NCBI RefSeq assembly: GCF_900120295.1
Contig: NZ_LT635469.1
Location: 124,001-188,000 of the forward strand
Direction: 5' to 3'
Origin: Blautia sp. Marseille-P3201T
GTDB taxonomy: Bacteria; Bacillota; Clostridia; Lachnospirales; Lachnospiraceae
DNA: 64,000 nt
Shown here: one piece after another, positions 1 through 64,000 of the stretch
Layout: every line of letters starts with the position of its first letter
Position numbering within the stretch: position 1 is the first letter of the stretch
The notes under the pieces: model-generated
The model's database searches: none
The model's input: only the letters and a program-made list of their open reading frames with translations
Told to the model about the DNA's origin: nothing
Translations under genes and position numbers: made by a program

Positions 1-1
1 G

Positions 2-217
2 AGTCAGGCAATGTCTATTGCTCTTGGTGTCAGTGAGAGTATTTTAGGAAATCACGGAGTATGTCGTGTACATGGAGGTGGTTTCGCAGGAACAATTCAG
101 ATTTTTGTTGAAAACAGCTTTGTGGAAGAGTATAGAAAGTCTATGGATAAAGTATTTGGCAGTGGTTCTTGTCATGTATTAAAAGTACGTCAGCATGGTG
201 GTATGCAGGTATTATAA
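2..217 (+). CDS. galK: Galactokinase, C-terminal end (partial)
   Basis: Only the last 71 residues are in the window; the frame is open to the left edge. The peptide carries the conserved GHMP-kinase C-terminal motif CRVHGGGFAGTIQ, the glycine-rich segment typical of galactokinase near the end of the protein. Galactokinase phosphorylates galactose to galactose-1-phosphate in the Leloir pathway in the cytoplasm. A rho-independent terminator follows 22 bases after the stop, so this is the end of its transcription unit. A galactose-type ABC transporter (mglBAC) lies at the other end of the window but is about 60 kb away. Identity rests on this one motif and the fit of the end. Confidence 0.85.
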   Translation, partial: SQAMSIALGVSESILGNHGVCRVHGGGFAGTIQIFVENSFVEEYRKSMDKVFGSGSCHVLKVRQHGGMQVL

Positions 218-238
218 CAAAAGATAAGAAGAGATTAG

Positions 239-266
239 GGAAGTCCGGAAACGGGCTTCCTTTTTT
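239..266 (+). terminator. Rho-independent terminator after galK
   Basis: GGAAGTCC (239-246) pairs with GGGCTTCC (253-260), with one G-U, around a 6-base loop, and is followed by six T (261-266). It lies just downstream of the galK stop. Confidence 0.9.
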
Positions 267-403
267 ATAGTTTACATAATGAATTTTACAAAAAAGGGAC
301 TTTATACAATGTAAAATATATATGAAATAGTCCATGTTATAATTGAAATAGTCAGAATATTCTTAAATGTAAAAATGTACAAAAAATGTCGAAAGGTTAG
401 AAG

Positions 404-513
404 TTGCCCACATTTTATCCTCAAAGTTATACACATTAAAAAATCCAATAAATATGGGAAAAGTAGAGTTATACACTAAGTTATCCACATTGTCCACAAA
501 AAAATGTGTGGAA
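404..513. promoter_or_regulatory. Cluster of DnaA-box-like nonamers
   Basis: Within 110 bases of AT-rich non-coding DNA lie TTGCCCACA (404-412), TTATACACA (427-435), TTATACACT (469-477), TTATCCACA (481-489, a perfect consensus DnaA box) and, directly abutting it, TTGTCCACA (490-498). A related TGTGTGGAA is at 505-513. All full-length boxes point the same way. No dnaA, dnaN or replication gene is nearby, so this is more likely a DnaA-titrating or regulatory cluster than an origin. Function is inferred from motif density only. The rest of 267-690 shows no gene. Confidence 0.5.
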
Positions 514-691
514 GAATATGATTTACATAATGAAATAAAGAACAAAGGTTTTGTGTACTTCTGATAAAAAGAGGGTTTTTGTAGAAAAATGTAGAAAAGA
601 TATTGACTTTTATGAAGTCAAATTTTTAACGAACTGGGCAAGAATTAACCGAAATAACATGAAAATAAAATATATTGTCTGAAAAATAGGG

Positions 692-757
692 TTTACAATA
701 ATTTTACATATATTTAACCATTTTACGATTGGTGATTTAACAAAACTCCTTTATAGT
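692..757 (+). promoter_or_regulatory. Pho-box repeats and promoter of pstSCAB
   Basis: Direct repeats TTTACA (692-697), TTTACA (703-708), TTTAAC (713-718) and TTTACG (722-727) are spaced 9-11 bases apart, like the repeated hexamers bound by PhoP/PhoB regulators. A -10-like TATAGT lies at 752-757 with no good -35, as expected for an activator-dependent promoter. The window carries its own phoP/phoR pair (20565-22891), the likely regulator. Confidence 0.65.
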
Positions 758-815
758 AAATGCTGTCGACGAGGAAAATGATTTGAAATTTACGATAAAA
801 GGAGATTATTTAATT

Positions 816-1742
816 ATGAAGAAAAAAATATTAGCAGCAATTTTAATGGGAACAATGGTATTTAGTTTAACAGCATGTGGAAATGAAAGTACAGAGGACA
901 CACAGGGTACAGATAAAGAAGCTTCATCAGGGACAGAAGAAAAAACAGCAGAAGCACCAAAGGGAGAAATTTCTGTAATCTCCAGAGAAGAAGGGTCAGG
1001 AACAAGAGGCGCATTCATCGAGTTATTCGGAATTGAAGAAAAGGATGACTCAGGAGAAAAAATTGATAATACAACAGAAGACGCACAGGTGACAAATAAT
1101 ACATCTGTTATGATGACAAGTGTAGCAGGTAATCCACAGGCAATCGGATATATTTCTTTAGGTTCTCTGGATGACTCTGTAAAAGCATTAAAGGTAGACG
1201 GAGCAGAAGCAACAGCAGAAAATGTAAAGAATGATACTTATAAAATCGCACGTCCTTTTAATATTGCTACCACAGAAGAGGTAAGTGAGGCAGCACAGGA
1301 CTTTATTTCTTACATTTTAAGTCAGGAAGGACAGAAAATTGTAGAAGACAATGGTTATATTTCCGTTGCAGCTGATGCTGCGGCTTATGCAGGAACAAAG
1401 CCATCCGGAAAAATTGTAGTTGCAGGTTCTTCCTCTATTACACCGGTAATGGAAAAATTAAAAGAAGGCTATGAGGCTGTAAATCCAAATGCAGAAATCG
1501 AAATTCAGCAGAGTGACTCTACAACAGGTATGGAGTCTACGATAAATGGCATCTGTGATATCGGAATGGCTTCCAGAGAATTAAAGGACTCTGAAACTGA
1601 AGCAGGATTAAAGGGACAGGAAATTGCTTTAGACGGTATTGCGGTTATTGTAAATAATGAAAACTCTATGTCAGATATTACAACAGACCAGGTAAAAGAT
1701 ATTTACACAGGTGAAATCACAGAATGGAGCGACCTTCAGTAA
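816..1742 (+). CDS. pstS: Phosphate-binding lipoprotein PstS, circularly permuted
   Basis: Extracytoplasmic receptor of the high-affinity phosphate ABC transporter. The start at 816 has an AAAGGAG site 10 bases upstream; an earlier in-frame ATG (783) has none. Residues 1-21 are a lipoprotein signal ending in the lipobox LTAC. An acidic Ser/Thr/Glu linker follows. Residues 50-184 (ISREEGSGTRGAF ... EGQKIVEDNGYISV) correspond to the usual C-terminal half of PstS. Residues 197-307 (GKIVVAGSSSITPVMEKL ... GEITEWSDL) correspond to the usual N-terminal half. The order is therefore inverted relative to the family, with both phosphate-contact regions (SSSITP and SGTRG) retained. Overall length (308 aa) is normal. 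It is first in the pst operon, 20 bases from pstC. Confidence 0.93.
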   Translation: MKKKILAAILMGTMVFSLTACGNESTEDTQGTDKEASSGTEEKTAEAPKGEISVISREEGSGTRGAFIELFGIEEKDDSGEKIDNTTEDAQVTNNTSVMMTSVAGNPQAIGYISLGSLDDSVKALKVDGAEATAENVKNDTYKIARPFNIATTEEVSEAAQDFISYILSQEGQKIVEDNGYISVAADAAAYAGTKPSGKIVVAGSSSITPVMEKLKEGYEAVNPNAEIEIQQSDSTTGMESTINGICDIGMASRELKDSETEAGLKGQEIALDGIAVIVNNENSMSDITTDQVKDIYTGEITEWSDLQ

Positions 1743-1762
1743 AGCGGAAAGGGATTAAGGGA

Positions 1763-2635
1763 ATGAAAAATATAAAAGAAACCGTTATGAAATATGTGTT
1801 TCTTGTGTGTGCCTGTACCTCTATTCTGGCAGTAGCATTAATCTGTATCTTCTTATTTGCCAATGGTATTCCTGCCATTGGCAAAATAGGAGTTTTTGAC
1901 TTTTTGCTGGGAGAAAGATGGAAGCCGGGAAACAATATTTACGGTATTTTACCATTTATTTTAGGCAGTATTTATGTAACTGCAGGGGCAGTTTTAATTG
2001 GTGTGCCCATTGGTATTTGTACAGCTGTTTTCATGGCGAAATTCTGTCCGCCGAAATTATATAAATTTATGAAGCCTGCTGTTGAACTGCTGGCGGGAAT
2101 TCCTTCTGTTGTATATGGTTTCTTCGGTATGGTAGTGGCTGTTCCTTTTGTACGTGACTTTTTCGGTATTCAACTGGGATTTGGAGGAGACGGCTCCAGT
2201 ATGTTTACAGCTTCTGTAATGCTTGGGATTATGATTTTACCTACAATTATCAGCGTAGGAGAGTCTGCAATTCGTGCAGTTCCGGACAGTTATTATGAGG
2301 GGGCTTTGGCACTGGGGGCAACCCATGAAAGAAGTGTATTTCGCACAGTTCTGCCGGCAGCAAAATCCGGTGTGACGGCAGGTGTAATTTTAGGTATCGG
2401 AAGAGCAATCGGTGAAACTATGGCAGTGATTATGATTGCAGGAAATCAGCCGCGTATGCCAAAAGGTTTGTTTAAAGGGGTTCGTACTTTAACATCCAAC
2501 ATTGTTATGGAAATGGGATATGCTGCAGACCTTCATAAAGAAGCGCTGATTGCAACAGCAGTTGTACTTTTTGTCTTTATTTTGCTGATAAATTTATTAT
2601 TTTCGTTGGTGAAAAGGAGGGGCATAAATGGATAA
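1763..2635 (+). CDS. pstC: Phosphate ABC transporter permease PstC
   Basis: Integral membrane half of the phosphate channel. The 290 residues contain about six hydrophobic segments and the cytoplasmic EAA-type loop GATHERSVFRTVLPAAKSG, which contacts the ATPase PstB. ELLAGIPSVVYGFFGM is a conserved PstC/PstA stretch. I chose the ATG at 1763 because AAGGGA precedes it; the longer frame from 1724 would overlap the end of pstS and lacks a site. The stop overlaps the start of pstA by 8 bases, consistent with translational coupling. Expected to be induced by phosphate starvation from the promoter ahead of pstS. Confidence 0.95.
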   Translation: MKNIKETVMKYVFLVCACTSILAVALICIFLFANGIPAIGKIGVFDFLLGERWKPGNNIYGILPFILGSIYVTAGAVLIGVPIGICTAVFMAKFCPPKLYKFMKPAVELLAGIPSVVYGFFGMVVAVPFVRDFFGIQLGFGGDGSSMFTASVMLGIMILPTIISVGESAIRAVPDSYYEGALALGATHERSVFRTVLPAAKSGVTAGVILGIGRAIGETMAVIMIAGNQPRMPKGLFKGVRTLTSNIVMEMGYAADLHKEALIATAVVLFVFILLINLLFSLVKRRGING

Positions 2636-3479
2636 AATACGTCAGAAATTAAAAATGTATTCCCATCACCCCGCATCTTTTTTTCTGGCTTTATTGGTGT
2701 GGATCAGTGCAATCTTTACAGCGGTAACGCTGATTTTTATTGTAGGATATATTTTGATAAAGGGTGTGCCACATTTGACACCGCAGTTGTTTCAGCTGGA
2801 ATATAACTCAGAAAATGTTTCTATGTTTCCGGCAATTATTAATACAATTTTCATGATTATATTATCTCTTTTAATTGCAGGTCCTTTAGGGATTTTTGCA
2901 GCAGTATATTTGGTAGAGTATGCGAAAAAGGGAAATAAACTGGTGTCTGTTGTGAGAGTGACGGCAGAAACACTTACCGGTATCCCTTCTATTGTATATG
3001 GTTTGTTTGGAATGTTATTCTTTGTAACGACTTTGCGTTGGGGGTATTCGATGCTTGCAGGAGCGTTTACGCTGGCAATCATGGTACTTCCCGTAATTAT
3101 GAGAACCACGGAAGAGGCACTTTTAGCAGTGCCTGATACTTACCGCGAGGCAAGTTTTGGCTTGGGTGCAGGGAAACTTAGAACCATATTTGTGGTTATT
3201 CTGCCTTCAGCAGTACCGGGTATTTTTTCTGGTGTGATTTTATCTATTGGACGTATTGTTGGTGAAACAGCTGCTTTGATGTATACAGCAGGAACAGTAG
3301 CAGAATTGCCGGATAGTGTAATGTCTTCTACCAGGACTTTGTCTGTACACATGTATTCTCTTGCAAGTGAAGGTCTGTATATAAATCAGGCTTATGCAAC
3401 AGCAGTTGTACTGCTTGTAATTGTATTGGTAATTAACTGGCTGTCAGGAAGAATTGCCCGCAGGATTAAGAAGGGATAA
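2628..3479 (+). CDS. pstA: Phosphate ABC transporter permease PstA
   Basis: Second permease subunit, partner of PstC. The 283-residue membrane protein has about six transmembrane segments, the paired motif TLTGIPSIVYGLFGML, and the EAA loop GAGKLRTIFVVILPSAVPG near the C-terminal third. It starts inside the end of pstC after an AAAAGGAGG site. An 87-base gap separates it from pstB. Length and motifs are ordinary for the family. Confidence 0.95.
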   Translation: MDKIRQKLKMYSHHPASFFLALLVWISAIFTAVTLIFIVGYILIKGVPHLTPQLFQLEYNSENVSMFPAIINTIFMIILSLLIAGPLGIFAAVYLVEYAKKGNKLVSVVRVTAETLTGIPSIVYGLFGMLFFVTTLRWGYSMLAGAFTLAIMVLPVIMRTTEEALLAVPDTYREASFGLGAGKLRTIFVVILPSAVPGIFSGVILSIGRIVGETAALMYTAGTVAELPDSVMSSTRTLSVHMYSLASEGLYINQAYATAVVLLVIVLVINWLSGRIARRIKKG

Positions 3480-3566
3480 AAAGAAAGAATATAAGTACAT
3501 GATATACGGAATATGGAAGAGTTTGGATATCACGTTATAAGATAGAATAGACAAAAGGAGTCAGAA

Positions 3567-4322
3567 ATGAACGCAATTATAGAAACCAAAGATTTAAAAT
3601 TATGGTATGGAGACCATCAGGTTTTAAAAGGAGTTTCCATGGATATTCCAGAACATAAAATTACTGCATTGATCGGACCAAGTGGTTGTGGAAAGTCTAC
3701 ATTTTTGAAAACATTAAACCGGATGAATGACCTTGTGGATAATGTGCGTATTACCGGAGAAGTAAAATATGATGGGAGAAATATATTTTCTTCTGATATC
3801 AATGTAAATGAACTGAGGAAAGAAGTAGGGATGGTATTTCAGAAACCCAATCCATTTCCAATGAGTATCTATGACAATGTAGCTTATGGCCCAAGAACAC
3901 ACGGTATCTGTTCGAAAGTGAAGCTGGATGAAATTGTGGAACGCTCTTTAAGGGATGCGGCTCTCTGGGATGAAGTGAAAGATCGATTAAAAGCATCTGC
4001 TTTGGGAATGTCGGGAGGACAACAACAGAGACTTTGTATTGCGAGAGCATTGGCAGTACAGCCCAAAGTAATTCTTTGTGATGAAAGTACAGCATCACTT
4101 GATCCGATTAGTACAGGGAAAATAGAAGATTTGCTTATAGAACTGAAATCAAAATATACGGTGATTATGGTTACACATAATATGCAGCAGGCAGTGCGTA
4201 TTTCAGATTACTGTGCATTTTTCCTTTTGGGAGATCTGATTGAATTCAACCGGACAGATACATTGTTTTCTACACCACAAAATAAGAAGACAGAGGATTA
4301 TATTACAGGAAGATTTGGTTAA
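3567..4322 (+). CDS. pstB: Phosphate ABC transporter ATP-binding protein PstB
   Basis: Cytoplasmic ATPase that drives phosphate import through PstCA. In 251 residues it has Walker A GPSGCGKS (37-44), the Q-loop [16 protein letters not shown] typical of PstB, the signature MSGGQQQRL, Walker B VILCDE and the switch histidine in VTHNM. The start follows AAAGGAG. It is the last gene of pstSCAB and faces the ANTAR regulator gene convergently, with 56 bases between them and no clear terminator there. phoU, often next in such operons, is instead 15 kb away with phoPR. Confidence 0.97.
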
Positions 4323-4378
4323 TTAAATATGCCGTGAAAGAATGCAAACATAATTGGATGAGAAAATGCGCGAAACTA

Positions 4379-4963
4379 TCAGGTGTAAGTTTTAATTATT
4401 TCTTCGGCAATGAATCGTTTGGCAATACAGCGATCCATTGCCTGTTTTTCGATGTAATGATGAGCTTCAGGCTCACTCATGGAGAGCTCGCTGATTAAAA
4501 TCCACTTTGCTTTATTGACCAGGCGGATTTCAGCCATTTTGTCTTCAATAGATAAAGACTTCTTCTCAAATTGTCTTAAACGTTCACGGGCACTTTCCAT
4601 CCAGTTAAGGGAATGGAGGATAATTGGTTTTGAAATTGGTTTTGGCAGTGTGAATACACCATATTCAGCCACTTTGTCATGGATAGCAGAATGAATATCA
4701 CTTTTAACGAGAAGAAGTACAACAGATTGCTTGGAAGTAGATACGTCAATTGCAAAACGGGTACCGATATCATCAGGAAGAGGAGCATTGATGATAACGA
4801 AGTCAAAAGTTTTTTCCGTTAATATACGTCTGGCAGCACTGACACTTGAGGCTGTCTGGACAGGATAATAGCGTATTTCAGGCAACAGACCGGTGAAGGC
4901 AGAGGTGAAGCTATCTGTTGCGGATACGATGAGTATACTGTAAACACGTTCTCTTAAACTCAT
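4379..4963 (-). CDS. ANTAR-domain antiterminator with degenerate receiver
   Basis: Predicted RNA-binding regulator of 194 residues. Residues about 10-115 have a receiver-like fold pattern. The acidic pocket (normally DD after the first strand) reads ILIVSATD, and the phosphoacceptor Asp is replaced by Asn in FVIINAPLP, so phosphorylation control is unlikely. A linker helix leads to a C-terminal ANTAR domain (about 140-190) with AKWILISE..MSEPEAHHYIEKQAMD, matching the three-helix RNA-binding module of AmiR, NasR and EutV. It is last in the glutamate synthase-glnA operon. Four leaders in this window carry hexaloop hairpins coupled to terminators or terminator-like stems, its probable targets. 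That link is inferred from context. Confidence 0.88.
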   Translation of the reverse strand: MSLRERVYSILIVSATDSFTSAFTGLLPEIRYYPVQTASSVSAARRILTEKTFDFVIINAPLPDDIGTRFAIDVSTSKQSVVLLLVKSDIHSAIHDKVAEYGVFTLPKPISKPIILHSLNWMESARERLRQFEKKSLSIEDKMAEIRLVNKAKWILISELSMSEPEAHHYIEKQAMDRCIAKRFIAEEIIKTYT

Positions 4964-4992
4964 TTTGTCCCCTCCTCTTTTGTTGATTTAAC

Positions 4993-6204
4993 TTACTGAT
5001 TACAATATAGGTTTAAGATAGCATCCGGTATATATTTTCTGATGAACTCACTGTTTGTAGCAGTGATGCAGGCAGACTTGAAATTTTCCGGAAGTTGTTT
5101 AAAGTTTGCAAGGATATCTTTATCTGCCTTATACAGATTAATATCGGCAGGTGCAGGAAGTTCTGTTTTATTTTGAATTCCATCCAGAATAGCATAAATA
5201 ATCAGGGCAAATGCCAGATAGGTATTTGCAGACGGATCCGGAGAGCGGAGTTCCACACGTCGATACTTTCCAACTGCTGAAGGAACTCTGACAAGCTGTG
5301 AACGATTTTCACTGGACCATGAAATGTATCGAGGAGCCTTGTTTTTTCCAAAACGTTTATAAGAATTTTCAGTTGGATTTAAAAATATTGTCATATCCGA
5401 AATTTTATCCAAAATACCCGCTATCAGATAGTTCATATTATCTGTGTTGTCAGAAGATTTGACAGATATATTAATATGAAATCCATTTCCTGGCTTATTT
5501 TCTAATGGTTTTGGGCTAAAATCAGCAAAAATTCCATTTTGTCGTGCGATTGTTTTAACAACTGTCTGAAAAGTCATTGCATTGTCAGCAGCAGTTAAAG
5601 GATCGGAGTAGAGAAAGTCAATTTCATTTTGTCCCGGTCCTTCTTCATGATGGGAACTTTCCGGCTGAATTCCCATTTGCTCCAGTGTCAGACATATTTC
5701 ACGACGTATATTTTCCCCTCTGTCTTCTGGGGCGATGTCCATATAAGCGGCATTATCGTAAGGGAGTTTTGTGGGGTTGCCATTGTCATCTAACTGGAAT
5801 AGATAAAATTCCTGTTCAGCACCAAAGAAAAATTGGTATCCGGCATATTCTGCAGCCTGAATTGCCTTTTTTAAAATAGAGCGTGTGTCACATTCAAATA
5901 TTCGTCCGTCCGGATAAGTAATGCTACAGAACATTCTTACTACACATCCATGTTCCGGTCGCCAGGGTAAGGGCATCAGAGTGTCTGGTTCCGGATGAAG
6001 GAATAGGTCGGAATGCGTTTCATCCCCAAAACCTGCGATTGCAGATGCATCAATGGCAATACCATATTCAAAAGCCCGCGGAAGTTCCTGCGGCATAATG
6101 GATATATTTTTCTGTTTGCCAAATACATCACAAAAGGCGAGACGGATGAATTTAACATCTTCTTCCTGCACATATTGAATGATTTCATCTTTTGAATACT
6201 TCAT
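4993..6204 (-). CDS. glnA: Glutamine synthetase, type I
   Basis: Makes glutamine from glutamate, ammonia and ATP in the cytoplasm. It has the GSI beta-grasp start (FIRLAFCDVFGKQKNISI), metal-binding glutamates in FGAEQEFYLF and EEGPGQNEIDF, the nucleotide/metal motif GNGFHINIS, and the catalytic-domain stretch NSYKRFGKNKAPRYISW with RVELRSPD. At 403 residues it is somewhat shorter than the usual 440 or so. It sits between the GXGXG glutamate-synthase subunit (17-base gap) and the ANTAR regulator (29-base gap), so enzyme and putative regulator are co-transcribed. A second, unrelated glutamine synthetase (GSIII) is encoded at 10096. Confidence 0.95.
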   Translation of the reverse strand: MKYSKDEIIQYVQEEDVKFIRLAFCDVFGKQKNISIMPQELPRAFEYGIAIDASAIAGFGDETHSDLFLHPEPDTLMPLPWRPEHGCVVRMFCSITYPDGRIFECDTRSILKKAIQAAEYAGYQFFFGAEQEFYLFQLDDNGNPTKLPYDNAAYMDIAPEDRGENIRREICLTLEQMGIQPESSHHEEGPGQNEIDFLYSDPLTAADNAMTFQTVVKTIARQNGIFADFSPKPLENKPGNGFHINISVKSSDNTDNMNYLIAGILDKISDMTIFLNPTENSYKRFGKNKAPRYISWSSENRSQLVRVPSAVGKYRRVELRSPDPSANTYLAFALIIYAILDGIQNKTELPAPADINLYKADKDILANFKQLPENFKSACITATNSEFIRKYIPDAILNLYCNQ

Positions 6205-6221
6205 GATCCTACCTGCTTTCT

Positions 6222-6944
6222 TTAATTTGCCACATACATTTGCTTGTATGGATTTTTACTGTCTGGTGTAATGACTGTAAAAGGAACAGATAAAAGTTTA
6301 TCCACAGAATATTTGAAGTCTCTACAGTACTCAGACAGATATTCCATAATTTCATCCAAATCCTTTGAAGTTGCATATCTTGCAGTTACTTGTTCTGGAA
6401 AGCGGATATCTTTACAATCTCCACGCAGAAACATTTTGCCGCCGTGCATTCCGGTACATGGGAAATTTCCTACAATACGTTTTCCGGCAGTGTGTATTCC
6501 GAGGACAATAATGATGCCACCGGCCTGATATTCACCCAGAAAGCTTCCGGCATATCCACCAATAATCATAACAGGAACTTTTTCTTTATAAGCTTTCATA
6601 TGGATTCCCGCGCGATATCCTGCGTTGCCTTTTACATAGATTTTGCCGCCTCGCATAGCATAACCGGCAGCATCTCCAATATTACCGTGTATAAGGATTT
6701 TTCCTTCATTCATAGTATCGCCCACAGCATCTTGAGCATTGGCGTTTACGATAATATTGGCGTTGTTTAAATAGGAACCCAATGCATTTCCGGGAATACC
6801 ATTGATTGTAAGATTTTTGTCAGACATACCTGCAGCGATAAATCTCTGACCACAGCAACCTTCAATTATACAGTCTTTGTCTGCGTCGCACAGTGCTTCA
6901 TTCACAGCTCTGTAATCTAAATTTGCAGCATTAATGATTTTCAT
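6222..6944 (-). CDS. Glutamate synthase GXGXG (beta-helix) subunit
   Basis: The 240-residue protein corresponds to the C-terminal right-handed beta-helix domain of GltB. It shows the repeated glycine pattern (GNALGSYLNNANI, GDTMNEGKILIHGNIGDAAGYAMRGGKIYVKGN, GGYAGSFLGEYQAGG). In archaeal-type glutamate synthases this domain is a separate polypeptide that helps shape the ammonia tunnel. I chose the ATG at 6944, eight or more bases after GGAGG; the upstream TTG frame would run through that site. Third gene of the minus-strand operon. Confidence 0.9.
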   Translation of the reverse strand: MKIINAANLDYRAVNEALCDADKDCIIEGCCGQRFIAAGMSDKNLTINGIPGNALGSYLNNANIIVNANAQDAVGDTMNEGKILIHGNIGDAAGYAMRGGKIYVKGNAGYRAGIHMKAYKEKVPVMIIGGYAGSFLGEYQAGGIIIVLGIHTAGKRIVGNFPCTGMHGGKMFLRGDCKDIRFPEQVTARYATSKDLDEIMEYLSEYCRDFKYSVDKLLSVPFTVITPDSKNPYKQMYVAN

Positions 6945-6985
6945 ATTATACCATACCTCCAAAAAAAAGTTTACTTTTTTTGCTG

Positions 6986-8491
6986 CTATTCTCCGGCATG
7001 AAAAATACCGAGTATTTCAAGTTCTTTTTCTGTCAATCCGATGCCACGCAGCATGAGGCGATTTCCTCGTAAAGCTTCAATGGAATTGATACCCATGCCA
7101 CCCATCAATTCTTTGATTTCATGTTTCCATGCAGTCATCAGATTAACCAAGCGCTGGTTTCCGATTTCAGGATCAAGTCTCTTCACAAGTTCTGGTCTTT
7201 GGGTTGCAATTCCCCAGTTGCATTTGCCACTCTGACAGGTACGGCAGAGGTGACAGCCGAGAGCCAGCAGAGCAGCAGTAGCTACGTAACAGGCATCGGC
7301 ACCGAGTGCAATGGCTTTTACCACATCGGCGGCGCTGCGAATACTTCCACCTACTATCAGTGATACGTTGTTGCGAATACCTTCATCACGAAGCCTCTGG
7401 TCAACAGAAGCGAGTGCAAGTTCAATGGGAATACCAACATTATCTCTGATTCGGGTAGGAGCGGCTCCTGTACCGCCACGGAAGCCATCAATGGCAATAA
7501 TATCAGCGCCACTGCGGGCAATACCACTTGCGATAGCTGCAATATTATGGACAGCCGCAACTTTGACAATGACAGGTTTTTTGTATTTAGTAGCTTCTTT
7601 CAGTGAGAAAACAAGCTGACGTAAATCTTCAATGGAATAAATATCATGATGCGGAGCAGGAGAAATAGCGTCAGAACCTTCAGGAATCATACGGGTACGT
7701 GATACATCACCGATAATTTTTGTGCCGGGAAGATGTCCCCCAATGCCTGGTTTTGCACCTTGTCCCATTTTTATTTCTATTGCAGCACCTGCTTTTAAAT
7801 AATCTTCGTAAACGCCGAAACGTCCGGAAGCTACCTGCACAATAGTATTTTTTCCATAGCAGTAAAAGTCTTCATGCAATCCTCCCTCACCGGTATTATA
7901 TAATATTCCGAGCTCTGTTGCTGCCAGAGCAAGAGATTTATGAGCGTTATAGCTGATAGATCCGTAGCTCATAGCAGAAAACATAACAGGCATGGAGAGT
8001 TCCAGCTGGGGAGGCAGTTTGCAGTCTAATTTTCCATCTGCTGTACGATTTACTTTGGAAGGCTTCTTTCCAAGATAAACACGGGTTTCCATGGGTTCGC
8101 GCAAAGGATCAATGGAAGGGTTTGTTACCTGTGAAGCGTTAATAAGGATTTTGTCCCAGTATACAGGTAGTGATTTAGGGTTTCCCATGGAAGATAAAAG
8201 GACACCGCCGCTGTTTGCCTGTTTATAAATCTCATTTATTGTGTCTCCGAACCAGTTGGAATTTTCCCGCAGGTTACAGTCACTTTTTATGATTTTTAAT
8301 GCTCTGGCAGGGCAGAAGGAAACACATCTCTGACAGTTGACGCATTTTGACTCATCATGCTTCATAACCTTATGTTCTTTGTCGTAGCTGTGAACTCCAT
8401 TGGCACATTGGCGTTCGCATATCCGACAGGCAATACATCTGTTTTCATTTCTGACTACTTCAAATTCCGGATAGATAAATTCTATACTCAT
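6986..8491 (-). CDS. Glutamate synthase FMN/Fe-S catalytic subunit
   Basis: A 501-residue protein of the archaeal-type glutamate synthase large-subunit family. The N-terminus holds a two-cluster ferredoxin (CIACRICERQC and CVNCQRCVSFCP, residues about 19-60). The rest is the FMN-binding alpha/beta barrel of GltB with GQGAKPGIGGHLPG, IDGFRGGTGAAPT and IVGGSIRSAADVVKAIALGAD. The cysteine-rich loop CHLCRTCQSGKC probably binds the Fe-S cluster. It converts 2-oxoglutarate plus ammonia to glutamate. Its start overlaps the stop of the preceding glutaminase subunit by one base. Confidence 0.93.
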   Translation of the reverse strand: MSIEFIYPEFEVVRNENRCIACRICERQCANGVHSYDKEHKVMKHDESKCVNCQRCVSFCPARALKIIKSDCNLRENSNWFGDTINEIYKQANSGGVLLSSMGNPKSLPVYWDKILINASQVTNPSIDPLREPMETRVYLGKKPSKVNRTADGKLDCKLPPQLELSMPVMFSAMSYGSISYNAHKSLALAATELGILYNTGEGGLHEDFYCYGKNTIVQVASGRFGVYEDYLKAGAAIEIKMGQGAKPGIGGHLPGTKIIGDVSRTRMIPEGSDAISPAPHHDIYSIEDLRQLVFSLKEATKYKKPVIVKVAAVHNIAAIASGIARSGADIIAIDGFRGGTGAAPTRIRDNVGIPIELALASVDQRLRDEGIRNNVSLIVGGSIRSAADVVKAIALGADACYVATAALLALGCHLCRTCQSGKCNWGIATQRPELVKRLDPEIGNQRLVNLMTAWKHEIKELMGGMGINSIEALRGNRLMLRGIGLTEKELEILGIFHAGE

Positions 8492-9585
8492 TAAAATGCA
8501 CCTTCCTTTACTTTTATAATGACCGGCTCACCACCTGCAGGAGACCATATTTTTTCAGCGCTTGGTTCCATGGTTCGGATAGCAGATTCTTCGCTGGCAA
8601 TGAATACTTTGTCATTTTTTTCACCGACAACCATAGAACGCAGTTTGAGGCGGTCGTTTAGTGCCATCAGCCCCCCGTTAAATCCTAAAACAATCGAAAA
8701 AGGACCGGTTACCAGCAGACTTGGGAACATAGTTCTGAGATAAGTGTGTTTTTGCTGATCTTCCAAATCTGTTTTTGTTGCAATGGTGCTCCAGAAGGGC
8801 GCAGCAATGACGCTTGCGGCTTCACCGAGGGTGAGACCCTGTATACGGAGCAGATAATCCATGATGTAGGTAATGACTTCCGTATCGGTTTGGAGTGTGC
8901 ATTTGTAGCCGAACATTTCCATAAAACGGCGATTTGCATCATAAGATGAAATTTCACCATTATGCACAATAGAATAATCAAGCAGTGTAAAGGGGTGTGC
9001 CCCGCCCCACCAACCGGGAGTATTTGTTGGATAACGTCCGTGAGCGGTCCAGGAATACCCCTCATATTCCTCCAGTTTATAAAACATTCCTACATCTTCA
9101 GGAAATCCCACTGCTTTAAAAGTTCCCATGTTTTTTCCACTGGAGAAAACATAGGCGCCGGATATTTCCGCATTTATTTTCATGACCGTTCGGGCAACAA
9201 ATTCCTTTTCGTCCAATTGCAGAGAAGTTAAAACAGATTGCAGAGGAGCAACAAAATACCGCCATATAATAGGCTCATCTGTAATCGCTGGTATCTTGCG
9301 GGTTGGAATGATTTCGGACTGGACAATTTCAAATTGCTCCTTTAAGAAAGCTTCGCATTTCTTTCTTGTATCTCGGGTATCAAAAAATATATGTAATGCA
9401 TAAAAATCTTTATAATCGGGGTAAATGCCATAACCGGCAAAACCTCCGCCTAATCCATTAGAGCGGTCGTGCATGGGTTTCATGGAATTTGTAATCATTT
9501 CACCGGACATTTTCTTTCCGTCTTTGGAAATTACTGCTGAGATTGCACATCCGGAAGGAATTCTCACCTGACCTTCAATTTTCAT
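8491..9585 (-). CDS. Glutamate synthase glutaminase (class II GATase) subunit
   Basis: First gene of the nitrogen operon, 364 residues, corresponding to the N-terminal amidotransferase domain of GltB. It would release ammonia from glutamine for the FMN subunit. SGCAISAV places the expected nucleophile at Cys13, so a 12-residue propeptide would have to be removed to expose it, as in GltB. Other class II GATase landmarks are present: HGRYPTNTPGWWGGAHPF, IVHNGEISSYDANRRF and LQTDTEVITYIMD. A strong promoter and a terminator-containing leader lie directly upstream. Confidence 0.9.
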   Translation of the reverse strand: MKIEGQVRIPSGCAISAVISKDGKKMSGEMITNSMKPMHDRSNGLGGGFAGYGIYPDYKDFYALHIFFDTRDTRKKCEAFLKEQFEIVQSEIIPTRKIPAITDEPIIWRYFVAPLQSVLTSLQLDEKEFVARTVMKINAEISGAYVFSSGKNMGTFKAVGFPEDVGMFYKLEEYEGYSWTAHGRYPTNTPGWWGGAHPFTLLDYSIVHNGEISSYDANRRFMEMFGYKCTLQTDTEVITYIMDYLLRIQGLTLGEAASVIAAPFWSTIATKTDLEDQQKHTYLRTMFPSLLVTGPFSIVLGFNGGLMALNDRLKLRSMVVGEKNDKVFIASEESAIRTMEPSAEKIWSPAGGEPVIIKVKEGAF

Positions 9586-9615
9586 ATTATCTGCACCTTC
9601 CTTTCAGTATAAATG

Positions 9616-9680
9616 AAAAACAAAGGCATCCATTTTAAGGGCAGAAAAATTCTACACAAAAAATGAACGCCTTTGCTCAT
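9616..9680 (-). promoter_or_regulatory. ANTAR-type antitermination leader of the glutamate synthase operon
   Basis: Read on the minus strand, ATGAGC-AAAGGC-GTTCAT (9680-9663) forms a 6-bp stem with a hexaloop having A at position 1 and G at position 4, the ANTAR recognition rule. The same bases are part of the left arm (9675-9660) of a 16-bp terminator stem whose right arm is 9636-9621, followed by five U (9620-9616). The two structures exclude each other. The hairpin starts only six bases after the -10, so near the RNA 5' end. A second hexaloop hairpin, usual in known targets, is not obvious. Confidence 0.75.
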
Positions 9681-9686
9681 ATTCCA

Positions 9687-9715
9687 TATATACAGCCTAT
9701 GATAAGTTTTGTCAA
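9687..9715 (-). promoter_or_regulatory. Promoter of the glutamate synthase-glnA-ANTAR operon
   Basis: On the minus strand, TTGACA (9715-9710), a 17-base spacer and TATATA (9692-9687) form a near-consensus vegetative promoter. It diverges from the glnN promoter, with about 57 bases between the two -35 boxes. Confidence 0.85.
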
Positions 9716-9772
9716 GAGAGATCTTTCATGAAATGAGAAAAATGAAAAAGATTGTGCAACAGAAAAAAGGGG

Positions 9773-9801
9773 TTGACAAATAATTTTATCGGGTGTATTA
9801 T
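9773..9801 (+). promoter_or_regulatory. Promoter upstream of glnN
   Basis: TTGACA (9773-9778), 17 bases, TATTAT (9796-9801). The predicted start is within a few bases of the first hexaloop hairpin at 9811. Confidence 0.8.
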
Positions 9802-9810
9802 CCAACACGT

Positions 9811-9859
9811 AAAGGCAAGGGCGTCTTTGAGATATAGTTCTCAGAGGCGTTTTTTTATT
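9811..9859 (+). promoter_or_regulatory. ANTAR-type leader 1 of glnN with terminator
   Basis: AAAGGC-AAGGGC-GTCTTT (9811-9828) is a 6-bp stem with hexaloop AAGGGC (A1, G4). Its 3' arm is also in the left arm of a terminator: CGTCTTTGAGA pairs with TCTCAGAGGCG around TATAGT, followed by seven or more U. The same 18-base hairpin sequence recurs exactly at 10015 and 15330. Confidence 0.75.
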
Positions 9860-9990
9860 TCATAGGAAATTGCATCCTATGAAACAAAAATGCTCCGCAA
9901 GGATGCGCAGCTCGCGGAAATGAAATCATCACTTTGTGAACCGCTCGCGCGCGGAGATTACGCAACAGCGCAATCTTTCTTGTTTTTATA
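9858..9990. repeat. Dispersed palindromic repeat, copy 1
   Basis: TTTCATAGGA (9858-9867) and TCCTATGAAA (9875-9884) form a 10-bp perfect inverted repeat around AATTGCA. The following sequence (AAAAATGCTCCGCAAGGAT...) is shared with a second copy at 58249. GC-rich inverted segments follow (9895-9960). No reading frame is seen. It separates the two glnN leader elements. The outer limits are approximate. Confidence 0.6.
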
Positions 9991-10000
9991 AGATAATTAA

Positions 10001-10072
10001 TATGATTTAATCCAAAAGGCAAGGGCGTCTTTCAGATACAGAGAAAAGTATTATGAGAGATATCCTTGCTTT
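10001..10072 (+). promoter_or_regulatory. ANTAR-type leader 2 of glnN
   Basis: AAAGGC-AAGGGC-GTCTTT (10015-10032) is identical to the hairpin of leader 1. Its 3' arm overlaps a second stem, TCTTTCAGATAC (10028-10039) with GTATT-A-TGAGAGA (10048-10060), which has one bulge and wobble pairs. A U-rich stretch follows later (10070-10074). This second terminator looks weaker than the others. A -10-like TATGAT (10001-10006) precedes at the same spacing as in leader 1, but its -35 is poor. Confidence 0.6.
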
Positions 10073-10095
10073 TTCAAATTGGAAGGAGTGATAGT

Positions 10096-12192
10096 ATGAA
10101 AAATGTTTCAGAATTTTTTGGGTGTAAAGTTTTTGATGACAGAGTGATGAAAGCAAATTTATCAGCAAAAGTTTATAACTCTTTGAGAAAAACTATTGAT
10201 AAAGGAGCAAAGCTTGATATTAGTGTGGCAAATGCAGTTGCAGCAGCTATGAAAGATTGGGCAGTTGCAAATGGTGCTACTCATTATACACATTGGTTTC
10301 AGCCGCTTACCGGTGTAACGGCAGAAAAACATGATAGCTTTATTTCTCCATCTCCGGATGGAGGCGTGATTATGGAATTTTCCGGAAAAGAACTGATTAA
10401 AGGTGAACCGGATGCATCTTCTTTTCCATCAGGTGGATTGCGTGCAACCTTTGAGGCAAGAGGGTACACAGCATGGGATCCTACCTCTTACGCATTTATC
10501 AAAGGAAAAACATTATGTATCCCCACAGCGTTCTGTTCTTATGGCGGAGAGGCATTGGATAAGAAAACACCATTACTTCGCTCTATGGAGGCATTGAACA
10601 GGCAGGCACTTCGTATTCTCCATCTGTTTGGAAACGATGATGTGAAATGTGTACGTACTTCTGTAGGACCGGAGCAGGAGTATTTCCTCATTACAAAGGA
10701 AATGTATGAACAGAGAAAAGACCTTCGATTTACAGGACGAACTCTTTTTGGAGCAAAACCACCGAAGGGACAGGAGATGGATGATCATTACTTTGGTGTG
10801 ATTAAGCCTAGGGTTGCTGCATATATGGAAGAATTAAATGAAGAACTATGGAAATTGGGTATTCTGGCTAAAACAGAACATAATGAAGTGGCTCCGGCAC
10901 AGCATGAATTAGCTCCTATTTATACCACAACTAATATTGCAACAGACCATAATCAGCTGACAATGGAAGTTATGCAGAAGGTCGCAGAAAAAAATGGACT
11001 TGTATGTTTACTTCATGAGAAACCATTCGCAGGTGTAAACGGTAGTGGAAAACATAATAACTGGTCGATTGCGACAGACAAAGGTGTAAATTTATTGTCA
11101 CCAGGAGAGACTCCTTATGAAAATGCACAGTTTTTATTGTTCTTATGTGCAGTTATTAAAGCAGTGGATGATTATCAGGATTTGCTGCGGCTTTCAGTTG
11201 CAACTGCAGGAAATGATCACAGATTGGGGGCGAATGAGGCACCTCCGGCAGTTGTTTCTGTTTTTCTTGGAGATGAATTGAATGCAGTACTGGAAGCTAT
11301 TGAGACAGGTGTCACGTATGAAGGAACGAAGAAGACTCAGATGAAGTTGGGAGTAGATGTGCTTCCAAAATTTAATCGAGACACTACAGACCGCAATCGT
11401 ACTTCTCCATTTGCATTTACCGGAAATAAATTTGAGTTTCGCATGTTGGGATCATCTAACAGTATCGCATGTGCAAATATTATGCTCAATAGTGCAGTGG
11501 CAGAAAGCTTGAAAATTTATGCGGACAGGCTGGAAAAAGCAGAGAATTTTGAGGATACACTACATGAAATGATCAGAAAAACGATTAAAGATCATAAACA
11601 TATTATTTTCAACGGCAATGGCTATGATGATACATGGATTAAAGAAGCAACAGAAAAACGAGGATTGCTTAATTATCGTACAACACCAGACTGTATGCCT
11701 CATCTTTTAGATGAAAAAAATGTACGGATGTTGACATCTCATAAAATATTTTCAGAGGCAGAATTAAAGTCCAGATGTGAAATTATGCTGGACAACTATT
11801 GCAAAACGGTATTAATTGAAGCAAATACTATGATTGACATGGCAAAAACAGAAATTGCTCCGGCAGTAAGTTCCTATGTCCTTGAACTGGCGAATACAGC
11901 AGTGGCAAAGCAAACAGTAGATGCATTGATTTCCTGCAGATATGAAAATGATTTATTAAAGAAGCTATCCAGACTGGAAGAGCAGATTGCAGTCAGAGCA
12001 GAAGAGCTGGAAGATGCTGTATTGAAATTACAGAGCGCCGGAGATATTGAAGAAGAAGCTTATATGATAAGAGATATAATTTTAAGTAAAATGTGTGAAC
12101 TTAGAGTTGCCTGTGACGAGGCGGAAACAATGACAGCAAAGAAATACTGGCCGTTTCCAACTTACAGTGATTTGTTGTTTGGCGTAAAATAA
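10096..12192 (+). CDS. glnN: Glutamine synthetase, type III
   Basis: A 698-residue GSIII, the large dodecameric form common in Bacteroidetes and Clostridia. Family hallmarks are [19 protein letters not shown] near residue 120, [25 protein letters not shown] and the nucleotide-site motif [17 protein letters not shown], followed by the [16 protein letters not shown] catalytic stretch. The ATG at 10096 follows AAGGAG; an earlier ATG at 10066 lies inside the leader. It provides a second route for ammonia assimilation beside glnA and is preceded by two ANTAR-type leaders, so it is likely under the same antitermination control. Confidence 0.96.
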
Positions 12193-12231
12193 ATCAGTAT
12201 TTAGTAAAGTAAATTACGGAGGTATATTCAT

Positions 12232-13812
12232 ATGTGTTCTATTATGGGTTATTGCAGCCGCAGCATTTCTTTTTATGATTTTATGAAAGGGTTTGAAAAG
12301 ACAAAATCAAGAGGTCCGGATGACAGCCGTGTAGTGAAGACAGAAAAAGGTATTCTCGGATTTCACAGACTTTCAATCATGGGGCTGACCCCGTCTGGTA
12401 TGCAGCCGTTTCAGTATGGAAAAAATTATGTAGTCTGTAATGGAGAGATTTATGGATTTGAGAAATTAAAGAAAGAACTGTCAGATAAATATACATTTGA
12501 AAGTGACTCAGATTGTGAAATACTTTTACCGCTGTATCAGGAATATGGTACAGATATGTTTTCTATGCTGGATGCAGAGTTTGCCTGTATCATTTATGAT
12601 GGTAAAACAGAAAAATTCATTGCTGCAAGAGATCCTATTGGAATTAGACCATTATATTATGGTTATGACAAAGAAGGAGCTGTTGTTTTTGCCAGTGAAT
12701 CCAAAAATCTGATAGGAATTGCAAAGAAGATTATGCCTTTTCCACCAGGACACTATTATAAAGATGGCCAATTCATCTGTTATCATGATATTACAAAGGT
12801 AGACGAAGTCTGCAACGACAGTATGGAAAAAATTTGTGGAAAAATTCACGATAAGCTTATAACTGCTGTGGAAAAACGTCTTGTATCAGACGCTAAAGTA
12901 GGATTTCTGCTTTCGGGTGGACTGGACTCTTCTCTAGTATGTGCAATTGCGGCGAAAAAAACCAAAGAACCAATTAAAACTTTTGCCATTGGTATGAGTG
13001 AGGATGCCATTGATTTAAAGTATGCAAAACAAGTGTCAGATTATATTGGCAGTGATCATACAGAAGTATATATGACACCACAGGAAGTGCTTTCTTCACT
13101 GGAAACAGTTATTCATCTGTTGGGAACTTATGACATTACAACAATCCGGGCTTCTATAGGAATGTATCTGGTGTGTAAAGCAATTCATGAACAGACGGAT
13201 ATCCGAGTCCTTTTAACAGGGGAGATTTCTGATGAATTATTTGGATATAAGTACACAGATTTTGCACCAAATGCAGAAGCTTTTCAACGAGAATCTCAGA
13301 AACGAATACGTGAAATTCATATGTATGATGTTCTTCGTGCGGACCGCTGTATATCTGTAAATTCACTGGAAGCAAGAGTTCCTTTTGGAGATCTCGATTT
13401 TGTAAAATATGTAATGGCAATAAATCCAGAGATGAAGATTAACATCTATGGAAAAGGAAAATATCTGTTGCGTCATGCATTTGAAAAAGATAATTATTTG
13501 CCGGAGGAAATTCTTTGGAGAGAAAAAGCTGCATTTTCAGATGCAGTAGGACATTCTTTGGCTGATTATCTGAAGCAATATGCCGAAGATAAGTATACAG
13601 ATGAAGAGTTTAAAAGCCGATGTAAAAATTATATACATGCCAGACCATTCACCAAAGAGTCTTTGTTGTACAGAGAAATTTTTGAGAAATATTATCCAGG
13701 TCAGTCTGAGATGATTGCAGACTTCTGGATGCCGAATACAGAATGGGAAGGATGTAATGTAAAGGATCCATCAGCAAGAGTTCTTTCCAATTATGGTGAC
13801 AGTGGAAAATAA
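12232..13812 (+). CDS. asnB: Asparagine synthase (glutamine-hydrolysing)
   Basis: 526 residues. Cys2 (MCSIMGYC) would be the glutaminase nucleophile after Met removal. RLSIMG, VCNGEIYGFEKLK and AARDPIGIRPLYYG are class II GATase motifs. The C-terminal synthetase domain carries the pyrophosphate loop LLSGGLDSS and TGEISDELFGYKY. It transfers glutamine nitrogen to aspartate using ATP. It lies 39 bases after glnN behind an ACGGAGG site with no terminator between, so glutamine production and use are co-transcribed. Confidence 0.95.
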   Translation: MCSIMGYCSRSISFYDFMKGFEKTKSRGPDDSRVVKTEKGILGFHRLSIMGLTPSGMQPFQYGKNYVVCNGEIYGFEKLKKELSDKYTFESDSDCEILLPLYQEYGTDMFSMLDAEFACIIYDGKTEKFIAARDPIGIRPLYYGYDKEGAVVFASESKNLIGIAKKIMPFPPGHYYKDGQFICYHDITKVDEVCNDSMEKICGKIHDKLITAVEKRLVSDAKVGFLLSGGLDSSLVCAIAAKKTKEPIKTFAIGMSEDAIDLKYAKQVSDYIGSDHTEVYMTPQEVLSSLETVIHLLGTYDITTIRASIGMYLVCKAIHEQTDIRVLLTGEISDELFGYKYTDFAPNAEAFQRESQKRIREIHMYDVLRADRCISVNSLEARVPFGDLDFVKYVMAINPEMKINIYGKGKYLLRHAFEKDNYLPEEILWREKAAFSDAVGHSLADYLKQYAEDKYTDEEFKSRCKNYIHARPFTKESLLYREIFEKYYPGQSEMIADFWMPNTEWEGCNVKDPSARVLSNYGDSGK

Positions 13813-13824
13813 AAGGAGGGCGCT

Positions 13825-15108
13825 ATGTCAAAATATAGATTTGAAACACTTCAGCTTCATGTGGGACAGGAATATCCTGATCCCGTTACCGATGCACGTG
13901 CAGTACCTATTTATGCAACTACTTCTTATGTTTTTCATGATTGTTCTCATGCAGCAGCTCGCTTTGGACTTGAAGATGCCGGAAATATTTATGGCCGTTT
14001 AACGAATTCTACACAGGATGTGTTGGAAAAGCGTGTTGCTGCTTTGGAAGGAGGTATTGCTGCTTTGGCACTTTCATCGGGAGCAGCGGCAATTGCTTAT
14101 ACCTTACAGGCTCTGGGACAAAACGGAGGACACATTGTTGCACAGAAAACAATTTACGGAGGCAGTTATAATCTGATGGCACATACACTTCCGGGATTTG
14201 GAATTACGGCTTCTTTTGTCAATATACATGATCTTGATGAAGTAGAAGCAGCTATTAAAGGAAATACAAGAGCAATTTACATAGAAACTCTAGGCAATCC
14301 CAACAGTGATATTCCGGATATTGATTCATTGGCTGCACTTGCCCATAGACACGGATTACCCCTTGTGGTAGATAATACTTTTGGCACTCCATATTTTATT
14401 CGACCGATTGAACATGGGGCAGACATTGTGGTACATTCTGCTACAAAATTTCTTGGAGGTCATGGTACTACCCTTGGAGGAATTATTGTAGATGCTGGGA
14501 AATTTGACTGGACCGTTTCAGGAAAGTATCCGGCTATTGCTGCACCAAATCCAAGTTATCATGGTGTTTCTTTTGTAAATGCTGCGGGACCTGCTGCATT
14601 CGTTACATATATCAGGGCAATTCTTCTTCGCGATACGGGAGCAAGTATTTCTCCCTTTGCAGCGTTTTTATTACTGCAGGGAATTGAAACATTGTCACTG
14701 CGTCTGGAGCGTCATGCAGAAAATACAAAGAAAGTGGTAGAATTTTTAAAAAATCATCCACAAGTTGAAAGAGTAAATCATCCATCCCTTCTTTCACATC
14801 CGGATCATTCTCTTTATCAAAAATATTTTCCGAATGGCGGTGCATCTATTTTTACATTCGATATCAAAGGAGGAAAGGAAGAAGCATACAAGTTTATTGA
14901 TCACCTGCAGATATTTTCATTGCTTGCCAATGTAGCAGATGTGAAAAGTCTTGTAATTCATCCGGCAACTACTACGCATAGCCAGCTTTCACCGGAAGAA
15001 CTGTCAGAGCAGGAAATTAAACCTAATACAATTCGACTTTCTATTGGAACAGAAAATATAGAAGATATAATTGATGATTTACAGCATGGGTTTCATGCAG
15101 TAGAATAA
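13825..15108 (+). CDS. metY: O-acetylhomoserine sulfhydrylase (cysteine/homocysteine synthesis)
   Basis: A 427-residue PLP enzyme of the Cys/Met metabolism family. PLP-lysine motif: VVHSATKFLGGHGT. Other family stretches are YGRLTNSTQDVLEKRVAALEGG, IYIETLGNPNSDIPD and VVDNTFGTPY. The long insert after the PLP lysine (KFDWTVSGKYPAIAAPNPSYHGV) is typical of MetY rather than MetB/MetC. It converts O-acetylhomoserine and sulfide to homocysteine. It starts 12 bases after asnB with AAAAGGAGGG. A broken Rrf2-type regulator gene follows it. Confidence 0.92.
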   Translation: MSKYRFETLQLHVGQEYPDPVTDARAVPIYATTSYVFHDCSHAAARFGLEDAGNIYGRLTNSTQDVLEKRVAALEGGIAALALSSGAAAIAYTLQALGQNGGHIVAQKTIYGGSYNLMAHTLPGFGITASFVNIHDLDEVEAAIKGNTRAIYIETLGNPNSDIPDIDSLAALAHRHGLPLVVDNTFGTPYFIRPIEHGADIVVHSATKFLGGHGTTLGGIIVDAGKFDWTVSGKYPAIAAPNPSYHGVSFVNAAGPAAFVTYIRAILLRDTGASISPFAAFLLLQGIETLSLRLERHAENTKKVVEFLKNHPQVERVNHPSLLSHPDHSLYQKYFPNGGASIFTFDIKGGKEEAYKFIDHLQIFSLLANVADVKSLVIHPATTTHSQLSPEELSEQEIKPNTIRLSIGTENIEDIIDDLQHGFHAVE

Positions 15109-15112
15109 AGTT

Positions 15113-15285
15113 GCAGAACGACAGGAATTATCCTTAAAGTATATTGAAAGGATTATCGGATTGGAGATATTTTAAGACTGACCGAAGGACAACTGGTTCC
15201 TGTGGCGTGCTTGGAATGTAATGCAAAAACCTGTAAGCGTGCAAATATATGCAAAACATTGCCGATGTGGAAAGATTTTCAATAA
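15113..15285 (+). pseudogene. Remnant of an Rrf2-family regulator
   Basis: Two frames carry consecutive pieces of an Rrf2 protein. The first (from 15113) reads AERQELSLKYIERI, the recognition-helix end of the winged helix. The second (15163-15285) reads GDILRLTEGQLVPVACLEC, then CKRANICKTLPMWKDFQ and a stop. The wing between them is deleted, the N-terminus is absent and the C-terminal tail is short. The cysteine pattern resembles Fe-S-type Rrf2 regulators. Next to metY, it may once have been a cysteine/sulfur regulator. Confidence 0.7.
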
Positions 15286-15291
15286 AATAGA

Positions 15292-15320
15292 TTGACAAAA
15301 GAAATTATAAGAGGTAGAAT
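15292..15320 (+). promoter_or_regulatory. Promoter of pyrG-purF-dapL
   Basis: TTGACA (15292-15297), 17 bases, TAGAAT (15315-15320). The -35 begins just after the Rrf2 remnant ends. Confidence 0.85.
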
Positions 15321-15329
15321 AGCGTGCGT

Positions 15330-15386
15330 AAAGGCAAGGGCGTCTTTAAGTTAAAAGAAACTTAAAGGCGCTTTTGCCCTTTTTTG
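15330..15386 (+). promoter_or_regulatory. ANTAR-type leader of pyrG with terminator
   Basis: AAAGGC-AAGGGC-GTCTTT (15330-15347) is identical to the glnN hairpins and starts nine bases after the -10. GCGTCTTTAAGTT (15340-15352) pairs with AACTTAAAGGCGC (15359-15371) to give a 13-bp terminator stem that reuses the hairpin's 3' arm. An outer pairing with TTTTGCCC and a run of six T (15380-15385) follow. pyrG starts 26 bases later. Confidence 0.8.
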
Positions 15387-15405
15387 GTTCATGGAAAGGA
15401 AGTGA

Positions 15406-17007
<1,602 letters not shown>

Positions 17008-17011
17008 GATT

Positions 17012-18460
17012 ATGGGAATTCATGAGGAATGTGGCGTATTTGGAATAATGAGTATAAGAAAAAGGAATGTTGCAGAAATAGTTTATTATGGACTGTATGC
17101 GTTGCAGCACAGAGGACAGGAAAGTTGTGGAATTGTTGTAAATGATGAGGGAGTATTTGCTTCTCATAAGGATCTGGGACTTGTAAGTGAAGTATTTACT
17201 AAAGATACGCTGCTTCATTTACCGGAAGGAACTATGGCTGTGGGTCATGTGCGATATGGGACAACAGGAGGAAACACGAGAAACAACTGTCAGCCTATTG
17301 AAGTCAACCATCAGAAAGGTAAAATGGCGGTGGCACATAATGGAAATCTAAGTAATGCATTGGAACTGCGTGATAAGTTAGAACTGTCAGGAGCGATTTT
17401 TCATACAACCAGTGACACAGAAACGATAGCTTATGTGATTACCAGAGAAAGGTTGATGACACCAAGTATTGAAGAGGCAGTGAGTAATACCATGAATTTA
17501 CTGGAGGGGGCGTATTCTCTGGTTTTGGTATCGTCTGCAAAAATGATTGCTGCAAGAGATCCTTATGGATTCAGACCTCTTTGTTATGGACAGATGTCAG
17601 ATGGCTCTTACGTTGTTGCATCGGAAAGCTGTGCGTTATCAGCAGTAGGTGCAGAATTTATCAGAGATTTACTGCCGGGTGAAATACTGGTCTTTGATCA
17701 GAAAGGGGTGGTGTCAAGGAAAGAACACTGTGGAAAACAGAAGAAAAAAACATGTATTTTTGAGTATATTTATTTTGCCCGACCGGATTCGGTTATCGAT
17801 GATGTATCTGTTCATGCATCGCGAATTCGCGCAGGTCAGTTATTGGCAGAGAGATATCCGGCAAAGGCAGATGTTGTAATTGGAGTTCCGGACAGCGGTC
17901 TGGATGCTGCCCTTGGCTATGCAAATCAATCCGGTATTCCTTATGGGATTGGGTTGATTAAAAATAAATACATTGGCAGAACCTTCATTTCACCGGAACA
18001 AAAGGAACGTCTGGACAAAGTTCGGATAAAGCTGTCTCCTATGAAGAATGTAATAGATGGAAAAAGGGTGGTTCTTATTGATGATTCTATTGTAAGAGGC
18101 ACCACAAGCAGACAGATTGTAAAATTGTTACGTGATGCAGGAGCCAGAGAGATACACATGAGAATTTCAGCTCCCCCATTTTTATATCCTTGTTATTATG
18201 GTACAGATATTGATTCTGAGGAAAATCTGATTGCCTGTCATCATAGTACAGAAGAAATTGCTGAAATGATTGGAGTAAATTCTTTAGGATATTTGGAAGT
18301 TGCTCAGTTGGGAAAATTGATTGAAAGTGAGGACTATTGTGCAGCCTGTTTTCACGGAAGATATCCAACACGAATTCCAACTGATCTTCGTAAAGACCGA
18401 TTTGAAAGAAAATTATCGGAGAGAAAAAATGATGGAGGAATAGAATATGGTCAGACCTAA
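17012..18460 (+). CDS. purF: Amidophosphoribosyltransferase
   Basis: First committed enzyme of purine synthesis: PRPP plus glutamine gives phosphoribosylamine. 482 residues. The nucleophile is Cys7 (HEECGVFGIM), implying removal of a six-residue propeptide. RYGTTGG and AHNGNLSNA belong to the glutaminase domain. VVLIDDSIVRGTTS is the PRPP-binding loop. Four cysteines (KKTCIFEYIYFARPDS, PFLYPCYYG and CAAC) sit where Bacillus-type PurF binds its 4Fe-4S cluster. It overlaps the start of dapL by 14 bases and shares the pyrG promoter. Confidence 0.96.
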   Translation: MGIHEECGVFGIMSIRKRNVAEIVYYGLYALQHRGQESCGIVVNDEGVFASHKDLGLVSEVFTKDTLLHLPEGTMAVGHVRYGTTGGNTRNNCQPIEVNHQKGKMAVAHNGNLSNALELRDKLELSGAIFHTTSDTETIAYVITRERLMTPSIEEAVSNTMNLLEGAYSLVLVSSAKMIAARDPYGFRPLCYGQMSDGSYVVASESCALSAVGAEFIRDLLPGEILVFDQKGVVSRKEHCGKQKKKTCIFEYIYFARPDSVIDDVSVHASRIRAGQLLAERYPAKADVVIGVPDSGLDAALGYANQSGIPYGIGLIKNKYIGRTFISPEQKERLDKVRIKLSPMKNVIDGKRVVLIDDSIVRGTTSRQIVKLLRDAGAREIHMRISAPPFLYPCYYGTDIDSEENLIACHHSTEEIAEMIGVNSLGYLEVAQLGKLIESEDYCAACFHGRYPTRIPTDLRKDRFERKLSERKNDGGIEYGQT

Positions 18461-19631
18461 TATGTATTACGGTGAATTGGAGAATTCATATCTTTTTTAT
18501 AATATAGCTCAGAAAACCAGGACCTATGTAGAGCATCATCCAGGAGTAAAGCTTTTAAGAATGGGAATTGGAGATGTTTCATTGCCACTGTGTGATGCAG
18601 TAATCAAAGCATTGCATGAGGCTGTGGATGATCAGGCTTCAAAAAGCAGTTTTCATGGATATATGCCGGAATGCGGCGCTTTGTTTTTAAGGGAAGAGAT
18701 TGTAAAATATTATGAAAAAAGAGGTGTTTCTTTATCTGTTGAGGAAATTTTCGTGTCAAGCGGAGCAAGTGATGAACTGGGAGATGTTCTGGATTTATTT
18801 GATCGTTCTAATCAGGCATTGGTAATTGAACCGGCTTATCCGGCATATGTAGATGCAAATGTGATGGCAGGAAGAAAAATTGTGTATCTGGTTTCAGGAG
18901 AGGAAAATGAATTTTTACCTGAACCAAATGAGAAAGCAGAAGCAGATATTATCTATATCTGTTCGCCCAATAATCCTACCGGAGCAGTTTTTTCGCGTAA
19001 ACAGCTTCAGGCATGGGTCGATTATGCAAATAAAAAAGGTTCCATCATTCTTTTTGATGCGGCATATGAGGCTTTTATTGAGGATGAAACACTTCCGCAT
19101 AGTATTTTTGAACTGGATGGAGCAGAAACATGTGCCATTGAAATCTGTTCTTTTTCAAAAACTGCCGGTTTTACGGGAACCAGACTTGGTTATACCGTTA
19201 TACCAAAAGCATTGAAGCGTAATGGGATGAATATAAATGAAATGTGGGTACGAAATCGTACAACAAAAACAAATGGTGTATCTTATATTATTCAGAAAGG
19301 TGGAGCAGCAGTTTTTTCGGAAGAAGGTCAGAAACAAATTCATGAAAATATCCAGGTTTATAAGAAAAATGCAAAAGTATTGATGCAGGCTTTGGATCAG
19401 CTTGGAATTTGGTATTGTGGAGGGAAAAATGCACCCTATATTTGGATGAAATGTCCGAGAGGAATGAAAAGCTGGGAGTTCTTTGATTATCTGTTACAGG
19501 AAATTCAAGTTGTGGGGACGCCGGGAGAGGGATTTGGAGCCTGCGGAGAGGGATATTTTCGATTTTCAACTTTCAGTTCTCCGGAAGATACAAAAGAGGC
19601 AGCACAAAGAATTGTTAAATTACTTTCGTAA
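18447..19631 (+). CDS. dapL: LL-diaminopimelate aminotransferase
   Basis: A fold-type I PLP aminotransferase of 394 residues. It makes LL-diaminopimelate directly from tetrahydrodipicolinate and glutamate, feeding lysine and peptidoglycan synthesis. Family features: LLRMGIGDVSLPL near residue 40, SGASDELGDVLDLF, YICSPNNPTGAVF, PLP lysine in CSFSKTAGFTGTRLGY and the C-terminal YFRFSTFSSPED. The start has GGAGG and lies within purF. Use of glutamate as amino donor fits the nitrogen-linked operon. The neighbouring family member AspC/AlaT is less likely given these motifs. Confidence 0.9.
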   Translation: MVRPNMYYGELENSYLFYNIAQKTRTYVEHHPGVKLLRMGIGDVSLPLCDAVIKALHEAVDDQASKSSFHGYMPECGALFLREEIVKYYEKRGVSLSVEEIFVSSGASDELGDVLDLFDRSNQALVIEPAYPAYVDANVMAGRKIVYLVSGEENEFLPEPNEKAEADIIYICSPNNPTGAVFSRKQLQAWVDYANKKGSIILFDAAYEAFIEDETLPHSIFELDGAETCAIEICSFSKTAGFTGTRLGYTVIPKALKRNGMNINEMWVRNRTTKTNGVSYIIQKGGAAVFSEEGQKQIHENIQVYKKNAKVLMQALDQLGIWYCGGKNAPYIWMKCPRGMKSWEFFDYLLQEIQVVGTPGEGFGACGEGYFRFSTFSSPEDTKEAAQRIVKLLS

Positions 19632-19735
19632 CATTTGATATGTTTTTTTATGGCAATAACAAAGATATTTTAATTTAAATTAAAGTTAAGAGAGCGTATT
19701 GCGTAAAGAATGTAAAATAGAAAATTGTAAAGTTG

Positions 19736-19758
19736 ACAGACGCAGGAGATGCGTCTGT
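19736..19758 (+). terminator. Hairpin downstream of dapL
   Basis: ACAGACGCA and TGCGTCTGT form a 9-bp perfect stem with loop GGAGA, followed by only a short U-rich stretch (TATTCGTTT). It is a probable but weak terminator for pyrG-purF-dapL. Confidence 0.5.
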
Positions 19759-19774
19759 TATTCGTTTATATAAA

Positions 19775-19830
19775 TTTTACTTTAATTTAACAATCTGATG
19801 GTAGTCGATTTTACATGATTCTCGTATAAT
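19775..19830 (+). promoter_or_regulatory. Putative Pho-box promoter of phoU-phoP-phoR
   Basis: TTTACT (19776-19781), TTTAAC (19786-19791) and TTTACA (19810-19815) lie at roughly 11-base multiples upstream of TATAAT (19825-19830). No good -35 is visible. The layout resembles the pstS promoter and suggests autoregulation by PhoP. Confidence 0.5.
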
Positions 19831-19909
19831 GGTATCGCAGCAATAAGAGATAATGTTGTAAAAAGATAGAAAAAGATAAATAAATTTATATTACAGGGAG
19901 GTTTGGACA

Positions 19910-20560
19910 ATGCGTACAAAATTCGACCAGCAGCTTGAAGAGCTAAATGTAGAGCTGATTAAAATGGGAGCTTTGTGTGAAAGAGCAATCAGAAGAGCAG
20001 TAGATCAGCTTGCGGACACGCAGGATGCAGAAAAAGAGCTTGTAGACGGAATTGAGGAGGAAATCAATCAGAAAGAAAGAGAGATTGAAGCTCTTTGCAT
20101 GAAGCTGCTTCTTCAGCAGCAGCCGGTAGCCGGTGATTTAAGACAGATATCTTCTGCATTAAAGATGATTTCCGATATGGAGAGAATTGGCGACCAGGCG
20201 CAGGACATCGCAGATATGTCCCGTTTTGTTCAGGTAAAGGAGCTGGCGCATAAAATTCACATTGGAGAAATGGCAGAAGCAGCGATTAAAATGGTGACAG
20301 AAAGCATTGATTCTTTTGTAAAGAAGGATTTGGAAGCAGCAGCAAGGGTTGTGGCTTATGATGATGTGGTAGACAATCTGTTCTTAAAAGTAAAACAGGA
20401 GCTTCCCAGTATGATGAAAAAGGATGCTCAGCAGGCAGAATATTACATTGATTTGATTATGATTGCCAAATATTTAGAAAGAATTGGAGATCATGCAGAA
20501 AACATTGCTCAGTGGGTAGAGTACTCAATAACAGGAAAGCATGAAGCAGACAGAGGATAA
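19910..20560 (+). CDS. phoU: Phosphate signalling protein PhoU
   Basis: A 216-residue all-helical protein made of two similar three-helix halves. The paired metal-site motifs are present: MERIGDQAQDIAD near residue 90 and LERIGDHAENIAQW near residue 190. PhoU links PstB and PhoR and dampens Pho signalling when phosphate is plentiful. It begins a three-gene unit with phoP and phoR behind an AGGGAGG site. It is separated from pstSCAB by 15 kb, whereas many genomes keep phoU next to pstB. Confidence 0.95.
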   Translation: MRTKFDQQLEELNVELIKMGALCERAIRRAVDQLADTQDAEKELVDGIEEEINQKEREIEALCMKLLLQQQPVAGDLRQISSALKMISDMERIGDQAQDIADMSRFVQVKELAHKIHIGEMAEAAIKMVTESIDSFVKKDLEAAARVVAYDDVVDNLFLKVKQELPSMMKKDAQQAEYYIDLIMIAKYLERIGDHAENIAQWVEYSITGKHEADRG

Positions 20561-20564
20561 GAAG

Positions 20565-21245
20565 ATGATTTATTTAGTAGAAGATGATGAAAGTATCAGA
20601 GAGTTATTGGTGTATACCTTAAATGGCCAGGGTCTTGTGGCAGAGGGATTTGCGTATCCCTCTGATTTTTGGCATGCCATGGAAAAGAAAATCCCGGATT
20701 TAGTGCTTTTGGATATTATGCTGCCGGAGGAAGATGGACTGGAAATTTTACAGAAACTTCGTAAGAAGAAAGAAACAAAAAACATTCCCATTGCCATGCT
20801 GACTGCAAAGGGCAGTGAATATGATGTTGTAAAAGGTCTTGACGGAGGAGCAGATGATTATATTCCCAAACCATTTCGTATGATGGAGTTAGTTTCCAGA
20901 GTAAAAGCATTGATTCGCAGAGGTGGTCAGGAACAGCCTCAGGATGATGAAGAATATGTTTTGGGAGAACTGTATGTTTCAAAGAAACGTCATCTGGTAA
21001 AAGTAAAAGGAGAGGAAGTTACTCTTACCATGAAGGAGTTTGAGCTTTTATTGCTGTTCTTATCAAATCCGGGAATTGTGTTTTCCAGAGCGCAGCTTTT
21101 GGATAAAATATGGGGCTATCAGTTTGATGGGGAAAGCAGAACGGTAGATGTTCATATTAGAACTCTTCGTCAGAAACTGAAAGATGCCGGACACTATATC
21201 GAGACCGTTCGAGGTGTAGGATATAAAGTAGGAGGGGACGAATGA
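20565..21245 (+). CDS. phoP: Phosphate response regulator PhoP/PhoB (OmpR family)
   Basis: 226 residues. Receiver domain with acidic pair in VEDDESIRE, phosphoacceptor Asp in LVLLDIMLPEEDG, and the Lys in DDYIPKPF. The C-terminal winged helix (about 130-226) has the OmpR-type ending RTVDVHIRTLRQKL and VRGVGYKV. I chose ATG 20565, preceded by AGAGG, over the in-frame ATG at 20541 inside phoU. It overlaps phoR by four bases. The PhoP assignment rests on its place between phoU and a PhoR-like kinase. Confidence 0.92.
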   Translation: MIYLVEDDESIRELLVYTLNGQGLVAEGFAYPSDFWHAMEKKIPDLVLLDIMLPEEDGLEILQKLRKKKETKNIPIAMLTAKGSEYDVVKGLDGGADDYIPKPFRMMELVSRVKALIRRGGQEQPQDDEEYVLGELYVSKKRHLVKVKGEEVTLTMKEFELLLLFLSNPGIVFSRAQLLDKIWGYQFDGESRTVDVHIRTLRQKLKDAGHYIETVRGVGYKVGGDE

Positions 21246-22891
21246 CAAAAAGAATTTTCAGATCTATGCTTTGTATTTCCATGATTGTCCTTTTGGCAGG
21301 TTCCGGGCTGATTATGGGAATTTTGTATCATTATTTTGGAAAGCAGCTGGCAAAAGAGTTAAAGACAGAAGCAACCTATTTGGCCATTGCAGTAGAAAAA
21401 GAGGGAATGGAAGCTTTTGATAAACTGCCTCCTCAGACAGAGCGTGTGACATATATTGATGAAGATGGAACAGTTCTTTTCGATAGTGTGGCAGATGAAG
21501 ATAATATGGATAATCATGAAAACCGTTCAGAAATTCAGAAAGCGTTGAAAACAGGTTCTGGTACAGCAGTTAGAAGGTCTGATACATTATCCGAAAAAAC
21601 TCTGTATTATGCAATGAAAATGACGGATGGAAAAATCCTGAGAGTATCCAGTGTTCAGTATAATATTCCGGGGCTTTTAGGAGGAATGGTACAGCCTATT
21701 TTAATTATCTTGATTTTTATGGTAGGTTTGTCAGCATTGTTGGCTTTTCGTCTTTCAAAGAAAATTACAGAGCCTGTCAATGCTCTTGACTTGGAGCATC
21801 CGGAGGATAATCAGGTATATGATGAGCTGACACCGCTTTTAAGTAAAATTAGCAGACAGCAAAAATCCCTTCGCCGTGAGATTGAAGATGCCAGAAAGCA
21901 GCAGGAAGAATTCTCTATGATTACAGAAAATATGGAAGAAGGATTTCTGGTTATTGATAAGCATACAGAAGTGTTATCCTATAATTCCAGTGCGCTGAAG
22001 CTTTTAGGAGACACGAATTGGCAGGGAAGACAGAGTATTTTAACCTTAAATAGAAGCGGAGAATTTCAGAGTATTGTGGAACAGGTACTGGAAGGCCATC
22101 ATACAGTGAGAATGCTGGAATTTCCGGAGAGAAGCTGTCAGATTGCGGCTAATCCTGTATGGCAGGATAATGAGGTAACAGGAGCAGTTCTTACTATTCT
22201 GGATGTGACAGAGCGTATGAGAGGAGAACAGCTGCGCAGGGAATTTACTGCAAATGTTTCCCATGAATTGAAGACACCTCTTACCTCTATTTCAGGTTTT
22301 GCGGAAATTATCAAAGATGGTTTTGTAAAACCAGAGGATACTAAAGTATTTGCCAGCCGCATTTTCAAGGAAGCGCAAAGACTGATAACACTGGTAAATG
22401 ATGTGATTAAGATTTCTCAGCTGGATGAGGGAGAACTTGTTTATCAGAACGAACAGGTGGATTTGTATCAGCTTTCTAAAGAGGTCCTTCACCGTATAGA
22501 ACACAGTGCAAAAGAAAAGGATGTTAAGCTCTATCTGGAAGGCCCTCATGTTCAGGTGGCTACAGTAAGAATGATTTTAGATGAAGTGCTCTTTAACCTT
22601 TGTGAAAACGGATTAAAGTATAACAAGCAGGGCGGAAGCTTAACGGTTACCTTGAAAGAAGAAAATAATAAGGTGGAAATTTCTGTGGAAGATACGGGAA
22701 TTGGAATACCAAAGGGAGAACAGTCAAGGGTATTTGAAAGATTTTACCGCGTGGATAAGAGCCATTCAAAGGCAATCGGCGGTACAGGACTGGGGCTTTC
22801 CATTGTAAAACACGGCTGTATGTATTTGGGCGCTAAAGTTGATGTGGAAAGTACACCGGGAGTGGGAAGTAAATTTACGATTACGATGTAA
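21242..22891 (+). CDS. phoR: Phosphate sensor histidine kinase PhoR
   Basis: 549 residues. One membrane helix near the N-terminus (about 8-30), an extracytoplasmic segment of about 110 residues, and a second helix (about 143-167). A PAS-like region (FSMITENMEEGFLVIDKHTEVLSYNSSALKLLG) follows. The phosphoacceptor His lies in FTANVSHELKTPLTSI. The ATPase domain has NLCENGLKYNKQGG, DTGIGIP and GGTGLGLSIVKH. The start overlaps the phoP stop (ATGA), indicating coupled translation. Confidence 0.94.
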   Translation: MTKRIFRSMLCISMIVLLAGSGLIMGILYHYFGKQLAKELKTEATYLAIAVEKEGMEAFDKLPPQTERVTYIDEDGTVLFDSVADEDNMDNHENRSEIQKALKTGSGTAVRRSDTLSEKTLYYAMKMTDGKILRVSSVQYNIPGLLGGMVQPILIILIFMVGLSALLAFRLSKKITEPVNALDLEHPEDNQVYDELTPLLSKISRQQKSLRREIEDARKQQEEFSMITENMEEGFLVIDKHTEVLSYNSSALKLLGDTNWQGRQSILTLNRSGEFQSIVEQVLEGHHTVRMLEFPERSCQIAANPVWQDNEVTGAVLTILDVTERMRGEQLRREFTANVSHELKTPLTSISGFAEIIKDGFVKPEDTKVFASRIFKEAQRLITLVNDVIKISQLDEGELVYQNEQVDLYQLSKEVLHRIEHSAKEKDVKLYLEGPHVQVATVRMILDEVLFNLCENGLKYNKQGGSLTVTLKEENNKVEISVEDTGIGIPKGEQSRVFERFYRVDKSHSKAIGGTGLGLSIVKHGCMYLGAKVDVESTPGVGSKFTITM

Positions 22892-22893
22892 GA

Positions 22894-22980
22894 AGCTGTT
22901 GTAGAAAGCATCTGGAGAATGTTTACACATCTGTTAATTAAAGTGTATAGATATACCAGATGCTTGATATGACAGCTTTA
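22894..22980 (+). terminator. Long hairpin after phoR
   Basis: AGCTGT (22894-22899) with ACAGCT (22972-22977) encloses an inner AGCATCTGG / CCAGATGCT pairing, followed by TTATTC. It is a probable 3' end for phoUPR, with an unusually long loop. Confidence 0.45.
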
Positions 22981-23021
22981 TTCTGTAATATTGTTGCTAT
23001 CGGATTGTTTTTTATCTTCTT

Positions 23022-23141
23022 CTATTTTTTTATGTGCTTCAATAATAGCTTTTTTACTGCGGTTTTAATAACAAGATAAAAAATGTAATAACCTATTGCT
23101 AGAAGAGAAAGTTGAAAAAGAGTGCTAAATGTTGCTGCCAT
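23022..23141 (-). CDS. Small hydrophobic peptide (39 aa), unrecognised
   Basis: The minus-strand frame starts with ATG at 23141 after AAAAAAGGAG, 9-10 bases upstream, and has its own promoter. The 39 residues start MAATFSTLFQLSL, have one hydrophobic segment (about 7-25) and end in a lysine-rich tail (KKLLLKHIKK). I do not recognise a family. Size, single membrane span and basic tail are those of type I toxins or small membrane regulators. A structured element that may be an antisense RNA lies about 140 bases away. Confidence 0.6.
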   Translation of the reverse strand: MAATFSTLFQLSLLAIGYYIFYLVIKTAVKKLLLKHIKK

Positions 23142-23165
23142 AATAAAATCTCCTTTTTTATAATT

Positions 23166-23194
23166 ATTATATAACAGGAAAAGTCACAGGGCAA
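23166..23194 (-). promoter_or_regulatory. Promoter of the 39-aa peptide gene
   Basis: On the minus strand, TTGCCC (23194-23189), 17 bases, TATAAT (23171-23166). The start codon is 25 bases downstream of the -10. Confidence 0.7.
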
Positions 23195-23277
23195 GCTGCG
23201 ATTTGAAAAGTAAATACTTTAAGAGGATTGAATATTGAAATAGAGTTATGGTTATGATATATTTTTAATAAGAAAAT

Positions 23278-23370
23278 GCCTACCCCGTCGGCCAACGGGA
23301 TAGGCGGTGTCCGTAAGGACAAATAAACCTAGTTTCGAGAGGCATCCACTTTGGAGTGGACACTTTCTTT
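23278..23370. ncRNA. Structured RNA-like element, possibly a type I antitoxin remnant
   Basis: GCCTACCCCGT (23278-23288) pairs with ACGGGATAGGC (23295-23305). GTCC-GTAA-GGAC follows. TCCACTTTGGAGTGGA (23345-23360) then forms a terminal stem before CACTTTCTTT. GTGTCC near 23308 can also pair with GGACAC near 23358. The two-hairpin layout resembles what I recall around TxpA/holin-like toxin loci in Firmicutes. No toxin frame is visible beside it on either strand. Strand is unresolved, since both directions end in U-rich sequence. Confidence 0.4.
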
Positions 23371-23442
23371 ATATATTAATTATACCGCAAATATTTATAG
23401 CTTTCAAGAACTTTTGGTGCATTATTGAAAGGAGAGGGTTTC

Positions 23443-24153
23443 ATGAGGAGAAGGTTATCTTTCTTTTTCTTAACAGGAGCAGCCGCATTGCTTTTATGTA
23501 GCTGTACCGGGGCAAAGAATGAGCATTTCGAACTGGAAAATACACCTTGGGGAATGACTATGGAAGAAACTATGGAGGCGTATCAGGTAGAGCGAGATGA
23601 TTTAGACGATATACAGGAGGGCACTTACGGTTCTGCATTTATGCTTCGAGATGGACGGGAAATATTTGGGGCAAAGACAGACCATATCAGTTTTAACTTT
23701 ATGGATATGACAGTCAGTGGAAAAACACAGAAATTGCACCGAATTGATGTGATGTATCCAGATGATACAGATATGAATGAAGTTCGGAAAAATATGGAAC
23801 AGTCTTTTGGAAAGACAACAGATAAAGTAACTGATTTTGATATGATTGGTACGTTATTAGACAGCGATATGTAAAGATACGATTATGAAGCAGATGAGCA
23901 TTTAGCCTTGTGGGCAGATAAAAAGGTCAGTGATGTCATTCCAAAGGGACAGGAAGAAGAATATGAGAAATTATGGGAAATTCCTATGACACGTCTTTCA
24001 GAGGATACGTGGGAAGAATTCTCTGAAAACGCTTCTCTGGTATATGGGTATTGCTCTGATAATGCCGATGATGCACCGATAGGTGACAAAAGAATTCGTA
24101 TAGATGCTACAAACTGGGTGATTTATAATACGATTAAAGAAGGACTGGAATAA
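23443..24153 (+). pseudogene. Lipoprotein gene interrupted by an in-frame stop
   Basis: The start at 23443 follows AAAGGAG. The first 143 residues have a lipoprotein signal ending LLLCSC and a region beginning with the short motif TPWGMT. A TAA at 23872-23874 stops translation after GTLLDSDM. The same frame continues without interruption to 24153 (RYDYEADEHLALWADKKVS ... NTIKEGLE), matching the style and composition of the first part. A single-base change could explain the stop. The product is unrecognised. It could be a recent pseudogene, a truncated functional protein or a sequencing error. Confidence 0.7.
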
Positions 24154-24157
24154 AATT

Positions 24158-24213
24158 AAAGACCATTCTCTTAGAAGACTTTTTATTTTGATAATTCTAT
24201 GAGAATGGTCTTT
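24158..24213. terminator. Hairpin between the lipoprotein gene and yoeB
   Basis: AAAGACCATTCTC (24158-24170) pairs perfectly with GAGAATGGTCTTT (24201-24213). It sits between convergent genes and could end both transcripts. The U-run on the plus strand is weak. Confidence 0.6.
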
Positions 24214-24232
24214 CATATTTCGGCATTTGTTT

Positions 24233-24496
24233 TCAAGTATCATTGTAGTGAAATCTACAAGAAATAATATAAATGTTCTGTTCATCTATTTTGTATATCA
24301 GTCGGTCTTTATCATTAATTCTTCGACTCCAGTATCCGGATAAGTCGCCGACTAAAGCTTCAGGTTTTCCAATTCCAACATTCCCGTTTCTGGAAATATC
24401 AGTCAATAATTGATTGATTTTCTTTAGTGTTTTTCTATCTTCTGTTTGCCAATAAAGATAATCTTTCCAAGCATTTTCTGTAAATACTTTATTCAT
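24233..24496 (-). CDS. yoeB: Toxin YoeB (Txe family mRNA interferase)
   Basis: 87 residues, the usual YoeB length. Family features: FTENAWKDYLYWQTEDRKTLKKIN at the start, GKPEALVGDLSGYWSRRIND in the middle, DRLIYKI and the C-terminal HY in CRFHYND. YoeB cleaves mRNA in the ribosome when freed from its antitoxin. Its start overlaps the end of yefM by eight bases, so antitoxin is made first. Confidence 0.95.
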   Translation of the reverse strand: MNKVFTENAWKDYLYWQTEDRKTLKKINQLLTDISRNGNVGIGKPEALVGDLSGYWSRRINDKDRLIYKIDEQNIYIISCRFHYNDT

Positions 24497-24755
24497 TGTC
24501 TGAAACCTCTATTAATTCATGAGTAGATACATTTCCCTCTTCTAATTGCCGCTTACTTTCCATGAGCCAGTTATAATTTGCCTGATTTCCCAGTAAGTGC
24601 ATATTTTCAAGCATATTGTTATAAGTTTCTTCTGATATCATCACAATATTTTTGGTGTTTTTTCGTGTGATAATTATTGTTTCATAATCATCGGTTACTT
24701 TATCCATATAGGATTTCATGTTATTTCTTAAATTAGAATAATTTACTGCTAACAT
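24489..24755 (-). CDS. yefM: Antitoxin YefM (Phd/YefM family)
   Basis: 88 residues from the ATG at 24755, which follows AGGAGG; the longer frame to 24803 would cross the promoter. VNYSNLRNNMKSYMDKV is the Phd/YefM DNA-binding start and NIVMISEETYNNMLEN continues the family pattern. The C-terminal acidic tail should wrap the YoeB toxin. YefM probably represses its own promoter at the two TGTAC-type sites found there. Confidence 0.95.
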   Translation of the reverse strand: MLAVNYSNLRNNMKSYMDKVTDDYETIIITRKNTKNIVMISEETYNNMLENMHLLGNQANYNWLMESKRQLEEGNVSTHELIEVSDNE

Positions 24756-24774
24756 AGTTTCACCTCCTATAATT

Positions 24775-24803
24775 ATTATATTGTACAAAAAATTGTACGT
24801 CAA
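24775..24803 (-). promoter_or_regulatory. yefM-yoeB promoter with operator in the spacer
   Basis: On the minus strand, TTGACG (24803-24798), 17 bases, TATAAT (24780-24775). The spacer holds TGTACA (24782-24787), and a second, imperfect copy TGTACG in plus-strand terms (24794-24799) overlaps the -35. They are 12 bases apart. TGTACA is the known YefM core hexamer. Confidence 0.8.
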
Positions 24804-24826
24804 GGCGGGATATACGAATGATAGAA

Positions 24827-24868
24827 AGAGACCATTTTCACGGAAATAAATTCGTCAAAATGGTCTCT
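24827..24868. terminator. Terminator at the end of the V-ATPase operon
   Basis: AGAGACCATTTT (24827-24838) pairs perfectly with AAAATGGTCTCT (24857-24868), directly after the subunit D stop on the minus strand. U-rich sequence follows on both strands. Confidence 0.75.
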
Positions 24869-24871
24869 ATT

Positions 24872-25489
24872 TTAATTCCCCTGCATTCTTTTAATAACCT
24901 TTAAGCGGGTAAATTCTTCTCGCTCTTTTTCTTCCAATGCGTTTGAGATGCTCTTTGTAAGTGCTTCGTATTTGGGGATTGTGATGTTTTTCAGTGCATT
25001 GGCACGTTTCTGCGTCTTCTTAATATTAACAGCCAGTCGGTAAGCAGAATTCTCCACCATAGACAGGCGAATGGTTAAATCCTTTACCTTTTCAAAAGCA
25101 GCGTGAGCTTCATCAAGAGATGCTTTTGTTCCATAGTAGGAATAGGTAGGCTCATCGGAAGACGGCTCAGAACGCACCAGAGGAATTTCCGTACCCATAA
25201 CGCTTCGTGTTTTTATGGAAATGGAGTTTTCCACAGGTACGGTTCTGGAGATTTCCTGCACATAACTGATGCCGATTTCCATATTTGCCTTTTGCAGAGC
25301 AGCATAAGCAGTACGGAAGGTAACGTCAATCTGTGACTGAATATCCTTTGCCTGCTCAATCAAATCCATCAGTTCACGGATTAAGATATTTCGTTTCTTA
25401 TCCATCAAATCAAAACCCTGCTTGGAAAGAGCAAGAGAGTTTTTCGCAAGTATCAGGTTTCCCTTGGTGGGAAATGTATTCGGATCCAC
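24872..25489 (-). CDS. atpD: V-type ATPase subunit D
   Basis: Central rotor shaft of the V-type ATPase, 205 residues, long coiled-coil helices at both ends. The N-terminus FPTKGNLILAKNSLALSKQGFDLMDKKRNIL is the conserved subunit D start, and TQKRANALKNITIPKYEALTKSI is the conserved C-terminal helix. Last gene of the operon, 13 bases after subunit B and directly before the terminator. Confidence 0.95.
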   Translation of the reverse strand: MDPNTFPTKGNLILAKNSLALSKQGFDLMDKKRNILIRELMDLIEQAKDIQSQIDVTFRTAYAALQKANMEIGISYVQEISRTVPVENSISIKTRSVMGTEIPLVRSEPSSDEPTYSYYGTKASLDEAHAAFEKVKDLTIRLSMVENSAYRLAVNIKKTQKRANALKNITIPKYEALTKSISNALEEKEREEFTRLKVIKRMQGN

Positions 25490-25502
25490 AAAATCCCCCC
25501 TT

Positions 25503-26888
25503 TTACTTTTCTACGTTTTCAGGATAATATTTATCCAGAATTTTGGTGTCGATACGGTCAAGCTCTTCTCTCGGTATCATGGAAAGAAGCTCCCAACCTT
25601 TATCTAAAGTTTCCTGAATAGTTCTGTTTTCATCTGCTCGTTGTCCCACGAAGTTTTCTTCAAAGGCAGTACCAAACTCCAGATATTTTTTATCCAGAGG
25701 TGAAAGCTCGTCTTCGCCGATAACCGATGCAAGAGCTCTGGCATCCCCTACCTTTGCGTAGCAGGAGAAAAGCTGATTTGCAACGTCTTGATGGTCTTCC
25801 CGTGTAAAGCCTTCACCGATACCGTCCTTCATAAGACGTGACAGAGAAGGCAGTACATTGATTGGCGGATAAATTGCTTGTCCGTGAAGCTGACGGTCAA
25901 GTACAACCTGACCTTCGGTAATGTATCCTGTTAAGTCAGGAATTGGATGAGTAATATCATCATTTGGCATGGTAAGAATTGGTATCTGTGTTACAGAACC
26001 TGTGCCGCCTCTTACAATACCGGCTCTTTCATAAAGAGTTGCCAGTTCACTGTATAAATATCCCGGATATCCTTTTCTGGAAGGAATTTCGCCCTTAGAG
26101 GAAGATACCTCACGCATGGCCTCACAGAAGGAAGTAATATCTGTAAGGATAACAAGGATATGCATACCTTTTTCAAAGGCCAGATATTCCGCAGCAGTAA
26201 GAGCAACCTTTGGTGTAATCAATCGTTCTACAACAGGGTCGTTAGCCAGATTTAAATACATAACAACGTGGTCAGATACACCGCTTTCCTCAAAGGTGCG
26301 GCGGAAGAATTCTGCTACGTCATATTTAACACCCATAGCAGCGAAAACAATGGCGAATTTTTCATCGCTGTTGCTTCCAAGAGAAGCCTGCTGAACAATC
26401 TGTGCCGCAAGCTGGTCATGAGGAAGTCCGTTTCCTGAAAAAATCGGAAGCTTCTGTCCACGGATTAAGGTTGTAAGTCCGTCAATAGCAGAGATACCTG
26501 TTTGGATAAAGTTTCTGGGGTATTCCCTTGTGACAGGGTTCAATGGAAGTCCGTTAATATTCAGTTTCATTTCCGGAATGACAGGACCTAGTCCGTCAAT
26601 AGGCTTTCCAATACCATTAAAAGTACGTCCCAAAATATCTGGGGAAAGCTCTACTTCCATAGGATGTCCACTAAGACGTGTATGGGTGTTAGAAAGGGAC
26701 ATATTTTCTGTTCCTTCAAAAACCTGAATAACAGCTTTTTCTTCATATATTTCTACGATACGTCCTAACTTTTTGCTTCCATCATCTACTCGAAATTCTA
26801 CAATTTCGTCAAAAGAAGCATTTTTTACTCCTTCTAAAACTACCAGAGGGCCATTGATTTCACTTAAGCCCAAATATTCAATTGCCAT
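25503..26888 (-). CDS. atpB: V-type ATPase subunit B (non-catalytic)
   Basis: 461 residues, the usual length. It begins with the beta-barrel domain, then [46 protein letters not shown], where the P-loop is replaced by SGNGLPHD as in non-catalytic B subunits. GAMGVKYD-type and [29 protein letters not shown] segments follow. It alternates with subunit A in the A3B3 head. Only 14 bases separate it from atpA. Confidence 0.97.
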
Positions 26889-26902
26889 AAATCAGTCCCT
26901 CC

Positions 26903-28669
26903 TTATGCATTCTTTTCCATTACAGTATTATAAAAGTCTTTTACTGCTTTTTTATAATCGTCCATCATTTCCAGATGGTCATTTGGCACATCATATTTAA
27001 TTGCAATGACTTTTTCAAAAATGTTTTCCTGTTTCAATACAGACATTGGCATGCCCATTGCAATAAGAGAACGGCATTTTTTATATAAATACAGAATGAT
27101 TTCCATCATTTTAAACTGTTTTTCCAGAGAGACGCAAGTATCGTCAGGATGGAACGCGTTCTGCTGTAAAAATCCCAGACGGATAACTCTTGCAATTTCC
27201 AAAGTCAGTTTCTGGTCGTCAGGAAGTACGTCACTTCCGATCAGTTTTACAATTTCCATCAGACTGCTTTCAGAGTTTAAAATTGCCATAATACGGTTTC
27301 TGTATTCCACGAATTTCGGGGAAACATTTTCGCTGTACCAGTAAGACAAATCGCCTAAATATTCGCTATAGCTGGTCAGCCAGTGAATAGCAGGGAAGTG
27401 TCTTGCATAAGCCAGAGATTTATCCAGTCCCCAGAAACAGCGGACAAAACGTTTTGTATTCTGTGTTACCGGCTCAGAGAAGTCACCGCCCTGTGGGGAA
27501 ACTGCACCGATAATGGATACAGAACCTTCGGTACCATTTAAATTTTGCATCATGCCGGCTCTTTCATAGAAAGCAGAAAGGCGGGATGCAAGATAAGCCG
27601 GAAAACCTTCTTCCGCAGGCATTTCCTCCAAACGTCCGGACAGTTCACGTAAGGCTTCTGCCCATCTGGAAGTAGAGTCTGCCATAATAGCTACATCATA
27701 TCCCATATCTCGATAGTATTCAGCAAGGGTAATACCTGTATAAATAGAAGCTTCTCGAGCCGCAACAGGCATGTTTGAAGTATTTGCAATCAGGGAAGTA
27801 CGTGCCATTAAGGCATTTCCTGTTTTCGGGTCATGAAGCTTGGAGAAGTCCTCCAATACCTGTGTCATTTCATTTCCACGTTCACCGCAGCCGATGTAAA
27901 TAATAATGTCGGCATCAGACCATTTGGCAATCTGGTGCTGAGTCATAGTTTTACCTGTACCAAATCCACCGGGAACAGCAGCAGTACCGCCTTTTGCAAT
28001 AGGGAACAGAGTGTCTAAAATACGCTGTCCTGTTACAAGTGGTTTAGAAGCAGGATAACGTTTACTTGTAGGTCGGGGAATACGGATAGGCCATTTTTGT
28101 GCAAGCTTCAATTCATATTCAGAGCCATCTTCCAATGTCAGTACAGCAATGGTTTGAGTAATGTTGTACTGTCCGTCAGGAACAACGGATTTTACTATTC
28201 CGTGAATATTTGGCGGAACCATGGACTTATGCACAATGGACTCTGTTTCGGGAACTTCTGCAATAATTGTACCTCCATAAACTTCCATACCTTCGGAAAC
28301 GGTCAGATGCACGTCCCAAAGCTTTTCTGTATCCAGAGAGTCTACCTGCATACCTCTGGAAATATATTTTCCGGATTGCTCAGCAATGACAGAAAGAGGT
28401 CTTTGAATACCATCAAAAATATTATTTAAAATACCAGGTCCTAATGTGACGGAAATAGCATCACCGCTGGCAGTTACAGTTTCACCCGGACGCAGACCAC
28501 TGGTTTCCTCAAATACCTGAACCGTTGTGGCTTCTTTTTTCAGGGAGATAACTTCGCCTACCAGATTTTCCTTTCCGACATAAACCATTTCAGACATTTT
28601 GAAGCCTGTATTGCCTTTCAGGTAAATAACAGGACCATTAATGCCGTAAATTTCAGCAGTCTTACTCAT
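26903..28669 (-). CDS. atpA: V-type ATPase subunit A (catalytic)
   Basis: 588 residues from ATG 28669, which has GGAGG upstream; longer in-frame starts lie inside atpE. The catalytic P-loop is [14 protein letters not shown], preceded by the subunit A-specific bulge domain ([24 protein letters not shown]). [15 protein letters not shown] and [32 protein letters not shown] are catalytic-site stretches. It hydrolyses or makes ATP coupled to ion movement through the membrane sector (subunits I and K). Confidence 0.97.
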
Positions 28670-29249
28670 GAGTAAATCCTCCATCGAAATTGAAGCGTTC
28701 CTTTTCATTTTCAAAAGCAGTAAGGAACGTATTGTCAATTAAAATATTTTTTTCAGGAATAACAGCTCTTATACCACCTAAAAAATCTGTTTCAGAGATG
28801 AGAGGAGTAATTCCGGTACGTTTTGCCAATTCTTCTGACCGGGCAGAGTCTCTTGCAGTCAGATAAATCTGTATGGAGTCGTTTTGAGCAATCTCCAGAG
28901 ATTGTTTTATTTTATCCTCAAGCCAGTCTACATATTCTGGCTTTTGGGAAAAGGCGTTAAGTAAATCTTCTACTTCTGCAAAAATGCTTTCTTTTAGTTT
29001 CTGTTGCTTTTTGGAAAGCTTTCTTTTGATATGAAGATGTTCTGCAGAAAGGGCTTTGTTAATTTCTCTGGCTGCGTTGTCTGATTCTATTTTAAACTGG
29101 TTTTCAGAAGCAGCCTGCTTTTCCTGTTTATGACGTTCCATTTCTATTTCCAGCGCCGCTTTATATTCATCCAGTGCCTTTGTGGCTTCTTCTCTGGCGG
29201 TATCCATGGAAACTTCATAGAAATGCTGCAATTTTTCTTCTGTTGTCAT
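28662..29249 (-). CDS. atpE: V-type ATPase subunit E (peripheral stalk)
   Basis: 195 residues. The N-terminal two thirds is a long charged helix (EEKLQHFYEVSMDTAREEATKALDEY...), the stalk coiled coil pairing with the H/G-type subunit at 33092. The C-terminal globular part ends DFLGGIRAVIPEKNILIDNTF, the conserved subunit E ending. I use ATG 29249 after AAGGTGAT; the upstream GTG is part of that site. It overlaps the start of atpA by eight bases. Confidence 0.92.
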   Translation of the reverse strand: MTTEEKLQHFYEVSMDTAREEATKALDEYKAALEIEMERHKQEKQAASENQFKIESDNAAREINKALSAEHLHIKRKLSKKQQKLKESIFAEVEDLLNAFSQKPEYVDWLEDKIKQSLEIAQNDSIQIYLTARDSARSEELAKRTGITPLISETDFLGGIRAVIPEKNILIDNTFLTAFENEKERFNFDGGFTHE

Positions 29250-29265
29250 ACATATCACCTTCTTG

Positions 29266-29574
29266 TCATAATTTTAGTCCGATGGCTTCATTTACATACG
29301 AAGTAATGAAGTCAGGTGCCCGTCCTGTACCATGACGGTCGGGAATTTCAATAAGCAGAGGAAGCTTGTGGTTCAAGCGTACATCGTCAATAATATCAGG
29401 AAACTCTTTCCCGAATTTTTCTGTGAGGAGAATAATGCCGTTTTCTTTGTTTTGAATGGCTTCCTCCAAAGCACGATGAAGTTCCTCCCTTTCGTGGACA
29501 ACCACACCCTCTACGCCAGCAAGGCGCATACCGGTGTAGGTGTCAATGTTGTCACTGATTAAAAACATTTTCAT
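29266..29574 (-). CDS. atpF: V-type ATPase subunit F
   Basis: 102 residues with the small alpha/beta fold of subunit F: MFLISDNIDTYTGMRLAGVEGVVV at the start and IILLTEKFGKEFPDII followed by PLLIEIPDRHG. Subunit F sits on the rotor with D and modulates activity. The size matches the family. It lies between subunits K and E. Confidence 0.93.
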   Translation of the reverse strand: MKMFLISDNIDTYTGMRLAGVEGVVVHEREELHRALEEAIQNKENGIILLTEKFGKEFPDIIDDVRLNHKLPLLIEIPDRHGTGRAPDFITSYVNEAIGLKL

Positions 29575-29599
29575 TGGAAATCATCCTTCCGTATCGAAA

Positions 29600-30037
29600 T
29601 CAGCCTAATTTACCAAGAATCATGAAAGAAATAATCAGACCATATAATGCAATACCTTCTGCCATAGCTACGAAAATCATGGATTTACCAAATAAAGAAC
29701 CATCTTCGCTGATAGCACCTAAGGCAGCGCTTGCAGAGCTGGCAACGGCAATACCTGAACCAATACCGGAAAGACCTGTAACTAAAGCAGCACCAATGTA
29801 TCCAAGACCTGTAGCAAGATCAGAAGTTCCGGCAGCAGCTGCAGCATGAACACTGGCTGTTCCACTAAACATTACGATTGTTGCTACAAGAAGACTTCCG
29901 AAGAAGAAAAAGCAGTTACATGCAAGAGATTTTTTGTAACGTTTTTTTGTTTTTTCTCCCAGAAAGAATGCTCCAAAAGGAACAATAATGCTTAAAACTA
30001 AAGCTACTGCAGTAAGAATTTGAATGATAGTTGTCAT
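29600..30037 (-). CDS. atpK: V-type ATPase subunit K (proteolipid ring)
   Basis: 145 residues forming the membrane rotor ring. Four hydrophobic segments are seen. The second hairpin (GLGYIGAALVTGLSGIGSGIAVASSASAALGAIS and MIFVAMAEGIALYGLIISFMIL) carries the ion-binding Glu in VAMAEG. The first hairpin lacks an equivalent carboxylate and has a polar KKTRYKKS-type loop. So the protein is a two-hairpin K subunit with one active site. Whether it moves sodium or protons cannot be decided from these motifs alone. Confidence 0.92.
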   Translation of the reverse strand: MTTIIQILTAVALVLSIIVPFGAFFLGEKTKKRYKKSLACNCFFFFGSLLVATIVMFSGTASVHAAAAAGTSDLATGLGYIGAALVTGLSGIGSGIAVASSASAALGAISEDGSLFGKSMIFVAMAEGIALYGLIISFMILGKLG

Positions 30038-30073
30038 AATAATATCCTCCTAAATATTAAACAGTCTGTGCCA

Positions 30074-32029
30074 TTAAGCATGGTCAGAAGATTTTGTTTT
30101 GTTTATGTGTTTTAAAAATGGTTTAAATTCTTTTCCGGTGCCCTTGTAGAAACGGCTGAACATTTCGTAGTATTCAAGACGAAGTACCTGAATACCTACA
30201 ATCAGGCCTTCCATGGCACATACGAAAAGATTACCTCCGATGACAATCAGCCAGTTAATGCTTCCGCCGCTTTCTGCACCTGCCAGCATCATAACAACGC
30301 CCATCATGGCAGCGTGGCTGACGGCAAAGGCTCCGATACGCACAAAGGAAAGTGTGTTGGAAAGAAAACTTAACATAATTTCAAACAGTTCGAAAAAGCT
30401 CTGTACAAAAAACATTGGTTTACTGCCTTCAATTACAGGGGTTTTCTTTTCTACTATACGAGTAATAGGTTCTTTCAACATAATAACCACTAATGGAACA
30501 GCAAACATTATAATTAAAATAATGGTAGCGGGCATTGGGTTTCCTGTGAGGAATAAGAGAGCAGATGCAGTCAAAGTTCCGTAAAAGATAAGTCCGCATA
30601 CAGAGTTTTGATCAAACCAGATCCCTTCTATATCATTGGTACGAACTGCATTAATAATATGAAAAATCATAGTCACAAGAATGAGAAACATACCAAAAAC
30701 AATGGCTACAACGAAAATGGTATTCATCTGTCCAAGACCGGGAACCAGCATCATAGCTTCCACAGGCCTTAGCCACACAGCATCAATAATGTGCTCGAAA
30801 CCGAAAATACTACCAAACATAAAACCAAAGAAGGTAGAGAAAATACCTGCAGTTCCAATAATTGCACCTAAAGTAACCTGTTTCCATTTGTACAGTGCAA
30901 AACCTCCCAGTGCCAGAAGAAGACCTTGTCCCACATCTCCGAACATGACACCGAAAATAAAGGAATAAGTCAATGCTACGAAAATAGTAGGATCCAGTTC
31001 ATGATAGTCAGGAAGTCCATACATTTTTACGTACATTTCAAAAGGCTTGAAAATCTTAGGATTTTTCAGCTTTGTAGGCGGTTTACAACTGATTTTATTA
31101 TTGTTGTCTTCTACAACGCAGAAGAGATTAGAGTCATTTTCAATTTCTTTTAAGAAGGAGTCACTGTCTTTTTCGCTCATCCAACCGCATAAAATATAGA
31201 AAGTTTCCTGATGTTCCTGCACACAGGCAGCTACTTTTCTTACATCAAAGTTAGTAGAAAGCGCATTTAAGGCAGCTTGTGCGGAGAGAATTGCACTGGC
31301 ATCACCATTTAAAAGTTCTTGGATTTCCTGATGACAGGCATCTAATTCCTGATCAATAGCATTTAACTGATTATTTAAATCACTGTGGAGTTTTTGCGGA
31401 GTGCCGTAGTAATAATCTTTTTTCAAGTAAATGCGCTCAAAGTGCATAGAAGAGAATACGGCGTCCACCTGTTCCATTTTTGTCCACAAGACAAAATAAA
31501 GTCCCCATACATAATCATCTTGATGGCATGGGAAAAAGATTGTGTCCAGATTATCATAGACATATTCTTTGAACTTTTCATAATATTCTATAGGAATACG
31601 TCCAAAACGTACCTGAACAAAACGATAATGTATCAGCTGGTCCAAATCCTGAGGCAGGGTAAGGAAAGGCGTAATACATTTTAAATCTTCAGTGACAGAG
31701 GCGCGTTTTTCATTGAGCTTGTCACATCTTTTTTTGATTTTTGAAATTTTTTCATTTAAAGCGTCCACAAGGGGCTGTATTTTTTCCAGAGAAATATCAC
31801 GTATGGGAATGTTCTCTGTATCCTTAAGCTGTCCGGCGAATTCATTGATGCGGTTTAATAAATCTTTATAAGGATTTATCTGAATATACGGCGACAGATG
31901 CTGAACCTGACTTAACTGTGCCATGGCATTTTCAAGATGAATTTCATACTTGGAAAGATATTCATTTACCACACGGTCAATGTCGGATTTCGGACCGGTA
32001 ATACTTAAGAATTTCATTTTCTCAATCAT
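30074..32029 (-). CDS. atpI: V-type ATPase subunit I (a subunit, stator)
   Basis: 651 residues. The first half is a soluble coiled-coil arm, and the second half (from about 340) has about seven to eight membrane segments, including the conserved FVALTYSFIFGVMFGDVGQGLLLALGG and the LSNTLSFVRIGAFAVSHAAM stretch with the essential Arg facing the rotor ring. It forms the ion half-channels together with subunit K. It follows subunit C by 17 bases. Confidence 0.96.
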   Translation of the reverse strand: MIEKMKFLSITGPKSDIDRVVNEYLSKYEIHLENAMAQLSQVQHLSPYIQINPYKDLLNRINEFAGQLKDTENIPIRDISLEKIQPLVDALNEKISKIKKRCDKLNEKRASVTEDLKCITPFLTLPQDLDQLIHYRFVQVRFGRIPIEYYEKFKEYVYDNLDTIFFPCHQDDYVWGLYFVLWTKMEQVDAVFSSMHFERIYLKKDYYYGTPQKLHSDLNNQLNAIDQELDACHQEIQELLNGDASAILSAQAALNALSTNFDVRKVAACVQEHQETFYILCGWMSEKDSDSFLKEIENDSNLFCVVEDNNNKISCKPPTKLKNPKIFKPFEMYVKMYGLPDYHELDPTIFVALTYSFIFGVMFGDVGQGLLLALGGFALYKWKQVTLGAIIGTAGIFSTFFGFMFGSIFGFEHIIDAVWLRPVEAMMLVPGLGQMNTIFVVAIVFGMFLILVTMIFHIINAVRTNDIEGIWFDQNSVCGLIFYGTLTASALLFLTGNPMPATIILIIMFAVPLVVIMLKEPITRIVEKKTPVIEGSKPMFFVQSFFELFEIMLSFLSNTLSFVRIGAFAVSHAAMMGVVMMLAGAESGGSINWLIVIGGNLFVCAMEGLIVGIQVLRLEYYEMFSRFYKGTGKEFKPFLKHINKTKSSDHA

Positions 32030-32046
32030 GTAATCACCTCCGGTTA

Positions 32047-33087
32047 TTAAGTTTTGGCAATGTAATCCAAAATCTCAGTAGATGAAAGTCCGTAGCGGAT
32101 ACATTCAATAGCTGTAGTCAGTCGGTCTACCTCATGTTCCTTGTGATAGAGGTAGGAGTATAGCATAATTACTGAGTGAGGATATTTTCTGGACTCTGTT
32201 TCCAGAATCGTTTTTAAACTTAAATTGTAAAACGCTTCCAGTTTTTCCGGAACGAGGTCAGGAAAACGTTTTTTATAATAGGTAGTGTCCAGGATATTTT
32301 TAAATTCATCTTCGTCTGCAGACTCTACCAATGCAGAAATATCTTTTCTGCTAAGCCGATAACGCACAGGAATTAACAATGCATAAATATCAGCAGGAGT
32401 CATGTGGTAATATTTTTTTGAACGATAAATCCACTGGAGATTTAGCATATCAAATTTATTGCCATATGCTTTTGTGATTTCTTCTAAATCACGTTTTTTA
32501 AAGATTTTTTCTTTTACAGACCAGATATTGGCAAAATAATACTGGTCAAGTGCCATACCATAATCAAAAATGCTGGGGGTATAGTCATTACCTAATTTTT
32601 TCAAAGGCTTATAGTATTCAGAACCCTCCAGATTAGAAACAAATTCTTCCACAGTAGAAGAGTTTGCCAGTTTTTCAATATTCAGCTTTGAATGGCGGTC
32701 AAAAAAGTCTTTGAAAAGAGAAAGATCCAGTTCGGCATGTCCCTGGTCAAAAATTTTTCTGAGACAATCTTTCATGGTAGCCAGTTCGTAGCGTTTAAAG
32801 TATAAAGCCATAAAGGTTCGTTGTTCCGGATTGGCGAAACGATACAGTTTGGCAAAATTTTGATAAATGGTATGGGTAAGAAGCTTTTCAATATCTCCTC
32901 TGTGAAGGCTGTTTTCATCTAAATCAGCCCAAAGATCCTGAAATCCCGGCTGTTTTTTTAAGTAGGCAACCACAGCAGTAACAGAATGCATTTGAGCAAT
33001 TTCCTGATATTGAGCTTCTTTTATAAGCTTGCTTTGCATGGCCCGGACTTTTGTAGACAGACCACTGTAAGAAAGCAGACTTCCCAT
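32047..33087 (-). CDS. atpC: V-type ATPase subunit C (d-type rotor cap)
   Basis: 346 residues, mostly helical, matching the V-ATPase subunit C/d family in length and start (YSGLSTKVRAMQSKLIKEAQYQEIAQ). It joins the D-F shaft to the K ring. It is four bases after the H/G-type subunit, second in the operon. Confidence 0.9.
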   Translation of the reverse strand: MGSLLSYSGLSTKVRAMQSKLIKEAQYQEIAQMHSVTAVVAYLKKQPGFQDLWADLDENSLHRGDIEKLLTHTIYQNFAKLYRFANPEQRTFMALYFKRYELATMKDCLRKIFDQGHAELDLSLFKDFFDRHSKLNIEKLANSSTVEEFVSNLEGSEYYKPLKKLGNDYTPSIFDYGMALDQYYFANIWSVKEKIFKKRDLEEITKAYGNKFDMLNLQWIYRSKKYYHMTPADIYALLIPVRYRLSRKDISALVESADEDEFKNILDTTYYKKRFPDLVPEKLEAFYNLSLKTILETESRKYPHSVIMLYSYLYHKEHEVDRLTTAIECIRYGLSSTEILDYIAKT

Positions 33088-33091
33088 ATTC

Positions 33092-33403
33092 TCACATCCT
33101 TAATATTCTGTCATAAATTTCTTTTGCCATGTTTGTATGACATTTGGTATAGTAGGCCTCCAGTCTGGTTAAAACCTCTTCAGCCTCATTGCGTTGATTT
33201 TCCAGTTCTTGTTTCATCTGGATTTCCAATTCCTGCCGGATAGTATCGGAGCGGTTCTGGATCTCCATATCTATGGTGCAATCAAACTGCTGAACAGCTT
33301 CTTCATATTGCTGAGCCAGTTGTTTTTTTTGCTCTGAAACATCTTCCATAATATGTGAGGCGGCAGCTTCTATCTCTGCGAGTTTGTTGATAATGTCTTC
33401 CAT
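33092..33403 (-). CDS. atpH: V-type ATPase peripheral stalk subunit H/G-type
   Basis: 103 residues, almost entirely a charged coiled coil (IINKLAEIEAAASHIMEDV ... AEEVLTRLEAYYTKCHTNMAKEIYDRILRM). It would pair with subunit E in the peripheral stalk. It is the first gene of the nine-gene operon H-C-I-K-F-E-A-B-D, behind an AAAGGAGG site. A -10-like TATAAT lies at 33440-33435 on the minus strand with no good -35. Confidence 0.85.
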   Translation of the reverse strand: MEDIINKLAEIEAAASHIMEDVSEQKKQLAQQYEEAVQQFDCTIDMEIQNRSDTIRQELEIQMKQELENQRNEAEEVLTRLEAYYTKCHTNMAKEIYDRILRM

Positions 33404-33479
33404 AGGCTTTCCTCCTTTTTTTCTTATTCATCTTATTATACACCATTTCCAGAAAAAAACCACAGGATTTATTGTGGCT

Positions 33480-33508
33480 TTGACAGGAGGTAGGGTATCG
33501 GTTATACT
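33480..33508 (+). promoter_or_regulatory. Promoter of trmB
   Basis: TTGACA (33480-33485), 17 bases, TATACT (33503-33508). It diverges from the V-ATPase operon. Confidence 0.7.
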
Positions 33509-33541
33509 TTTATAGAATAATTGGAAAGGCAGGAACGTGGA

Positions 33542-34195
33542 ATGCGGTTAAGAAATATACCAGGTGCAAAAGATGCCATTGAAGATAGTAAATATGTAAT
33601 TCATGATGTACAGGAAAAAAAGGGGAATTGGGCAGAAGTTTTTGGAAACGAAAATCCTGTTCATATTGAAGTGGGAATGGGAAAAGGCCGCTTTATTATG
33701 ACCTTGGCAGAACTCTATCCTGACGTGAATTTTATTGGAATTGAAATGTATGACAGTGTTTTATTAAGAGCTATTCAGAAAAGAGAGGAACAGGAAAAAG
33801 AAGGGAAGATTTTAAATAATCTATTCTTTATTCGTATGGATGCAAGAGAACTTCCGTTAGTATTTGAAAAAGGAGAGGTGAAAAAGATTTACTTGAATTT
33901 TTCAGATCCATGGCCAAAAGAAAGACATGCAAAGCGTAGATTAACATCTCGCCAGTTTTTGGAAAGATATCAGCAGGTGCTATCAGAAGAAGGCGTGGTA
34001 GAATTTAAGACAGATAATAGAGAGCTGTTTGAATTTTCTTTAGAGGAAGTGAAAGAGGCAGGATGGAAACTTCTTGCTCATACCTTTGATTTACACCATG
34101 ATGTGGAGATGAACATGGGAAATGTTATGACAGAATATGAAGAAAAGTTTTCATCTAAGGGAAATCCTATTCACAAATTGATTGCAGGACAATAA
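33542..34195 (+). CDS. trmB: tRNA (guanine-N7-)-methyltransferase
   Basis: 217 residues. It methylates G46 in the variable loop of tRNA using SAM. MRLRNIPGAKDAIE is the classic TrmB start, VHIEVGMGKGRFI the SAM-binding loop, and LNFSDPWPKERHAKRRLT the catalytic/tRNA-binding motif. I chose ATG 33542 over the TTG at 33521 because of an AGGA site and the family start. Confidence 0.96.
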   Translation: MRLRNIPGAKDAIEDSKYVIHDVQEKKGNWAEVFGNENPVHIEVGMGKGRFIMTLAELYPDVNFIGIEMYDSVLLRAIQKREEQEKEGKILNNLFFIRMDARELPLVFEKGEVKKIYLNFSDPWPKERHAKRRLTSRQFLERYQQVLSEEGVVEFKTDNRELFEFSLEEVKEAGWKLLAHTFDLHHDVEMNMGNVMTEYEEKFSSKGNPIHKLIAGQ

Positions 34196-34237
34196 AATAT
34201 ATATAATAGAAGGAAGAGTTCAGGAGAGCCTACTATC

Positions 34238-34381
34238 ATGAAGGGGAAAAAAAGAATGAAAGATGCAGTTTTTCAGTGGGCATATCAAAATAAACGACAG
34301 AAAACAAAAGCTTCTCAGGTGCTTCAGTCTATCGAAGAGGTAGAAAAGACTCTTAACTCTATAAAAATCAAAAGAAAATAA
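34238..34381 (+). CDS. Small basic protein (47 aa), hypothetical
   Basis: ATG 34238 follows AGGAG by about 11 bases, and the frame encodes 47 residues rich in Lys and Gln (MKDAVFQWAYQNKRQKTKASQ...). No membrane segment or known motif. It is 42 bases after trmB and could be co-transcribed. Spacing to the ribosome site is long, so translation is uncertain. Confidence 0.4.
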   Translation: MKGKKRMKDAVFQWAYQNKRQKTKASQVLQSIEEVEKTLNSIKIKRK

Positions 34382-34562
34382 AGGAATGGGGCGGTCGCTT
34401 CAAACATCTAGGATATGCACTGAATGCGGCAGCCTCCATCAAATACATAAAATATTTCTAAAGTGTTTCTTTAAAAAAACAAAATAAATCTAAAAATATA
34501 CTTGCTTTTTCTAAATGTATCAGGTATAATATTTTTTGCACTGAGGAAAACGAAATAAATAA

Positions 34563-34635
34563 GCGCCTTTAGCTCAGTTGGTAGAGCAGTAGACTCTTAA
34601 TCTATTTGTCCAGGGTTCGAGTCCCTGAAGGCGCA
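34563..34635 (+). tRNA. tRNA-Lys (anticodon CTT)
   Basis: A 73-base cloverleaf. Acceptor arms GCGCCTT (34563-34569) and AAGGCGC (34628-34634) pair, with A as discriminator. D-loop AGCTCAGTTGGTAGAGC, anticodon loop CTCTTAA (anticodon CTT, lysine AAG) and T-loop GGTTCGAGTCC are present. CCA is not encoded. Confidence 0.97.
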
Positions 34636-34642
34636 TTAAAAG

Positions 34643-34685
34643 CACTGTTTTTGCAGACAAGAGAGCTGCGGGGACGGTGTTTTTT
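34643..34685 (+). terminator. Terminator after tRNA-Lys
   Basis: CACTGTTTTTGCAG (34643-34656) pairs with CTGCGGGGACGGTG (34666-34679), with several G-U pairs, followed by six T. Confidence 0.8.
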
Positions 34686-34745
34686 GTTGTGCAAAAAAAT
34701 GGATTTCTAGTAGAATATATTATGATTGACTGATTTAAAAAGTAA

Positions 34746-34804
34746 GAGGCTGACGCATTAAATACTATTCAGAAATATTGTTTAATACGGCAGCCTCCTT
34801 TTAT
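34746..34804. terminator. Shared-stem hairpin, copy at yqeY
   Basis: GAGGCTGACGCATTAAA (34746-34762) pairs with TTTAATACGGCAGCCTC (34781-34797), followed by CTTTTAT. The AGGCTG..GCATTAA stem recurs at 41249, 58119 and 61200. It lies between tRNA-Lys and the 3' end of yqeY and could act in both directions. Confidence 0.75.
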
Positions 34805-34819
34805 ATAAATGTTTTGCGT

Positions 34820-35266
34820 TTACTCCATCATAGATGCCAGAACCTGATTTACCAGTTTGCCGTCAGCAATTCCTTTTACCTTAGGCATCAGCACTTTCAT
34901 GATTTTTCCTTTATCTTTTCCGGTTGGTGTTTCTATGGAAAGTTCACTTAAAACACCTTGAATAACCTCTTTAATTTCATCTTCATTCAGCATCTTTGGA
35001 GCAAATTCTTCATAAACAGCAATACGTTTTGTGCATTCTTCAATAATCTCTGTTCTGTCCTTTGGAGTCAGTTCAAGAGTTTCTTTTGTCTGCTTGATTT
35101 CTTTTAAAACAACTTCATTTTCTTCTGCTTCTGTTAAATCCTCACGTTTGTCAATGGCTTTATTTTTTAATGCAGACAACAGCATAGACAGGGACTCTTT
35201 ACGTTCTTTGTCGCCTGCTTTCATGGCAGTAACCATAGCTTTTCTTACTTCATCAATTTTACTCAT
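34820..35266 (-). CDS. yqeY: GatB/YqeY domain protein
   Basis: 148 residues of the YqeY family, related to the tRNA-binding C-terminal domain of the amidotransferase GatB. Matching stretches are KAGDKERKESLSMLLSALKNKAID at the N-terminus, EIKQTKETLEL and MKVLMPKVKGIADGKLVNQVL at the C-terminus. The exact role is not established; an effect on tRNA amidation is inferred by homology only. It stands alone. Confidence 0.92.
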   Translation of the reverse strand: MSKIDEVRKAMVTAMKAGDKERKESLSMLLSALKNKAIDKREDLTEAEENEVVLKEIKQTKETLELTPKDRTEIIEECTKRIAVYEEFAPKMLNEDEIKEVIQGVLSELSIETPTGKDKGKIMKVLMPKVKGIADGKLVNQVLASMME

Positions 35267-35320
35267 ATAAAACCTCTCCTTTATTTTTTTATATCTATCA
35301 TACCATAATTTGAAACTCCG

Positions 35321-35959
35321 TCAATGAATACGAAGGAGATTCCAGTGAAAATGTGCCGCAAGAGCACGGATAACTACAGTTACAATAAGACCAAAAATAA
35401 GTCCGGCTGCTTCTCCTATGGTATTTCTGCATACGATACAGACAATACCTCCGGCAATGGAAGCGCTGGCATAAACTTCCCGTACCAGAATATAAGGCGT
35501 TTCACTTGCCATAATATCACGAATGACGCCGCCGCCTACACCGGTGAGTACTCCGATAAACAGAAAAAAGAAAGAATTATCATCGGTAACATGACGTGAG
35601 GCTGTTTGAATGCCTACTACTGTAAAAATTCCTAGACCTACAGTATCACACCAGAGCATCACTTTATCATAGAATTTATTTTTAATTTTAGAATGAATAA
35701 TCTCCGGGTTGGTATATACAATGGTAAACAATAAAGTGGAAGTGAGAATAGCAAATAAAATATATACAGGCTGAGCAAAGGCAGTGGGCGGCGTTACACC
35801 CAAAATTACATCTCTCATTATTCCGCCGCCTACAGCTGTTGTAGCGCCTAAGATATTTACACCGAAAATATCCATTTTTTTCTCAATAGCAATCATGGCG
35901 CCGGATGAAGCAAAGGCCACTGTACCAATAATTTCAAGAATAAAAGTAAAAATATCCAT
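35321..35959 (-). CDS. TRIC-type cation channel / YadS family membrane protein
   Basis: 212 residues with about seven membrane helices arranged as two similar halves. Each half carries a glycine-rich motif: GATTAVGGGIMRDVILG and GVLTGVGGGVIRDIMAS. These are the family hallmark of prokaryotic TRIC channels (UPF0126). It probably conducts monovalent cations, though some members are linked to amino-acid uptake. Single gene, convergent with nothing close. Confidence 0.88.
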   Translation of the reverse strand: MDIFTFILEIIGTVAFASSGAMIAIEKKMDIFGVNILGATTAVGGGIMRDVILGVTPPTAFAQPVYILFAILTSTLLFTIVYTNPEIIHSKIKNKFYDKVMLWCDTVGLGIFTVVGIQTASRHVTDDNSFFFLFIGVLTGVGGGVIRDIMASETPYILVREVYASASIAGGIVCIVCRNTIGEAAGLIFGLIVTVVIRALAAHFHWNLLRIH

Positions 35960-36051
35960 TAGGAAAATCCCCCTTGAGGTTGTAATCTGATATGTAGATG
36001 TATTATAGCATGTTTCTGCAAAAAAAACGTCATAAAAAGAAGGATATCTTG

Positions 36052-36080
36052 TTGACTTTTCTTGTATTCTTTGCTACATT
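36052..36080 (+). promoter_or_regulatory. Promoter of the SNF-type transporter gene
   Basis: TTGACT (36052-36057), 17 bases, TACATT (36075-36080). Confidence 0.6.
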
Positions 36081-36164
36081 GATGAGGTATAGTTTAAAAA
36101 TTTAACGCATCAACTGATAATAATGCTAAGAGAGAGCAGATTATCCGGAGAAGGAGGAAAAAGT

Positions 36165-37484
36165 ATGCATAATCATAAAAACGGAAGCTTTACAAATTCC
36201 GTGGGTTTTGTGCTGGCTTGCGTAGGTTCAGCAGTAGGATTGGGAAATATATGGATGTTCCCTTATCGATTGGGAGAATATGGGGGAGCGGCATTTTTAA
36301 TTCCGTATATATTCTTTATCTGCCTGTTTGGGTTTGTAGGACTTTCTGCAGAGTTTGCAATTGGCAGAAAGGCAGGTACAGGAACTTTGGGTTCTTATGA
36401 ACTTTGCTGGGCAGAAAAAAAGAAAGAAAAAGTAGGAAAAATTTTGGGATGGATACCGCTTTTAGGTTCTCTTGGAATTGCCATTGGATATTCTGTTATT
36501 ATCGGATGGGTTTTAAGATTTTTATGCGGTTCTGTTACAAATACAGTTTTAGAACAAGACTCAGCAAAATACTTTGCTGACGTGACTGCGTTTATGGGAA
36601 ATGTTCCATGGCATGTGATTGTAATCGGAATTACCGTGGTGGTACTTCTTATTGGTGCAGCTACACAGATTGAAAAAGCAAATAAAATATTGATGCCGTT
36701 ATTTTTCGTATTGTTTGCAATACTGGCAGTGAGAGTGTTTTTCCTTCCGGGTGCAAAAGAAGGATATAAATTTTTATTTGTACCTAAGTGGGAGGCATTA
36801 GCAAACATTGATACATGGGTAATGGCTATGGGGCAGGCATTTTTCTCTCTATCTATTACCGGTTCAGGGATGATCGTTTATGGCTCTTATTTGAGCAAGA
36901 AGGAAGATATTCCGAAAGCTTCCATGCAGACAGCATTTTTTGATACGATTGCAGCGATGCTTTCCGCATTGGCAATTATGCCGGCAGTATTTGCCTTTGG
37001 AATTGAACCATCTGCAGGTCCGTCTTTGATGTTTATTACTATTCCGAATATTTTTAAACAAATGCCAATGGGAAGACTGTTTGCGATAATCTTTTTCCTG
37101 TCTGTATGTTTTGCGGGAATTACTTCTTTGATTAATATGTTTGAAGCAGTTATTGAAAGCTGGCAGCATAAGTTCAAATTGAAAAGAAATCATTCAGTAT
37201 TACTTTGTGGCGCTTTAACACTTTTTGTTGGACTTTTCATGGAAGAAGAAGCAAGAGTGGGAACATGGATGGATTTTATTACCATTATCGTAGTTCCGTT
37301 TGGAGCAGTTTTAGGAGCAATTTCTATTTACTATATTTTAGGGTTTGATAAAATTAAAGAAGAATTGGAAGAAGGACGTAAGAAGGGGCTTTCCAAAATA
37401 TTCAAACCTACTGCAAAATATATATATGTGCCTTTGACAATTATTGTATTTATTTTAGGGCTTATTTATAAAGGAATTGGATGA
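36165..37484 (+). CDS. Sodium-dependent transporter, SNF/NSS family
   Basis: 439 residues, about 11-12 membrane segments. The N-terminal GFVLACVGSAVGLGNIWMFPYRLGEYGGAAFLIPY is the sodium- and substrate-site motif of neurotransmitter:sodium symporters. Prokaryotic members import amino acids such as tryptophan, tyrosine or leucine; the substrate here cannot be told. I use ATG 36165 after AAGGAGG. A terminator follows the stop. Confidence 0.93.
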   Translation: MHNHKNGSFTNSVGFVLACVGSAVGLGNIWMFPYRLGEYGGAAFLIPYIFFICLFGFVGLSAEFAIGRKAGTGTLGSYELCWAEKKKEKVGKILGWIPLLGSLGIAIGYSVIIGWVLRFLCGSVTNTVLEQDSAKYFADVTAFMGNVPWHVIVIGITVVVLLIGAATQIEKANKILMPLFFVLFAILAVRVFFLPGAKEGYKFLFVPKWEALANIDTWVMAMGQAFFSLSITGSGMIVYGSYLSKKEDIPKASMQTAFFDTIAAMLSALAIMPAVFAFGIEPSAGPSLMFITIPNIFKQMPMGRLFAIIFFLSVCFAGITSLINMFEAVIESWQHKFKLKRNHSVLLCGALTLFVGLFMEEEARVGTWMDFITIIVVPFGAVLGAISIYYILGFDKIKEELEEGRKKGLSKIFKPTAKYIYVPLTIIVFILGLIYKGIG

Positions 37485-37491
37485 TTTAGAG

Positions 37492-37528
37492 GAAGATGTT
37501 GTTTTCAGACAGCATCTTCTTTTTCTTT
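37492..37528 (+). terminator. Terminator after the SNF transporter
   Basis: GAAGATG (37492-37498) pairs with CATCTTC (37513-37519), extended by TTG/CAG-type pairs, followed by a T-rich run. Confidence 0.8.
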
Positions 37529-37542
37529 ATAGTTTAAACAAG

Positions 37543-37572
37543 TTGACATAAACTTAAAAATCATATTATAAT
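37543..37572 (+). promoter_or_regulatory. Promoter of the CapA-family gene
   Basis: TTGACA (37543-37548), 18 bases, TATAAT (37567-37572). Confidence 0.75.
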
Positions 37573-37649
37573 TATGAAATAATTGGTTCATAAAATTTAT
37601 ACAGAAATTTGTATGTTAAGATAAAGAAATGATAAGGAAGGAGATTATC

Positions 37650-39047
37650 ATGAGCGAACATCGCAGAAGACGAAGAGATGAAGAAGAAGCAAGAAGACGT
37701 GAAATAGAAAGACGCAGAAGAATTATCAGAGAAAGAAAAAGACGTCAGAGGATTATGCGCCAGAGGATGATTTTAGCCGGTATAGGTGCTGTAGTTTTAA
37801 TTGTGGGAGGTGTTGCAATTGGAACATCTGTACATAAAAAAAATGAAGCAAAACAAGCGAAAAAGATAGAAGAACAGAAGAAACAAGAGGCAGCAAAAAA
37901 AGAAGAAAATGTACTTCGTATGGTAGCTGTGGGCGACAATCTTATTCATGATGCTGTGATTAACTCCGGTAAGGAGCAGGATTGGAATTTTGACTTTTTA
38001 TATGAAAATATTAAAGAGGATATAAAAAAGGCGGATTTAGCATCAGTTAATCAGGAAACACCTTTTATTAAAAATCATGATCAGGCTGCAGGCTATCCTG
38101 ACTTTGCTACTCCGACAGAAGTAGGAGATGCATTGGTAAATGCAGGATTTGATATTGTGACACAGGCAACGGAACATGCTTTTGACAGAGAAAGTGATGG
38201 AATTACAGAGTCTGTGGAATTTTGGGATAAAAGTTATCCTAAGATTACGAATTTAGGAATACATGAGAAAGATAATGAAAGTCGCTATCAGATAATTGAG
38301 AAAAAGAATTTTAAAGTTGCAGTGATGAACTATAGTTCTATGATAAGCGAAAATCACTCTATTCCATCCACAGAAAGTTATATGGTAGATACATATTCAG
38401 AAAAAAAAGTGAAAGAAGATTTAGCAAAAGCAAAAGAAGAGGCAGATGTGAGCATTGTATATCTTCATAGTGGAAAAAGTGATGCAGAAGATTTGGATGA
38501 GAAACTTCAGGAAAAAATTAATTTTCTGGCAGAGCAAGGAGCAGATGTTGTAATTTGTTCCCATCCTCATATTTTAAAGAAATACGGAAAGCTGACAAGA
38601 CCTGATGGAAAGGAAATGCTGGTATATTATTCTCTTGGAAATTTTGTAAGTCATCAGTCGTCTTTAGAAAATCTCTTGGGAGGTATGGCAGAATTTACGC
38701 TGAAAAAAGATGCTAAATCAGGGGAAGTAACTATTGAAGAATACAGCTTAGTTCCTCTGGTAATGCACTATAATGAAGATTTCACTAATGCAGGTGTTTA
38801 TAAGTTATCTGATTATACAGAAGAATTAGCAAAGGAACATAAAATTCATACAGAAGATGAAGAAGCAGAGTTTACCTTATCAGCTTTAAAAGAAGCAGCT
38901 GACAAGGTAGCAACTCCGGTAACGGGAAGTTCACAGAAGACTTTAGGCGAAGAAGTTGATGAAAAATCTACGCAGGATAGTGATACTTCAAAAGATGAGA
39001 ATAAGGACAGCAGCAGTAGTTCAAAAAAGACAAAAACGGAAGAATAG
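37650..39047 (+). CDS. CapA family protein (poly-gamma-glutamate synthesis type)
   Basis: 465 residues. The first 36 are almost all Arg and Glu (MSEHRRRRRDEEEARRRE...). One membrane helix follows (about 38-60), then a Lys/Glu coiled segment, then the CapA metallophosphatase-like domain facing outside: MVAVGDNLIHDAV, SVNQETPF, VTQATEHAFDR, VSIVYLHSGK and VICSHPHILKKYG. The C-terminus is a Ser/Asp/Lys-rich tail. CapA members act at the cell surface, but a capsule role is not shown by context. The ATG is preceded by GGAAGGAG. Confidence 0.88.
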   Translation: MSEHRRRRRDEEEARRREIERRRRIIRERKRRQRIMRQRMILAGIGAVVLIVGGVAIGTSVHKKNEAKQAKKIEEQKKQEAAKKEENVLRMVAVGDNLIHDAVINSGKEQDWNFDFLYENIKEDIKKADLASVNQETPFIKNHDQAAGYPDFATPTEVGDALVNAGFDIVTQATEHAFDRESDGITESVEFWDKSYPKITNLGIHEKDNESRYQIIEKKNFKVAVMNYSSMISENHSIPSTESYMVDTYSEKKVKEDLAKAKEEADVSIVYLHSGKSDAEDLDEKLQEKINFLAEQGADVVICSHPHILKKYGKLTRPDGKEMLVYYSLGNFVSHQSSLENLLGGMAEFTLKKDAKSGEVTIEEYSLVPLVMHYNEDFTNAGVYKLSDYTEELAKEHKIHTEDEEAEFTLSALKEAADKVATPVTGSSQKTLGEEVDEKSTQDSDTSKDENKDSSSSSKKTKTEE

Positions 39048-39058
39048 TATTGGAAGAG

Positions 39059-39099
39059 AGCAGGAGATGTTTAATGCAACAGCTCCTGCTTTCTTTTTT
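39059..39099 (+). terminator. Terminator after the CapA-family gene
   Basis: AGCAGGAG (39059-39066) pairs with CTCCTGCT (39083-39090), followed by TTCTTTTTT. It overlaps the 3' end of the small minus-strand gene. Confidence 0.85.
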
Positions 39100-39289
39100 C
39101 CTTTGTTTTCTCTACATAGCAGTCGGGAGAGTAGGGAAGAATTTCTTTGTAGGAGTCAATTTCAGAAGCAGATTTTGGCATGGCAGGAATAAGACCTGTG
39201 GCCTCGGTTGTGGCACATCCGTCTAAATCATGGATGGATGTAGCTTCTACATTAAATTTATCAGAATAGGAATTTTTATTATTATTCAT
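39071..39289 (-). CDS. Small protein (72 aa), unrecognised
   Basis: ATG 39289 has AGGAGG seven bases upstream. The 72 residues start MNNNKNSYSDKFNVEATSI and include CATTEATGLIPAMPKSASEI and a C-terminal Lys-rich end. There is no signal peptide or membrane span. The Pro-spaced motif (GLIPAMP..ASEIDSYKEILPYSP) looks constrained rather than random. I cannot name a family with confidence. Divergent from the MATE gene; its 3' end overlaps the CapA terminator. Confidence 0.65.
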   Translation of the reverse strand: MNNNKNSYSDKFNVEATSIHDLDGCATTEATGLIPAMPKSASEIDSYKEILPYSPDCYVEKTKEKRKQELLH

Positions 39290-39350
39290 GGTATGCCTCC
39301 TGTTTTTTCTTTTAGTATTTCCGAAAACCAATAAGGTATGTATGAAAAGA

Positions 39351-39379
39351 TTGACAAAAAACATGGAAATCGTTATGCT
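39351..39379 (+). promoter_or_regulatory. Promoter of the MATE-ybaK pair
   Basis: TTGACA (39351-39356), 17 bases, TATGCT (39374-39379). Confidence 0.7.
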
Positions 39380-39410
39380 GTATGAGGTTATAAAAGGAGG
39401 GAAAACAAAA

Positions 39411-40754
39411 ATGGATAAAAATACAAACGCAATGGGTACAAAAAAGGTTATGCCACTTTTGATTTCCATGTCTGTACCGCCTATGATTTCTATGCTAATC
39501 CAGGCATTATATAACATTGTGGACAGTATGTATGTGGCCAGAGTAAGTGAGGATGCACTGACGGCAGTTTCTTTGGCATATCCTTTACAAAATATGATTT
39601 TGGCAGTGTCCTGTGGATTTGGTATTGGTCTAAGTGCCTGTGCAGCCAGAGCTTTAGGGGCAAAGGATGACAAGGAGGTTACAGCAACAGCTAATCACGG
39701 ATTGATTTTTTGTGCCGTACATTGGCTTTTATTTGTGGCAGCAGGAGCTTTTTTGACAAAACCTTTTCTCAGCGCATTTACGGACAGTCCTGAAATATTG
39801 GATATGAGCTGTCAGTATACACAGATTGTTTTATTTTTTAGTATTGGGAGTATGTATCATTTATATTCAGAAAAGCTGTTTCAGGCAACGGGAAATATGA
39901 TCATGCCTATGTTTTTTCAGGGAATAGGAGCAATTTTTAATATTATTTTGGACCCTGTATTAATTTTTGGGTGGTTTGGTTTACCTGCTATGGGAGTACA
40001 GGGAGCGGCGATTGCAACTGTTGCTGCCCAGATTTTTGCAGCGGCATTATCTATGGCATTTTTCTTGAAAAAATGTCAGTCTATTAAAATTAATCTAAAA
40101 GGTTTTCGACTGGACGGCGAAATTTTAAAGAAGATATATATGGTGGGAATTCCTTCTGCCATTATGATGGCTATGCCATCTATTTTGGTAGCAGCATTAA
40201 ATTCTGTTTTAGCTGCTTTTTCCGCAACAGCCATTGCTGTATTTGGACTTTATATTAAAATTCAGTCTTTCGTGTATATGCCTGCAAATGGTGTTGTGCA
40301 GGGAATGCGTCCGATTATGGGATATAATTATGGTGCAGGAAATAAAAAGCGTATGAAGGAAACTTTAAAAGCAAGTATGGAGGCAACAGGCGTGATTATG
40401 CTGCTTGGTATGTTGTTATTCTTACTGTTTCCGGAATTTATTATGAAATTATTTGATGCAAATGCGGAAATGCTGCGGATTGGTGTTCCTATGCTTCGTA
40501 TTATTGCTGTGGGATTTTTGATTTCTACAGTAGGATGTGTACTTTCCGGTGCATTTGAAGCCCTGGGAAAGGGAATTCACTCCTTGATAATTTCCATGCT
40601 GCGACAGCTTGTGATTATTATTCCATTAGCTGCATTATTATCCAGAAGTATGGGGCTGTTAGGTGTGTGGATTACATTCCCGATTGCAGAACTTTTGGCT
40701 GCTTTGATAGGATGTGTGCTTTACGGCCATTTTATGAAACATTTAAAATTATAG
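39411..40754 (+). CDS. MATE family efflux transporter
   Basis: 447 residues with about twelve membrane segments. Typical MATE stretches: SVPPMISMLIQALYNIVDSMYVARV near the start, AVSLAYPLQNMILAVSCGFGIGLSACAARALGA, and the half-repeat GVVQGMRPIMGYNYGAGNKKRMKETL. It exports drugs or metabolites using sodium or proton gradients. ATG 39411 follows AAAAGGAGG. It is nine bases from ybaK. Confidence 0.95.
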   Translation: MDKNTNAMGTKKVMPLLISMSVPPMISMLIQALYNIVDSMYVARVSEDALTAVSLAYPLQNMILAVSCGFGIGLSACAARALGAKDDKEVTATANHGLIFCAVHWLLFVAAGAFLTKPFLSAFTDSPEILDMSCQYTQIVLFFSIGSMYHLYSEKLFQATGNMIMPMFFQGIGAIFNIILDPVLIFGWFGLPAMGVQGAAIATVAAQIFAAALSMAFFLKKCQSIKINLKGFRLDGEILKKIYMVGIPSAIMMAMPSILVAALNSVLAAFSATAIAVFGLYIKIQSFVYMPANGVVQGMRPIMGYNYGAGNKKRMKETLKASMEATGVIMLLGMLLFLLFPEFIMKLFDANAEMLRIGVPMLRIIAVGFLISTVGCVLSGAFEALGKGIHSLIISMLRQLVIIIPLAALLSRSMGLLGVWITFPIAELLAALIGCVLYGHFMKHLKL

Positions 40755-40763
40755 GAGAGAGCA

Positions 40764-41264
40764 ATGGGAAAACATAAAGAAAAAGAAATTAAAACAAATG
40801 CAATGAGAATTTTAGATAAAAATAAAGTTCCGTATGAAGTGCTACAATATGAATGCGATGAATTTATAGATGGGCTTCATACTGCAGAAAAGACAGGAGC
40901 GCCTGTAGAACAGTCTTTTAAAACCTTAATTGTACAGGGGAAAAGTAAAGAGTATTATGTAGTAGTTATTCCCATTGCACTGGAAATTGATTTAAAGAAA
41001 GCAGCGAAAGCGGTAGGTGAAAAATCAGTAGAGCTTATTCATGTGAAGGATATAACTAAAGTAAGTGGTTATGTGCGGGGCGGATGCAGCCCATTGGGAA
41101 TGAAAAAACAGTATCCTACGATTATTCATGAAAGTGCGCTTGAGTATGAGCAAATTTATGTAAGTGGCGGCAGGATTGGAACGACTTTAAAGGTAAATCC
41201 GAAAGAATTAGCTGAAGTTGTATCGGGAAAATTTGTGGAAATAGCAACGAGGCTGTTGCATTAA
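40764..41264 (+). CDS. ybaK: Cys-tRNA(Pro) deacylase, YbaK/EbsC type
   Basis: 166 residues, YbaK fold. TNAMRILDKNKVPYEVLQYE at the start, the catalytic-site Lys in SFKTLIVQGKSKEYYVVVIP, and YVRGGCSPLGMKKQYPTII are family hallmarks. It hydrolyses Cys mischarged on tRNA-Pro. Its last codons (RLLH and the stop) form the left arm of a terminator hairpin. Confidence 0.93.
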   Translation: MGKHKEKEIKTNAMRILDKNKVPYEVLQYECDEFIDGLHTAEKTGAPVEQSFKTLIVQGKSKEYYVVVIPIALEIDLKKAAKAVGEKSVELIHVKDITKVSGYVRGGCSPLGMKKQYPTIIHESALEYEQIYVSGGRIGTTLKVNPKELAEVVSGKFVEIATRLLH

Positions 41265-41313
41265 GTGCATAAATATTCCGAATTTCTGCTTAATGCGACA
41301 GCCTTATGTTTTT
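41249..41313 (+). terminator. Shared-stem hairpin, copy overlapping the ybaK stop
   Basis: GAGGCTGTTGCATTAAG (41249-41265) contains the last codons of ybaK and pairs with CTTAATGCGACAGCCTT (41289-41305), then a T-rich run. Same stem family as 34746, 58119 and 61200. Confidence 0.8.
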
Positions 41314-41322
41314 CATAGAAGA

Positions 41323-41937
41323 CTATAAATGAAAGGAATTTTTTACAATATCTGCAAGAAGTTGTTGTCCTTGAAGTGTGAGGTGGATACCATCAGTGGT
41401 GATATTTTCATAACCTTGTTCTTGAATTTTTTCATTCAGAGGTGATTGCAAAGGTATGAAGTAGGCGCCATAATTTCGAGCAAGTTTTTGAATGTTCTTA
41501 GACATTTTTTTCTGCCATGGTATCCAGTCTTCGTACTTTCCCTGTTCGGGAAAGATGAATGGTTCCAGAATAATTACCTTTGCCTGCGTTTCTCTGGATA
41601 AATCAAAAAGCATTTCATGATAGGCGCGAATACTGTCTTCTAACATATAAAGCTTATCCTGCTCGGATGCAGAGGAATTAGCAATCAGACCAATATCGTT
41701 GATACCTACCAGGATACTGATATAATCTGGATTTAAAGAAATACACTCGCTGTGAAGAGTTTCGGCAACATTTTGAACCACATAGCCTTCTACCCCGCGA
41801 TTGATAATTTCCCAATTTTGTTGTTGGGCTTCTAAGCGTTCTGAAAATATATTTACATAACCAAATCCCAGCTTATTGGGAGAAGTTCTCCTGCCGGCAT
41901 CGGTAATACTATCACCTAAAAATATAATAAGTCCCAT
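41323..41937 (-). CDS. SGNH/GDSL-type esterase
   Basis: 204 residues, no signal peptide. The four family blocks are visible: nucleophile Ser in IIFLGDSITDAGRR, the Gly in NRGVEGYV, Asn in ILVGINDIGL, and the Asp-His pair in TTDGIHLTLQGQQLLAD. It probably deacylates a carbohydrate or lipid ester; the substrate is unknown. Single gene. Confidence 0.92.
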   Translation of the reverse strand: MGLIIFLGDSITDAGRRTSPNKLGFGYVNIFSERLEAQQQNWEIINRGVEGYVVQNVAETLHSECISLNPDYISILVGINDIGLIANSSASEQDKLYMLEDSIRAYHEMLFDLSRETQAKVIILEPFIFPEQGKYEDWIPWQKKMSKNIQKLARNYGAYFIPLQSPLNEKIQEQGYENITTDGIHLTLQGQQLLADIVKNSFHL

Positions 41938-42050
41938 AGTTTATACTCCTTATTATTGTTTCTATTCAATATTTTAACTGAAAATCACGGAGATTGCAAA
42001 TGATAATTTTGTACAGTCTATCCAAATCGAAAAATCAGCAATAAATTCTC

Positions 42051-42079
42051 TTTACAAATTTCTTAGAGAAGGCTATAAT
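42051..42079 (+). promoter_or_regulatory. Promoter of the Tad pilus cluster
   Basis: TTTACA (42051-42056), 17 bases, TATAAT (42074-42079), 80 bases upstream of the first gene. No other promoter is evident in the tightly packed cluster. Confidence 0.75.
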
Positions 42080-42158
42080 CAAATACAACTTCAAAACATT
42101 CTTACAGTCATTCGACTGATAATTTTCCAAATTTTAAAATTATAAAAGAGGTGATTTT

Positions 42159-42668
42159 TTGTCGGTACAATCGTTGTGTGTATTGGTTTTTTCGTGTATC
42201 GCCATGTGTATGGACTTTCTGATGGAAAGGGTAGTGAATGGTTTCATCGGGGCGGTTTTTCTGGCGGGTTTTTACTGGCAGATAACGGAAAATGGTGCAG
42301 CTGGAATTTTGTATGCAAGTCTGGGATTTTTACTGCCATGTATACTTTTGCTGCCGCTGTTTTATTTTCGGATGCTGGGAGCCGGGGATATAAAGTTAAT
42401 CTCTGGTTTGGGAACCTTTTTGGGTGCGGGTTCTGTTTTTAAATTAATTCTTTGTTCTCTTTTTCTGGGAGGATTATTATCTTTAGCATTTCTAATTTCC
42501 TGTGGGAATTTTAAAGAGCGATTTTCTTATTTTTTCAATTATGTTTATGAATATAGCAGCAGTAGGAACTTACGTGCGTATATGAAAAGAGGCAGCCAGC
42601 CTGAAAATTTTCATTTTACAGTACCGGTGTTTTTAAGTGTCATGCTTTATGTAGGAGGATTTTATTGA
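42159..42668 (+). CDS. Prepilin peptidase (A24, TadV/CpaA type)
   Basis: 169 residues, about five to six membrane helices, starting at TTG after AAGAGGTGA. The two catalytic aspartates of A24 peptidases are in CMDFLMERVVNG near the start and in MLGAGDIKLISGLG. It would cleave the leader of the Flp-type pilin and pseudopilins encoded downstream. First gene of the cluster; it overlaps the next gene by four bases. Confidence 0.85.
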   Translation: MSVQSLCVLVFSCIAMCMDFLMERVVNGFIGAVFLAGFYWQITENGAAGILYASLGFLLPCILLLPLFYFRMLGAGDIKLISGLGTFLGAGSVFKLILCSLFLGGLLSLAFLISCGNFKERFSYFFNYVYEYSSSRNLRAYMKRGSQPENFHFTVPVFLSVMLYVGGFY

Positions 42669-43663
42669 AGAAAAATATTATTGCAGTGTGTGACTCAGAT
42701 ACCGATTATGCCTGTAATTTTACAGAGTATCTGAACAATAAGAAAAAGCTGCCCTTTCGGGCAGAAGCTTTTACAGATGTAGAAAAATTTTATGAGTCTG
42801 TTGGTAATCAGCCGCCGCCAATTTTATTGATTGCTGAAAAAGATATGGACGATAGAATACAACAGATGGAGAAGGAAAATATAGTAGTTCTTGCTGATGA
42901 AAAGGAGGAACAAAGTTCACCTTATAAATGTATTTATAAATATCAATCAGCAGAAAGTGTGATTAAAGAGGTGATGGAATACTATACAGCAAAATCTTTG
43001 ATGCCGTTCTATTCCGATGAAGGGAAAGGTGTGGAGATAGTAGGCGTTTATTCCCCTTCCGAAATATGCGCGAATTGTTTGTTTGCGATGACGGCAGCTC
43101 AGATTATGGGAGAGGAAAAAAGAGTGTTATATATCAGTATGGAAACTTTTGCGGAGTTGGAAGGCTTTTTGTCACAAAAATGTGATAGAAATCTTACAGA
43201 CTTCTTTTTTGACCTAAAATGTGGAAAAGAAAATTTGTGGCAGGAAATAGAAGAAATGATACAGCAGTTAGGAGATGTGGAGTATTTGCCGCCTGTAGAA
43301 TCACCGGAAGATATTAAATCTATCCCATTTAGCCACTGGAGTCGACTTTTTGAAATGATAGAGAAAAGCAGGCGCTATAACACATTGGTATTGAATATCA
43401 GCAGCGCAGTAGATCAATTATTTTCTGTCTTGAATTTGTGCAGCAGGATTTATATACCTGTTAAGCCGGGATTTATAGCAGATTGTAAACTTTCTCAGTT
43501 TCAGACATTGTTGAAGAGCTGGGGTGTGATAGAAGAAGATAGAATAAAGACTGTTTTTCTTTCAGAGAAGGTCAGAGAGACAGAAGGAATACATTCCATG
43601 CAGGAGCTGAAAATGGGACCCTGGGGAATTTTTGTGAGAAAGGTACTGGAAGGCCATGAATGA
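42665..43663 (+). CDS. TadZ/CpaE-like pilus localisation protein
   Basis: 332 residues, TTG start after AGGAGG. The first 110 form a receiver-like region (IAVCDSDTDYACNFTEYLNN), followed by a ParA/MinD-like domain. The Walker A position reads VYSPSEICANCLFAMTAA and lacks the GK(T/S) of active ATPases, so nucleotide hydrolysis is doubtful. In Tad systems TadZ places the assembly machine at its site. The assignment rests on domain order and on position before tadA. It overlaps tadA by eight bases. Confidence 0.7.
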   Translation: MKKNIIAVCDSDTDYACNFTEYLNNKKKLPFRAEAFTDVEKFYESVGNQPPPILLIAEKDMDDRIQQMEKENIVVLADEKEEQSSPYKCIYKYQSAESVIKEVMEYYTAKSLMPFYSDEGKGVEIVGVYSPSEICANCLFAMTAAQIMGEEKRVLYISMETFAELEGFLSQKCDRNLTDFFFDLKCGKENLWQEIEEMIQQLGDVEYLPPVESPEDIKSIPFSHWSRLFEMIEKSRRYNTLVLNISSAVDQLFSVLNLCSRIYIPVKPGFIADCKLSQFQTLLKSWGVIEEDRIKTVFLSEKVRETEGIHSMQELKMGPWGIFVRKVLEGHE

Positions 43664-44852
43664 TGAAAAGAGTGATGAGTTTCAGGAACTACGAAAGATA
43701 TTGACAGAGAGGTTGGAAAATACATGGAAAGAATTAGATGCAGAAGTTTGGGATATTATAGATGAAATTCTGCATCAATATGGAAAGGAAAAATATTTAC
43801 CCATTGCAAAGAGGGAAGCGCTTAGAAAATCTCTTTTTATGTCTGTGCGGCGTATGGATATTTTAGAAGAACTGCTTGAGGATAATGACATCACGGAAAT
43901 CATGGTTAATGGATGGAACCGGGTTTTTATAGAAAAAGAAGGGAAAATAGAGGCTTTTGAAAAGAGCTTTTCGTCCCCGGAAAAACTGGATGATGTCATT
44001 CAACAGATGGCATCCAGATGTAATCGTGTAATCAATACATTAAATCCAATTGTTGATGCAAGATTACAAGGGGGAGAAAGAATAAATGCAGTAATTGCCC
44101 CTGTTGCCCTTGATGGTCCTGTACTGACTATACGAAAATTTCCCCAGGAACCCATTACAATGGATGGATTGTTAGAACTTGGGAGTATTACGAAAGAAGC
44201 CGCAGAATTTTTAAAAAAACTTATGGCAGCAGGCTATACAATCTTAATCGGAGGCGGAACGGGTTCAGGGAAAACAACATTTCTGAATGCATTATCCGAG
44301 TATATTCCTAAGGATGAAAGAGTAATCACTATTGAGGACAATGCAGAACTACAAATTCAGGGAATAAAAAATTTGGTTCGTCTGGAATGCAGACCTGCCA
44401 ATATAGAGAAATCTCAGGAAATTACAATTGGGGATTTATTAAGAACCTGCCTTCGTATGAGGCCCAGTAGAATTATTGTAGGGGAGGTGAGAGGAAAAGA
44501 GGCAGCGGAGCTTTTACAGGTTGTGAACATAGGAAATGACGGGAGCTTGAGTACCATTCATGCTAATAGCTGTAAGGATATGGTAAGCAGGTTGGAAACG
44601 ATGGTGCTCATGGGAATAGATTTACCCATACAGGTTATCCGCCGTCAGATTGTTTCGGGCTTTGATATATTTGTACATTTGGGCAGAATGTTAGATAAAA
44701 GCAGAAAAGTGCTGGAAATTTGCGAAATCAAAGAAATTTCAGAGGAAGGTGAAGTCATATTAAATCCATTATTTATCAGAAACAAGGAATTAGAAAAAAG
44801 AGGAGAGCTTTGTCATGCCGAAAAACTTATAAAAGCCGGGATTGCCCCATGA
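43656..44852 (+). CDS. Tad secretion ATPase TadA/CpaF
   Basis: 398 residues, a type II/IV secretion ATPase. N-terminal helical region, then LLEDNDITEIMVNGWNRVFIEKEGKI, Walker A IGGGTGSGKTTFLNAL, Asp box ITIEDNAELQI, Walker B RIIVGEVRGKEAAELLQ and the His box STIHANSCKDMVSRLETM. It powers pilin extrusion from the cytoplasmic side with TadB and TadC. The stop overlaps tadB (ATGA). Confidence 0.96.
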   Translation: MNDEKSDEFQELRKILTERLENTWKELDAEVWDIIDEILHQYGKEKYLPIAKREALRKSLFMSVRRMDILEELLEDNDITEIMVNGWNRVFIEKEGKIEAFEKSFSSPEKLDDVIQQMASRCNRVINTLNPIVDARLQGGERINAVIAPVALDGPVLTIRKFPQEPITMDGLLELGSITKEAAEFLKKLMAAGYTILIGGGTGSGKTTFLNALSEYIPKDERVITIEDNAELQIQGIKNLVRLECRPANIEKSQEITIGDLLRTCLRMRPSRIIVGEVRGKEAAELLQVVNIGNDGSLSTIHANSCKDMVSRLETMVLMGIDLPIQVIRRQIVSGFDIFVHLGRMLDKSRKVLEICEIKEISEEGEVILNPLFIRNKELEKRGELCHAEKLIKAGIAP

Positions 44853-45595
44853 ATAAAATTGATTATGATGTTTATCGGCTTTCGGCAGGGCAATGGGGAA
44901 TATATCTTATCGAGGCAGTTTGTGCCTGCATAGGTATTAATTATCTGTTTTATAAAAGTTTAGCAGTGTTTTTCTTTATGCTGCCATTGCCTTTCTGGTA
45001 TGTTCATCAGAGGAAAAAGCAGCAAATCCGTTTAAGAAAAAAGCGGTTAAACTATCAGTTTAAAGATGCTTTAAATGCTATGCAGGTGGGAATATCAGCA
45101 GGATATTCCCTGGATAACACCATAAGAGAAGCAAGAAGAGATTTGGAAAGGCTGTATGGACAAAAAGCAGATATGGTCAGAGAATTTGCATACATAGAAA
45201 AGCAGTTAGGTCATAGCGTGCCTTTAGAAGAACTTTTATATGATTTGGGAATTCGGAGCAGGGTGGAAGAAATTTTGAATTTTACAGATGTTTTAATACA
45301 GGCGAAAAAGAGGGGTGGCAATATGCGGGTTATTTTAAACCGGTGTATTTCGTCCATTGAGGAGCGTATTCAGGTAAAAAAAGAAATTGACACTATTCTG
45401 GCATCCAGAAAAATGGAGCAGAAAATTATGAGTTTTATACCACTGGGAATTATTCTCTATATGCAGTTGACTTCGCCGGAATTTTTAGGTGTGTTATATG
45501 GAAATCCACTGGGAATTTGTGTTATGACAGTTTGCCTTTTTCTATATATTGCAGCGTTTCAATGGGGAGTGAGGTTGACGCAAATTGACATTTAA
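44849..45595 (+). CDS. Tad platform protein TadB
   Basis: 248 residues. The start ATG overlaps the tadA stop. A hydrophobic N-terminal region is followed by the T2SS-F domain (LNAMQVGISAGYSLDNTIREARRDLERLYG ... VLIQAKKRGGNMRVILNRCISSIEERIQVKKEIDTILASRKMEQKIM) and C-terminal membrane helices. It forms the inner-membrane platform with TadC. Confidence 0.9.
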   Translation: MNKIDYDVYRLSAGQWGIYLIEAVCACIGINYLFYKSLAVFFFMLPLPFWYVHQRKKQQIRLRKKRLNYQFKDALNAMQVGISAGYSLDNTIREARRDLERLYGQKADMVREFAYIEKQLGHSVPLEELLYDLGIRSRVEEILNFTDVLIQAKKRGGNMRVILNRCISSIEERIQVKKEIDTILASRKMEQKIMSFIPLGIILYMQLTSPEFLGVLYGNPLGICVMTVCLFLYIAAFQWGVRLTQIDI

Positions 45596-46775
45596 AAAAT
45601 TTTATATGGCTGCATCAATTATTCTGGTGGGAAACCTTTTGGGAATAGGGATTTTTATAAAAGAGGAAAAAGAAAAAAGTATGGAATATCTGGAAAGAAA
45701 TCCTTATGGGGAAGGGGCTTACGAGGAAACTCTTGTGGCAGAAACAAAAGGAAAAACACAGGAAATTACAGTATATGTAGATGAAAAAAATTACACAGAA
45801 AAAGAAATGATGGATTATATAAAAGAAGCGAAGCAAGAATTGAATCAATGGATAAAAAAGGTAGAAAAGAGGTGTGAGAATTTTGAATTTCCACAAACTT
45901 TAAAGGGAAACCCGGTGAGAATATCCTGGAGTACAGGAAATCCGGATATTTTAAGCTGGGAAGGTATACCGGGCAAAAATATTTCTGAAAATGGAGAAAA
46001 TGTGGAAATTATTGCTGCTATTTCTCTTGGAGAAGAAACAGAAATATGGAAAAAACAGATTATGGTATATCCACCAAAACTAAATGAAAGGGAAAAAATG
46101 CAGAGAGAAGTTCAAAAAGAAGCAGAGCTTTTAAGTAAAAATCCATCAGGGCCATTGTATCTGCCCCAGACTCTGGAAGGGGAAGAAATCCGTTATAAAA
46201 AAACAGGATCAAATACCGGAAGAATTGTGTGTTTTCTGTCTTTTGTTTTGGGCTTTGGAGTATATCCTTTACAAAAAGAAAAGGAAAAGAAGAAACAGGA
46301 GAGTATAAGAAAGGAGATGCAAAAAGATTATCCTGATATTATTCAGAAACTGGTACTATTTTTAAGGGCCGGATTTACCATACGAAGGGCTATGGAAAAA
46401 ATTGCAGAGGGATATTTACGAAGCAGAGAAAAGTATCAAATGAAAGAAAGGAGTGCTTATGAAGAAATTGTTCGTACCTGCAAAGAAATGCAGGGCGGGA
46501 TTTATGAAGCAGAGGCATATGAACGTTTCGGAGTCAGGTGTGAAGTCTCCCAATATAAAGTTTTGTCTGTTTTACTGGTGCAGAATTTAAAGAAAGGTAA
46601 CCAGAATTTATTGGAACTTTTAGAGAGAGAGGAGGCAGTGGCGGAAGATGAAAGAAAGCGCAGTGCAAAGGTAAGGGGAGAAGAAGCATCTACCAAGCTT
46701 TTGCTGCCTATGATGTTACAGTTGATTGTTGTGCTGATGATTTTGATGATACCCGCATTTTTTAGTTTTTTATAA
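45585..46775 (+). CDS. Tad platform protein TadC with an extracytoplasmic insert
   Basis: 396 residues from TTG 45585; an internal ATG (45606) is an alternative start. One membrane helix (about 5-25) is followed by about 180 residues predicted outside. This part includes a stretch resembling an atrophied bacterial Ig-like domain (FPQTLKGNPVRISWSTGNPD, then VEIIAAISLGEETEIWKKQI). A second helix then precedes the T2SS-F domain (DYPDIIQKLVLFLRAGFTIRRAMEKI ... LLVQNLKKGNQNLLELL) and C-terminal helices. The outer domain is not part of the classic TadC. Confidence 0.8.
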   Translation: MTFKKFYMAASIILVGNLLGIGIFIKEEKEKSMEYLERNPYGEGAYEETLVAETKGKTQEITVYVDEKNYTEKEMMDYIKEAKQELNQWIKKVEKRCENFEFPQTLKGNPVRISWSTGNPDILSWEGIPGKNISENGENVEIIAAISLGEETEIWKKQIMVYPPKLNEREKMQREVQKEAELLSKNPSGPLYLPQTLEGEEIRYKKTGSNTGRIVCFLSFVLGFGVYPLQKEKEKKKQESIRKEMQKDYPDIIQKLVLFLRAGFTIRRAMEKIAEGYLRSREKYQMKERSAYEEIVRTCKEMQGGIYEAEAYERFGVRCEVSQYKVLSVLLVQNLKKGNQNLLELLEREEAVAEDERKRSAKVRGEEASTKLLLPMMLQLIVVLMILMIPAFFSFL

Positions 46776-46791
46776 GACGGAGGTAGAGTAT

Positions 46792-46959
46792 ATGAGATTA
46801 TTAAAGGAATTTTGGCAGGAAGAAGACGCAGTTGGTGTAGTAGAAATTATATTGATACTGGTGGTCCTTATTGGACTGGTGTTAATTTTTAAGGAACAGC
46901 TTACTAGTTTGGTGAAAAGTATTTTATCAAAAATTACAAAGCAGAGTAACAGTATATAG
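46792..46959 (+). CDS. Flp-type pilin / Flp1-like subunit (55 aa)
   Basis: ATG 46792 follows ACGGAGG. The 55 residues read MRLLKEFWQEEDAVGVVEII, then a hydrophobic stretch ILVVLIGLVLIF and a short polar tail. The acidic-Gly-Val-Val-Glu junction before the hydrophobic helix is the processing-site pattern of Flp1-like pilins, with Glu five residues after the cleavage point. It is the likely main pilus subunit, placed between tadC and the pseudopilin genes. Confidence 0.85.
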   Translation: MRLLKEFWQEEDAVGVVEIILILVVLIGLVLIFKEQLTSLVKSILSKITKQSNSI

Positions 46960-46969
46960 AGGTGAAACA

Positions 46970-48337
46970 GTGAAGAAAAAGGGAAGTATGACAGTGGCCA
47001 TGAGCATTTTACTTTTGGTTTTGTTGTCACTGATTACCGTAAGTATTCAATCCTCACGAACAGCCTGTGCAAGAGCCCAGGCTGTTAATAGTATAGATAC
47101 AGGACTTTATTCACTTTTTTCGGAATATGATAAAGAACTTTTAGAAAAATATAATCTGTTTTTTCTGGATGCATCTTATCAGACAGGCTCTTTGCAGATT
47201 GCACAAGTGTTAAATCATTTAGAAGATTATATGAAACCGGTTTTAGGATCTGGTTTGACAAAATGTGCTGTGCAGATATGTGCAGCAGATGGATTTCGGA
47301 TTGCATCGGATAAAAACGGAGCAGCAGTAAAGAAGCAGATTGTTCGATACATGAAAGAAAATTTAGGAAATTCAGGAATAGAGACATTGTTAAAGAAGAC
47401 AGAGGAAGAAAAAGAGGTTTTAGAAAAACAGGAAAATATAAAAAATGGAGGAATGGAAGAGATAAATCCTGAATTGACAGCACCTATGCCTGAAATTTCA
47501 GAAACAAATAATCCTTTAGAAATTATAAAAAGTTTTAAGAAAAATGGATTTATATCCTTTGTATTGCCTGATGGTGTAGATATATCAGAAAAAACAGTGG
47601 ATTTGTCTGCTCTTTTATCAAAAAGGGAAAGACAGCAAGGTGTAGGAGAGTTTCCAGAACTGGAAACGGAGGAAGGATTTGCCGATAAAGTTTTTATTCA
47701 GGAATATGCCTTTGAGAAATTTAAGAGTTTTACAGATAGAATGGAAACGCCGTTGTCTTATGAAATTGAATATCTTTTAGGAGGGAAAGGAAGTGACAGA
47801 GAAAATTTGTCTTCTGTTGTAAAAAAACTTATTTTACTTCGCGAAATCAGTAATGTGGCATTTTTATATACTAATCCAGAGAAAAGAGGAGAGATTGCGG
47901 CATGTGCTTCTGCTTTGTCATTTCTTTTATTAGTACCAGAAGGAATGACTTTTGTGCAAGGTGTTCTTGCAGCTGGATGGGCATATATTGAAAGCATTGC
48001 AGATGTAAAAATTTTACTTTCAGGAGGACGTGTTCCATTAGTAAAAAGTTCAGACAGCTGGAATACCCAACTTTCCAATTTAAAAGGAAATGTGGATAAT
48101 CATGGCGGAAAAGGCGCTGAGTATGAAGAATATTTAAGAATTTTATTGACGAGTTTGCCGGAAGAAAAGCTGGTGCTGCGTATTATGGATATGATAGAAC
48201 TTAATCTGCGACAAGAAGAAGGAAGAGAAAGTTTTCTATTTGATGCCTGTATTGATACTATTGCAGTAAGTTTTCAACTTGCAGGACCAGATAACCGCTT
48301 ATGGCAGGCAGAAAGAATATACTCATACGATATGTAA
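46970..48337 (+). CDS. Tad-associated secreted protein (DUF5702-like)
   Basis: 455 residues, GTG start after AGAGGTGA. A short basic N-terminus and one hydrophobic helix (KKKGSMTVAMSILLLVLLSLITVSIQ) resemble a TadG/TadE-type anchor. A long, mostly helical outer region begins with RTACARAQAVNSIDTGLYSLFSEYDKELLEKYNLFFLD, which I recall as the DUF5702 pattern found in Firmicutes Tad clusters. Its role is probably as a minor pilus or assembly component. Confidence 0.75.
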   Translation: MKKKGSMTVAMSILLLVLLSLITVSIQSSRTACARAQAVNSIDTGLYSLFSEYDKELLEKYNLFFLDASYQTGSLQIAQVLNHLEDYMKPVLGSGLTKCAVQICAADGFRIASDKNGAAVKKQIVRYMKENLGNSGIETLLKKTEEEKEVLEKQENIKNGGMEEINPELTAPMPEISETNNPLEIIKSFKKNGFISFVLPDGVDISEKTVDLSALLSKRERQQGVGEFPELETEEGFADKVFIQEYAFEKFKSFTDRMETPLSYEIEYLLGGKGSDRENLSSVVKKLILLREISNVAFLYTNPEKRGEIAACASALSFLLLVPEGMTFVQGVLAAGWAYIESIADVKILLSGGRVPLVKSSDSWNTQLSNLKGNVDNHGGKGAEYEEYLRILLTSLPEEKLVLRIMDMIELNLRQEEGRESFLFDACIDTIAVSFQLAGPDNRLWQAERIYSYDM

Positions 48338-48366
48338 ATATAGATGGAAAAGGAGGCGGAAGACTT

Positions 48367-49173
48367 ATGAAACAGAAGAAAAGGAAAAAGGAGGTGCAAG
48401 TTCTCCGGCGAAAGGCAAGTCTGACTGTGGAATGCGCTGTTATTCTGCCTCTTTTCTTTTTCACTGTGGTGATATTGGCAGGCCTTTTGGACTTATATAG
48501 AACAACTACCATGATACAAAGCACTTTATGTGAGAGTGCAAAAGAATTGGGAATGTATGCTTACTGCAAAGAGGAAGATATGCAGTCTCCGGTGGGGATG
48601 GTAAGTAACAGTGTTTGCCAAATTTATACGAAGAGAAAAATAAACAAAAACCTGGCAGGAGAAAACCTGATGGGAGTTGTAGGCGGTATAGATGGGATAC
48701 AGCTTATACAATCTTCATATAAGGATGAAAGGATTTCTCTGAAAGCTTCTTTTTTATATAAAATACCATTTGCTTTTCTGCGGAGTTTTCCAATCCGAAT
48801 ACAGATAGAAGGGGGAACAAGAGCGTGGGTTGGATATGTTCCCGGTGAGGAAAATTTTCAGACAGAGGAAATGGTATATGTTACAGACTGGGAAAGCGTT
48901 TATCATACAAGCAGTTCCTGTAGTCATTTGAAACTTTCTGTACAGAGTGTGCCTTATTCTGCAGCTGAGAAAAGAAAAAATATTTATGGGGAAAAATATC
49001 ATAGGTGTGAAAAATGCATGAAATCAGAGAGCAGTCCGGGGGTTGTTTTTATTACTCCTACGGGAGATTGTTATCATCAAGATAGGGAATGTGGCGGACT
49101 GACACGTCATGTGAAATTGGTGAAGAAATCGCAGGTACAGCATTTAAGAGCCTGTGAAAGATGTGGAGGATAA
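48367..49173 (+). CDS. TadE-like pseudopilin with two Cys/His-rich C-terminal repeats
   Basis: 268 residues; ATG 48367 follows AAGGAGG. The N-terminal RRKASLTVECAVILPLFFFTVVILAGL is a TadE-type processing and membrane segment. The C-terminal third has two related units. The first runs from YHTSSSCSHLKL to HRCEKCM, the second from CYHQDRECGGLTRH to RACERCGG. Each has a His, one or two Cys, then a Cys-x2-Cys about 25 residues later, a pattern that could bind zinc. This tail is not usual for TadE. Confidence 0.8.
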   Translation: MKQKKRKKEVQVLRRKASLTVECAVILPLFFFTVVILAGLLDLYRTTTMIQSTLCESAKELGMYAYCKEEDMQSPVGMVSNSVCQIYTKRKINKNLAGENLMGVVGGIDGIQLIQSSYKDERISLKASFLYKIPFAFLRSFPIRIQIEGGTRAWVGYVPGEENFQTEEMVYVTDWESVYHTSSSCSHLKLSVQSVPYSAAEKRKNIYGEKYHRCEKCMKSESSPGVVFITPTGDCYHQDRECGGLTRHVKLVKKSQVQHLRACERCGG

Positions 49174-49177
49174 CATT

Positions 49178-49624
49178 ATGAAAGAGAAATGGCTGGTACA
49201 TATGTGCATTCTTTTGCTATGTAGTGTGGAAGATACGAAGAGAAAGAGTATTGCTTTGTGGAAAATTTGTACCTACGGAATTTTCGCAGTTGGAATGTTT
49301 ATAGGAGAAATTTATTTTCAAAGTGCGAACATATATGACAGGTTAATAACTGCCGGTGCAGGAAGTATTCCGGGAATTATTTTATTTATTATCAGTAAAG
49401 TATCTGCACAGTCAATAGGATATGGAGATTGTTGGATGATAATGATTATGGGAGCTTCTGTGGGGATATGGAACACTTTGGGAATTTTAGCGCAGGCATT
49501 TTTAGGCATTTTTCTATGGGCGGCGTTGATTTTTATAAGAAAAAAAGGCAGCAGAAGCCAGGAGCTTCCTTTTCTTCCTTTTTTAGCAATGGGAATGGCA
49601 GGTGCTTATACGTGGATGGTATGA
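49178..49624 (+). CDS. Second A24-type prepilin peptidase-like protein
   Basis: 148 residues from ATG 49178 after GGAGG, with about five membrane helices. SVEDTKRKSIALW gives the first Asp and SIGYGDCWMIMIMGA the GxGD-type second Asp of A24 peptidases. The cluster therefore encodes two such enzymes. This one sits between two pseudopilin genes and may serve them. It overlaps the next gene by four bases. Confidence 0.75.
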   Translation: MKEKWLVHMCILLLCSVEDTKRKSIALWKICTYGIFAVGMFIGEIYFQSANIYDRLITAGAGSIPGIILFIISKVSAQSIGYGDCWMIMIMGASVGIWNTLGILAQAFLGIFLWAALIFIRKKGSRSQELPFLPFLAMGMAGAYTWMV

Positions 49625-50028
49625 AAAAGACAAGTCTTAAAGGAAGTTATACAGTAGAAATGGCATTGATAAGTGGCGTGTGGCTGTTAGTGATTTTTTC
49701 TTCACTGTTTCTAATTTGGGGCACACAGATAAAAGTTTGGAAAACAGCGCAGATATGTGAACTTTCTGTATATGGAAGTGGACAGGCAGTAATAAATGAG
49801 GGCAGTGCAGTGGAAAAAACAAAGCAAAAAGCAGCAGAGATGCAGGAAACGTATAGTATAAGCGGAGGGAAAAAAGAAATTTCTGTGGCTTTTCAGCAGA
49901 ATTTTAAAATCCCTTTTCAAAATTTGAATTGGAATATGGAACAGAAGTGGAAAAGTAAAGTGATAAAGCCAGTAGAATTCATTGAAAAAGTACAAAAGTA
50001 TCGTAGATTTTCTGAAAATATCAAATAA
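49621..50028 (+). CDS. TadE-like pseudopilin (135 aa)
   Basis: ATG 49621 overlaps the previous stop. KKTSLKGSYTVEMALISGVWLLVIFSSLFLIWG is a TadE-type leader (Gly-Ser-Tyr-Thr-Val-Glu) and membrane helix. The remaining 100 residues are a polar outer domain with no recognised motif. It is a likely minor pilin. Confidence 0.8.
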   Translation: MKKTSLKGSYTVEMALISGVWLLVIFSSLFLIWGTQIKVWKTAQICELSVYGSGQAVINEGSAVEKTKQKAAEMQETYSISGGKKEISVAFQQNFKIPFQNLNWNMEQKWKSKVIKPVEFIEKVQKYRRFSENIK

Positions 50029-50049
50029 AAAAGAAGGGGGTCAAGCACT

Positions 50050-51294
50050 TTGAAGGTTAGTTTTAAACGAAATATGAGTTGTAATTTTGCTGTTTTGCCA
50101 CTGGAAAATCCTTTAAAAGATAATTATCAAACTCATATTTTATTAGAAAATCAGGTGCCGGGGCTGCTCCCCTGTAAGATGCAGCGAATAAATGGGAAAG
50201 AATATCTTTACTATGAAATTACCGGAAATCAGAGTCTTGAAAATCTATATGAAAAGGAAAAATTTGATAGGCAGGCGTTAAAGGAGCTTTTCCTGCAAAT
50301 CACTGCGGTTTTAGAGAAATTAGATGAATATTTGTTAAATAGAGATTTTTTATTGCTAAATCCTATGTATATATATCAAAATCTGGATCAGGATAAATAT
50401 TCTTTTTTCTGGTTTCCGGAACAGACGAATACTATAGAGCAGGAATTCTGTGCCCTTACGGAATATCTGTTACCTAAAATTAATCATCAAGACAGAGGTG
50501 CAGTGACCATTGGATATGGTATGCATAAACTTTCTGTAGAAAATCGTATTCAGCCAGAATGTATCCGAAAGCTTATCTATGAGGAAAAAGAAGAAAGAAA
50601 TACTATATTTGAAGCAAAAAAAGAGGAAGAAAAAATAGAAAGACAAAAGATTTTAGACGATTTTTATAAGGAAGAGGAAGAAGAGGAGACTCCGGGGAAG
50701 AAGATATTTTTTATTGGAATTTTTTTCGCAATAGGAGTGGTGATATTAGGAGCAAGATATTTATCCGGCAGGGGGATACGTTATTTAGGAATTTCGACAG
50801 TTATAATTATTGCTTTTATCATTGCACTGAGCGTATTGATTTATATTTTGAAATACAGAAAACAAGATTTAGAAAATAATGATATTGCATTTGTCGCAAA
50901 GCCAGAAGAAAAAGAACAAGAGGGAATATCAGAAGAGCTTGGCAGAACTGTACTTTTACAGTCAGAAACAAAAGGAAAATCATATCTTTTAGAAATCGAA
51001 ACAGGAAAGAAGTTTTTTCTGGAAAAAGAAAATATAATTATAGGGAGTCAAAGAGAAAAAGTAGACATTTATTTAAACGTTTCGACAATTAGTCGTATTC
51101 ATGCAAAGATTATTTTTCGCGACAACCAAGTATTTTTAGTTGATTTAAATTCCAGAAATGGAACGATGTTAGATGGAGAAATGTTGCAGCCGGAAACAGA
51201 ATATTTACTAAAAGAAGAGAATATTATTGTTTTTGCAGAAAAAAAGTATTTATATATTGACAAATATAATGCTGACTTTGGAAAAATATGGTAA
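50050..51294 (+). CDS. Membrane protein with N-terminal DUF6382-like and C-terminal FHA domain
   Basis: 414 residues, TTG start after AAGGGGG. Residues 1-185 resemble the DUF6382 region and vaguely recall the pseudokinase part of EssB-type proteins (YYEITGNQSLENLYEKEKFDRQALKELFLQI ... NPMYIYQN). A Lys/Glu linker and two membrane helices (about 220-275) follow. The C-terminal FHA domain has IIIGSQREKVDIYL, ISRIHAKI and DLNSRNGTMLDGE, including the Arg, Ser-Arg-His and Asn residues that read phosphothreonine. It suggests phospho-control of the Tad machine. Confidence 0.8.
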   Translation: MKVSFKRNMSCNFAVLPLENPLKDNYQTHILLENQVPGLLPCKMQRINGKEYLYYEITGNQSLENLYEKEKFDRQALKELFLQITAVLEKLDEYLLNRDFLLLNPMYIYQNLDQDKYSFFWFPEQTNTIEQEFCALTEYLLPKINHQDRGAVTIGYGMHKLSVENRIQPECIRKLIYEEKEERNTIFEAKKEEEKIERQKILDDFYKEEEEEETPGKKIFFIGIFFAIGVVILGARYLSGRGIRYLGISTVIIIAFIIALSVLIYILKYRKQDLENNDIAFVAKPEEKEQEGISEELGRTVLLQSETKGKSYLLEIETGKKFFLEKENIIIGSQREKVDIYLNVSTISRIHAKIIFRDNQVFLVDLNSRNGTMLDGEMLQPETEYLLKEENIIVFAEKKYLYIDKYNADFGKIW

Positions 51295-51346
51295 GATAGG
51301 AAAGACAAGAAAAAAGATAGATAACCATGGAACTAAAAGGAGAATG

Positions 51347-51955
51347 ATGAATACAAGAAATGAAATCAGATATTTTCTGAAAAAAAGAAAAGAAGTTCCA
51401 ATAAATACTATTTTAATTGGAAGTAATTTATTGTTGTTTCTTTTGGTAGAATTAACAGGCTCATCTCTGGACAGCTATCATATTCTACAATGGGGCGGAG
51501 GTTATACACCTGCAATTTTACAAGGGCATGAATACTATCGTCTGGTATCATCCATGTTTTTACACTTTGGTATTCAGCATTTGGGAAACAACATGCTGGT
51601 TCTCTTGTTTTTGGGAGATTGTCTAGAAAGAAATATAGGCAAAATAAAATATTTGCTTATTTATTTCTTAGGCGGTATTGGAGCAAATATATTGTCTTTG
51701 TGCCTGGAGATAAAAAGTGGCAAATATTTTATTTCAGCAGGAGCGTCCGGTGCAGTTTTTGCAGTAATTGGTGCTCTTATCTATATTGTTATTGCCAATA
51801 GAGGACGAATAGAAAACTTTACTACCCGACAGCTGGTTATTATGGCAGGGTTAAGTTTGTACTTTGGAATGACAAGTATAGGTGTAGATAATGCAGCACA
51901 TTTTGGTGGCTTAATAAGCGGATTTGTATTAGCATTTTTGGTTCACAGGCAGTAG
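51347..51955 (+). CDS. Rhomboid family intramembrane serine protease
   Basis: 202 residues, six membrane helices. The catalytic Ser is in GASGAVFAVIGAL and the His in NAAHFGGLISGFVLAF, with the oxyanion-site HLGNNMLVL. ATG 51347 follows AAAAGGAG. It lies 52 bases after the FHA gene and is the last plus-strand gene of the cluster. Its 3' end overlaps the opposing kinase gene by 27 bases. A role in pilus processing is possible but not shown. Confidence 0.93.
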   Translation: MNTRNEIRYFLKKRKEVPINTILIGSNLLLFLLVELTGSSLDSYHILQWGGGYTPAILQGHEYYRLVSSMFLHFGIQHLGNNMLVLLFLGDCLERNIGKIKYLLIYFLGGIGANILSLCLEIKSGKYFISAGASGAVFAVIGALIYIVIANRGRIENFTTRQLVIMAGLSLYFGMTSIGVDNAAHFGGLISGFVLAFLVHRQ

Positions 51956-52666
51956 GACGGTAAATTCGGTACCTTTTTCGGGAACGGATTGAAAAGAAAT
52001 ACTGCCATTGTGTGCCTCTGCAATTCTTTTACAAATGGGAAGGCCAAGACCGGTACCTTCTTGTTTATGGGTAATAAATGGCTCAAAAAGATCTTCTTGA
52101 TATGGAAGTGGAATACCACCGCCGTTGTCCCTGACAGAAAAAGCAAGCTGATTTTGTCTTGAGGTTAAGGAGCAATAAATCGTTCCGTTTGATTTAATTG
52201 CTTCTGAAGCATTTCTTAAGAGATTTAAAATCAGTTGTGACATTTTAGTTTTATCTGCCTGGATAACAGGTAAGTCTGACTCAATGTTTAAAACAAGAGA
52301 AATATTACGGTTCTCTAAAGATGGCAAAATTGAAGCACTCAGATTTTCCACAAGTTTTGAAAGATTTAGTTCTTGAAGGTTTAATTTTCCAGAATTGTTA
52401 AAACTGGAAAATTCATTGAGAAGCGTTTTTAGAAAATCCATATTTTCCATAATTTTTTCCCAGTATTTGTCTTCCTTTAATTCGGGATGATGGGACTCTA
52501 ATAGTTGTAAAAAACTATTAATTAGTGTTACCGGATTACGAATTTCATGAGAAACATGAGATAGTGTAAAGTGTTGCTGCATTTGGAGATCTTCGTATAA
52601 CTGACGATAATCAGGTTCCTCTTTTGCAGTAATATTTTGATTGGAATGGTTTATTTTAGTATCCAT
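51929..52666 (-). CDS. Soluble sensor histidine kinase
   Basis: 245 residues with no membrane segment and no evident sensor domain. A short N-terminal region is followed by the His-phosphotransfer helix (FTLSHVSHEIRNPVTLI) and an ATPase domain with LLRNASEAI, DNGGGIP and GTGLGLPICKRIAEAHNG. No response regulator gene is adjacent. It may act in a phosphorelay such as sporulation or with a distant partner. Confidence 0.9.
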   Translation of the reverse strand: MDTKINHSNQNITAKEEPDYRQLYEDLQMQQHFTLSHVSHEIRNPVTLINSFLQLLESHHPELKEDKYWEKIMENMDFLKTLLNEFSSFNNSGKLNLQELNLSKLVENLSASILPSLENRNISLVLNIESDLPVIQADKTKMSQLILNLLRNASEAIKSNGTIYCSLTSRQNQLAFSVRDNGGGIPLPYQEDLFEPFITHKQEGTGLGLPICKRIAEAHNGSISFQSVPEKGTEFTVLLPVNQKC

Positions 52667-52815
52667 AGTTACCCCCTCTTTATTTTGTCAAAAACAAGTG
52701 TAACATCCCTGTTTTTAAATAGCAAATAGTTTTATATGCCAAAAAAAGTCAAAATTCGACAAAATAGAAGTAATATTTATGGTATTTTATTCGGATATAT
52801 AGGTGAAAGGAGATT

Positions 52816-53229
52816 ATGAAAATGAAAGACTGTATTTTTTGCAAAATTGCAAATGGAGAAATATCAGCTGCAACACTTTATGAGGACCAGGACTTTAGAG
52901 TAATCTTAGACTTGGGGCCTGCCAGCAAGGGACATGCTCTAATTCTGCCAAAGGCTCACTTTGAGAATTTGTATGAATTACCTGATGATTTGGCAGGAAA
53001 AGCTTTGATATTAGCAAAAGAAGTGACAAAGAAAATGAAAAAAGTGTTAAATTGTGATGGCTACAATGTAGTACAAAACAATGGAACAGCAGCAGGTCAA
53101 ACGGTATTTCATTTCCACATGCATTTAATTCCAAGGAATGAAAATGATGGTGTGGGAATTACATGGGAACCAGGCACTCTTAAACCAGAAGATAGAGATG
53201 AAATTTTAAAAAAATTTTCTCAGGTCTAG
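52816..53229 (+). CDS. HIT family protein
   Basis: 137 residues. CIFCKIANGEISAATLYED at the start holds a zinc-type Cys pair, and the catalytic histidine triad is in GQTVFHFHMHLIPR. HIT proteins hydrolyse or transfer nucleotide phosphates such as Ap4A or AMP-lysine. It starts after AAAGGAG. The sigma factor gene begins 10 bases after its stop. Confidence 0.95.
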   Translation: MKMKDCIFCKIANGEISAATLYEDQDFRVILDLGPASKGHALILPKAHFENLYELPDDLAGKALILAKEVTKKMKKVLNCDGYNVVQNNGTAAGQTVFHFHMHLIPRNENDGVGITWEPGTLKPEDRDEILKKFSQV

Positions 53230-53239
53230 AATTTAGAAG

Positions 53240-53812
53240 ATGGATAGAGAGATGACAGAAGATAAGTTTCATGAAATCTATCGTCAGCATTATCAAATGG
53301 TGAAAAAGGTAGTGTATAGTATTCTGCATGATATTGACTTCTCAGAAGATGTAAGTCAGGAAGTTTTTATTTCATTCTTCAAAAAGGCAGATACGGTACA
53401 GGAAGAATACTACAAGCAGTGGTTGATAGTAAATGCAAAAAGAAAAGCCATTGACTTTTGCAGAAAATCATATCAAATACACGAGGTGGCTGCCAGTTCT
53501 TCAAGCGAAGAGGAACTTTTCACAGAGGAGGGTGTTCTGTGGACTTCAAATCACGCAGGAGAACAAGTATCTGTGGAAGAGGAAACAACGAACAAACTCG
53601 TTATGCAGGAATTTACGGGGAGATTGTTTGAAGATTTGGAAAAGAAGAACAGCCAATGGTATGAAATTGTTATGAGGATGAATGTAGAAGGCAAGGGCGC
53701 ATTAGAAACTGCCCGTGCCCTTGGCATTTCAGTTGAAAGTCTGAGAGCCAAAAGGCACAGGATAAAAGTTTGGATTAATAAGTATTACAGACACAAGTTT
53801 GAAGACTTATAA
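53240..53812 (+). CDS. ECF-type sigma-70 family sigma factor
   Basis: 190 residues. Region 2: [42 protein letters not shown]. Region 4: [27 protein letters not shown], a helix-turn-helix. ATG 53252 is an alternative start. A DUF4367-like putative anti-sigma gene lies at 54967, but murG sits between on the other strand, which is unusual for a sigma/anti-sigma pair. Confidence 0.88.
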
Positions 53813-54880
53813 AGTCTTCTTTACTGCATCTTCAAAGAGCTGGACAATCTGATTAATAGAGTCCTTATGCTTACTGGAAGACATAGCTGTAATATAAGTT
53901 TCTCGATTTTCATACAAATCACGGACAGCGCTTAATAAAGTGTTATCAGTAAGTTCTTCTTCTTCCAGAACTTTGCTATAACCAAGCTGTTCAAAGGAGC
54001 GGGCATTTAAAATCTGGTCCCCGCGGCTGGCACGTGCAGAAAGCGGAATTAAAAGATTAGGCTTATTTAAAGCACTAAGCTCACAGATTGCGTTTGCACC
54101 TGCACGAGAGATAACAAGATCAGCTAAAGCAAATAAATCAGCAAGTTCTTGTTTGATATATTCATATTGTACATATCCTTTGATGTTAGTTAAAGTTTCG
54201 TCAACTTTACCCTTTCCACAGAGGTGAATTACCTGAAAATCTTTTAATAATTCAGGAAGAACTTTTCTTACTGCTTCATTAACAGTAGCAGCACCCAGAC
54301 TTCCGCCAATGATAAGGATTACAGGTTTTTTATTAGAAAGGCCTGTAAAAGCCAGAGCTTTTTCCGGGCTTCCTTCTAGTAATTCCTGGCGTATGGGTGT
54401 TCCGGTAAGAATAGCCTTGTCCTCTGGTAAATGAGAAACAGTTTCAGGGAAGTTGCAGCAGACCTTTGTTGCAAAAGGAAGGGATATTTTGTTAGCCAGT
54501 CCCGGAGTCATGTCGGACTCATGAATGAAAGTAGGTATGTGTTTTTTACTTGCTGCAATAACAACAGGTACAGTAACAAAACCGCCTTTTGAAAATACGA
54601 CATCAGGTTTTAACTGCTTCATTAATTTTTTAGCTTCAAAGAAGCCTTTTATAACTCTGAACGGGTCAGTAAAGTTTTTAACATCAAAGTAACGGCGTAA
54701 TTTACCGGATGAAATTCCATAGTAAGGAATGCCCAGTTCTTCAATGAGCTTTCTTTCCATGCCTTCGTAAGAGCCGATATAAGAAATTTGGTATCCGAGC
54801 TCTTTCAAGCGTGGGATCATAGCTATATTTGGGGTAACGTGTCCGGCAGTTCCACCGCCGGTAAGTACGATATGTTTCAT
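53807..54880 (-). CDS. murG: UDP-GlcNAc:undecaprenyl-PP-MurNAc-pentapeptide GlcNAc transferase MurG
   Basis: 357 residues, GT28 family. It makes lipid II from lipid I at the inner face of the membrane. Motifs: [46 protein letters not shown] and [18 protein letters not shown] 54880 follows AGGAGG; the longer frame is discarded. It is separated from any dcw-type genes. Its 3' end overlaps the sigma gene by six bases. Confidence 0.96.
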
Positions 54881-54966
54881 GGTGTTCCTCCTGATTAGTT
54901 CAAAATAGTAACTATAAGATAATATGATACAGTTATGAAAAAAAGTCAAGGAAAGATAGGAGTTTC

Positions 54967-55881
54967 ATGGAGAAATCAGAAGAAAATGAGAAAAAATATG
55001 AAACCTTTTTTACTGAAAAAATGAGTGATGAGGAATTAAATCGGAAAATTTTGGAAGAATTTTTGAAAGAGGCGGAAGAAATCGAAAAAGAGGCGGAAGA
55101 AATTTCAAAGTCTTTAGAATGCGAACCAACAGAGGAAGGCTTTCAAAAATTAATGGCTGAAATTAGAAGACGTGAATCCACTGAAAAAACAAACGATTAT
55201 GTGACAAATGTAGATGATAGAGAGAAAGACACAAGTAAATTAAGCAAATTTAAAAATGAAAAACATGTAGACCGAAGCAATAGCAAACAGGGAAATACAG
55301 GGAGAAAGAGAGTGGTGCGTTGGGCTTCTGCTGCGGCAGCAGTCCTAATCGGTGTATTCGGCATTTCTATGAGCAGTGAGGCAAACAGAGCATACATCAT
55401 GAGGGAGATGAATGAGTTGTTTGGAAATGATGTGAATACACGAGTAAATAACAATGAAGTATTGGAAAGTGACAGGACGGAGAAGTATGCTTGCGAGAAG
55501 ATAGAGAATACTTTGGACATTAAAATGCCTAGATTTTTTTATCTTCCGGATAAATTAGAATATCAGGCATATACTCTAGACGAAGAGGCAGGAGCAGGAA
55601 TTTTGCAATATTCTTATGATGAGCAAATAATATTTTTAACAGCATTTTTGAATGAAAATAAAGCCTCTGTTTTAAATCAAAATGATAATGGTGTTTTAAT
55701 TGAAACTTTTCAAAATGATTTTATACCGGAATTAAAGATTACGTTATGGAAAATAGAGGAAAAAGAAGATAAGACGCCGATATATGCTTTAAGATGGGAA
55801 TACAAAAACAGTTATTATGAATTTTTCGGGGGAATACAAGAAAAGGAAATGGAGAATATAGCTAAGAATATTATGTATTAG
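54967..55881 (+). CDS. Putative anti-sigma factor with DUF4367-like domain
   Basis: 304 residues. The N-terminal 115 are highly charged and soluble (about half Glu and Lys). A single membrane helix follows (VVRWASAAAAVLIGVFGISM), then an outer domain of about 165 residues with FFYLPDKLEYQAYTLDEEAGAGILQYSYDEQIIFLTA, resembling DUF4367. The topology fits a transmembrane anti-sigma factor for the ECF sigma at 53240. The role is inferred. It is followed after 17 bases by a secreted protein gene. Confidence 0.7.
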   Translation: MEKSEENEKKYETFFTEKMSDEELNRKILEEFLKEAEEIEKEAEEISKSLECEPTEEGFQKLMAEIRRRESTEKTNDYVTNVDDREKDTSKLSKFKNEKHVDRSNSKQGNTGRKRVVRWASAAAAVLIGVFGISMSSEANRAYIMREMNELFGNDVNTRVNNNEVLESDRTEKYACEKIENTLDIKMPRFFYLPDKLEYQAYTLDEEAGAGILQYSYDEQIIFLTAFLNENKASVLNQNDNGVLIETFQNDFIPELKITLWKIEEKEDKTPIYALRWEYKNSYYEFFGGIQEKEMENIAKNIMY

Positions 55882-55898
55882 CTGTAAGAAGGAGGAAA

Positions 55899-56393
55899 AT
55901 GAAAATTTTAAAAAATAATAAAAATCTATTGAGAAATATATTAATGGTAGCTTTGATTTTGGCAGTAAACACAACAGTTTTGGCAAATGGAAACAGTTTA
56001 AAAGAAAGCACAAATGATAGTTTTAAATTTGCTAAAGAAAATTCTTCAGAGATAAGTTTATATAATAGTGCCAGAGGAAATATTCTCAATCAGGGAACTG
56101 CTAAAGTAACAGATAATGGAAATGGCAGTGTCAATGTTTATGGAGCTGTATACGGAAGAGTAACTTGTGACAAGTTAACTTTAAAGTTGACTTTACAAAG
56201 ATATTCTAATGGAAGTTGGTATAATATAAGAACTTTTTCAGATACAGCTTATAATACTGCATTGTTGACGAAAAGTTATAACGTGCAGGTCACGAGAGGC
56301 TATTACTATCGAGTAAAAGCAGCCTGTGTAGCACAAGATGGAAGTATAATTGAAAGTAAAGATCCTATCACAGATGGTATTCTTGTGGACTAA
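55899..56393 (+). CDS. Secreted protein, DUF6147-like
   Basis: 164 residues. A Lys/Asn-rich start and hydrophobic helix ending VNTTVLA give a Sec signal. The mature part is beta-rich with Asn and Tyr repeats (VTDNGNGSVNVYGAVYGRVTCDKLTLKLTLQRYSNGSWYNI ... YYYRVKAACVAQDG), resembling small exported DUF6147-type proteins. It follows the anti-sigma-like gene after GAAGGAGG. It may belong to the same stress unit. Function unknown. Confidence 0.75.
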   Translation: MKILKNNKNLLRNILMVALILAVNTTVLANGNSLKESTNDSFKFAKENSSEISLYNSARGNILNQGTAKVTDNGNGSVNVYGAVYGRVTCDKLTLKLTLQRYSNGSWYNIRTFSDTAYNTALLTKSYNVQVTRGYYYRVKAACVAQDGSIIESKDPITDGILVD

Positions 56394-56433
56394 CTACACA
56401 ATTTATTAAATTTCCTAAAAAATAAATAAAGTC

Positions 56434-56463
56434 CTGTCAAAACCCTCTTTACTGGGGTATAAT
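56434..56463 (+). promoter_or_regulatory. Promoter of the beta-CASP gene
   Basis: CTGTCA (56434-56439), 18 bases, TATAAT (56458-56463), 42 bases before the start codon. The -35 is weak. Confidence 0.5.
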
Positions 56464-56505
56464 GAATATAGCAACATTCATTTTACCACAAAAGGGGGTT
56501 TTTCT

Positions 56506-58113
56506 ATGAAACTGACTTTTATAGGGGCTGCTCATGAAGTTACCGGAAGTTGTTACTTCTTAGAAGCAGCAGGCAAGAAATTTATTGTGGATTGTGGTAT
56601 GGAACAGGGGCCCGACCAGTATGAAAATCAGGATATTCCGGTAGCGGCGTCAGAATTGGATTTTGCACTGCTGACACATGCACATATTGACCATTCCGGT
56701 AATTTTCCTTTGATACATGCCAGAGGATTTCGAGGTCCGATTTATGCAACTGCGGCGACTTGTGATTTGTGCGATATTATGCTTCGTGACAGTGCACATA
56801 TTCAGATGTTTGAGGCAGAATGGAGAAATCGTAAAGCTAAGAGAAACGGACAGACGGAATTTGTGCCTGCCTATACCATGGAGGATGCGTTAGGGGTTAT
56901 TCAGCAGTTTGTAGAGTGCAATTATAATCAGGTAATACAGATTGCGGAAGGTATTAAAGTACGCTTTGTAGATGCAGGGCATTTATTGGGGTCAGCCAGC
57001 ATTGAACTATGGATTACAGAAGATGGTGAAGAGCGGAAAATCGTATTTTCAGGAGATATTGGAAATACAGAACAGCCATTGATTAAAGATCCGGAATATC
57101 TGGACAGTGCAGATTATGTGGTTATGGAGTCCACCTATGGAGATAGAAGTCACGGAGAGAAACCGGATTACGTGACAGAACTGGTGGGAATTTTAAGGAA
57201 AACCTTTAAGCGAGGCGGAAATGTGGTAATTCCTTCTTTTGCAGTGGGAAGAACACAGGAAATGCTCTACTTCCTTAGAAAGATTAAAGAAGATAATATG
57301 CTGCCGGAATTTGCGGGGTTCGAGGTATATGTGGATAGCCCTCTTGCAGTACAGGCTACCAGCATTTTTAAAGAGCATTACAGCGAATGTTATGATGAAG
57401 AGGCTATGGAATTGATCAATAAAGGAATAAATCCTATTGCATTTCCTGGATTGAAGCTGTCCATTACCAGTGACGAGTCAAGAGCGATTAATTTCAATGA
57501 AACGCCAAAAGTAATTCTATCGGCCAGCGGTATGTGTGATGCAGGACGTATCAAGCATCACTTAAAACATAATCTTTGGAGAAGCGACTCTACTATTTTA
57601 TTTGTAGGGTATCAGGCAGTGGGAACACTGGGACGATCTTTAGTAGAGGGAGCAAAGGATGTTCATATTTTTGGAGAAGAAATTCATGTAAACGCAGATA
57701 TTGTAAGACTTCCCGGTATTAGCGGACACGCAGATAATACAGGACTTATGAGGTGGGCGTCCTCCTTTAAGGAAAAGCCAAAACGCGTTTTTGTGGCGCA
57801 TGGAGATGATCAGGTTTGTGACTTGTTTGCAAAGAGGCTGGAGGATGAACTGGGGTATCAGGCAATGGCGCCGTATAGTGGAACGGAAGTTGATCTGTTG
57901 ACAAATGAAATAACCAGAGAAACAGTGGGAATTGTCATTAAACATGTAGAACAGAAAGCAAAGAGCAGAAAGGCAGCTGGAGTATTTGCAAGATTACTTG
58001 CAGCAGGACAGAGATTAATGACAGTAATCCGTCATAATGAGGGCGGTACGAATAAAGATTTGGCCAGATTTGCAGACCAGATTAATGCATTATGTGACAA
58101 GTGGGAAAGATAA
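56506..58113 (+). CDS. Metallo-beta-lactamase fold RNA-processing protein (beta-CASP)
   Basis: 535 residues. MBL part with FIGAAHEVTGSCYFLE, the metal motif THAHIDHSGN, DAGHLLGSASIEL and FSGDIGN. Beta-CASP insert with VIPSFAVGRTQEMLY, DSPLAVQAT and SASGMCDAGRIKHHLKHNL, then FVAHGDDQV. The C-terminal 80 residues are extra. It is probably a zinc-dependent RNase or related hydrolase of the YSH1/exonuclease type. Single gene with its own promoter and a terminator hairpin. Confidence 0.9.
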   Translation: MKLTFIGAAHEVTGSCYFLEAAGKKFIVDCGMEQGPDQYENQDIPVAASELDFALLTHAHIDHSGNFPLIHARGFRGPIYATAATCDLCDIMLRDSAHIQMFEAEWRNRKAKRNGQTEFVPAYTMEDALGVIQQFVECNYNQVIQIAEGIKVRFVDAGHLLGSASIELWITEDGEERKIVFSGDIGNTEQPLIKDPEYLDSADYVVMESTYGDRSHGEKPDYVTELVGILRKTFKRGGNVVIPSFAVGRTQEMLYFLRKIKEDNMLPEFAGFEVYVDSPLAVQATSIFKEHYSECYDEEAMELINKGINPIAFPGLKLSITSDESRAINFNETPKVILSASGMCDAGRIKHHLKHNLWRSDSTILFVGYQAVGTLGRSLVEGAKDVHIFGEEIHVNADIVRLPGISGHADNTGLMRWASSFKEKPKRVFVAHGDDQVCDLFAKRLEDELGYQAMAPYSGTEVDLLTNEITRETVGIVIKHVEQKAKSRKAAGVFARLLAAGQRLMTVIRHNEGGTNKDLARFADQINALCDKWER

Positions 58114-58118
58114 AGAAT

Positions 58119-58163
58119 AAGGCTGTTGTGTCAAAAAGTAAAATATTTTGATGCAGCAGCCTT
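58119..58163 (+). terminator. Shared-stem hairpin, copy after the beta-CASP gene
   Basis: AAGGCTGTTGTGTCAAAA (58119-58136) pairs with TTTTGATGCAGCAGCCTT (58146-58163) over 18 bases with G-U pairs, loop nine bases. It is the same family as 34746, 41249 and 61200. Confidence 0.8.
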
Positions 58164-58217
58164 AAAAATCTTGATTTTTTAAGTCTGTTTTTTTATAATG
58201 GAATACATAAAAAGATT

Positions 58218-58247
58218 TAGTGGATGCTCTATGCTTCCACTATTTTT
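58218..58247 (+). terminator. Second hairpin after the beta-CASP gene
   Basis: TAGTGGA (58218-58224) pairs with TCCACTA (58236-58242), followed by five T. It lies directly before the palindromic repeat copy 2. Confidence 0.7.
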
Positions 58248-58248
58248 A

Positions 58249-58390
58249 TTTCATTAGGAAATTGCATCCTATGAAATAAAAAATGCTCTGCGAGGATCGC
58301 ACTGCAGTGACAGGGATTATGTTGCCGGAGCAAGCCACCGCAGGCGGAGAATTCTGCTTTACAGAATTCTTATTTGTGTAATGGGAAAAT
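58249..58390. repeat. Dispersed palindromic repeat, copy 2
   Basis: TTTCATTAGGA (58249-58259) and TCCTATGAAA (58267-58276) around AATTGCA, followed by AAAAATGCTCTGCGAGGAT. This matches copy 1 at 9858 over about 45 bases. A local inverted repeat AGAATTCTG / ACAGAATTCT follows near 58350. No gene is seen. The 58114-58429 gap is thus two hairpins plus this repeat. Confidence 0.6.
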
Positions 58391-58429
58391 TTGCCTTATG
58401 AAAGAATAAAATTATTTGGGGGAAACCAT

Positions 58430-59680
58430 ATGTATACAGTAGTAGTTGCTGATGATGAAGCAAAGCAGCGAGAAGAAATGATTAAAACAATTGAGTGGGA
58501 AAAGATTGGTTTCCGTGTTGTGGGGGAAGCGGAAAATGGCAGTGAAGCATTGGACTTGGTATCACGGTTAGCACCGGATTTACTTCTAACGGATATTCGT
58601 ATGCCATTTGTTTCAGGAATTGATCTGGCAAGAGCAGTACGTGAAGTAAGACCCGCTACGCAAATTGCATTTTTAAGTGGATTTGATGAATTTACTTATG
58701 CACAACAGGCAATACAGTATAATATTATCAGTTATCTGCTAAAGCCCATTTCTGTTTTAGAACTTACAGAAGAACTGAAAAAAATAAAAGAAAAGATAGA
58801 TAGAATATTTGAAGACTTTGCAAAAATCCAAAAAGGAGAAGCCAATACAGGAGCAGATTTTTTTCTTCCTCTGTTATTAAACCAATCGTATTTTGAAAGT
58901 ATCGAAGAAAGAGAAAAAAGGCTTTTAAAAGAACAGAAACAAATGGGACTTTTAAGACCGGGGAGAGAGGACTGGAATTATGAGGTGATTTCCATTGTTC
59001 TGCGGGATAAGGAAGGAAAAAATTGCACAGCACAGCGTCATATACATGGTGTTAACAGCATTTTACAGAAATATATGGAATTTTTCACTTTTTATATTGA
59101 TGGCAGAATTGTATCTGTCTTATATGCAGGACCGAATTCTATGCAGAAATATCTACATATATTGGTGACAGATATTGTACAGAGCATGGAGAGGATTTTG
59201 AAGCTACGTTGCAGTATTGGAATAGGGAGAGAAACTCATAAACTTACCGGGCTGTATCGCTCCTGTGCAGAGTCTGCCAGCGCTCTTTCCTGTGATCAGG
59301 GAGGAGAAAGAAAGATTTTTTATTTACAGGATATGTATGCTGTAGAAGGAACACCGGATTTATGTGATAAAGCATTGGATAAAATCAGACAGGAATACGG
59401 AAATGCGGATATATCCCTGATATCTGTGAGCAAAGAAATCGGAATTAGTCCCAATTACCTCAGTATGTTGATAAAAAAGAAAACAGGTAAGTCTTTTGTG
59501 GATTTTCTTACTACTTTGAGAATGGAAAATGCAGAAAGAATTTTAAGGGAAACAGATATGAAAATCAGGGAGGTTTCAGAGCAGTGCGGATATAGCGACC
59601 AGCACTATTTCAGCTATTGTTTTAAGAAATATGCCGGAGTTTCACCGAATATTCTTCGGAAACAGATGAAAAACAGTTGA
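58430..59680 (+). CDS. YesN-type response regulator with AraC output domain
   Basis: 416 residues; ATG 58430 follows a GGGGG site, and upstream frames are rejected. Receiver domain: acidic pair in VVADDEAKQREEM, phosphoacceptor in LLLTDIRMPFVSG, Lys in YLLKPIS. A middle region of about 180 residues leads to a C-terminal AraC helix-turn-helix pair (SVSKEIGISPNYLSMLIKKKTGKSFVDFL and IREVSEQCGYSDQHYFSYCFKKYAGVSP). It lies directly before mglB and probably controls it. No kinase gene is adjacent. Confidence 0.93.
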   Translation: MYTVVVADDEAKQREEMIKTIEWEKIGFRVVGEAENGSEALDLVSRLAPDLLLTDIRMPFVSGIDLARAVREVRPATQIAFLSGFDEFTYAQQAIQYNIISYLLKPISVLELTEELKKIKEKIDRIFEDFAKIQKGEANTGADFFLPLLLNQSYFESIEEREKRLLKEQKQMGLLRPGREDWNYEVISIVLRDKEGKNCTAQRHIHGVNSILQKYMEFFTFYIDGRIVSVLYAGPNSMQKYLHILVTDIVQSMERILKLRCSIGIGRETHKLTGLYRSCAESASALSCDQGGERKIFYLQDMYAVEGTPDLCDKALDKIRQEYGNADISLISVSKEIGISPNYLSMLIKKKTGKSFVDFLTTLRMENAERILRETDMKIREVSEQCGYSDQHYFSYCFKKYAGVSPNILRKQMKNS

Positions 59681-59860
59681 CGGAATGCACATATTTCGAC
59701 AGAAAAAACTAGAATATTATACGATATGACTAAGAAAATCTTAAAAATTTCAATGAGAAACAAAAAAAATTCTATGTTTTCTTTTGTGAATATTGTGTAT
59801 AGTGTCAATATCAATAAAAGGCACGGACGAAAAGAGTGCCACGGAAGGGAGAATATTTCA

Positions 59861-61165
59861 ATGAAAAGAAAATTAGCAGTATTAGCAATGACAGCAGTAT
59901 TAGGACTTTCTGCTGTTGCATGTGGTTCTGAACCTGCAAAAGAAGAAGGAAACAAAACAGAGGAAACAGGAAAAACAGAAGAAGGCGGAAAAACAGAAGC
60001 TTCTGACGTTGCAAACAAAGACAAACCTTTAGTATGGTTCAACCGTCAGCCATCTAACAGTTCTACTGGTGAACTGGACATGAATGCTCTTAACTTCAAC
60101 AAAGATACTTACTATGTAGGATTTGATGCAAATCAGGGTGCTGAACTTCAGGGACAGATGGTTAAAGAATACATCGAAAAAAATGCAGATACTATTGACC
60201 GTAACGGCGATGGCGTAATCGGATACGTTTTAGCAATCGGTGATATCGGACATAATGACTCTATCGCACGTACAAGAGGTGTTCGTAAAGCTCTTGGAAC
60301 AGGCGTAGAAAAAGATGGCGCTATCAACAGTGAACCAGTTGGAACAAACGTAGACGGAAAACAAGGTGCAGTTCAGGATGGTTCCTTAGAAGCAGGCGGA
60401 AAGAAATTCGTAGTTCGTGAATTAGGTTCTCAGGAAATGAAGAACTCTGCTGGTGCTACATGGGATGCTGCTACAGCAGGTAACGCAATCGGAACATGGT
60501 CTTCTTCTTTCGGTGATCAGATTGATGTTGTTGTTTCTAACAATGATGGTATGGGAATGTCTATGTTCAATGCTTGGTCAAAAGAAAACAAAGTTCCTAC
60601 TTTCGGATACGATGCTAACAGTGATGCAGTAGCAGCTATCGCAGAAGGTTACGGCGGAACAATCAGCCAGCATGCAGACGTACAGGCTTACTTAACACTT
60701 CGTGTTCTTCGTAACGCATTAGACGGTGTTGATATTGATACAGGTATTGGTACAGCAGACGAAGCTGGAAACGTTCTTAGCGATAAAGAATATGTATACA
60801 AAGAAGATGAACGTTCTTACTATGCATTAAACGTAGCTGTAACAGCAGATAACTATCAGGAATTCACAGACTCTACTAAGACATTTGAGCCTGTATCCAA
60901 ACAGTTAGATGAAAGCAAAGCTCCTAAAAAGAAAGTATGGCTGAACATTTACAACGCTTCTGATAACTTCTTAAGCTCTACATACCAGCCACTTCTTGAG
61001 AAATATGATGACCTTCTGAACCTGGATGTTGAATACATCGGTGGTGATGGACAGACAGAATCCAACATCACAAACCGTCTTGGAAACCCAAGCCAGTATG
61101 ATGCATTTGCTATCAACATGGTTAAAACAGACAATGCAGCTTCCTATACAGCATTACTGCAGTAA
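59861..61165 (+). CDS. mglB: Galactose/glucose-binding lipoprotein MglB, circularly permuted
   Basis: 434 residues; ATG 59861 after AAGGGAG. Lipoprotein signal with LSAVAC, then an acidic linker. Residues about 55-345 match the usual second part of MglB: VWFNRQPS, calcium loop DRNGDGVIGY (113-122), GHNDSIARTRG, ATWDAATAG, VVSNNDGMGM and FGYDANSD. Residues 356-434 (VWLNIYNASDNFLSSTYQPLL ... DAFAINMVKTD) match the usual N-terminal segment. The order is thus permuted at the first lobe crossover. Nearly all sugar contacts are kept; the position near ISQHADVQA has His where Asn is common. Codon use suggests high expression. Confidence 0.9.
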   Translation: MKRKLAVLAMTAVLGLSAVACGSEPAKEEGNKTEETGKTEEGGKTEASDVANKDKPLVWFNRQPSNSSTGELDMNALNFNKDTYYVGFDANQGAELQGQMVKEYIEKNADTIDRNGDGVIGYVLAIGDIGHNDSIARTRGVRKALGTGVEKDGAINSEPVGTNVDGKQGAVQDGSLEAGGKKFVVRELGSQEMKNSAGATWDAATAGNAIGTWSSSFGDQIDVVVSNNDGMGMSMFNAWSKENKVPTFGYDANSDAVAAIAEGYGGTISQHADVQAYLTLRVLRNALDGVDIDTGIGTADEAGNVLSDKEYVYKEDERSYYALNVAVTADNYQEFTDSTKTFEPVSKQLDESKAPKKKVWLNIYNASDNFLSSTYQPLLEKYDDLLNLDVEYIGGDGQTESNITNRLGNPSQYDAFAINMVKTDNAASYTALLQ

Positions 61166-61199
61166 TGGAACGGTAATACCTGTGGCAAGATGACAGATA

Positions 61200-61257
61200 G
61201 AGGGTGTCGTGTTAAGGCAGTATTTTGGATACGCCCTTAATGCGACAGCCTCTTTTA
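61200..61257 (+). terminator. Shared-stem hairpin between mglB and mglA
   Basis: GAGGGTGTCGTGTTAAGG (61200-61217) pairs with CCTTAATGCGACAGCCTC (61235-61252), then TTTT. It sits inside the operon and could end or stabilise most mglB transcripts, giving more binding protein than transporter. Confidence 0.75.
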
Positions 61258-61316
61258 AATCTGACAGTAAGAAAACGTTGTCAGATACCAATATAGAGAT
61301 ACAGGAGTAGAAAAGA

Positions 61317-62825
61317 ATGGCAGATAAGAAAGATGATATTGTCTTATCGATACGCAATATGAGTAAGTCTTTTGGCCGAAACCGAGTTCTGGATCATATT
61401 AATCTGGACTTGAAAAAAGGAACGGTTATGGGACTTATGGGTGAGAATGGTGCCGGTAAGTCAACAATGATGAAATGTCTTTTTGGAACTTATCAGAAAG
61501 ATGAAGGAAAGATCACTCTGGACGGCAGAGAAGTCAGTTTTTCAGGACCAAAGGATGCACTGGAAAACGGAATTGCCATGGTTCATCAGGAATTGAACCA
61601 GTGTCTGGAACGAAATGTTATGGATAATCTTTTCCTTGGACGTTATCCGGTAAATTCCGCCGGTATCGTTGATGAGGGAAGAATGAAAAAAGAAGCTTCC
61701 GAGCTTTTCAGAAAGCTGGGCATGACAGTAAACCTGACACAGCCTATGCGTAATATGTCAGTATCCCAAAGACAGATGTGTGAGATTGCAAAAGCAATTT
61801 CCTATAATGCAAAAGTAATTGTTCTCGATGAGCCTACTTCTTCTCTGACAGTACAGGAAGTAGATAAATTATTTGAGATGATGAGAATGTTAAAAGAGCA
61901 GGGAATTTCTCTGATTTACATTTCTCATAAAATGGATGAGATTTTTGAAATTTGTGATGAGATTTCAGTTCTTAGAGACGGTAATCTGGTTATGACAAAA
62001 AGTTCAAAAGATACAGATATGAATGAACTGATTGCAGCCATGGTTGGTCGTTCTCTGGAAAATCGTTTCCCACCGGTAGACAACAAGCCAAAGGATGTTA
62101 TTTTATCCATTCAGCATTTGTCTACAAAATTTGAGCCTCACTTACAGGATATTACCTTTGATGTAAGAGAGGGAGAAATTTTCGGACTTTACGGTCTGGT
62201 AGGTGCGGGACGTACAGAACTTTTAGAGACTATTTTTGGTATCCGAACCAGAGCGGCAGGACGTGTTTACTTCAATAATAAGCTGATGAACTTCAACAGC
62301 GCAAAAGAAGCAATGGAGCACGGCTTTGCACTGATTACAGAGGAAAGAAAGGCAAACGGTCTGTTCCTGAAATGTGACTTGACATTCAATACAACCATTG
62401 CAAACCTGCTTCAGTATAAATCAGGTATTGCTCTTTCAGACTCCAAAATGATAAAAGCAACTGCCAACGAAATCAAAATTATGCACACAAAATGTATGGG
62501 ACCGGATGATATGATTTCCAGTCTTTCAGGCGGTAATCAGCAGAAGGTTATTTTTGGAAAATGGCTGGAACGCAGTCCTCAGGTATTCATGATGGACGAG
62601 CCGACCAGAGGAATTGATGTTGGTGCAAAATATGAAATTTACGACCTGATTATTCAGATGGCAAAACAGGGAAAAACAATTATCGTTGTTTCCTCAGAAA
62701 TGCCTGAAATTCTGGGTATTACAAATCGTATTGGTGTCATGTCTAACGGACATCTTTCAGGAATTGTAAATACAAAAGAGACAAATCAGGAAGAACTTTT
62801 AAGACTCAGTGCAAAATACCTATAA
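61317..62825 (+). CDS. mglA: Galactose/methyl galactoside ABC transporter ATPase MglA
   Basis: 502 residues with two ABC domains. The first has Walker A GENGAGKST, signature MSVSQRQM and Walker B VIVLDEPTSSL. The second has a degenerate Walker A (GLVGAGRTE), signature LSGGNQQKV and Walker B VFMMDEPTRGID, the standard arrangement for sugar ABC ATPases of this class. Start after ACAGGAG. mglC begins 18 bases after the stop. Confidence 0.95.
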   Translation: MADKKDDIVLSIRNMSKSFGRNRVLDHINLDLKKGTVMGLMGENGAGKSTMMKCLFGTYQKDEGKITLDGREVSFSGPKDALENGIAMVHQELNQCLERNVMDNLFLGRYPVNSAGIVDEGRMKKEASELFRKLGMTVNLTQPMRNMSVSQRQMCEIAKAISYNAKVIVLDEPTSSLTVQEVDKLFEMMRMLKEQGISLIYISHKMDEIFEICDEISVLRDGNLVMTKSSKDTDMNELIAAMVGRSLENRFPPVDNKPKDVILSIQHLSTKFEPHLQDITFDVREGEIFGLYGLVGAGRTELLETIFGIRTRAAGRVYFNNKLMNFNSAKEAMEHGFALITEERKANGLFLKCDLTFNTTIANLLQYKSGIALSDSKMIKATANEIKIMHTKCMGPDDMISSLSGGNQQKVIFGKWLERSPQVFMMDEPTRGIDVGAKYEIYDLIIQMAKQGKTIIVVSSEMPEILGITNRIGVMSNGHLSGIVNTKETNQEELLRLSAKYL

Positions 62826-62843
62826 TGAGGGAGAAGAATAGAT

Positions 62844-64000
62844 ATGGCAAACGAAAATAGTAATATCCTTACTGCTGAGCAGGAAATGAAACTGCGTCAG
62901 CCGATAGAGGATTATGTTGGTAAAATTCAGAAAAAAATTGATGAATTAAGAGTAGACGGTACAGATAAAATCGTAGAAATCCAGAATGTTATGGACAGCA
63001 TTAAGAGAGACCGTACTCTTACAAAAGGTGAAAAAGAAGACAGACTTGCAAAATGCAAAACAGAACTGGAAAAAGCAAAAGCAGTAGAAGCAAAAAATAA
63101 AGACGAAGTTTCCAAGCTGATTGCAGATGCAGAAAACTATTTAAAAGAGCATTTTGATAAAGATTATTATCAGGCTGTAAAAGCAAGCTGTGCAGCAGAA
63201 AAAGCAGCTGCAAAAGCACGTCATCAGCAAAAAGTAGCAGAGCTGGAAAAAGAACACAAGGCTGCTGTGGCAAAGCTTTCCGACCATCAGGAAATCAAAG
63301 ATGAGAATTATGTTTATAAAAACAGACTCTTTGACGCAAAGATGACAATGGAAAAAGAATTTCAGGCAGCAAAAGACAGAAGACATGCAGCGTATTCTTA
63401 TAAGTTCCACTTAATTGACTTACTGCGTATGTCAAAGTTTACTTTCATGGAAACAAGAGCACAGAAATGGGAAAACTACAAATATACGTTTAACCGCAGA
63501 AACTTCCTTCTGCAAAACGGTTTGTATATTGCAATCCTGTTAATTTTCATTGCACTGTGTATTATTACACCGATTGTAAAAGGCTCACCGCTTTTAACTT
63601 ACAATAACGTATTGAATATCCTTCAGCAGGCATCTCCTCGTATGTTCCTTGCGTTAGGTGTAGCAGCGTTAATCCTTTTAGCAGGTACAGACCTTTCCAT
63701 CGGCCGTATGGTTGGTATGGGTATGACAGCAGCAACAATTATTATGCACCAAGGTATCAATACAGGTGGTGTATTTGGTCATATTTTTGATTTTACAGGC
63801 ATGCCTGTTATTGCAAGAGTTATTTTAGCATTGGTAGTTTGTATTGTTTTATGTACTTTCTTTACAACAATCGCAGGTTTCTTTACAGCAAAGTTTAAAA
63901 TGCACCCATTTATTTCAACAATGGCAAACATGCTGGTAATCTTCGGTATTGTTACTTATGCAACAAAAGGTGTATCTTTTGGTGCTATTGAAGCTGCAAT
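62844..64000 (+). CDS. mglC: Galactose ABC transporter permease MglC with long N-terminal extension (partial)
   Basis: Starts at ATG 62844 after GAGGGAG and runs off the window; 385 residues are visible. The first 220 or so are highly charged (Lys/Glu/Ala-rich, e.g. KCKTELEKAKAVEAKNKDEV) and predicted coiled coil. The usual permease then begins: NGLYIAILLIFIALCIITPIV, ALGVAALILLAGTDLSIGRMVGMG and FKMHPFISTMANMLVIFG, matching MglC. Family members I know are about 340 residues without this extension. The extension lies before the first membrane helix, so it should be cytoplasmic. Confidence 0.88.
   Translation, partial: MANENSNILTAEQEMKLRQPIEDYVGKIQKKIDELRVDGTDKIVEIQNVMDSIKRDRTLTKGEKEDRLAKCKTELEKAKAVEAKNKDEVSKLIADAENYLKEHFDKDYYQAVKASCAAEKAAAKARHQQKVAELEKEHKAAVAKLSDHQEIKDENYVYKNRLFDAKMTMEKEFQAAKDRRHAAYSYKFHLIDLLRMSKFTFMETRAQKWENYKYTFNRRNFLLQNGLYIAILLIFIALCIITPIVKGSPLLTYNNVLNILQQASPRMFLALGVAALILLAGTDLSIGRMVGMGMTAATIIMHQGINTGGVFGHIFDFTGMPVIARVILALVVCIVLCTFFTTIAGFFTAKFKMHPFISTMANMLVIFGIVTYATKGVSFGAIEAA

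Follow-up and report, generated by a model that had tools for sequence, protein, structure and literature searches.

Single hexaloop hairpins at predicted transcript 5' ends are probable antitermination targets of a NitR-type ANTAR protein in Blautia

Introduction

The closest described counterparts of the leaders analyzed here are the RNA targets of the EutV/NasR/AmiR-type ANTAR proteins (Ramesh et al. 2012, PMC3369931; structure, PMC8934654). The EutV target requires both of its hexaloop hairpins, P1 and P2 (PMC3369931; PMC8934654), and deletion of P1 abolished induction in vivo (PMC3369931). The P1-P2 linker of the dual hexaloop motif ranges from 2 to 25 nt (PMC8164766). In the case of NasR, lone P2 was bound only at about 12 uM and both hexaloops were needed for full affinity, while SELEX gave an ANTAR consensus of A1, G4, and a closing C:G pair (PMC7496416). 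The EutV crystal contains two RNAs per dimer; why EutV needs two hairpins when the dimer grips one at a time is stated there as an open question, and bioinformatics on single hexaloops is called for (PMC8934654). The EutX/Rli55 and mycobacterial ANTAR RNAs deviate from the dual motif, and single hexaloops have been suggested as possible sites (PMC8934654).

A review describes NitR of Clostridium saccharobutylicum as capable of antitermination and as inducing the GS/GOGAT genes upon nitrogen limitation (PMC6316151), and an ANTAR-type NitR has also been treated for Clostridium acetobutylicum (PMC4676874). The open-access texts searched, which left out the supplementary tables of PMC3369931, describe no single-hexaloop antiterminator in the portions covered; such leaders could therefore be hidden in those tables.

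Results

Genes and leaders in the window

We analyzed a stretch of 64,000 nt (the window) from Blautia sp. Marseille-P3201T (GTDB lineage Bacteria; Bacillota; Clostridia; Lachnospirales; Lachnospiraceae; genome size 2.94 Mb), corresponding to positions 124,001-188,000 of the forward strand of contig NZ_LT635469.1 in assembly GCF_900120295.1. The relevant genes are the following.

4379..4963, minus strand: nitR, 194 aa, receiver-like domain plus ANTAR domain (Pfam ANTAR, 1.7e-13), Asn59 at the phospho-acceptor position
4993..6204, minus strand: glnA (glutamine synthetase I), adjacent to nitR on its upstream side (Pfam Gln-synt_C/N)
6222..9585, minus strand: glutamate synthase, three genes (Pfam)
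8491-9585, minus strand: glutamate synthase GATase gene (Pfam)
6986-8491, minus strand: glutamate synthase FMN/Fe-S synthase gene (Pfam)
6222-6947, minus strand: glutamate synthase GXGXG gene (Pfam)
10096..15108, plus strand: glnN-asnB-metY operon (Pfam; NCBIfam for asnB and the sulfhydrylase)
10096-12192, plus strand: glnN (glutamine synthetase III; Pfam)
12232-13812, plus strand: asnB (Pfam, NCBIfam)
13825-15108, plus strand: metY (O-acetylhomoserine sulfhydrylase; Pfam, NCBIfam)
15412..19631, plus strand: pyrG-purF-dapL operon (NCBIfam equivalogs over cut-off)
15412-17007, plus strand: pyrG (NCBIfam equivalog)
17012-18460, plus strand: purF (NCBIfam equivalog)
18447-19631, plus strand: dapL (NCBIfam equivalog)

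The sole ANTAR gene found in the genome, nitR, is the last gene of the gltB-glnA operon, as the initial annotation had stated, and has glnA and pstB as neighbors. Leaders precede the same three operons that had been named earlier: gltB-glnA-nitR (one hairpin), glnN-asnB-metY (a tandem pair), and pyrG-purF-dapL (one hairpin). The earlier count of four leaders was corrected to three leaders with four hairpins, the hairpin at 10015 being the second one of the glnN leader. Their elements are as follows.

9687..9715, minus strand: gltB operon promoter, TTGACA (9715-9710), 17 nt, TATATA (9692-9687); score 2; 6 nt to the stem
9663..9680, minus strand: gltB leader, lone hexaloop hairpin forming the predicted 5' end of the transcript, ATGAGC-AAAGGC-GTTCAT (sequence, R2 model)
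9618..9678, minus strand: gltB leader terminator, competing with the hairpin so that only one of the two can form, -30.7 kcal/mol (lowest-energy fold)
9773..9801, plus strand: glnN operon promoter, TTGACA (9773-9778), 17 nt, TATTAT (9796-9801) (sequence, promoter score)
9811..9828, plus strand: first hexaloop hairpin of the glnN leader, AAAGGC-AAGGGC-GTCTTT (sequence, R1 and R2 models)
9817..9855, plus strand: first glnN terminator, uses loop and 3' arm of the hairpin, -20.3 kcal/mol (lowest-energy fold)
9856..9996, plus strand: 141-bp dispersed repeat, separating the first hairpin-terminator module of the glnN leader from the second (genome matches)
10015..10032, plus strand: glnN leader, second hexaloop hairpin of the tandem, AAAGGC-AAGGGC-GTCTTT (sequence, R2 model)
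10017..10072, plus strand: second glnN terminator, absorbs loop and 3' arm of the second hairpin plus most of its 5' arm, -24.9 kcal/mol (lowest-energy fold)
15292..15320, plus strand: pyrG operon promoter, TTGACA (15292-15297), 17 nt, TAGAAT (15315-15320) (sequence, promoter score)
15330..15347, plus strand: single hexaloop hairpin of the pyrG leader, AAAGGC-AAGGGC-GTCTTT (sequence, R1 and R2 models)
15333..15381, plus strand: pyrG leader terminator, -30.1 kcal/mol (lowest-energy fold)

All four hairpins, each with a 6-bp stem and a hexaloop carrying A1 and G4 (4/4), were recovered at the places and on the strands claimed before. As seen in the lowest-energy folds, each of them becomes part of a longer stem that runs up to a U tract; the small hairpins alone reach -3.5 to -4.3 kcal/mol and the terminator folds -20.3 to -30.7 kcal/mol. 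The proposal that the 3' arm doubles as a terminator arm was borne out in all four cases, and the terminator stem takes in the loop as well, together with part of the 5' arm for the hairpins at 10015, 15330, and 9680. In a wider set, 64 of 67 first hairpins and 21 of 22 other hairpins overlapped a terminator, compared to 9.9% in a shuffled control. Of those 22, 20 are tandem second hairpins; the remaining two are L084 and a fortuitous site in L030, the latter being the only one lacking a terminator.

Promoter position leaves no room for P1

The usual layout is a TTGACA-17-TATAAT promoter whose -10 box ends 6 to 10 nt before the hairpin stem. Predicted from the promoter consensus, the hairpin is the 5' end of the RNA, and there is therefore no room for P1. 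Since the leader scans demanded C-A..G..-G plus a stem, the percentages for pairing, closing pair, and A1/G4 are partly built in, and a loop-blind test was made because these criteria had built loop letters into the earlier sets. Here, 57 of 73 gltB1/glnN starts had a consensus promoter (score <=1.5), and a hexaloop hairpin stood right behind it in 55 of the 57 (all except L077 and L083); some hexaloop hairpin was present in 27% of shuffled sequence. The loops of this set carried A1 (55/55), A2 (54/55), G4 (53/55), and a closing C-G pair (53/55). In a promoter-blind test, whose set was further limited to loops of the form AANGRN at 40-330 nt from the gene, a promoter score of <=2 was obtained for 63 of 89 leaders, and the promoter ended 6-10 nt before the stem in 59 of the 63, with 1.1% for random anchors and 1.5% for shuffles.

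The dual P1-P2 layout was absent from these leaders: none of 67 first leaders had a C-ANNGNN-G hairpin within 100 nt upstream (0.31 expected), and the promoter leaves no space for one. A dual-motif scan of the relatives' loci returned 12 candidate pairs. Six involve a weak 4-bp hexaloop of the A1/G4 type (C-AGAGNA-G or similar) inside the gltB/glnA terminator of close relatives (L011, L013, L016, L017, L028, and L037), one lies in the glnN leader L038, and five lie elsewhere; in the window, the same scan did not find the weak downstream hexaloop. Neither the four further ANTAR loci nor the 15 EutP loci intended as positive controls yielded a dual motif, which leaves the sensitivity of the scan unproven, and the case for a missing P1 is therefore built on promoter position. 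The initial annotation had applied the described ANTAR mechanism; these leaders do not fit it, because they lack the P1 on which the EutV target depends and offer no space for one between promoter and hairpin.

The glnN leader is a tandem

In relatives, 19 glnN leaders have two hairpins 59-116 nt apart, with a consensus promoter at the first only. The window pair is 204 nt apart, and the hairpin at 10015 has no consensus promoter of its own; we therefore rejected it as a separate leader and regard it as the downstream gate of the glnN tandem, displaced by the 141-bp repeat, which accounts for the wide spacing. This repeat has 41 genome matches at E<=0.001, the window copy included. In the spacing set, a second conventional hairpin was restricted to glnN leaders, with a terminator in between.

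Genome-wide ranking with hairpin models

Two models were used, both built partly from window sites: R1, with the promoter included, and R2, a hairpin-only model derived from 72 hairpins chosen by C-A..G..-G, stem, and related scan criteria. R2 ranked the four window hairpins top in the 2.94-Mb genome (E 0.0016-0.0034); among the further matches listed, the fifth to the seventh, the fifth (E 0.027) falls within a 756-codon open frame. R1 gave E values of 5.9e-10 to 2.7e-8 for three window sites and 0.12 for the next genome site, and matches from there on (E >= 0.12) were taken as noise, the tandem second hairpin excepted. No strong match in the genome lies more than 11 kb away from nitR, its sole detected ANTAR gene. 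The pattern GCAARGGCGTY occurs at 8 places in the genome, 4 of them the leader hairpins, and two of the four extra sites were inspected and are not such leaders. No Rfam 15 family matched these leaders near its gathering score.

Covariation and regulon content in relatives

A covariance-model search across relatives, proposed earlier as a check, did recover leaders, and the hexaloop stem covaries. Two-sided changes occur at four of the six pairs across 51 leaders (alignment A1, which took 51 of 66 first leaders), and at five of six across 86 model matches from other genomes (set A2). The closing C-G pair is kept in 86/86 of the latter, a position at which the model favours C-G, and G-U is the commonest pair type at one stem position.

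Leader-preceded genes in relatives include gltB, glnA, glnN, asnB, asnA, amt, PII, and gdhA, as well as carA, pyrG, purF, purC, guaA, glmS, dapL, and dapF. The regulon content is mostly nitrogen-themed; for 30 leaders that were not assigned via similarity to window proteins, 11 genes were off-theme or without a family-model assignment. One of three genes taken as purF (L161, 33% identical) turned out to be glmS on re-check. The suggested reach of the regulon into CTP, purine, and DAP synthesis agrees with the leaders that pyrG, purF, purC, guaA, dapL, and dapF have of their own in relatives. In 56 of the 65 loci that could be scored for it, glnA is the gene immediately preceding nitR, and the gene directly after nitR is pyrG (14), dapL (4), or purF (3) in 21 of 79 scoreable NitR loci.

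Leaders co-occur with ANTAR genes

Within the family, a leader was found in 142 of 265 genomes with an ANTAR gene and in 3 of 34 without (p 3e-7, genome relatedness ignored); within the class, the counts were 47 of 124 and 6 of 121 (p 9e-11, genome relatedness likewise ignored). Nine genomes thus have a leader and no ANTAR gene at the search cut-off; a NitR sequence search gave weak matches (E 0.015-0.037) in two of them and none in seven. In two of the nine (G340 and G531), the leaders lie at contig ends, whereas G254, which is 99% complete, is an unexplained exception. An R1 match at E<=0.01 was absent from 123 of the 265 ANTAR-bearing family genomes. Among 20 ANTAR loci without an R1 match that were inspected, some have a shorter AANG-type hairpin, and several have none before glnA.

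NitR lacks the phospho-acceptor residue

NitR carries the ANTAR domain behind a receiver-like domain, whose Pfam score of 30.1 bits is just below the 30.2 cut-off. Its AF2 model (pLDDT 91.9) has one long helix (residues 112-160) ahead of the last two helices, and its nearest structures are Rv1626, EutV, and AmiR (6ww6, TM 0.75; 1qo0 among the best). The counterpart of the phospho-acceptor D54 of EutV is missing: the position is Asn59 in the window protein, and among 68 homologues it is N in 65 and D in 3. AmiR likewise has a degenerate receiver without the phospho-acceptor Asp. Since NitR lacks this residue, its signal probably arrives via a partner protein, by analogy with AmiR.

The RNA-contact residues reported for EutV are R142, K143, K147, Y164, and M172 (PMC8934654). 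Aligned with a chain offset of 2, which was inferred, R142 corresponds to I146 and K143 to R147 of NitR; K147 corresponds to K151 (K or R in 63/68 homologues), and M172 to M176 (68/68). With the same inferred offset, the loop-stacking Y164 corresponds to H168 in 68/68 homologues; AmiR also has a His here. The replacement of this Tyr by His would count against the reading preferred below.

Discussion

We consider it quite probable that a NitR-type protein governs the three operons as an antiterminator acting on just one hexaloop hairpin, which forms the 5' end of each RNA, and our best reading is that this differs from the dual-hairpin ANTAR systems known so far. Without active NitR, the short nascent hairpin would be displaced by the longer terminator stem, and transcription would stop about 45-65 nt from its start. 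Active NitR, expected under nitrogen limitation, would clamp the hexaloop via A1, A2, G4, and the closing C-G pair, so that the terminator could not form and the operon would be transcribed. The glnN operon would have two such gates in series, and none of the leaders would use an upstream recruitment hairpin P1, unlike the EutV and NasR targets. Hairpin, promoter spacing, terminator overlap, covariation, co-occurrence, regulon content, and receiver substitution are computed results, from which we go further in proposing binding by NitR and the direction of the response; the neighboring GlnA is the leading candidate for the AmiR-like partner that would pass on the signal. A lone hairpin might be too weak, because deletion of P1 abolishes EutV induction and lone P2 is weak with NasR.

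The missing P1 could also mean that control is of the canonical dual-hairpin kind, with P1 overlooked, the start further upstream, or a second hexaloop elsewhere in the leader. EutV needs both hexaloops (PMC3369931, PMC8934654) and NasR needs them for full affinity (PMC7496416), and a weak 4-bp A1/G4 hexaloop can be drawn in the gltB/glnA terminator of six close relatives. However, the window showed no such hexaloop, upstream hexaloops within 100 nt numbered 0/67 with promoter spacing narrow, and the second conventional hairpin of the glnN leaders is 59-116 nt off behind a terminator, which together make this quite improbable. NitR bridging the divergent gltB and glnN hairpins as a trans pair was considered because the EutV crystal has two RNAs per dimer, and was rejected as a general rule because leaders also occur before amt, gdhA, PII, and pyrG.

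It is unlikely, although less so, that the leaders are real RNA attenuators switched by another RNA-binding protein or a metabolite, the ANTAR gene being a mere neighbor. The nine genomes with leaders and no detected ANTAR gene and the degenerate receiver of NitR would suit this, but leaders and ANTAR genes co-occur strongly, and the strong matches in this genome all lie near its only detected ANTAR gene. At 18 nt, the hairpin would make a small aptamer, which also counts against it, as does the lack of an Rfam match near gathering score; further, loop and closing pair fit the ANTAR SELEX consensus (PMC7496416) without having been selected for in the loop-blind set. The nearly palindromic sequence, which is close to +1 and keeps an almost constant spacing to the -10 box, could instead be a DNA operator bound by a transcription factor, the hairpin being incidental. 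This is very improbable given that pairing is kept by two-sided changes while the letters vary, that G-U pairs, which carry no symmetry in DNA, are used, that a terminator nearly always overlaps, and that tandem copies without promoters exist. Finally, one of the operons is that of pyrG, and the Bacillus subtilis pyrG transcript also starts next to an attenuator. Nevertheless, a mechanism like that of the B. subtilis gene, in which G residues added reiteratively at the start bring about attenuation, deserves hardly any credence, as the predicted starts of the window leaders lack a run of G and this hairpin is also found before glnN, gltB, amt, and other genes.

Under the preferred reading of single-hexaloop antitermination by NitR, the leaders share with the EutV/NasR/AmiR-type targets the A1/G4 hexaloop, the closing C-G pair, a terminator-exclusive hairpin, an ANTAR gene in the genome, and nitrogen genes downstream. 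In contrast to those RNAs (PMC3369931; PMC8934654), they have no P1 and no room for it, their loop is narrower (mostly AANGGC), and one of them (glnN) may hold two consecutive hairpin-terminator gates. NitR of C. saccharobutylicum is alike in being tied to GS/GOGAT genes by reported antitermination (PMC6316151), and the NitR-type hallmark of nitR beside glnA with leaders before gltB/glnA/glnN is found here; compared on gene content, the regulon here includes pyrG-purF-dapL and more genes in relatives. AmiR of Pseudomonas aeruginosa, a top structural match (1qo0), shares the His at the loop-stacking position, but is held by AmiC according to the title of 1qo0, whereas nitR neighbors glnA and pstB. 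EutX/Rli55 and the mycobacterial RNAs act as a sponge RNA or are elements at ribosome-binding sites or 5' UTRs (PMC8934654), whereas the hexaloops here overlap terminators.

A more far-reaching proposal, which we regard as tentative and rather less than even in probability, is that the single 5'-end hexaloop constitutes a separate, widespread ANTAR mode in Clostridia, in which a NitR dimer, acting independently of phosphorylation, clamps the hairpin and is restrained by feedback-inhibited glutamine synthetase. P1 would be dispensable because the hairpin is the first to emerge from the polymerase and folds before any competitor, and the glutamine level would be passed directly to read-through of operons that produce or consume glutamine (gltB, glnN, asnB, pyrG, purF, carA, guaA, and glmS).

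The leaders look like natural single-hairpin antiterminators, placed at the transcript end by the promoter, and the role of P1 is therefore directly testable by comparing or swapping leaders. Searches based on the dual motif would tend to miss this class. The leader set suggests a signal route without a kinase and predicts that, across a large clostridial group, ammonium uptake, GS/GOGAT, and asparagine, CTP, purine, and DAP synthesis come under one regulator.

The nitrogen cluster and its ANTAR gene

The window holds a divergent cluster of nitrogen genes, with the following layout.

8491-9585, minus strand: gltB1, three-gene glutamate synthase
6986-8491, minus strand: gltB2, three-gene glutamate synthase
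6222-6947, minus strand: gltB3, three-gene glutamate synthase
4993-6204, minus strand: glnA
4379-4963, minus strand: nitR, receiver-ANTAR protein
Plus strand: glnN (GSIII), asnB and O-acetylhomoserine sulfhydrylase, then pyrG, purF and dapL

The ANTAR protein had no NCBIfam name at E ≤ 1e-15, and the name NitR was borrowed from a Clostridium saccharobutylicum protein; a search of the 2.94-Mb genome found no ANTAR gene besides nitR. Phosphate genes flank the cluster (window 3567-4322 and 19910-22891), with pstB on one side and phoU and a PhoB-like regulator, scoring under the curated cut-off, on the other. Beyond the latter two genes lies an open frame that by eye resembles a histidine kinase.

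Three leaders with four hexaloop hairpins

The four hexaloop hairpins reported in the initial annotation are present before gltB1 (9680-9663, minus strand), glnN (9811 and 10015) and pyrG (15330), and they were exactly the top four genome sites of a hairpin-only covariance model (R2), the fifth-ranked site lying inside a long open frame. A pattern search with the core motif returned four extra genome sites, and neither of the two inspected was such a leader. The hairpins make up three leaders rather than the four initially counted, as the one at 10015 lacks a separate consensus promoter (best score, 4) and is the second glnN hairpin. In 19 relatives the glnN leader also holds two hairpins, 59-116 nt apart, with a promoter at the first and none at the second, which gives 20 tandem leaders with that of the window (spacing, 204 nt); the first leaders without a second hairpin number 47 (gltB1 25, glnN 9, glnA 8, pyrG 3, asnB 1, nitR 1). 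With the second, promoterless hairpin, transcription of glnN would pass two successive terminator gates. A dispersed repeat of 141 bp accounts for the extra spacing in the window; it has 41 genome matches at E ≤ 0.001, including its own copy. This palindrome-rich repeat (window 9856-9996) sits exactly between both glnN gates, 13 other copies share 86-94% identity over at least 95 nt, and it might be a small mobile element in its own right. Searches with R2 and with a promoter-plus-hairpin model (R1) both detected a regulon of three operons in this genome.

Position of the hairpin in the transcript

Named genomes provided 80 loci surrounding NitR relatives. Among 89 leaders picked promoter-blind, a promoter (TTGACA-16/18-TATAAT, score ≤2, within 60 nt) was found in 63, and its -10 box ended 6-10 nt ahead of the 6-bp stem in 59 of these, compared with 1.1% for random anchors and 1.5% for shuffles. 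The remaining 26 comprised 20 second tandem hairpins, four leaders with a well-placed promoter scoring 2.5 (L016, L053-L055), L084, and a chance site in L030. In a loop-blind reverse test on 73 gltB1 and glnN starts, 57 had a promoter at the required score of ≤1.5; a hexaloop hairpin lay directly behind it in 55 and was absent there at L077 and L083, while shuffled sequence yields any hexaloop hairpin in 27%. Within these 55, the loop carried A1 (55), A2 (54), G4 (53) and G5 (49), and the closing pair was C-G in 53. Among the 16 starts failing the cut-off, 13 score 2-2.5 and three score 3-5; the gltB start of the window scores 2.

Transcription starts about 7 nt past the -10 box, and given this textbook distance, the stem is predicted to lie at roughly +1 to +5, which would place the hairpin at the 5' end of the transcript. 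Alternatively, transcripts may start further upstream than predicted. A second hexaloop hairpin would take up 12 nt or more in addition to a linker, and none was found in the 100 nt before the 67 first leaders (0.31 expected). In gltB or glnA leaders of six close relatives (L011, L013, L016, L017, L028, L037), a weak 4-bp A1/G4 hexaloop can be drawn inside the terminator, immediately 3' of the main hairpin; scanned in the same way, the window showed none.

Covariation and terminator overlap

As expected from the initial annotation, the stem covaries in relatives: both-sided changes were seen at 4/6 pairs in 51 of the 66 available leaders (76 cells versus 28.7 in shuffles) and at 5/6 pairs in 86 model matches in stretches of other genomes. 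Selection inflates the pairing percentages, but not the swaps among A-U, U-A, G-C and C-G at a given position. Judged from its sequence, the element acts as RNA, not DNA. A terminator absorbing the hairpin was the lowest-energy fold up to the U tract in 64/67 first hairpins and 21/22 others (median energies, -27.9 and -25.4 kcal/mol), compared with 9.9% with shuffled downstream sequence.

Co-occurrence with ANTAR genes

The covariance-model search across Lachnospiraceae proposed initially was carried out with R1. Matches (E ≤ 0.01) occurred in 145/299 genomes, 265 of which have ANTAR genes, and were enriched in the latter (142/265 versus 3/34 ANTAR-less genomes; Fisher p = 3e-7); across Clostridia (E ≤ 0.001; 53/245 genomes with matches, 124/245 with ANTAR), they occurred in 47/124 ANTAR-bearing versus 6/121 ANTAR-less genomes (p = 9e-11), both tests treating genomes as independent, ignoring relatedness, and using cross-tables hand-compiled from lists, with unlisted ANTAR-negative genomes inferred from numbering gaps.

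Less probably, a factor other than NitR may act at the hairpin. Nine leader-bearing ANTAR-less genomes were re-searched with NitR, giving weak matches in two and none in seven. The leaders of two genomes with no ANTAR gene detected (G340, G531) lie at contig ends, which do not account for G254 (99% complete, three matches, no ANTAR gene detected). G254 (L170-L172, L271) and G340 (L269, L270) have three or four leader matches each; either the ANTAR gene is missing from the assembly or the leaders are read by something else.

Twenty loci from ANTAR-bearing family genomes without an R1 match (L278-L297) are a more distant NitR group; close to the ANTAR gene, 20/20 have a glnA relative, and 12/20 show a dapL relative. 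L295 has a hairpin behind a promoter. By eye, across 18 upstream regions, glnA is preceded in L279, L282, L289 and L291 by an AANG-type hairpin that is shorter and is accompanied by a terminator-like stretch, and no such hairpin was seen in others, e.g., L283-L285.

NitR and a possible partner

The NitR structure model (pLDDT 91.9) has Rv1626, EutV (6wsh, 6ww6) and AmiR as best solved structural relatives. Position 59, the phosphorylated Asp of receivers, is Asn in 65/68 homologues and Asp in three, and the acidic positions of strand 1 are Ser-Ala in the window protein. In the ANTAR domain, His168, Tyr170, Lys173, Gln174 and Met176 are invariant (68/68); by alignment, His168 corresponds to the loop-stacking Tyr164 of EutV and Met176 to its plug Met172, and AmiR, like NitR, has His at the loop-stacking position. 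In 56/65 scoreable loci, the gene immediately upstream of nitR is glnA. A receiver without the Asp, together with glnA beside nitR, suggests that NitR activity may be set by a protein partner, most plausibly glutamine synthetase, analogous to AmiC-AmiR and to GS-TnrA of Bacillus subtilis (the latter outlined in PMC6316151).

Comparison with known ANTAR targets

The ANTAR target has been defined as two hexaloop hairpins, P1 and P2, with the terminator overlapped by P2, and induction was lost on P1 deletion or linker change (PMC3369931); dual stem-loops with a 2-25-nt linker were again required in PMC8164766. PMC8934654 describes the EutV dimer as unable to hold both hexaloops at once and P1 as a recruitment hairpin, yet required for antitermination, and poses the role of single hexaloops as a question. 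The SELEX consensus is C:G, A1 and G4, with ~12 µM for a lone hairpin (PMC7496416). The leaders described here have the P2 sequence features, as far as tested, but lack P1; therefore, we place them outside the dual-hexaloop RNA family, as a variant that would work like the known ANTAR antiterminator. P1 might be dispensable if the hairpin, as the first RNA out of the polymerase, folds without an upstream competitor, which would happen about 40 nt before the U tract; the median distance from hairpin start to U tract is 59 nt. We infer that NitR binds the hairpins, and activation under nitrogen limitation would follow by analogy with the Clostridium saccharobutylicum NitR, as given in a review (PMC6316151).

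Regulon content in relatives

The regulon scan covered 109 loci (29 from the family R1 search plus 80 stretches picked among the strongest matches listed) and gave 117 leaders in 104 of them. By best similarity to window proteins, the downstream genes were glnN (42), gltB1 (16), glnA (11), asnB (9), pyrG (4), purF (3), dapL (2) and other (30); on NCBIfam check, both dapL and two of three purF assignments held, the third being glmS. Family models assigned 19 of the 30 others: ammonium transporter (8), NADP-glutamate dehydrogenase (2), purC (2), PII (2), carA (1), dapF (1), guaA (1), asnA (1) and aspartate ammonia-lyase (1). L207, PII-like by eye, gave nothing at the strict family-model cut-off, and no family was assigned for L149 and L217 (short frames), L176 (a masked stretch) or four leaders without a frame. 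Off-theme leaders precede an IS200 transposase (L153), a frame of 499 residues containing a PPDK_N domain (L139:1603-3099) and a tyrosine-phosphatase-family protein (L196:420-1604), the latter two with no obvious nitrogen function.

The initial annotation had also drawn CTP, purine and DAP synthesis into the regulon. In relatives, pyrG, dapL and purF have leaders of their own. In addition, of eight genes tested, the one that came first after nitR was pyrG (14), dapL (4) or purF (3) in 21/79 scoreable loci, as if these genes were served by read-through from the leader of the nitR operon. This direct order is seen in more distant relatives (L053-L055, L057-L059, L062-L065, L067, L070, L073-L076, L079-L081, L083, L088). 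Given these leaders and this gene order, the link is not peculiar to the window. A hexaloop leader also precedes glmS, another glutamine amidotransferase, at L161:344-1771, by which amino-sugar synthesis joins the predicted regulon of one relative.
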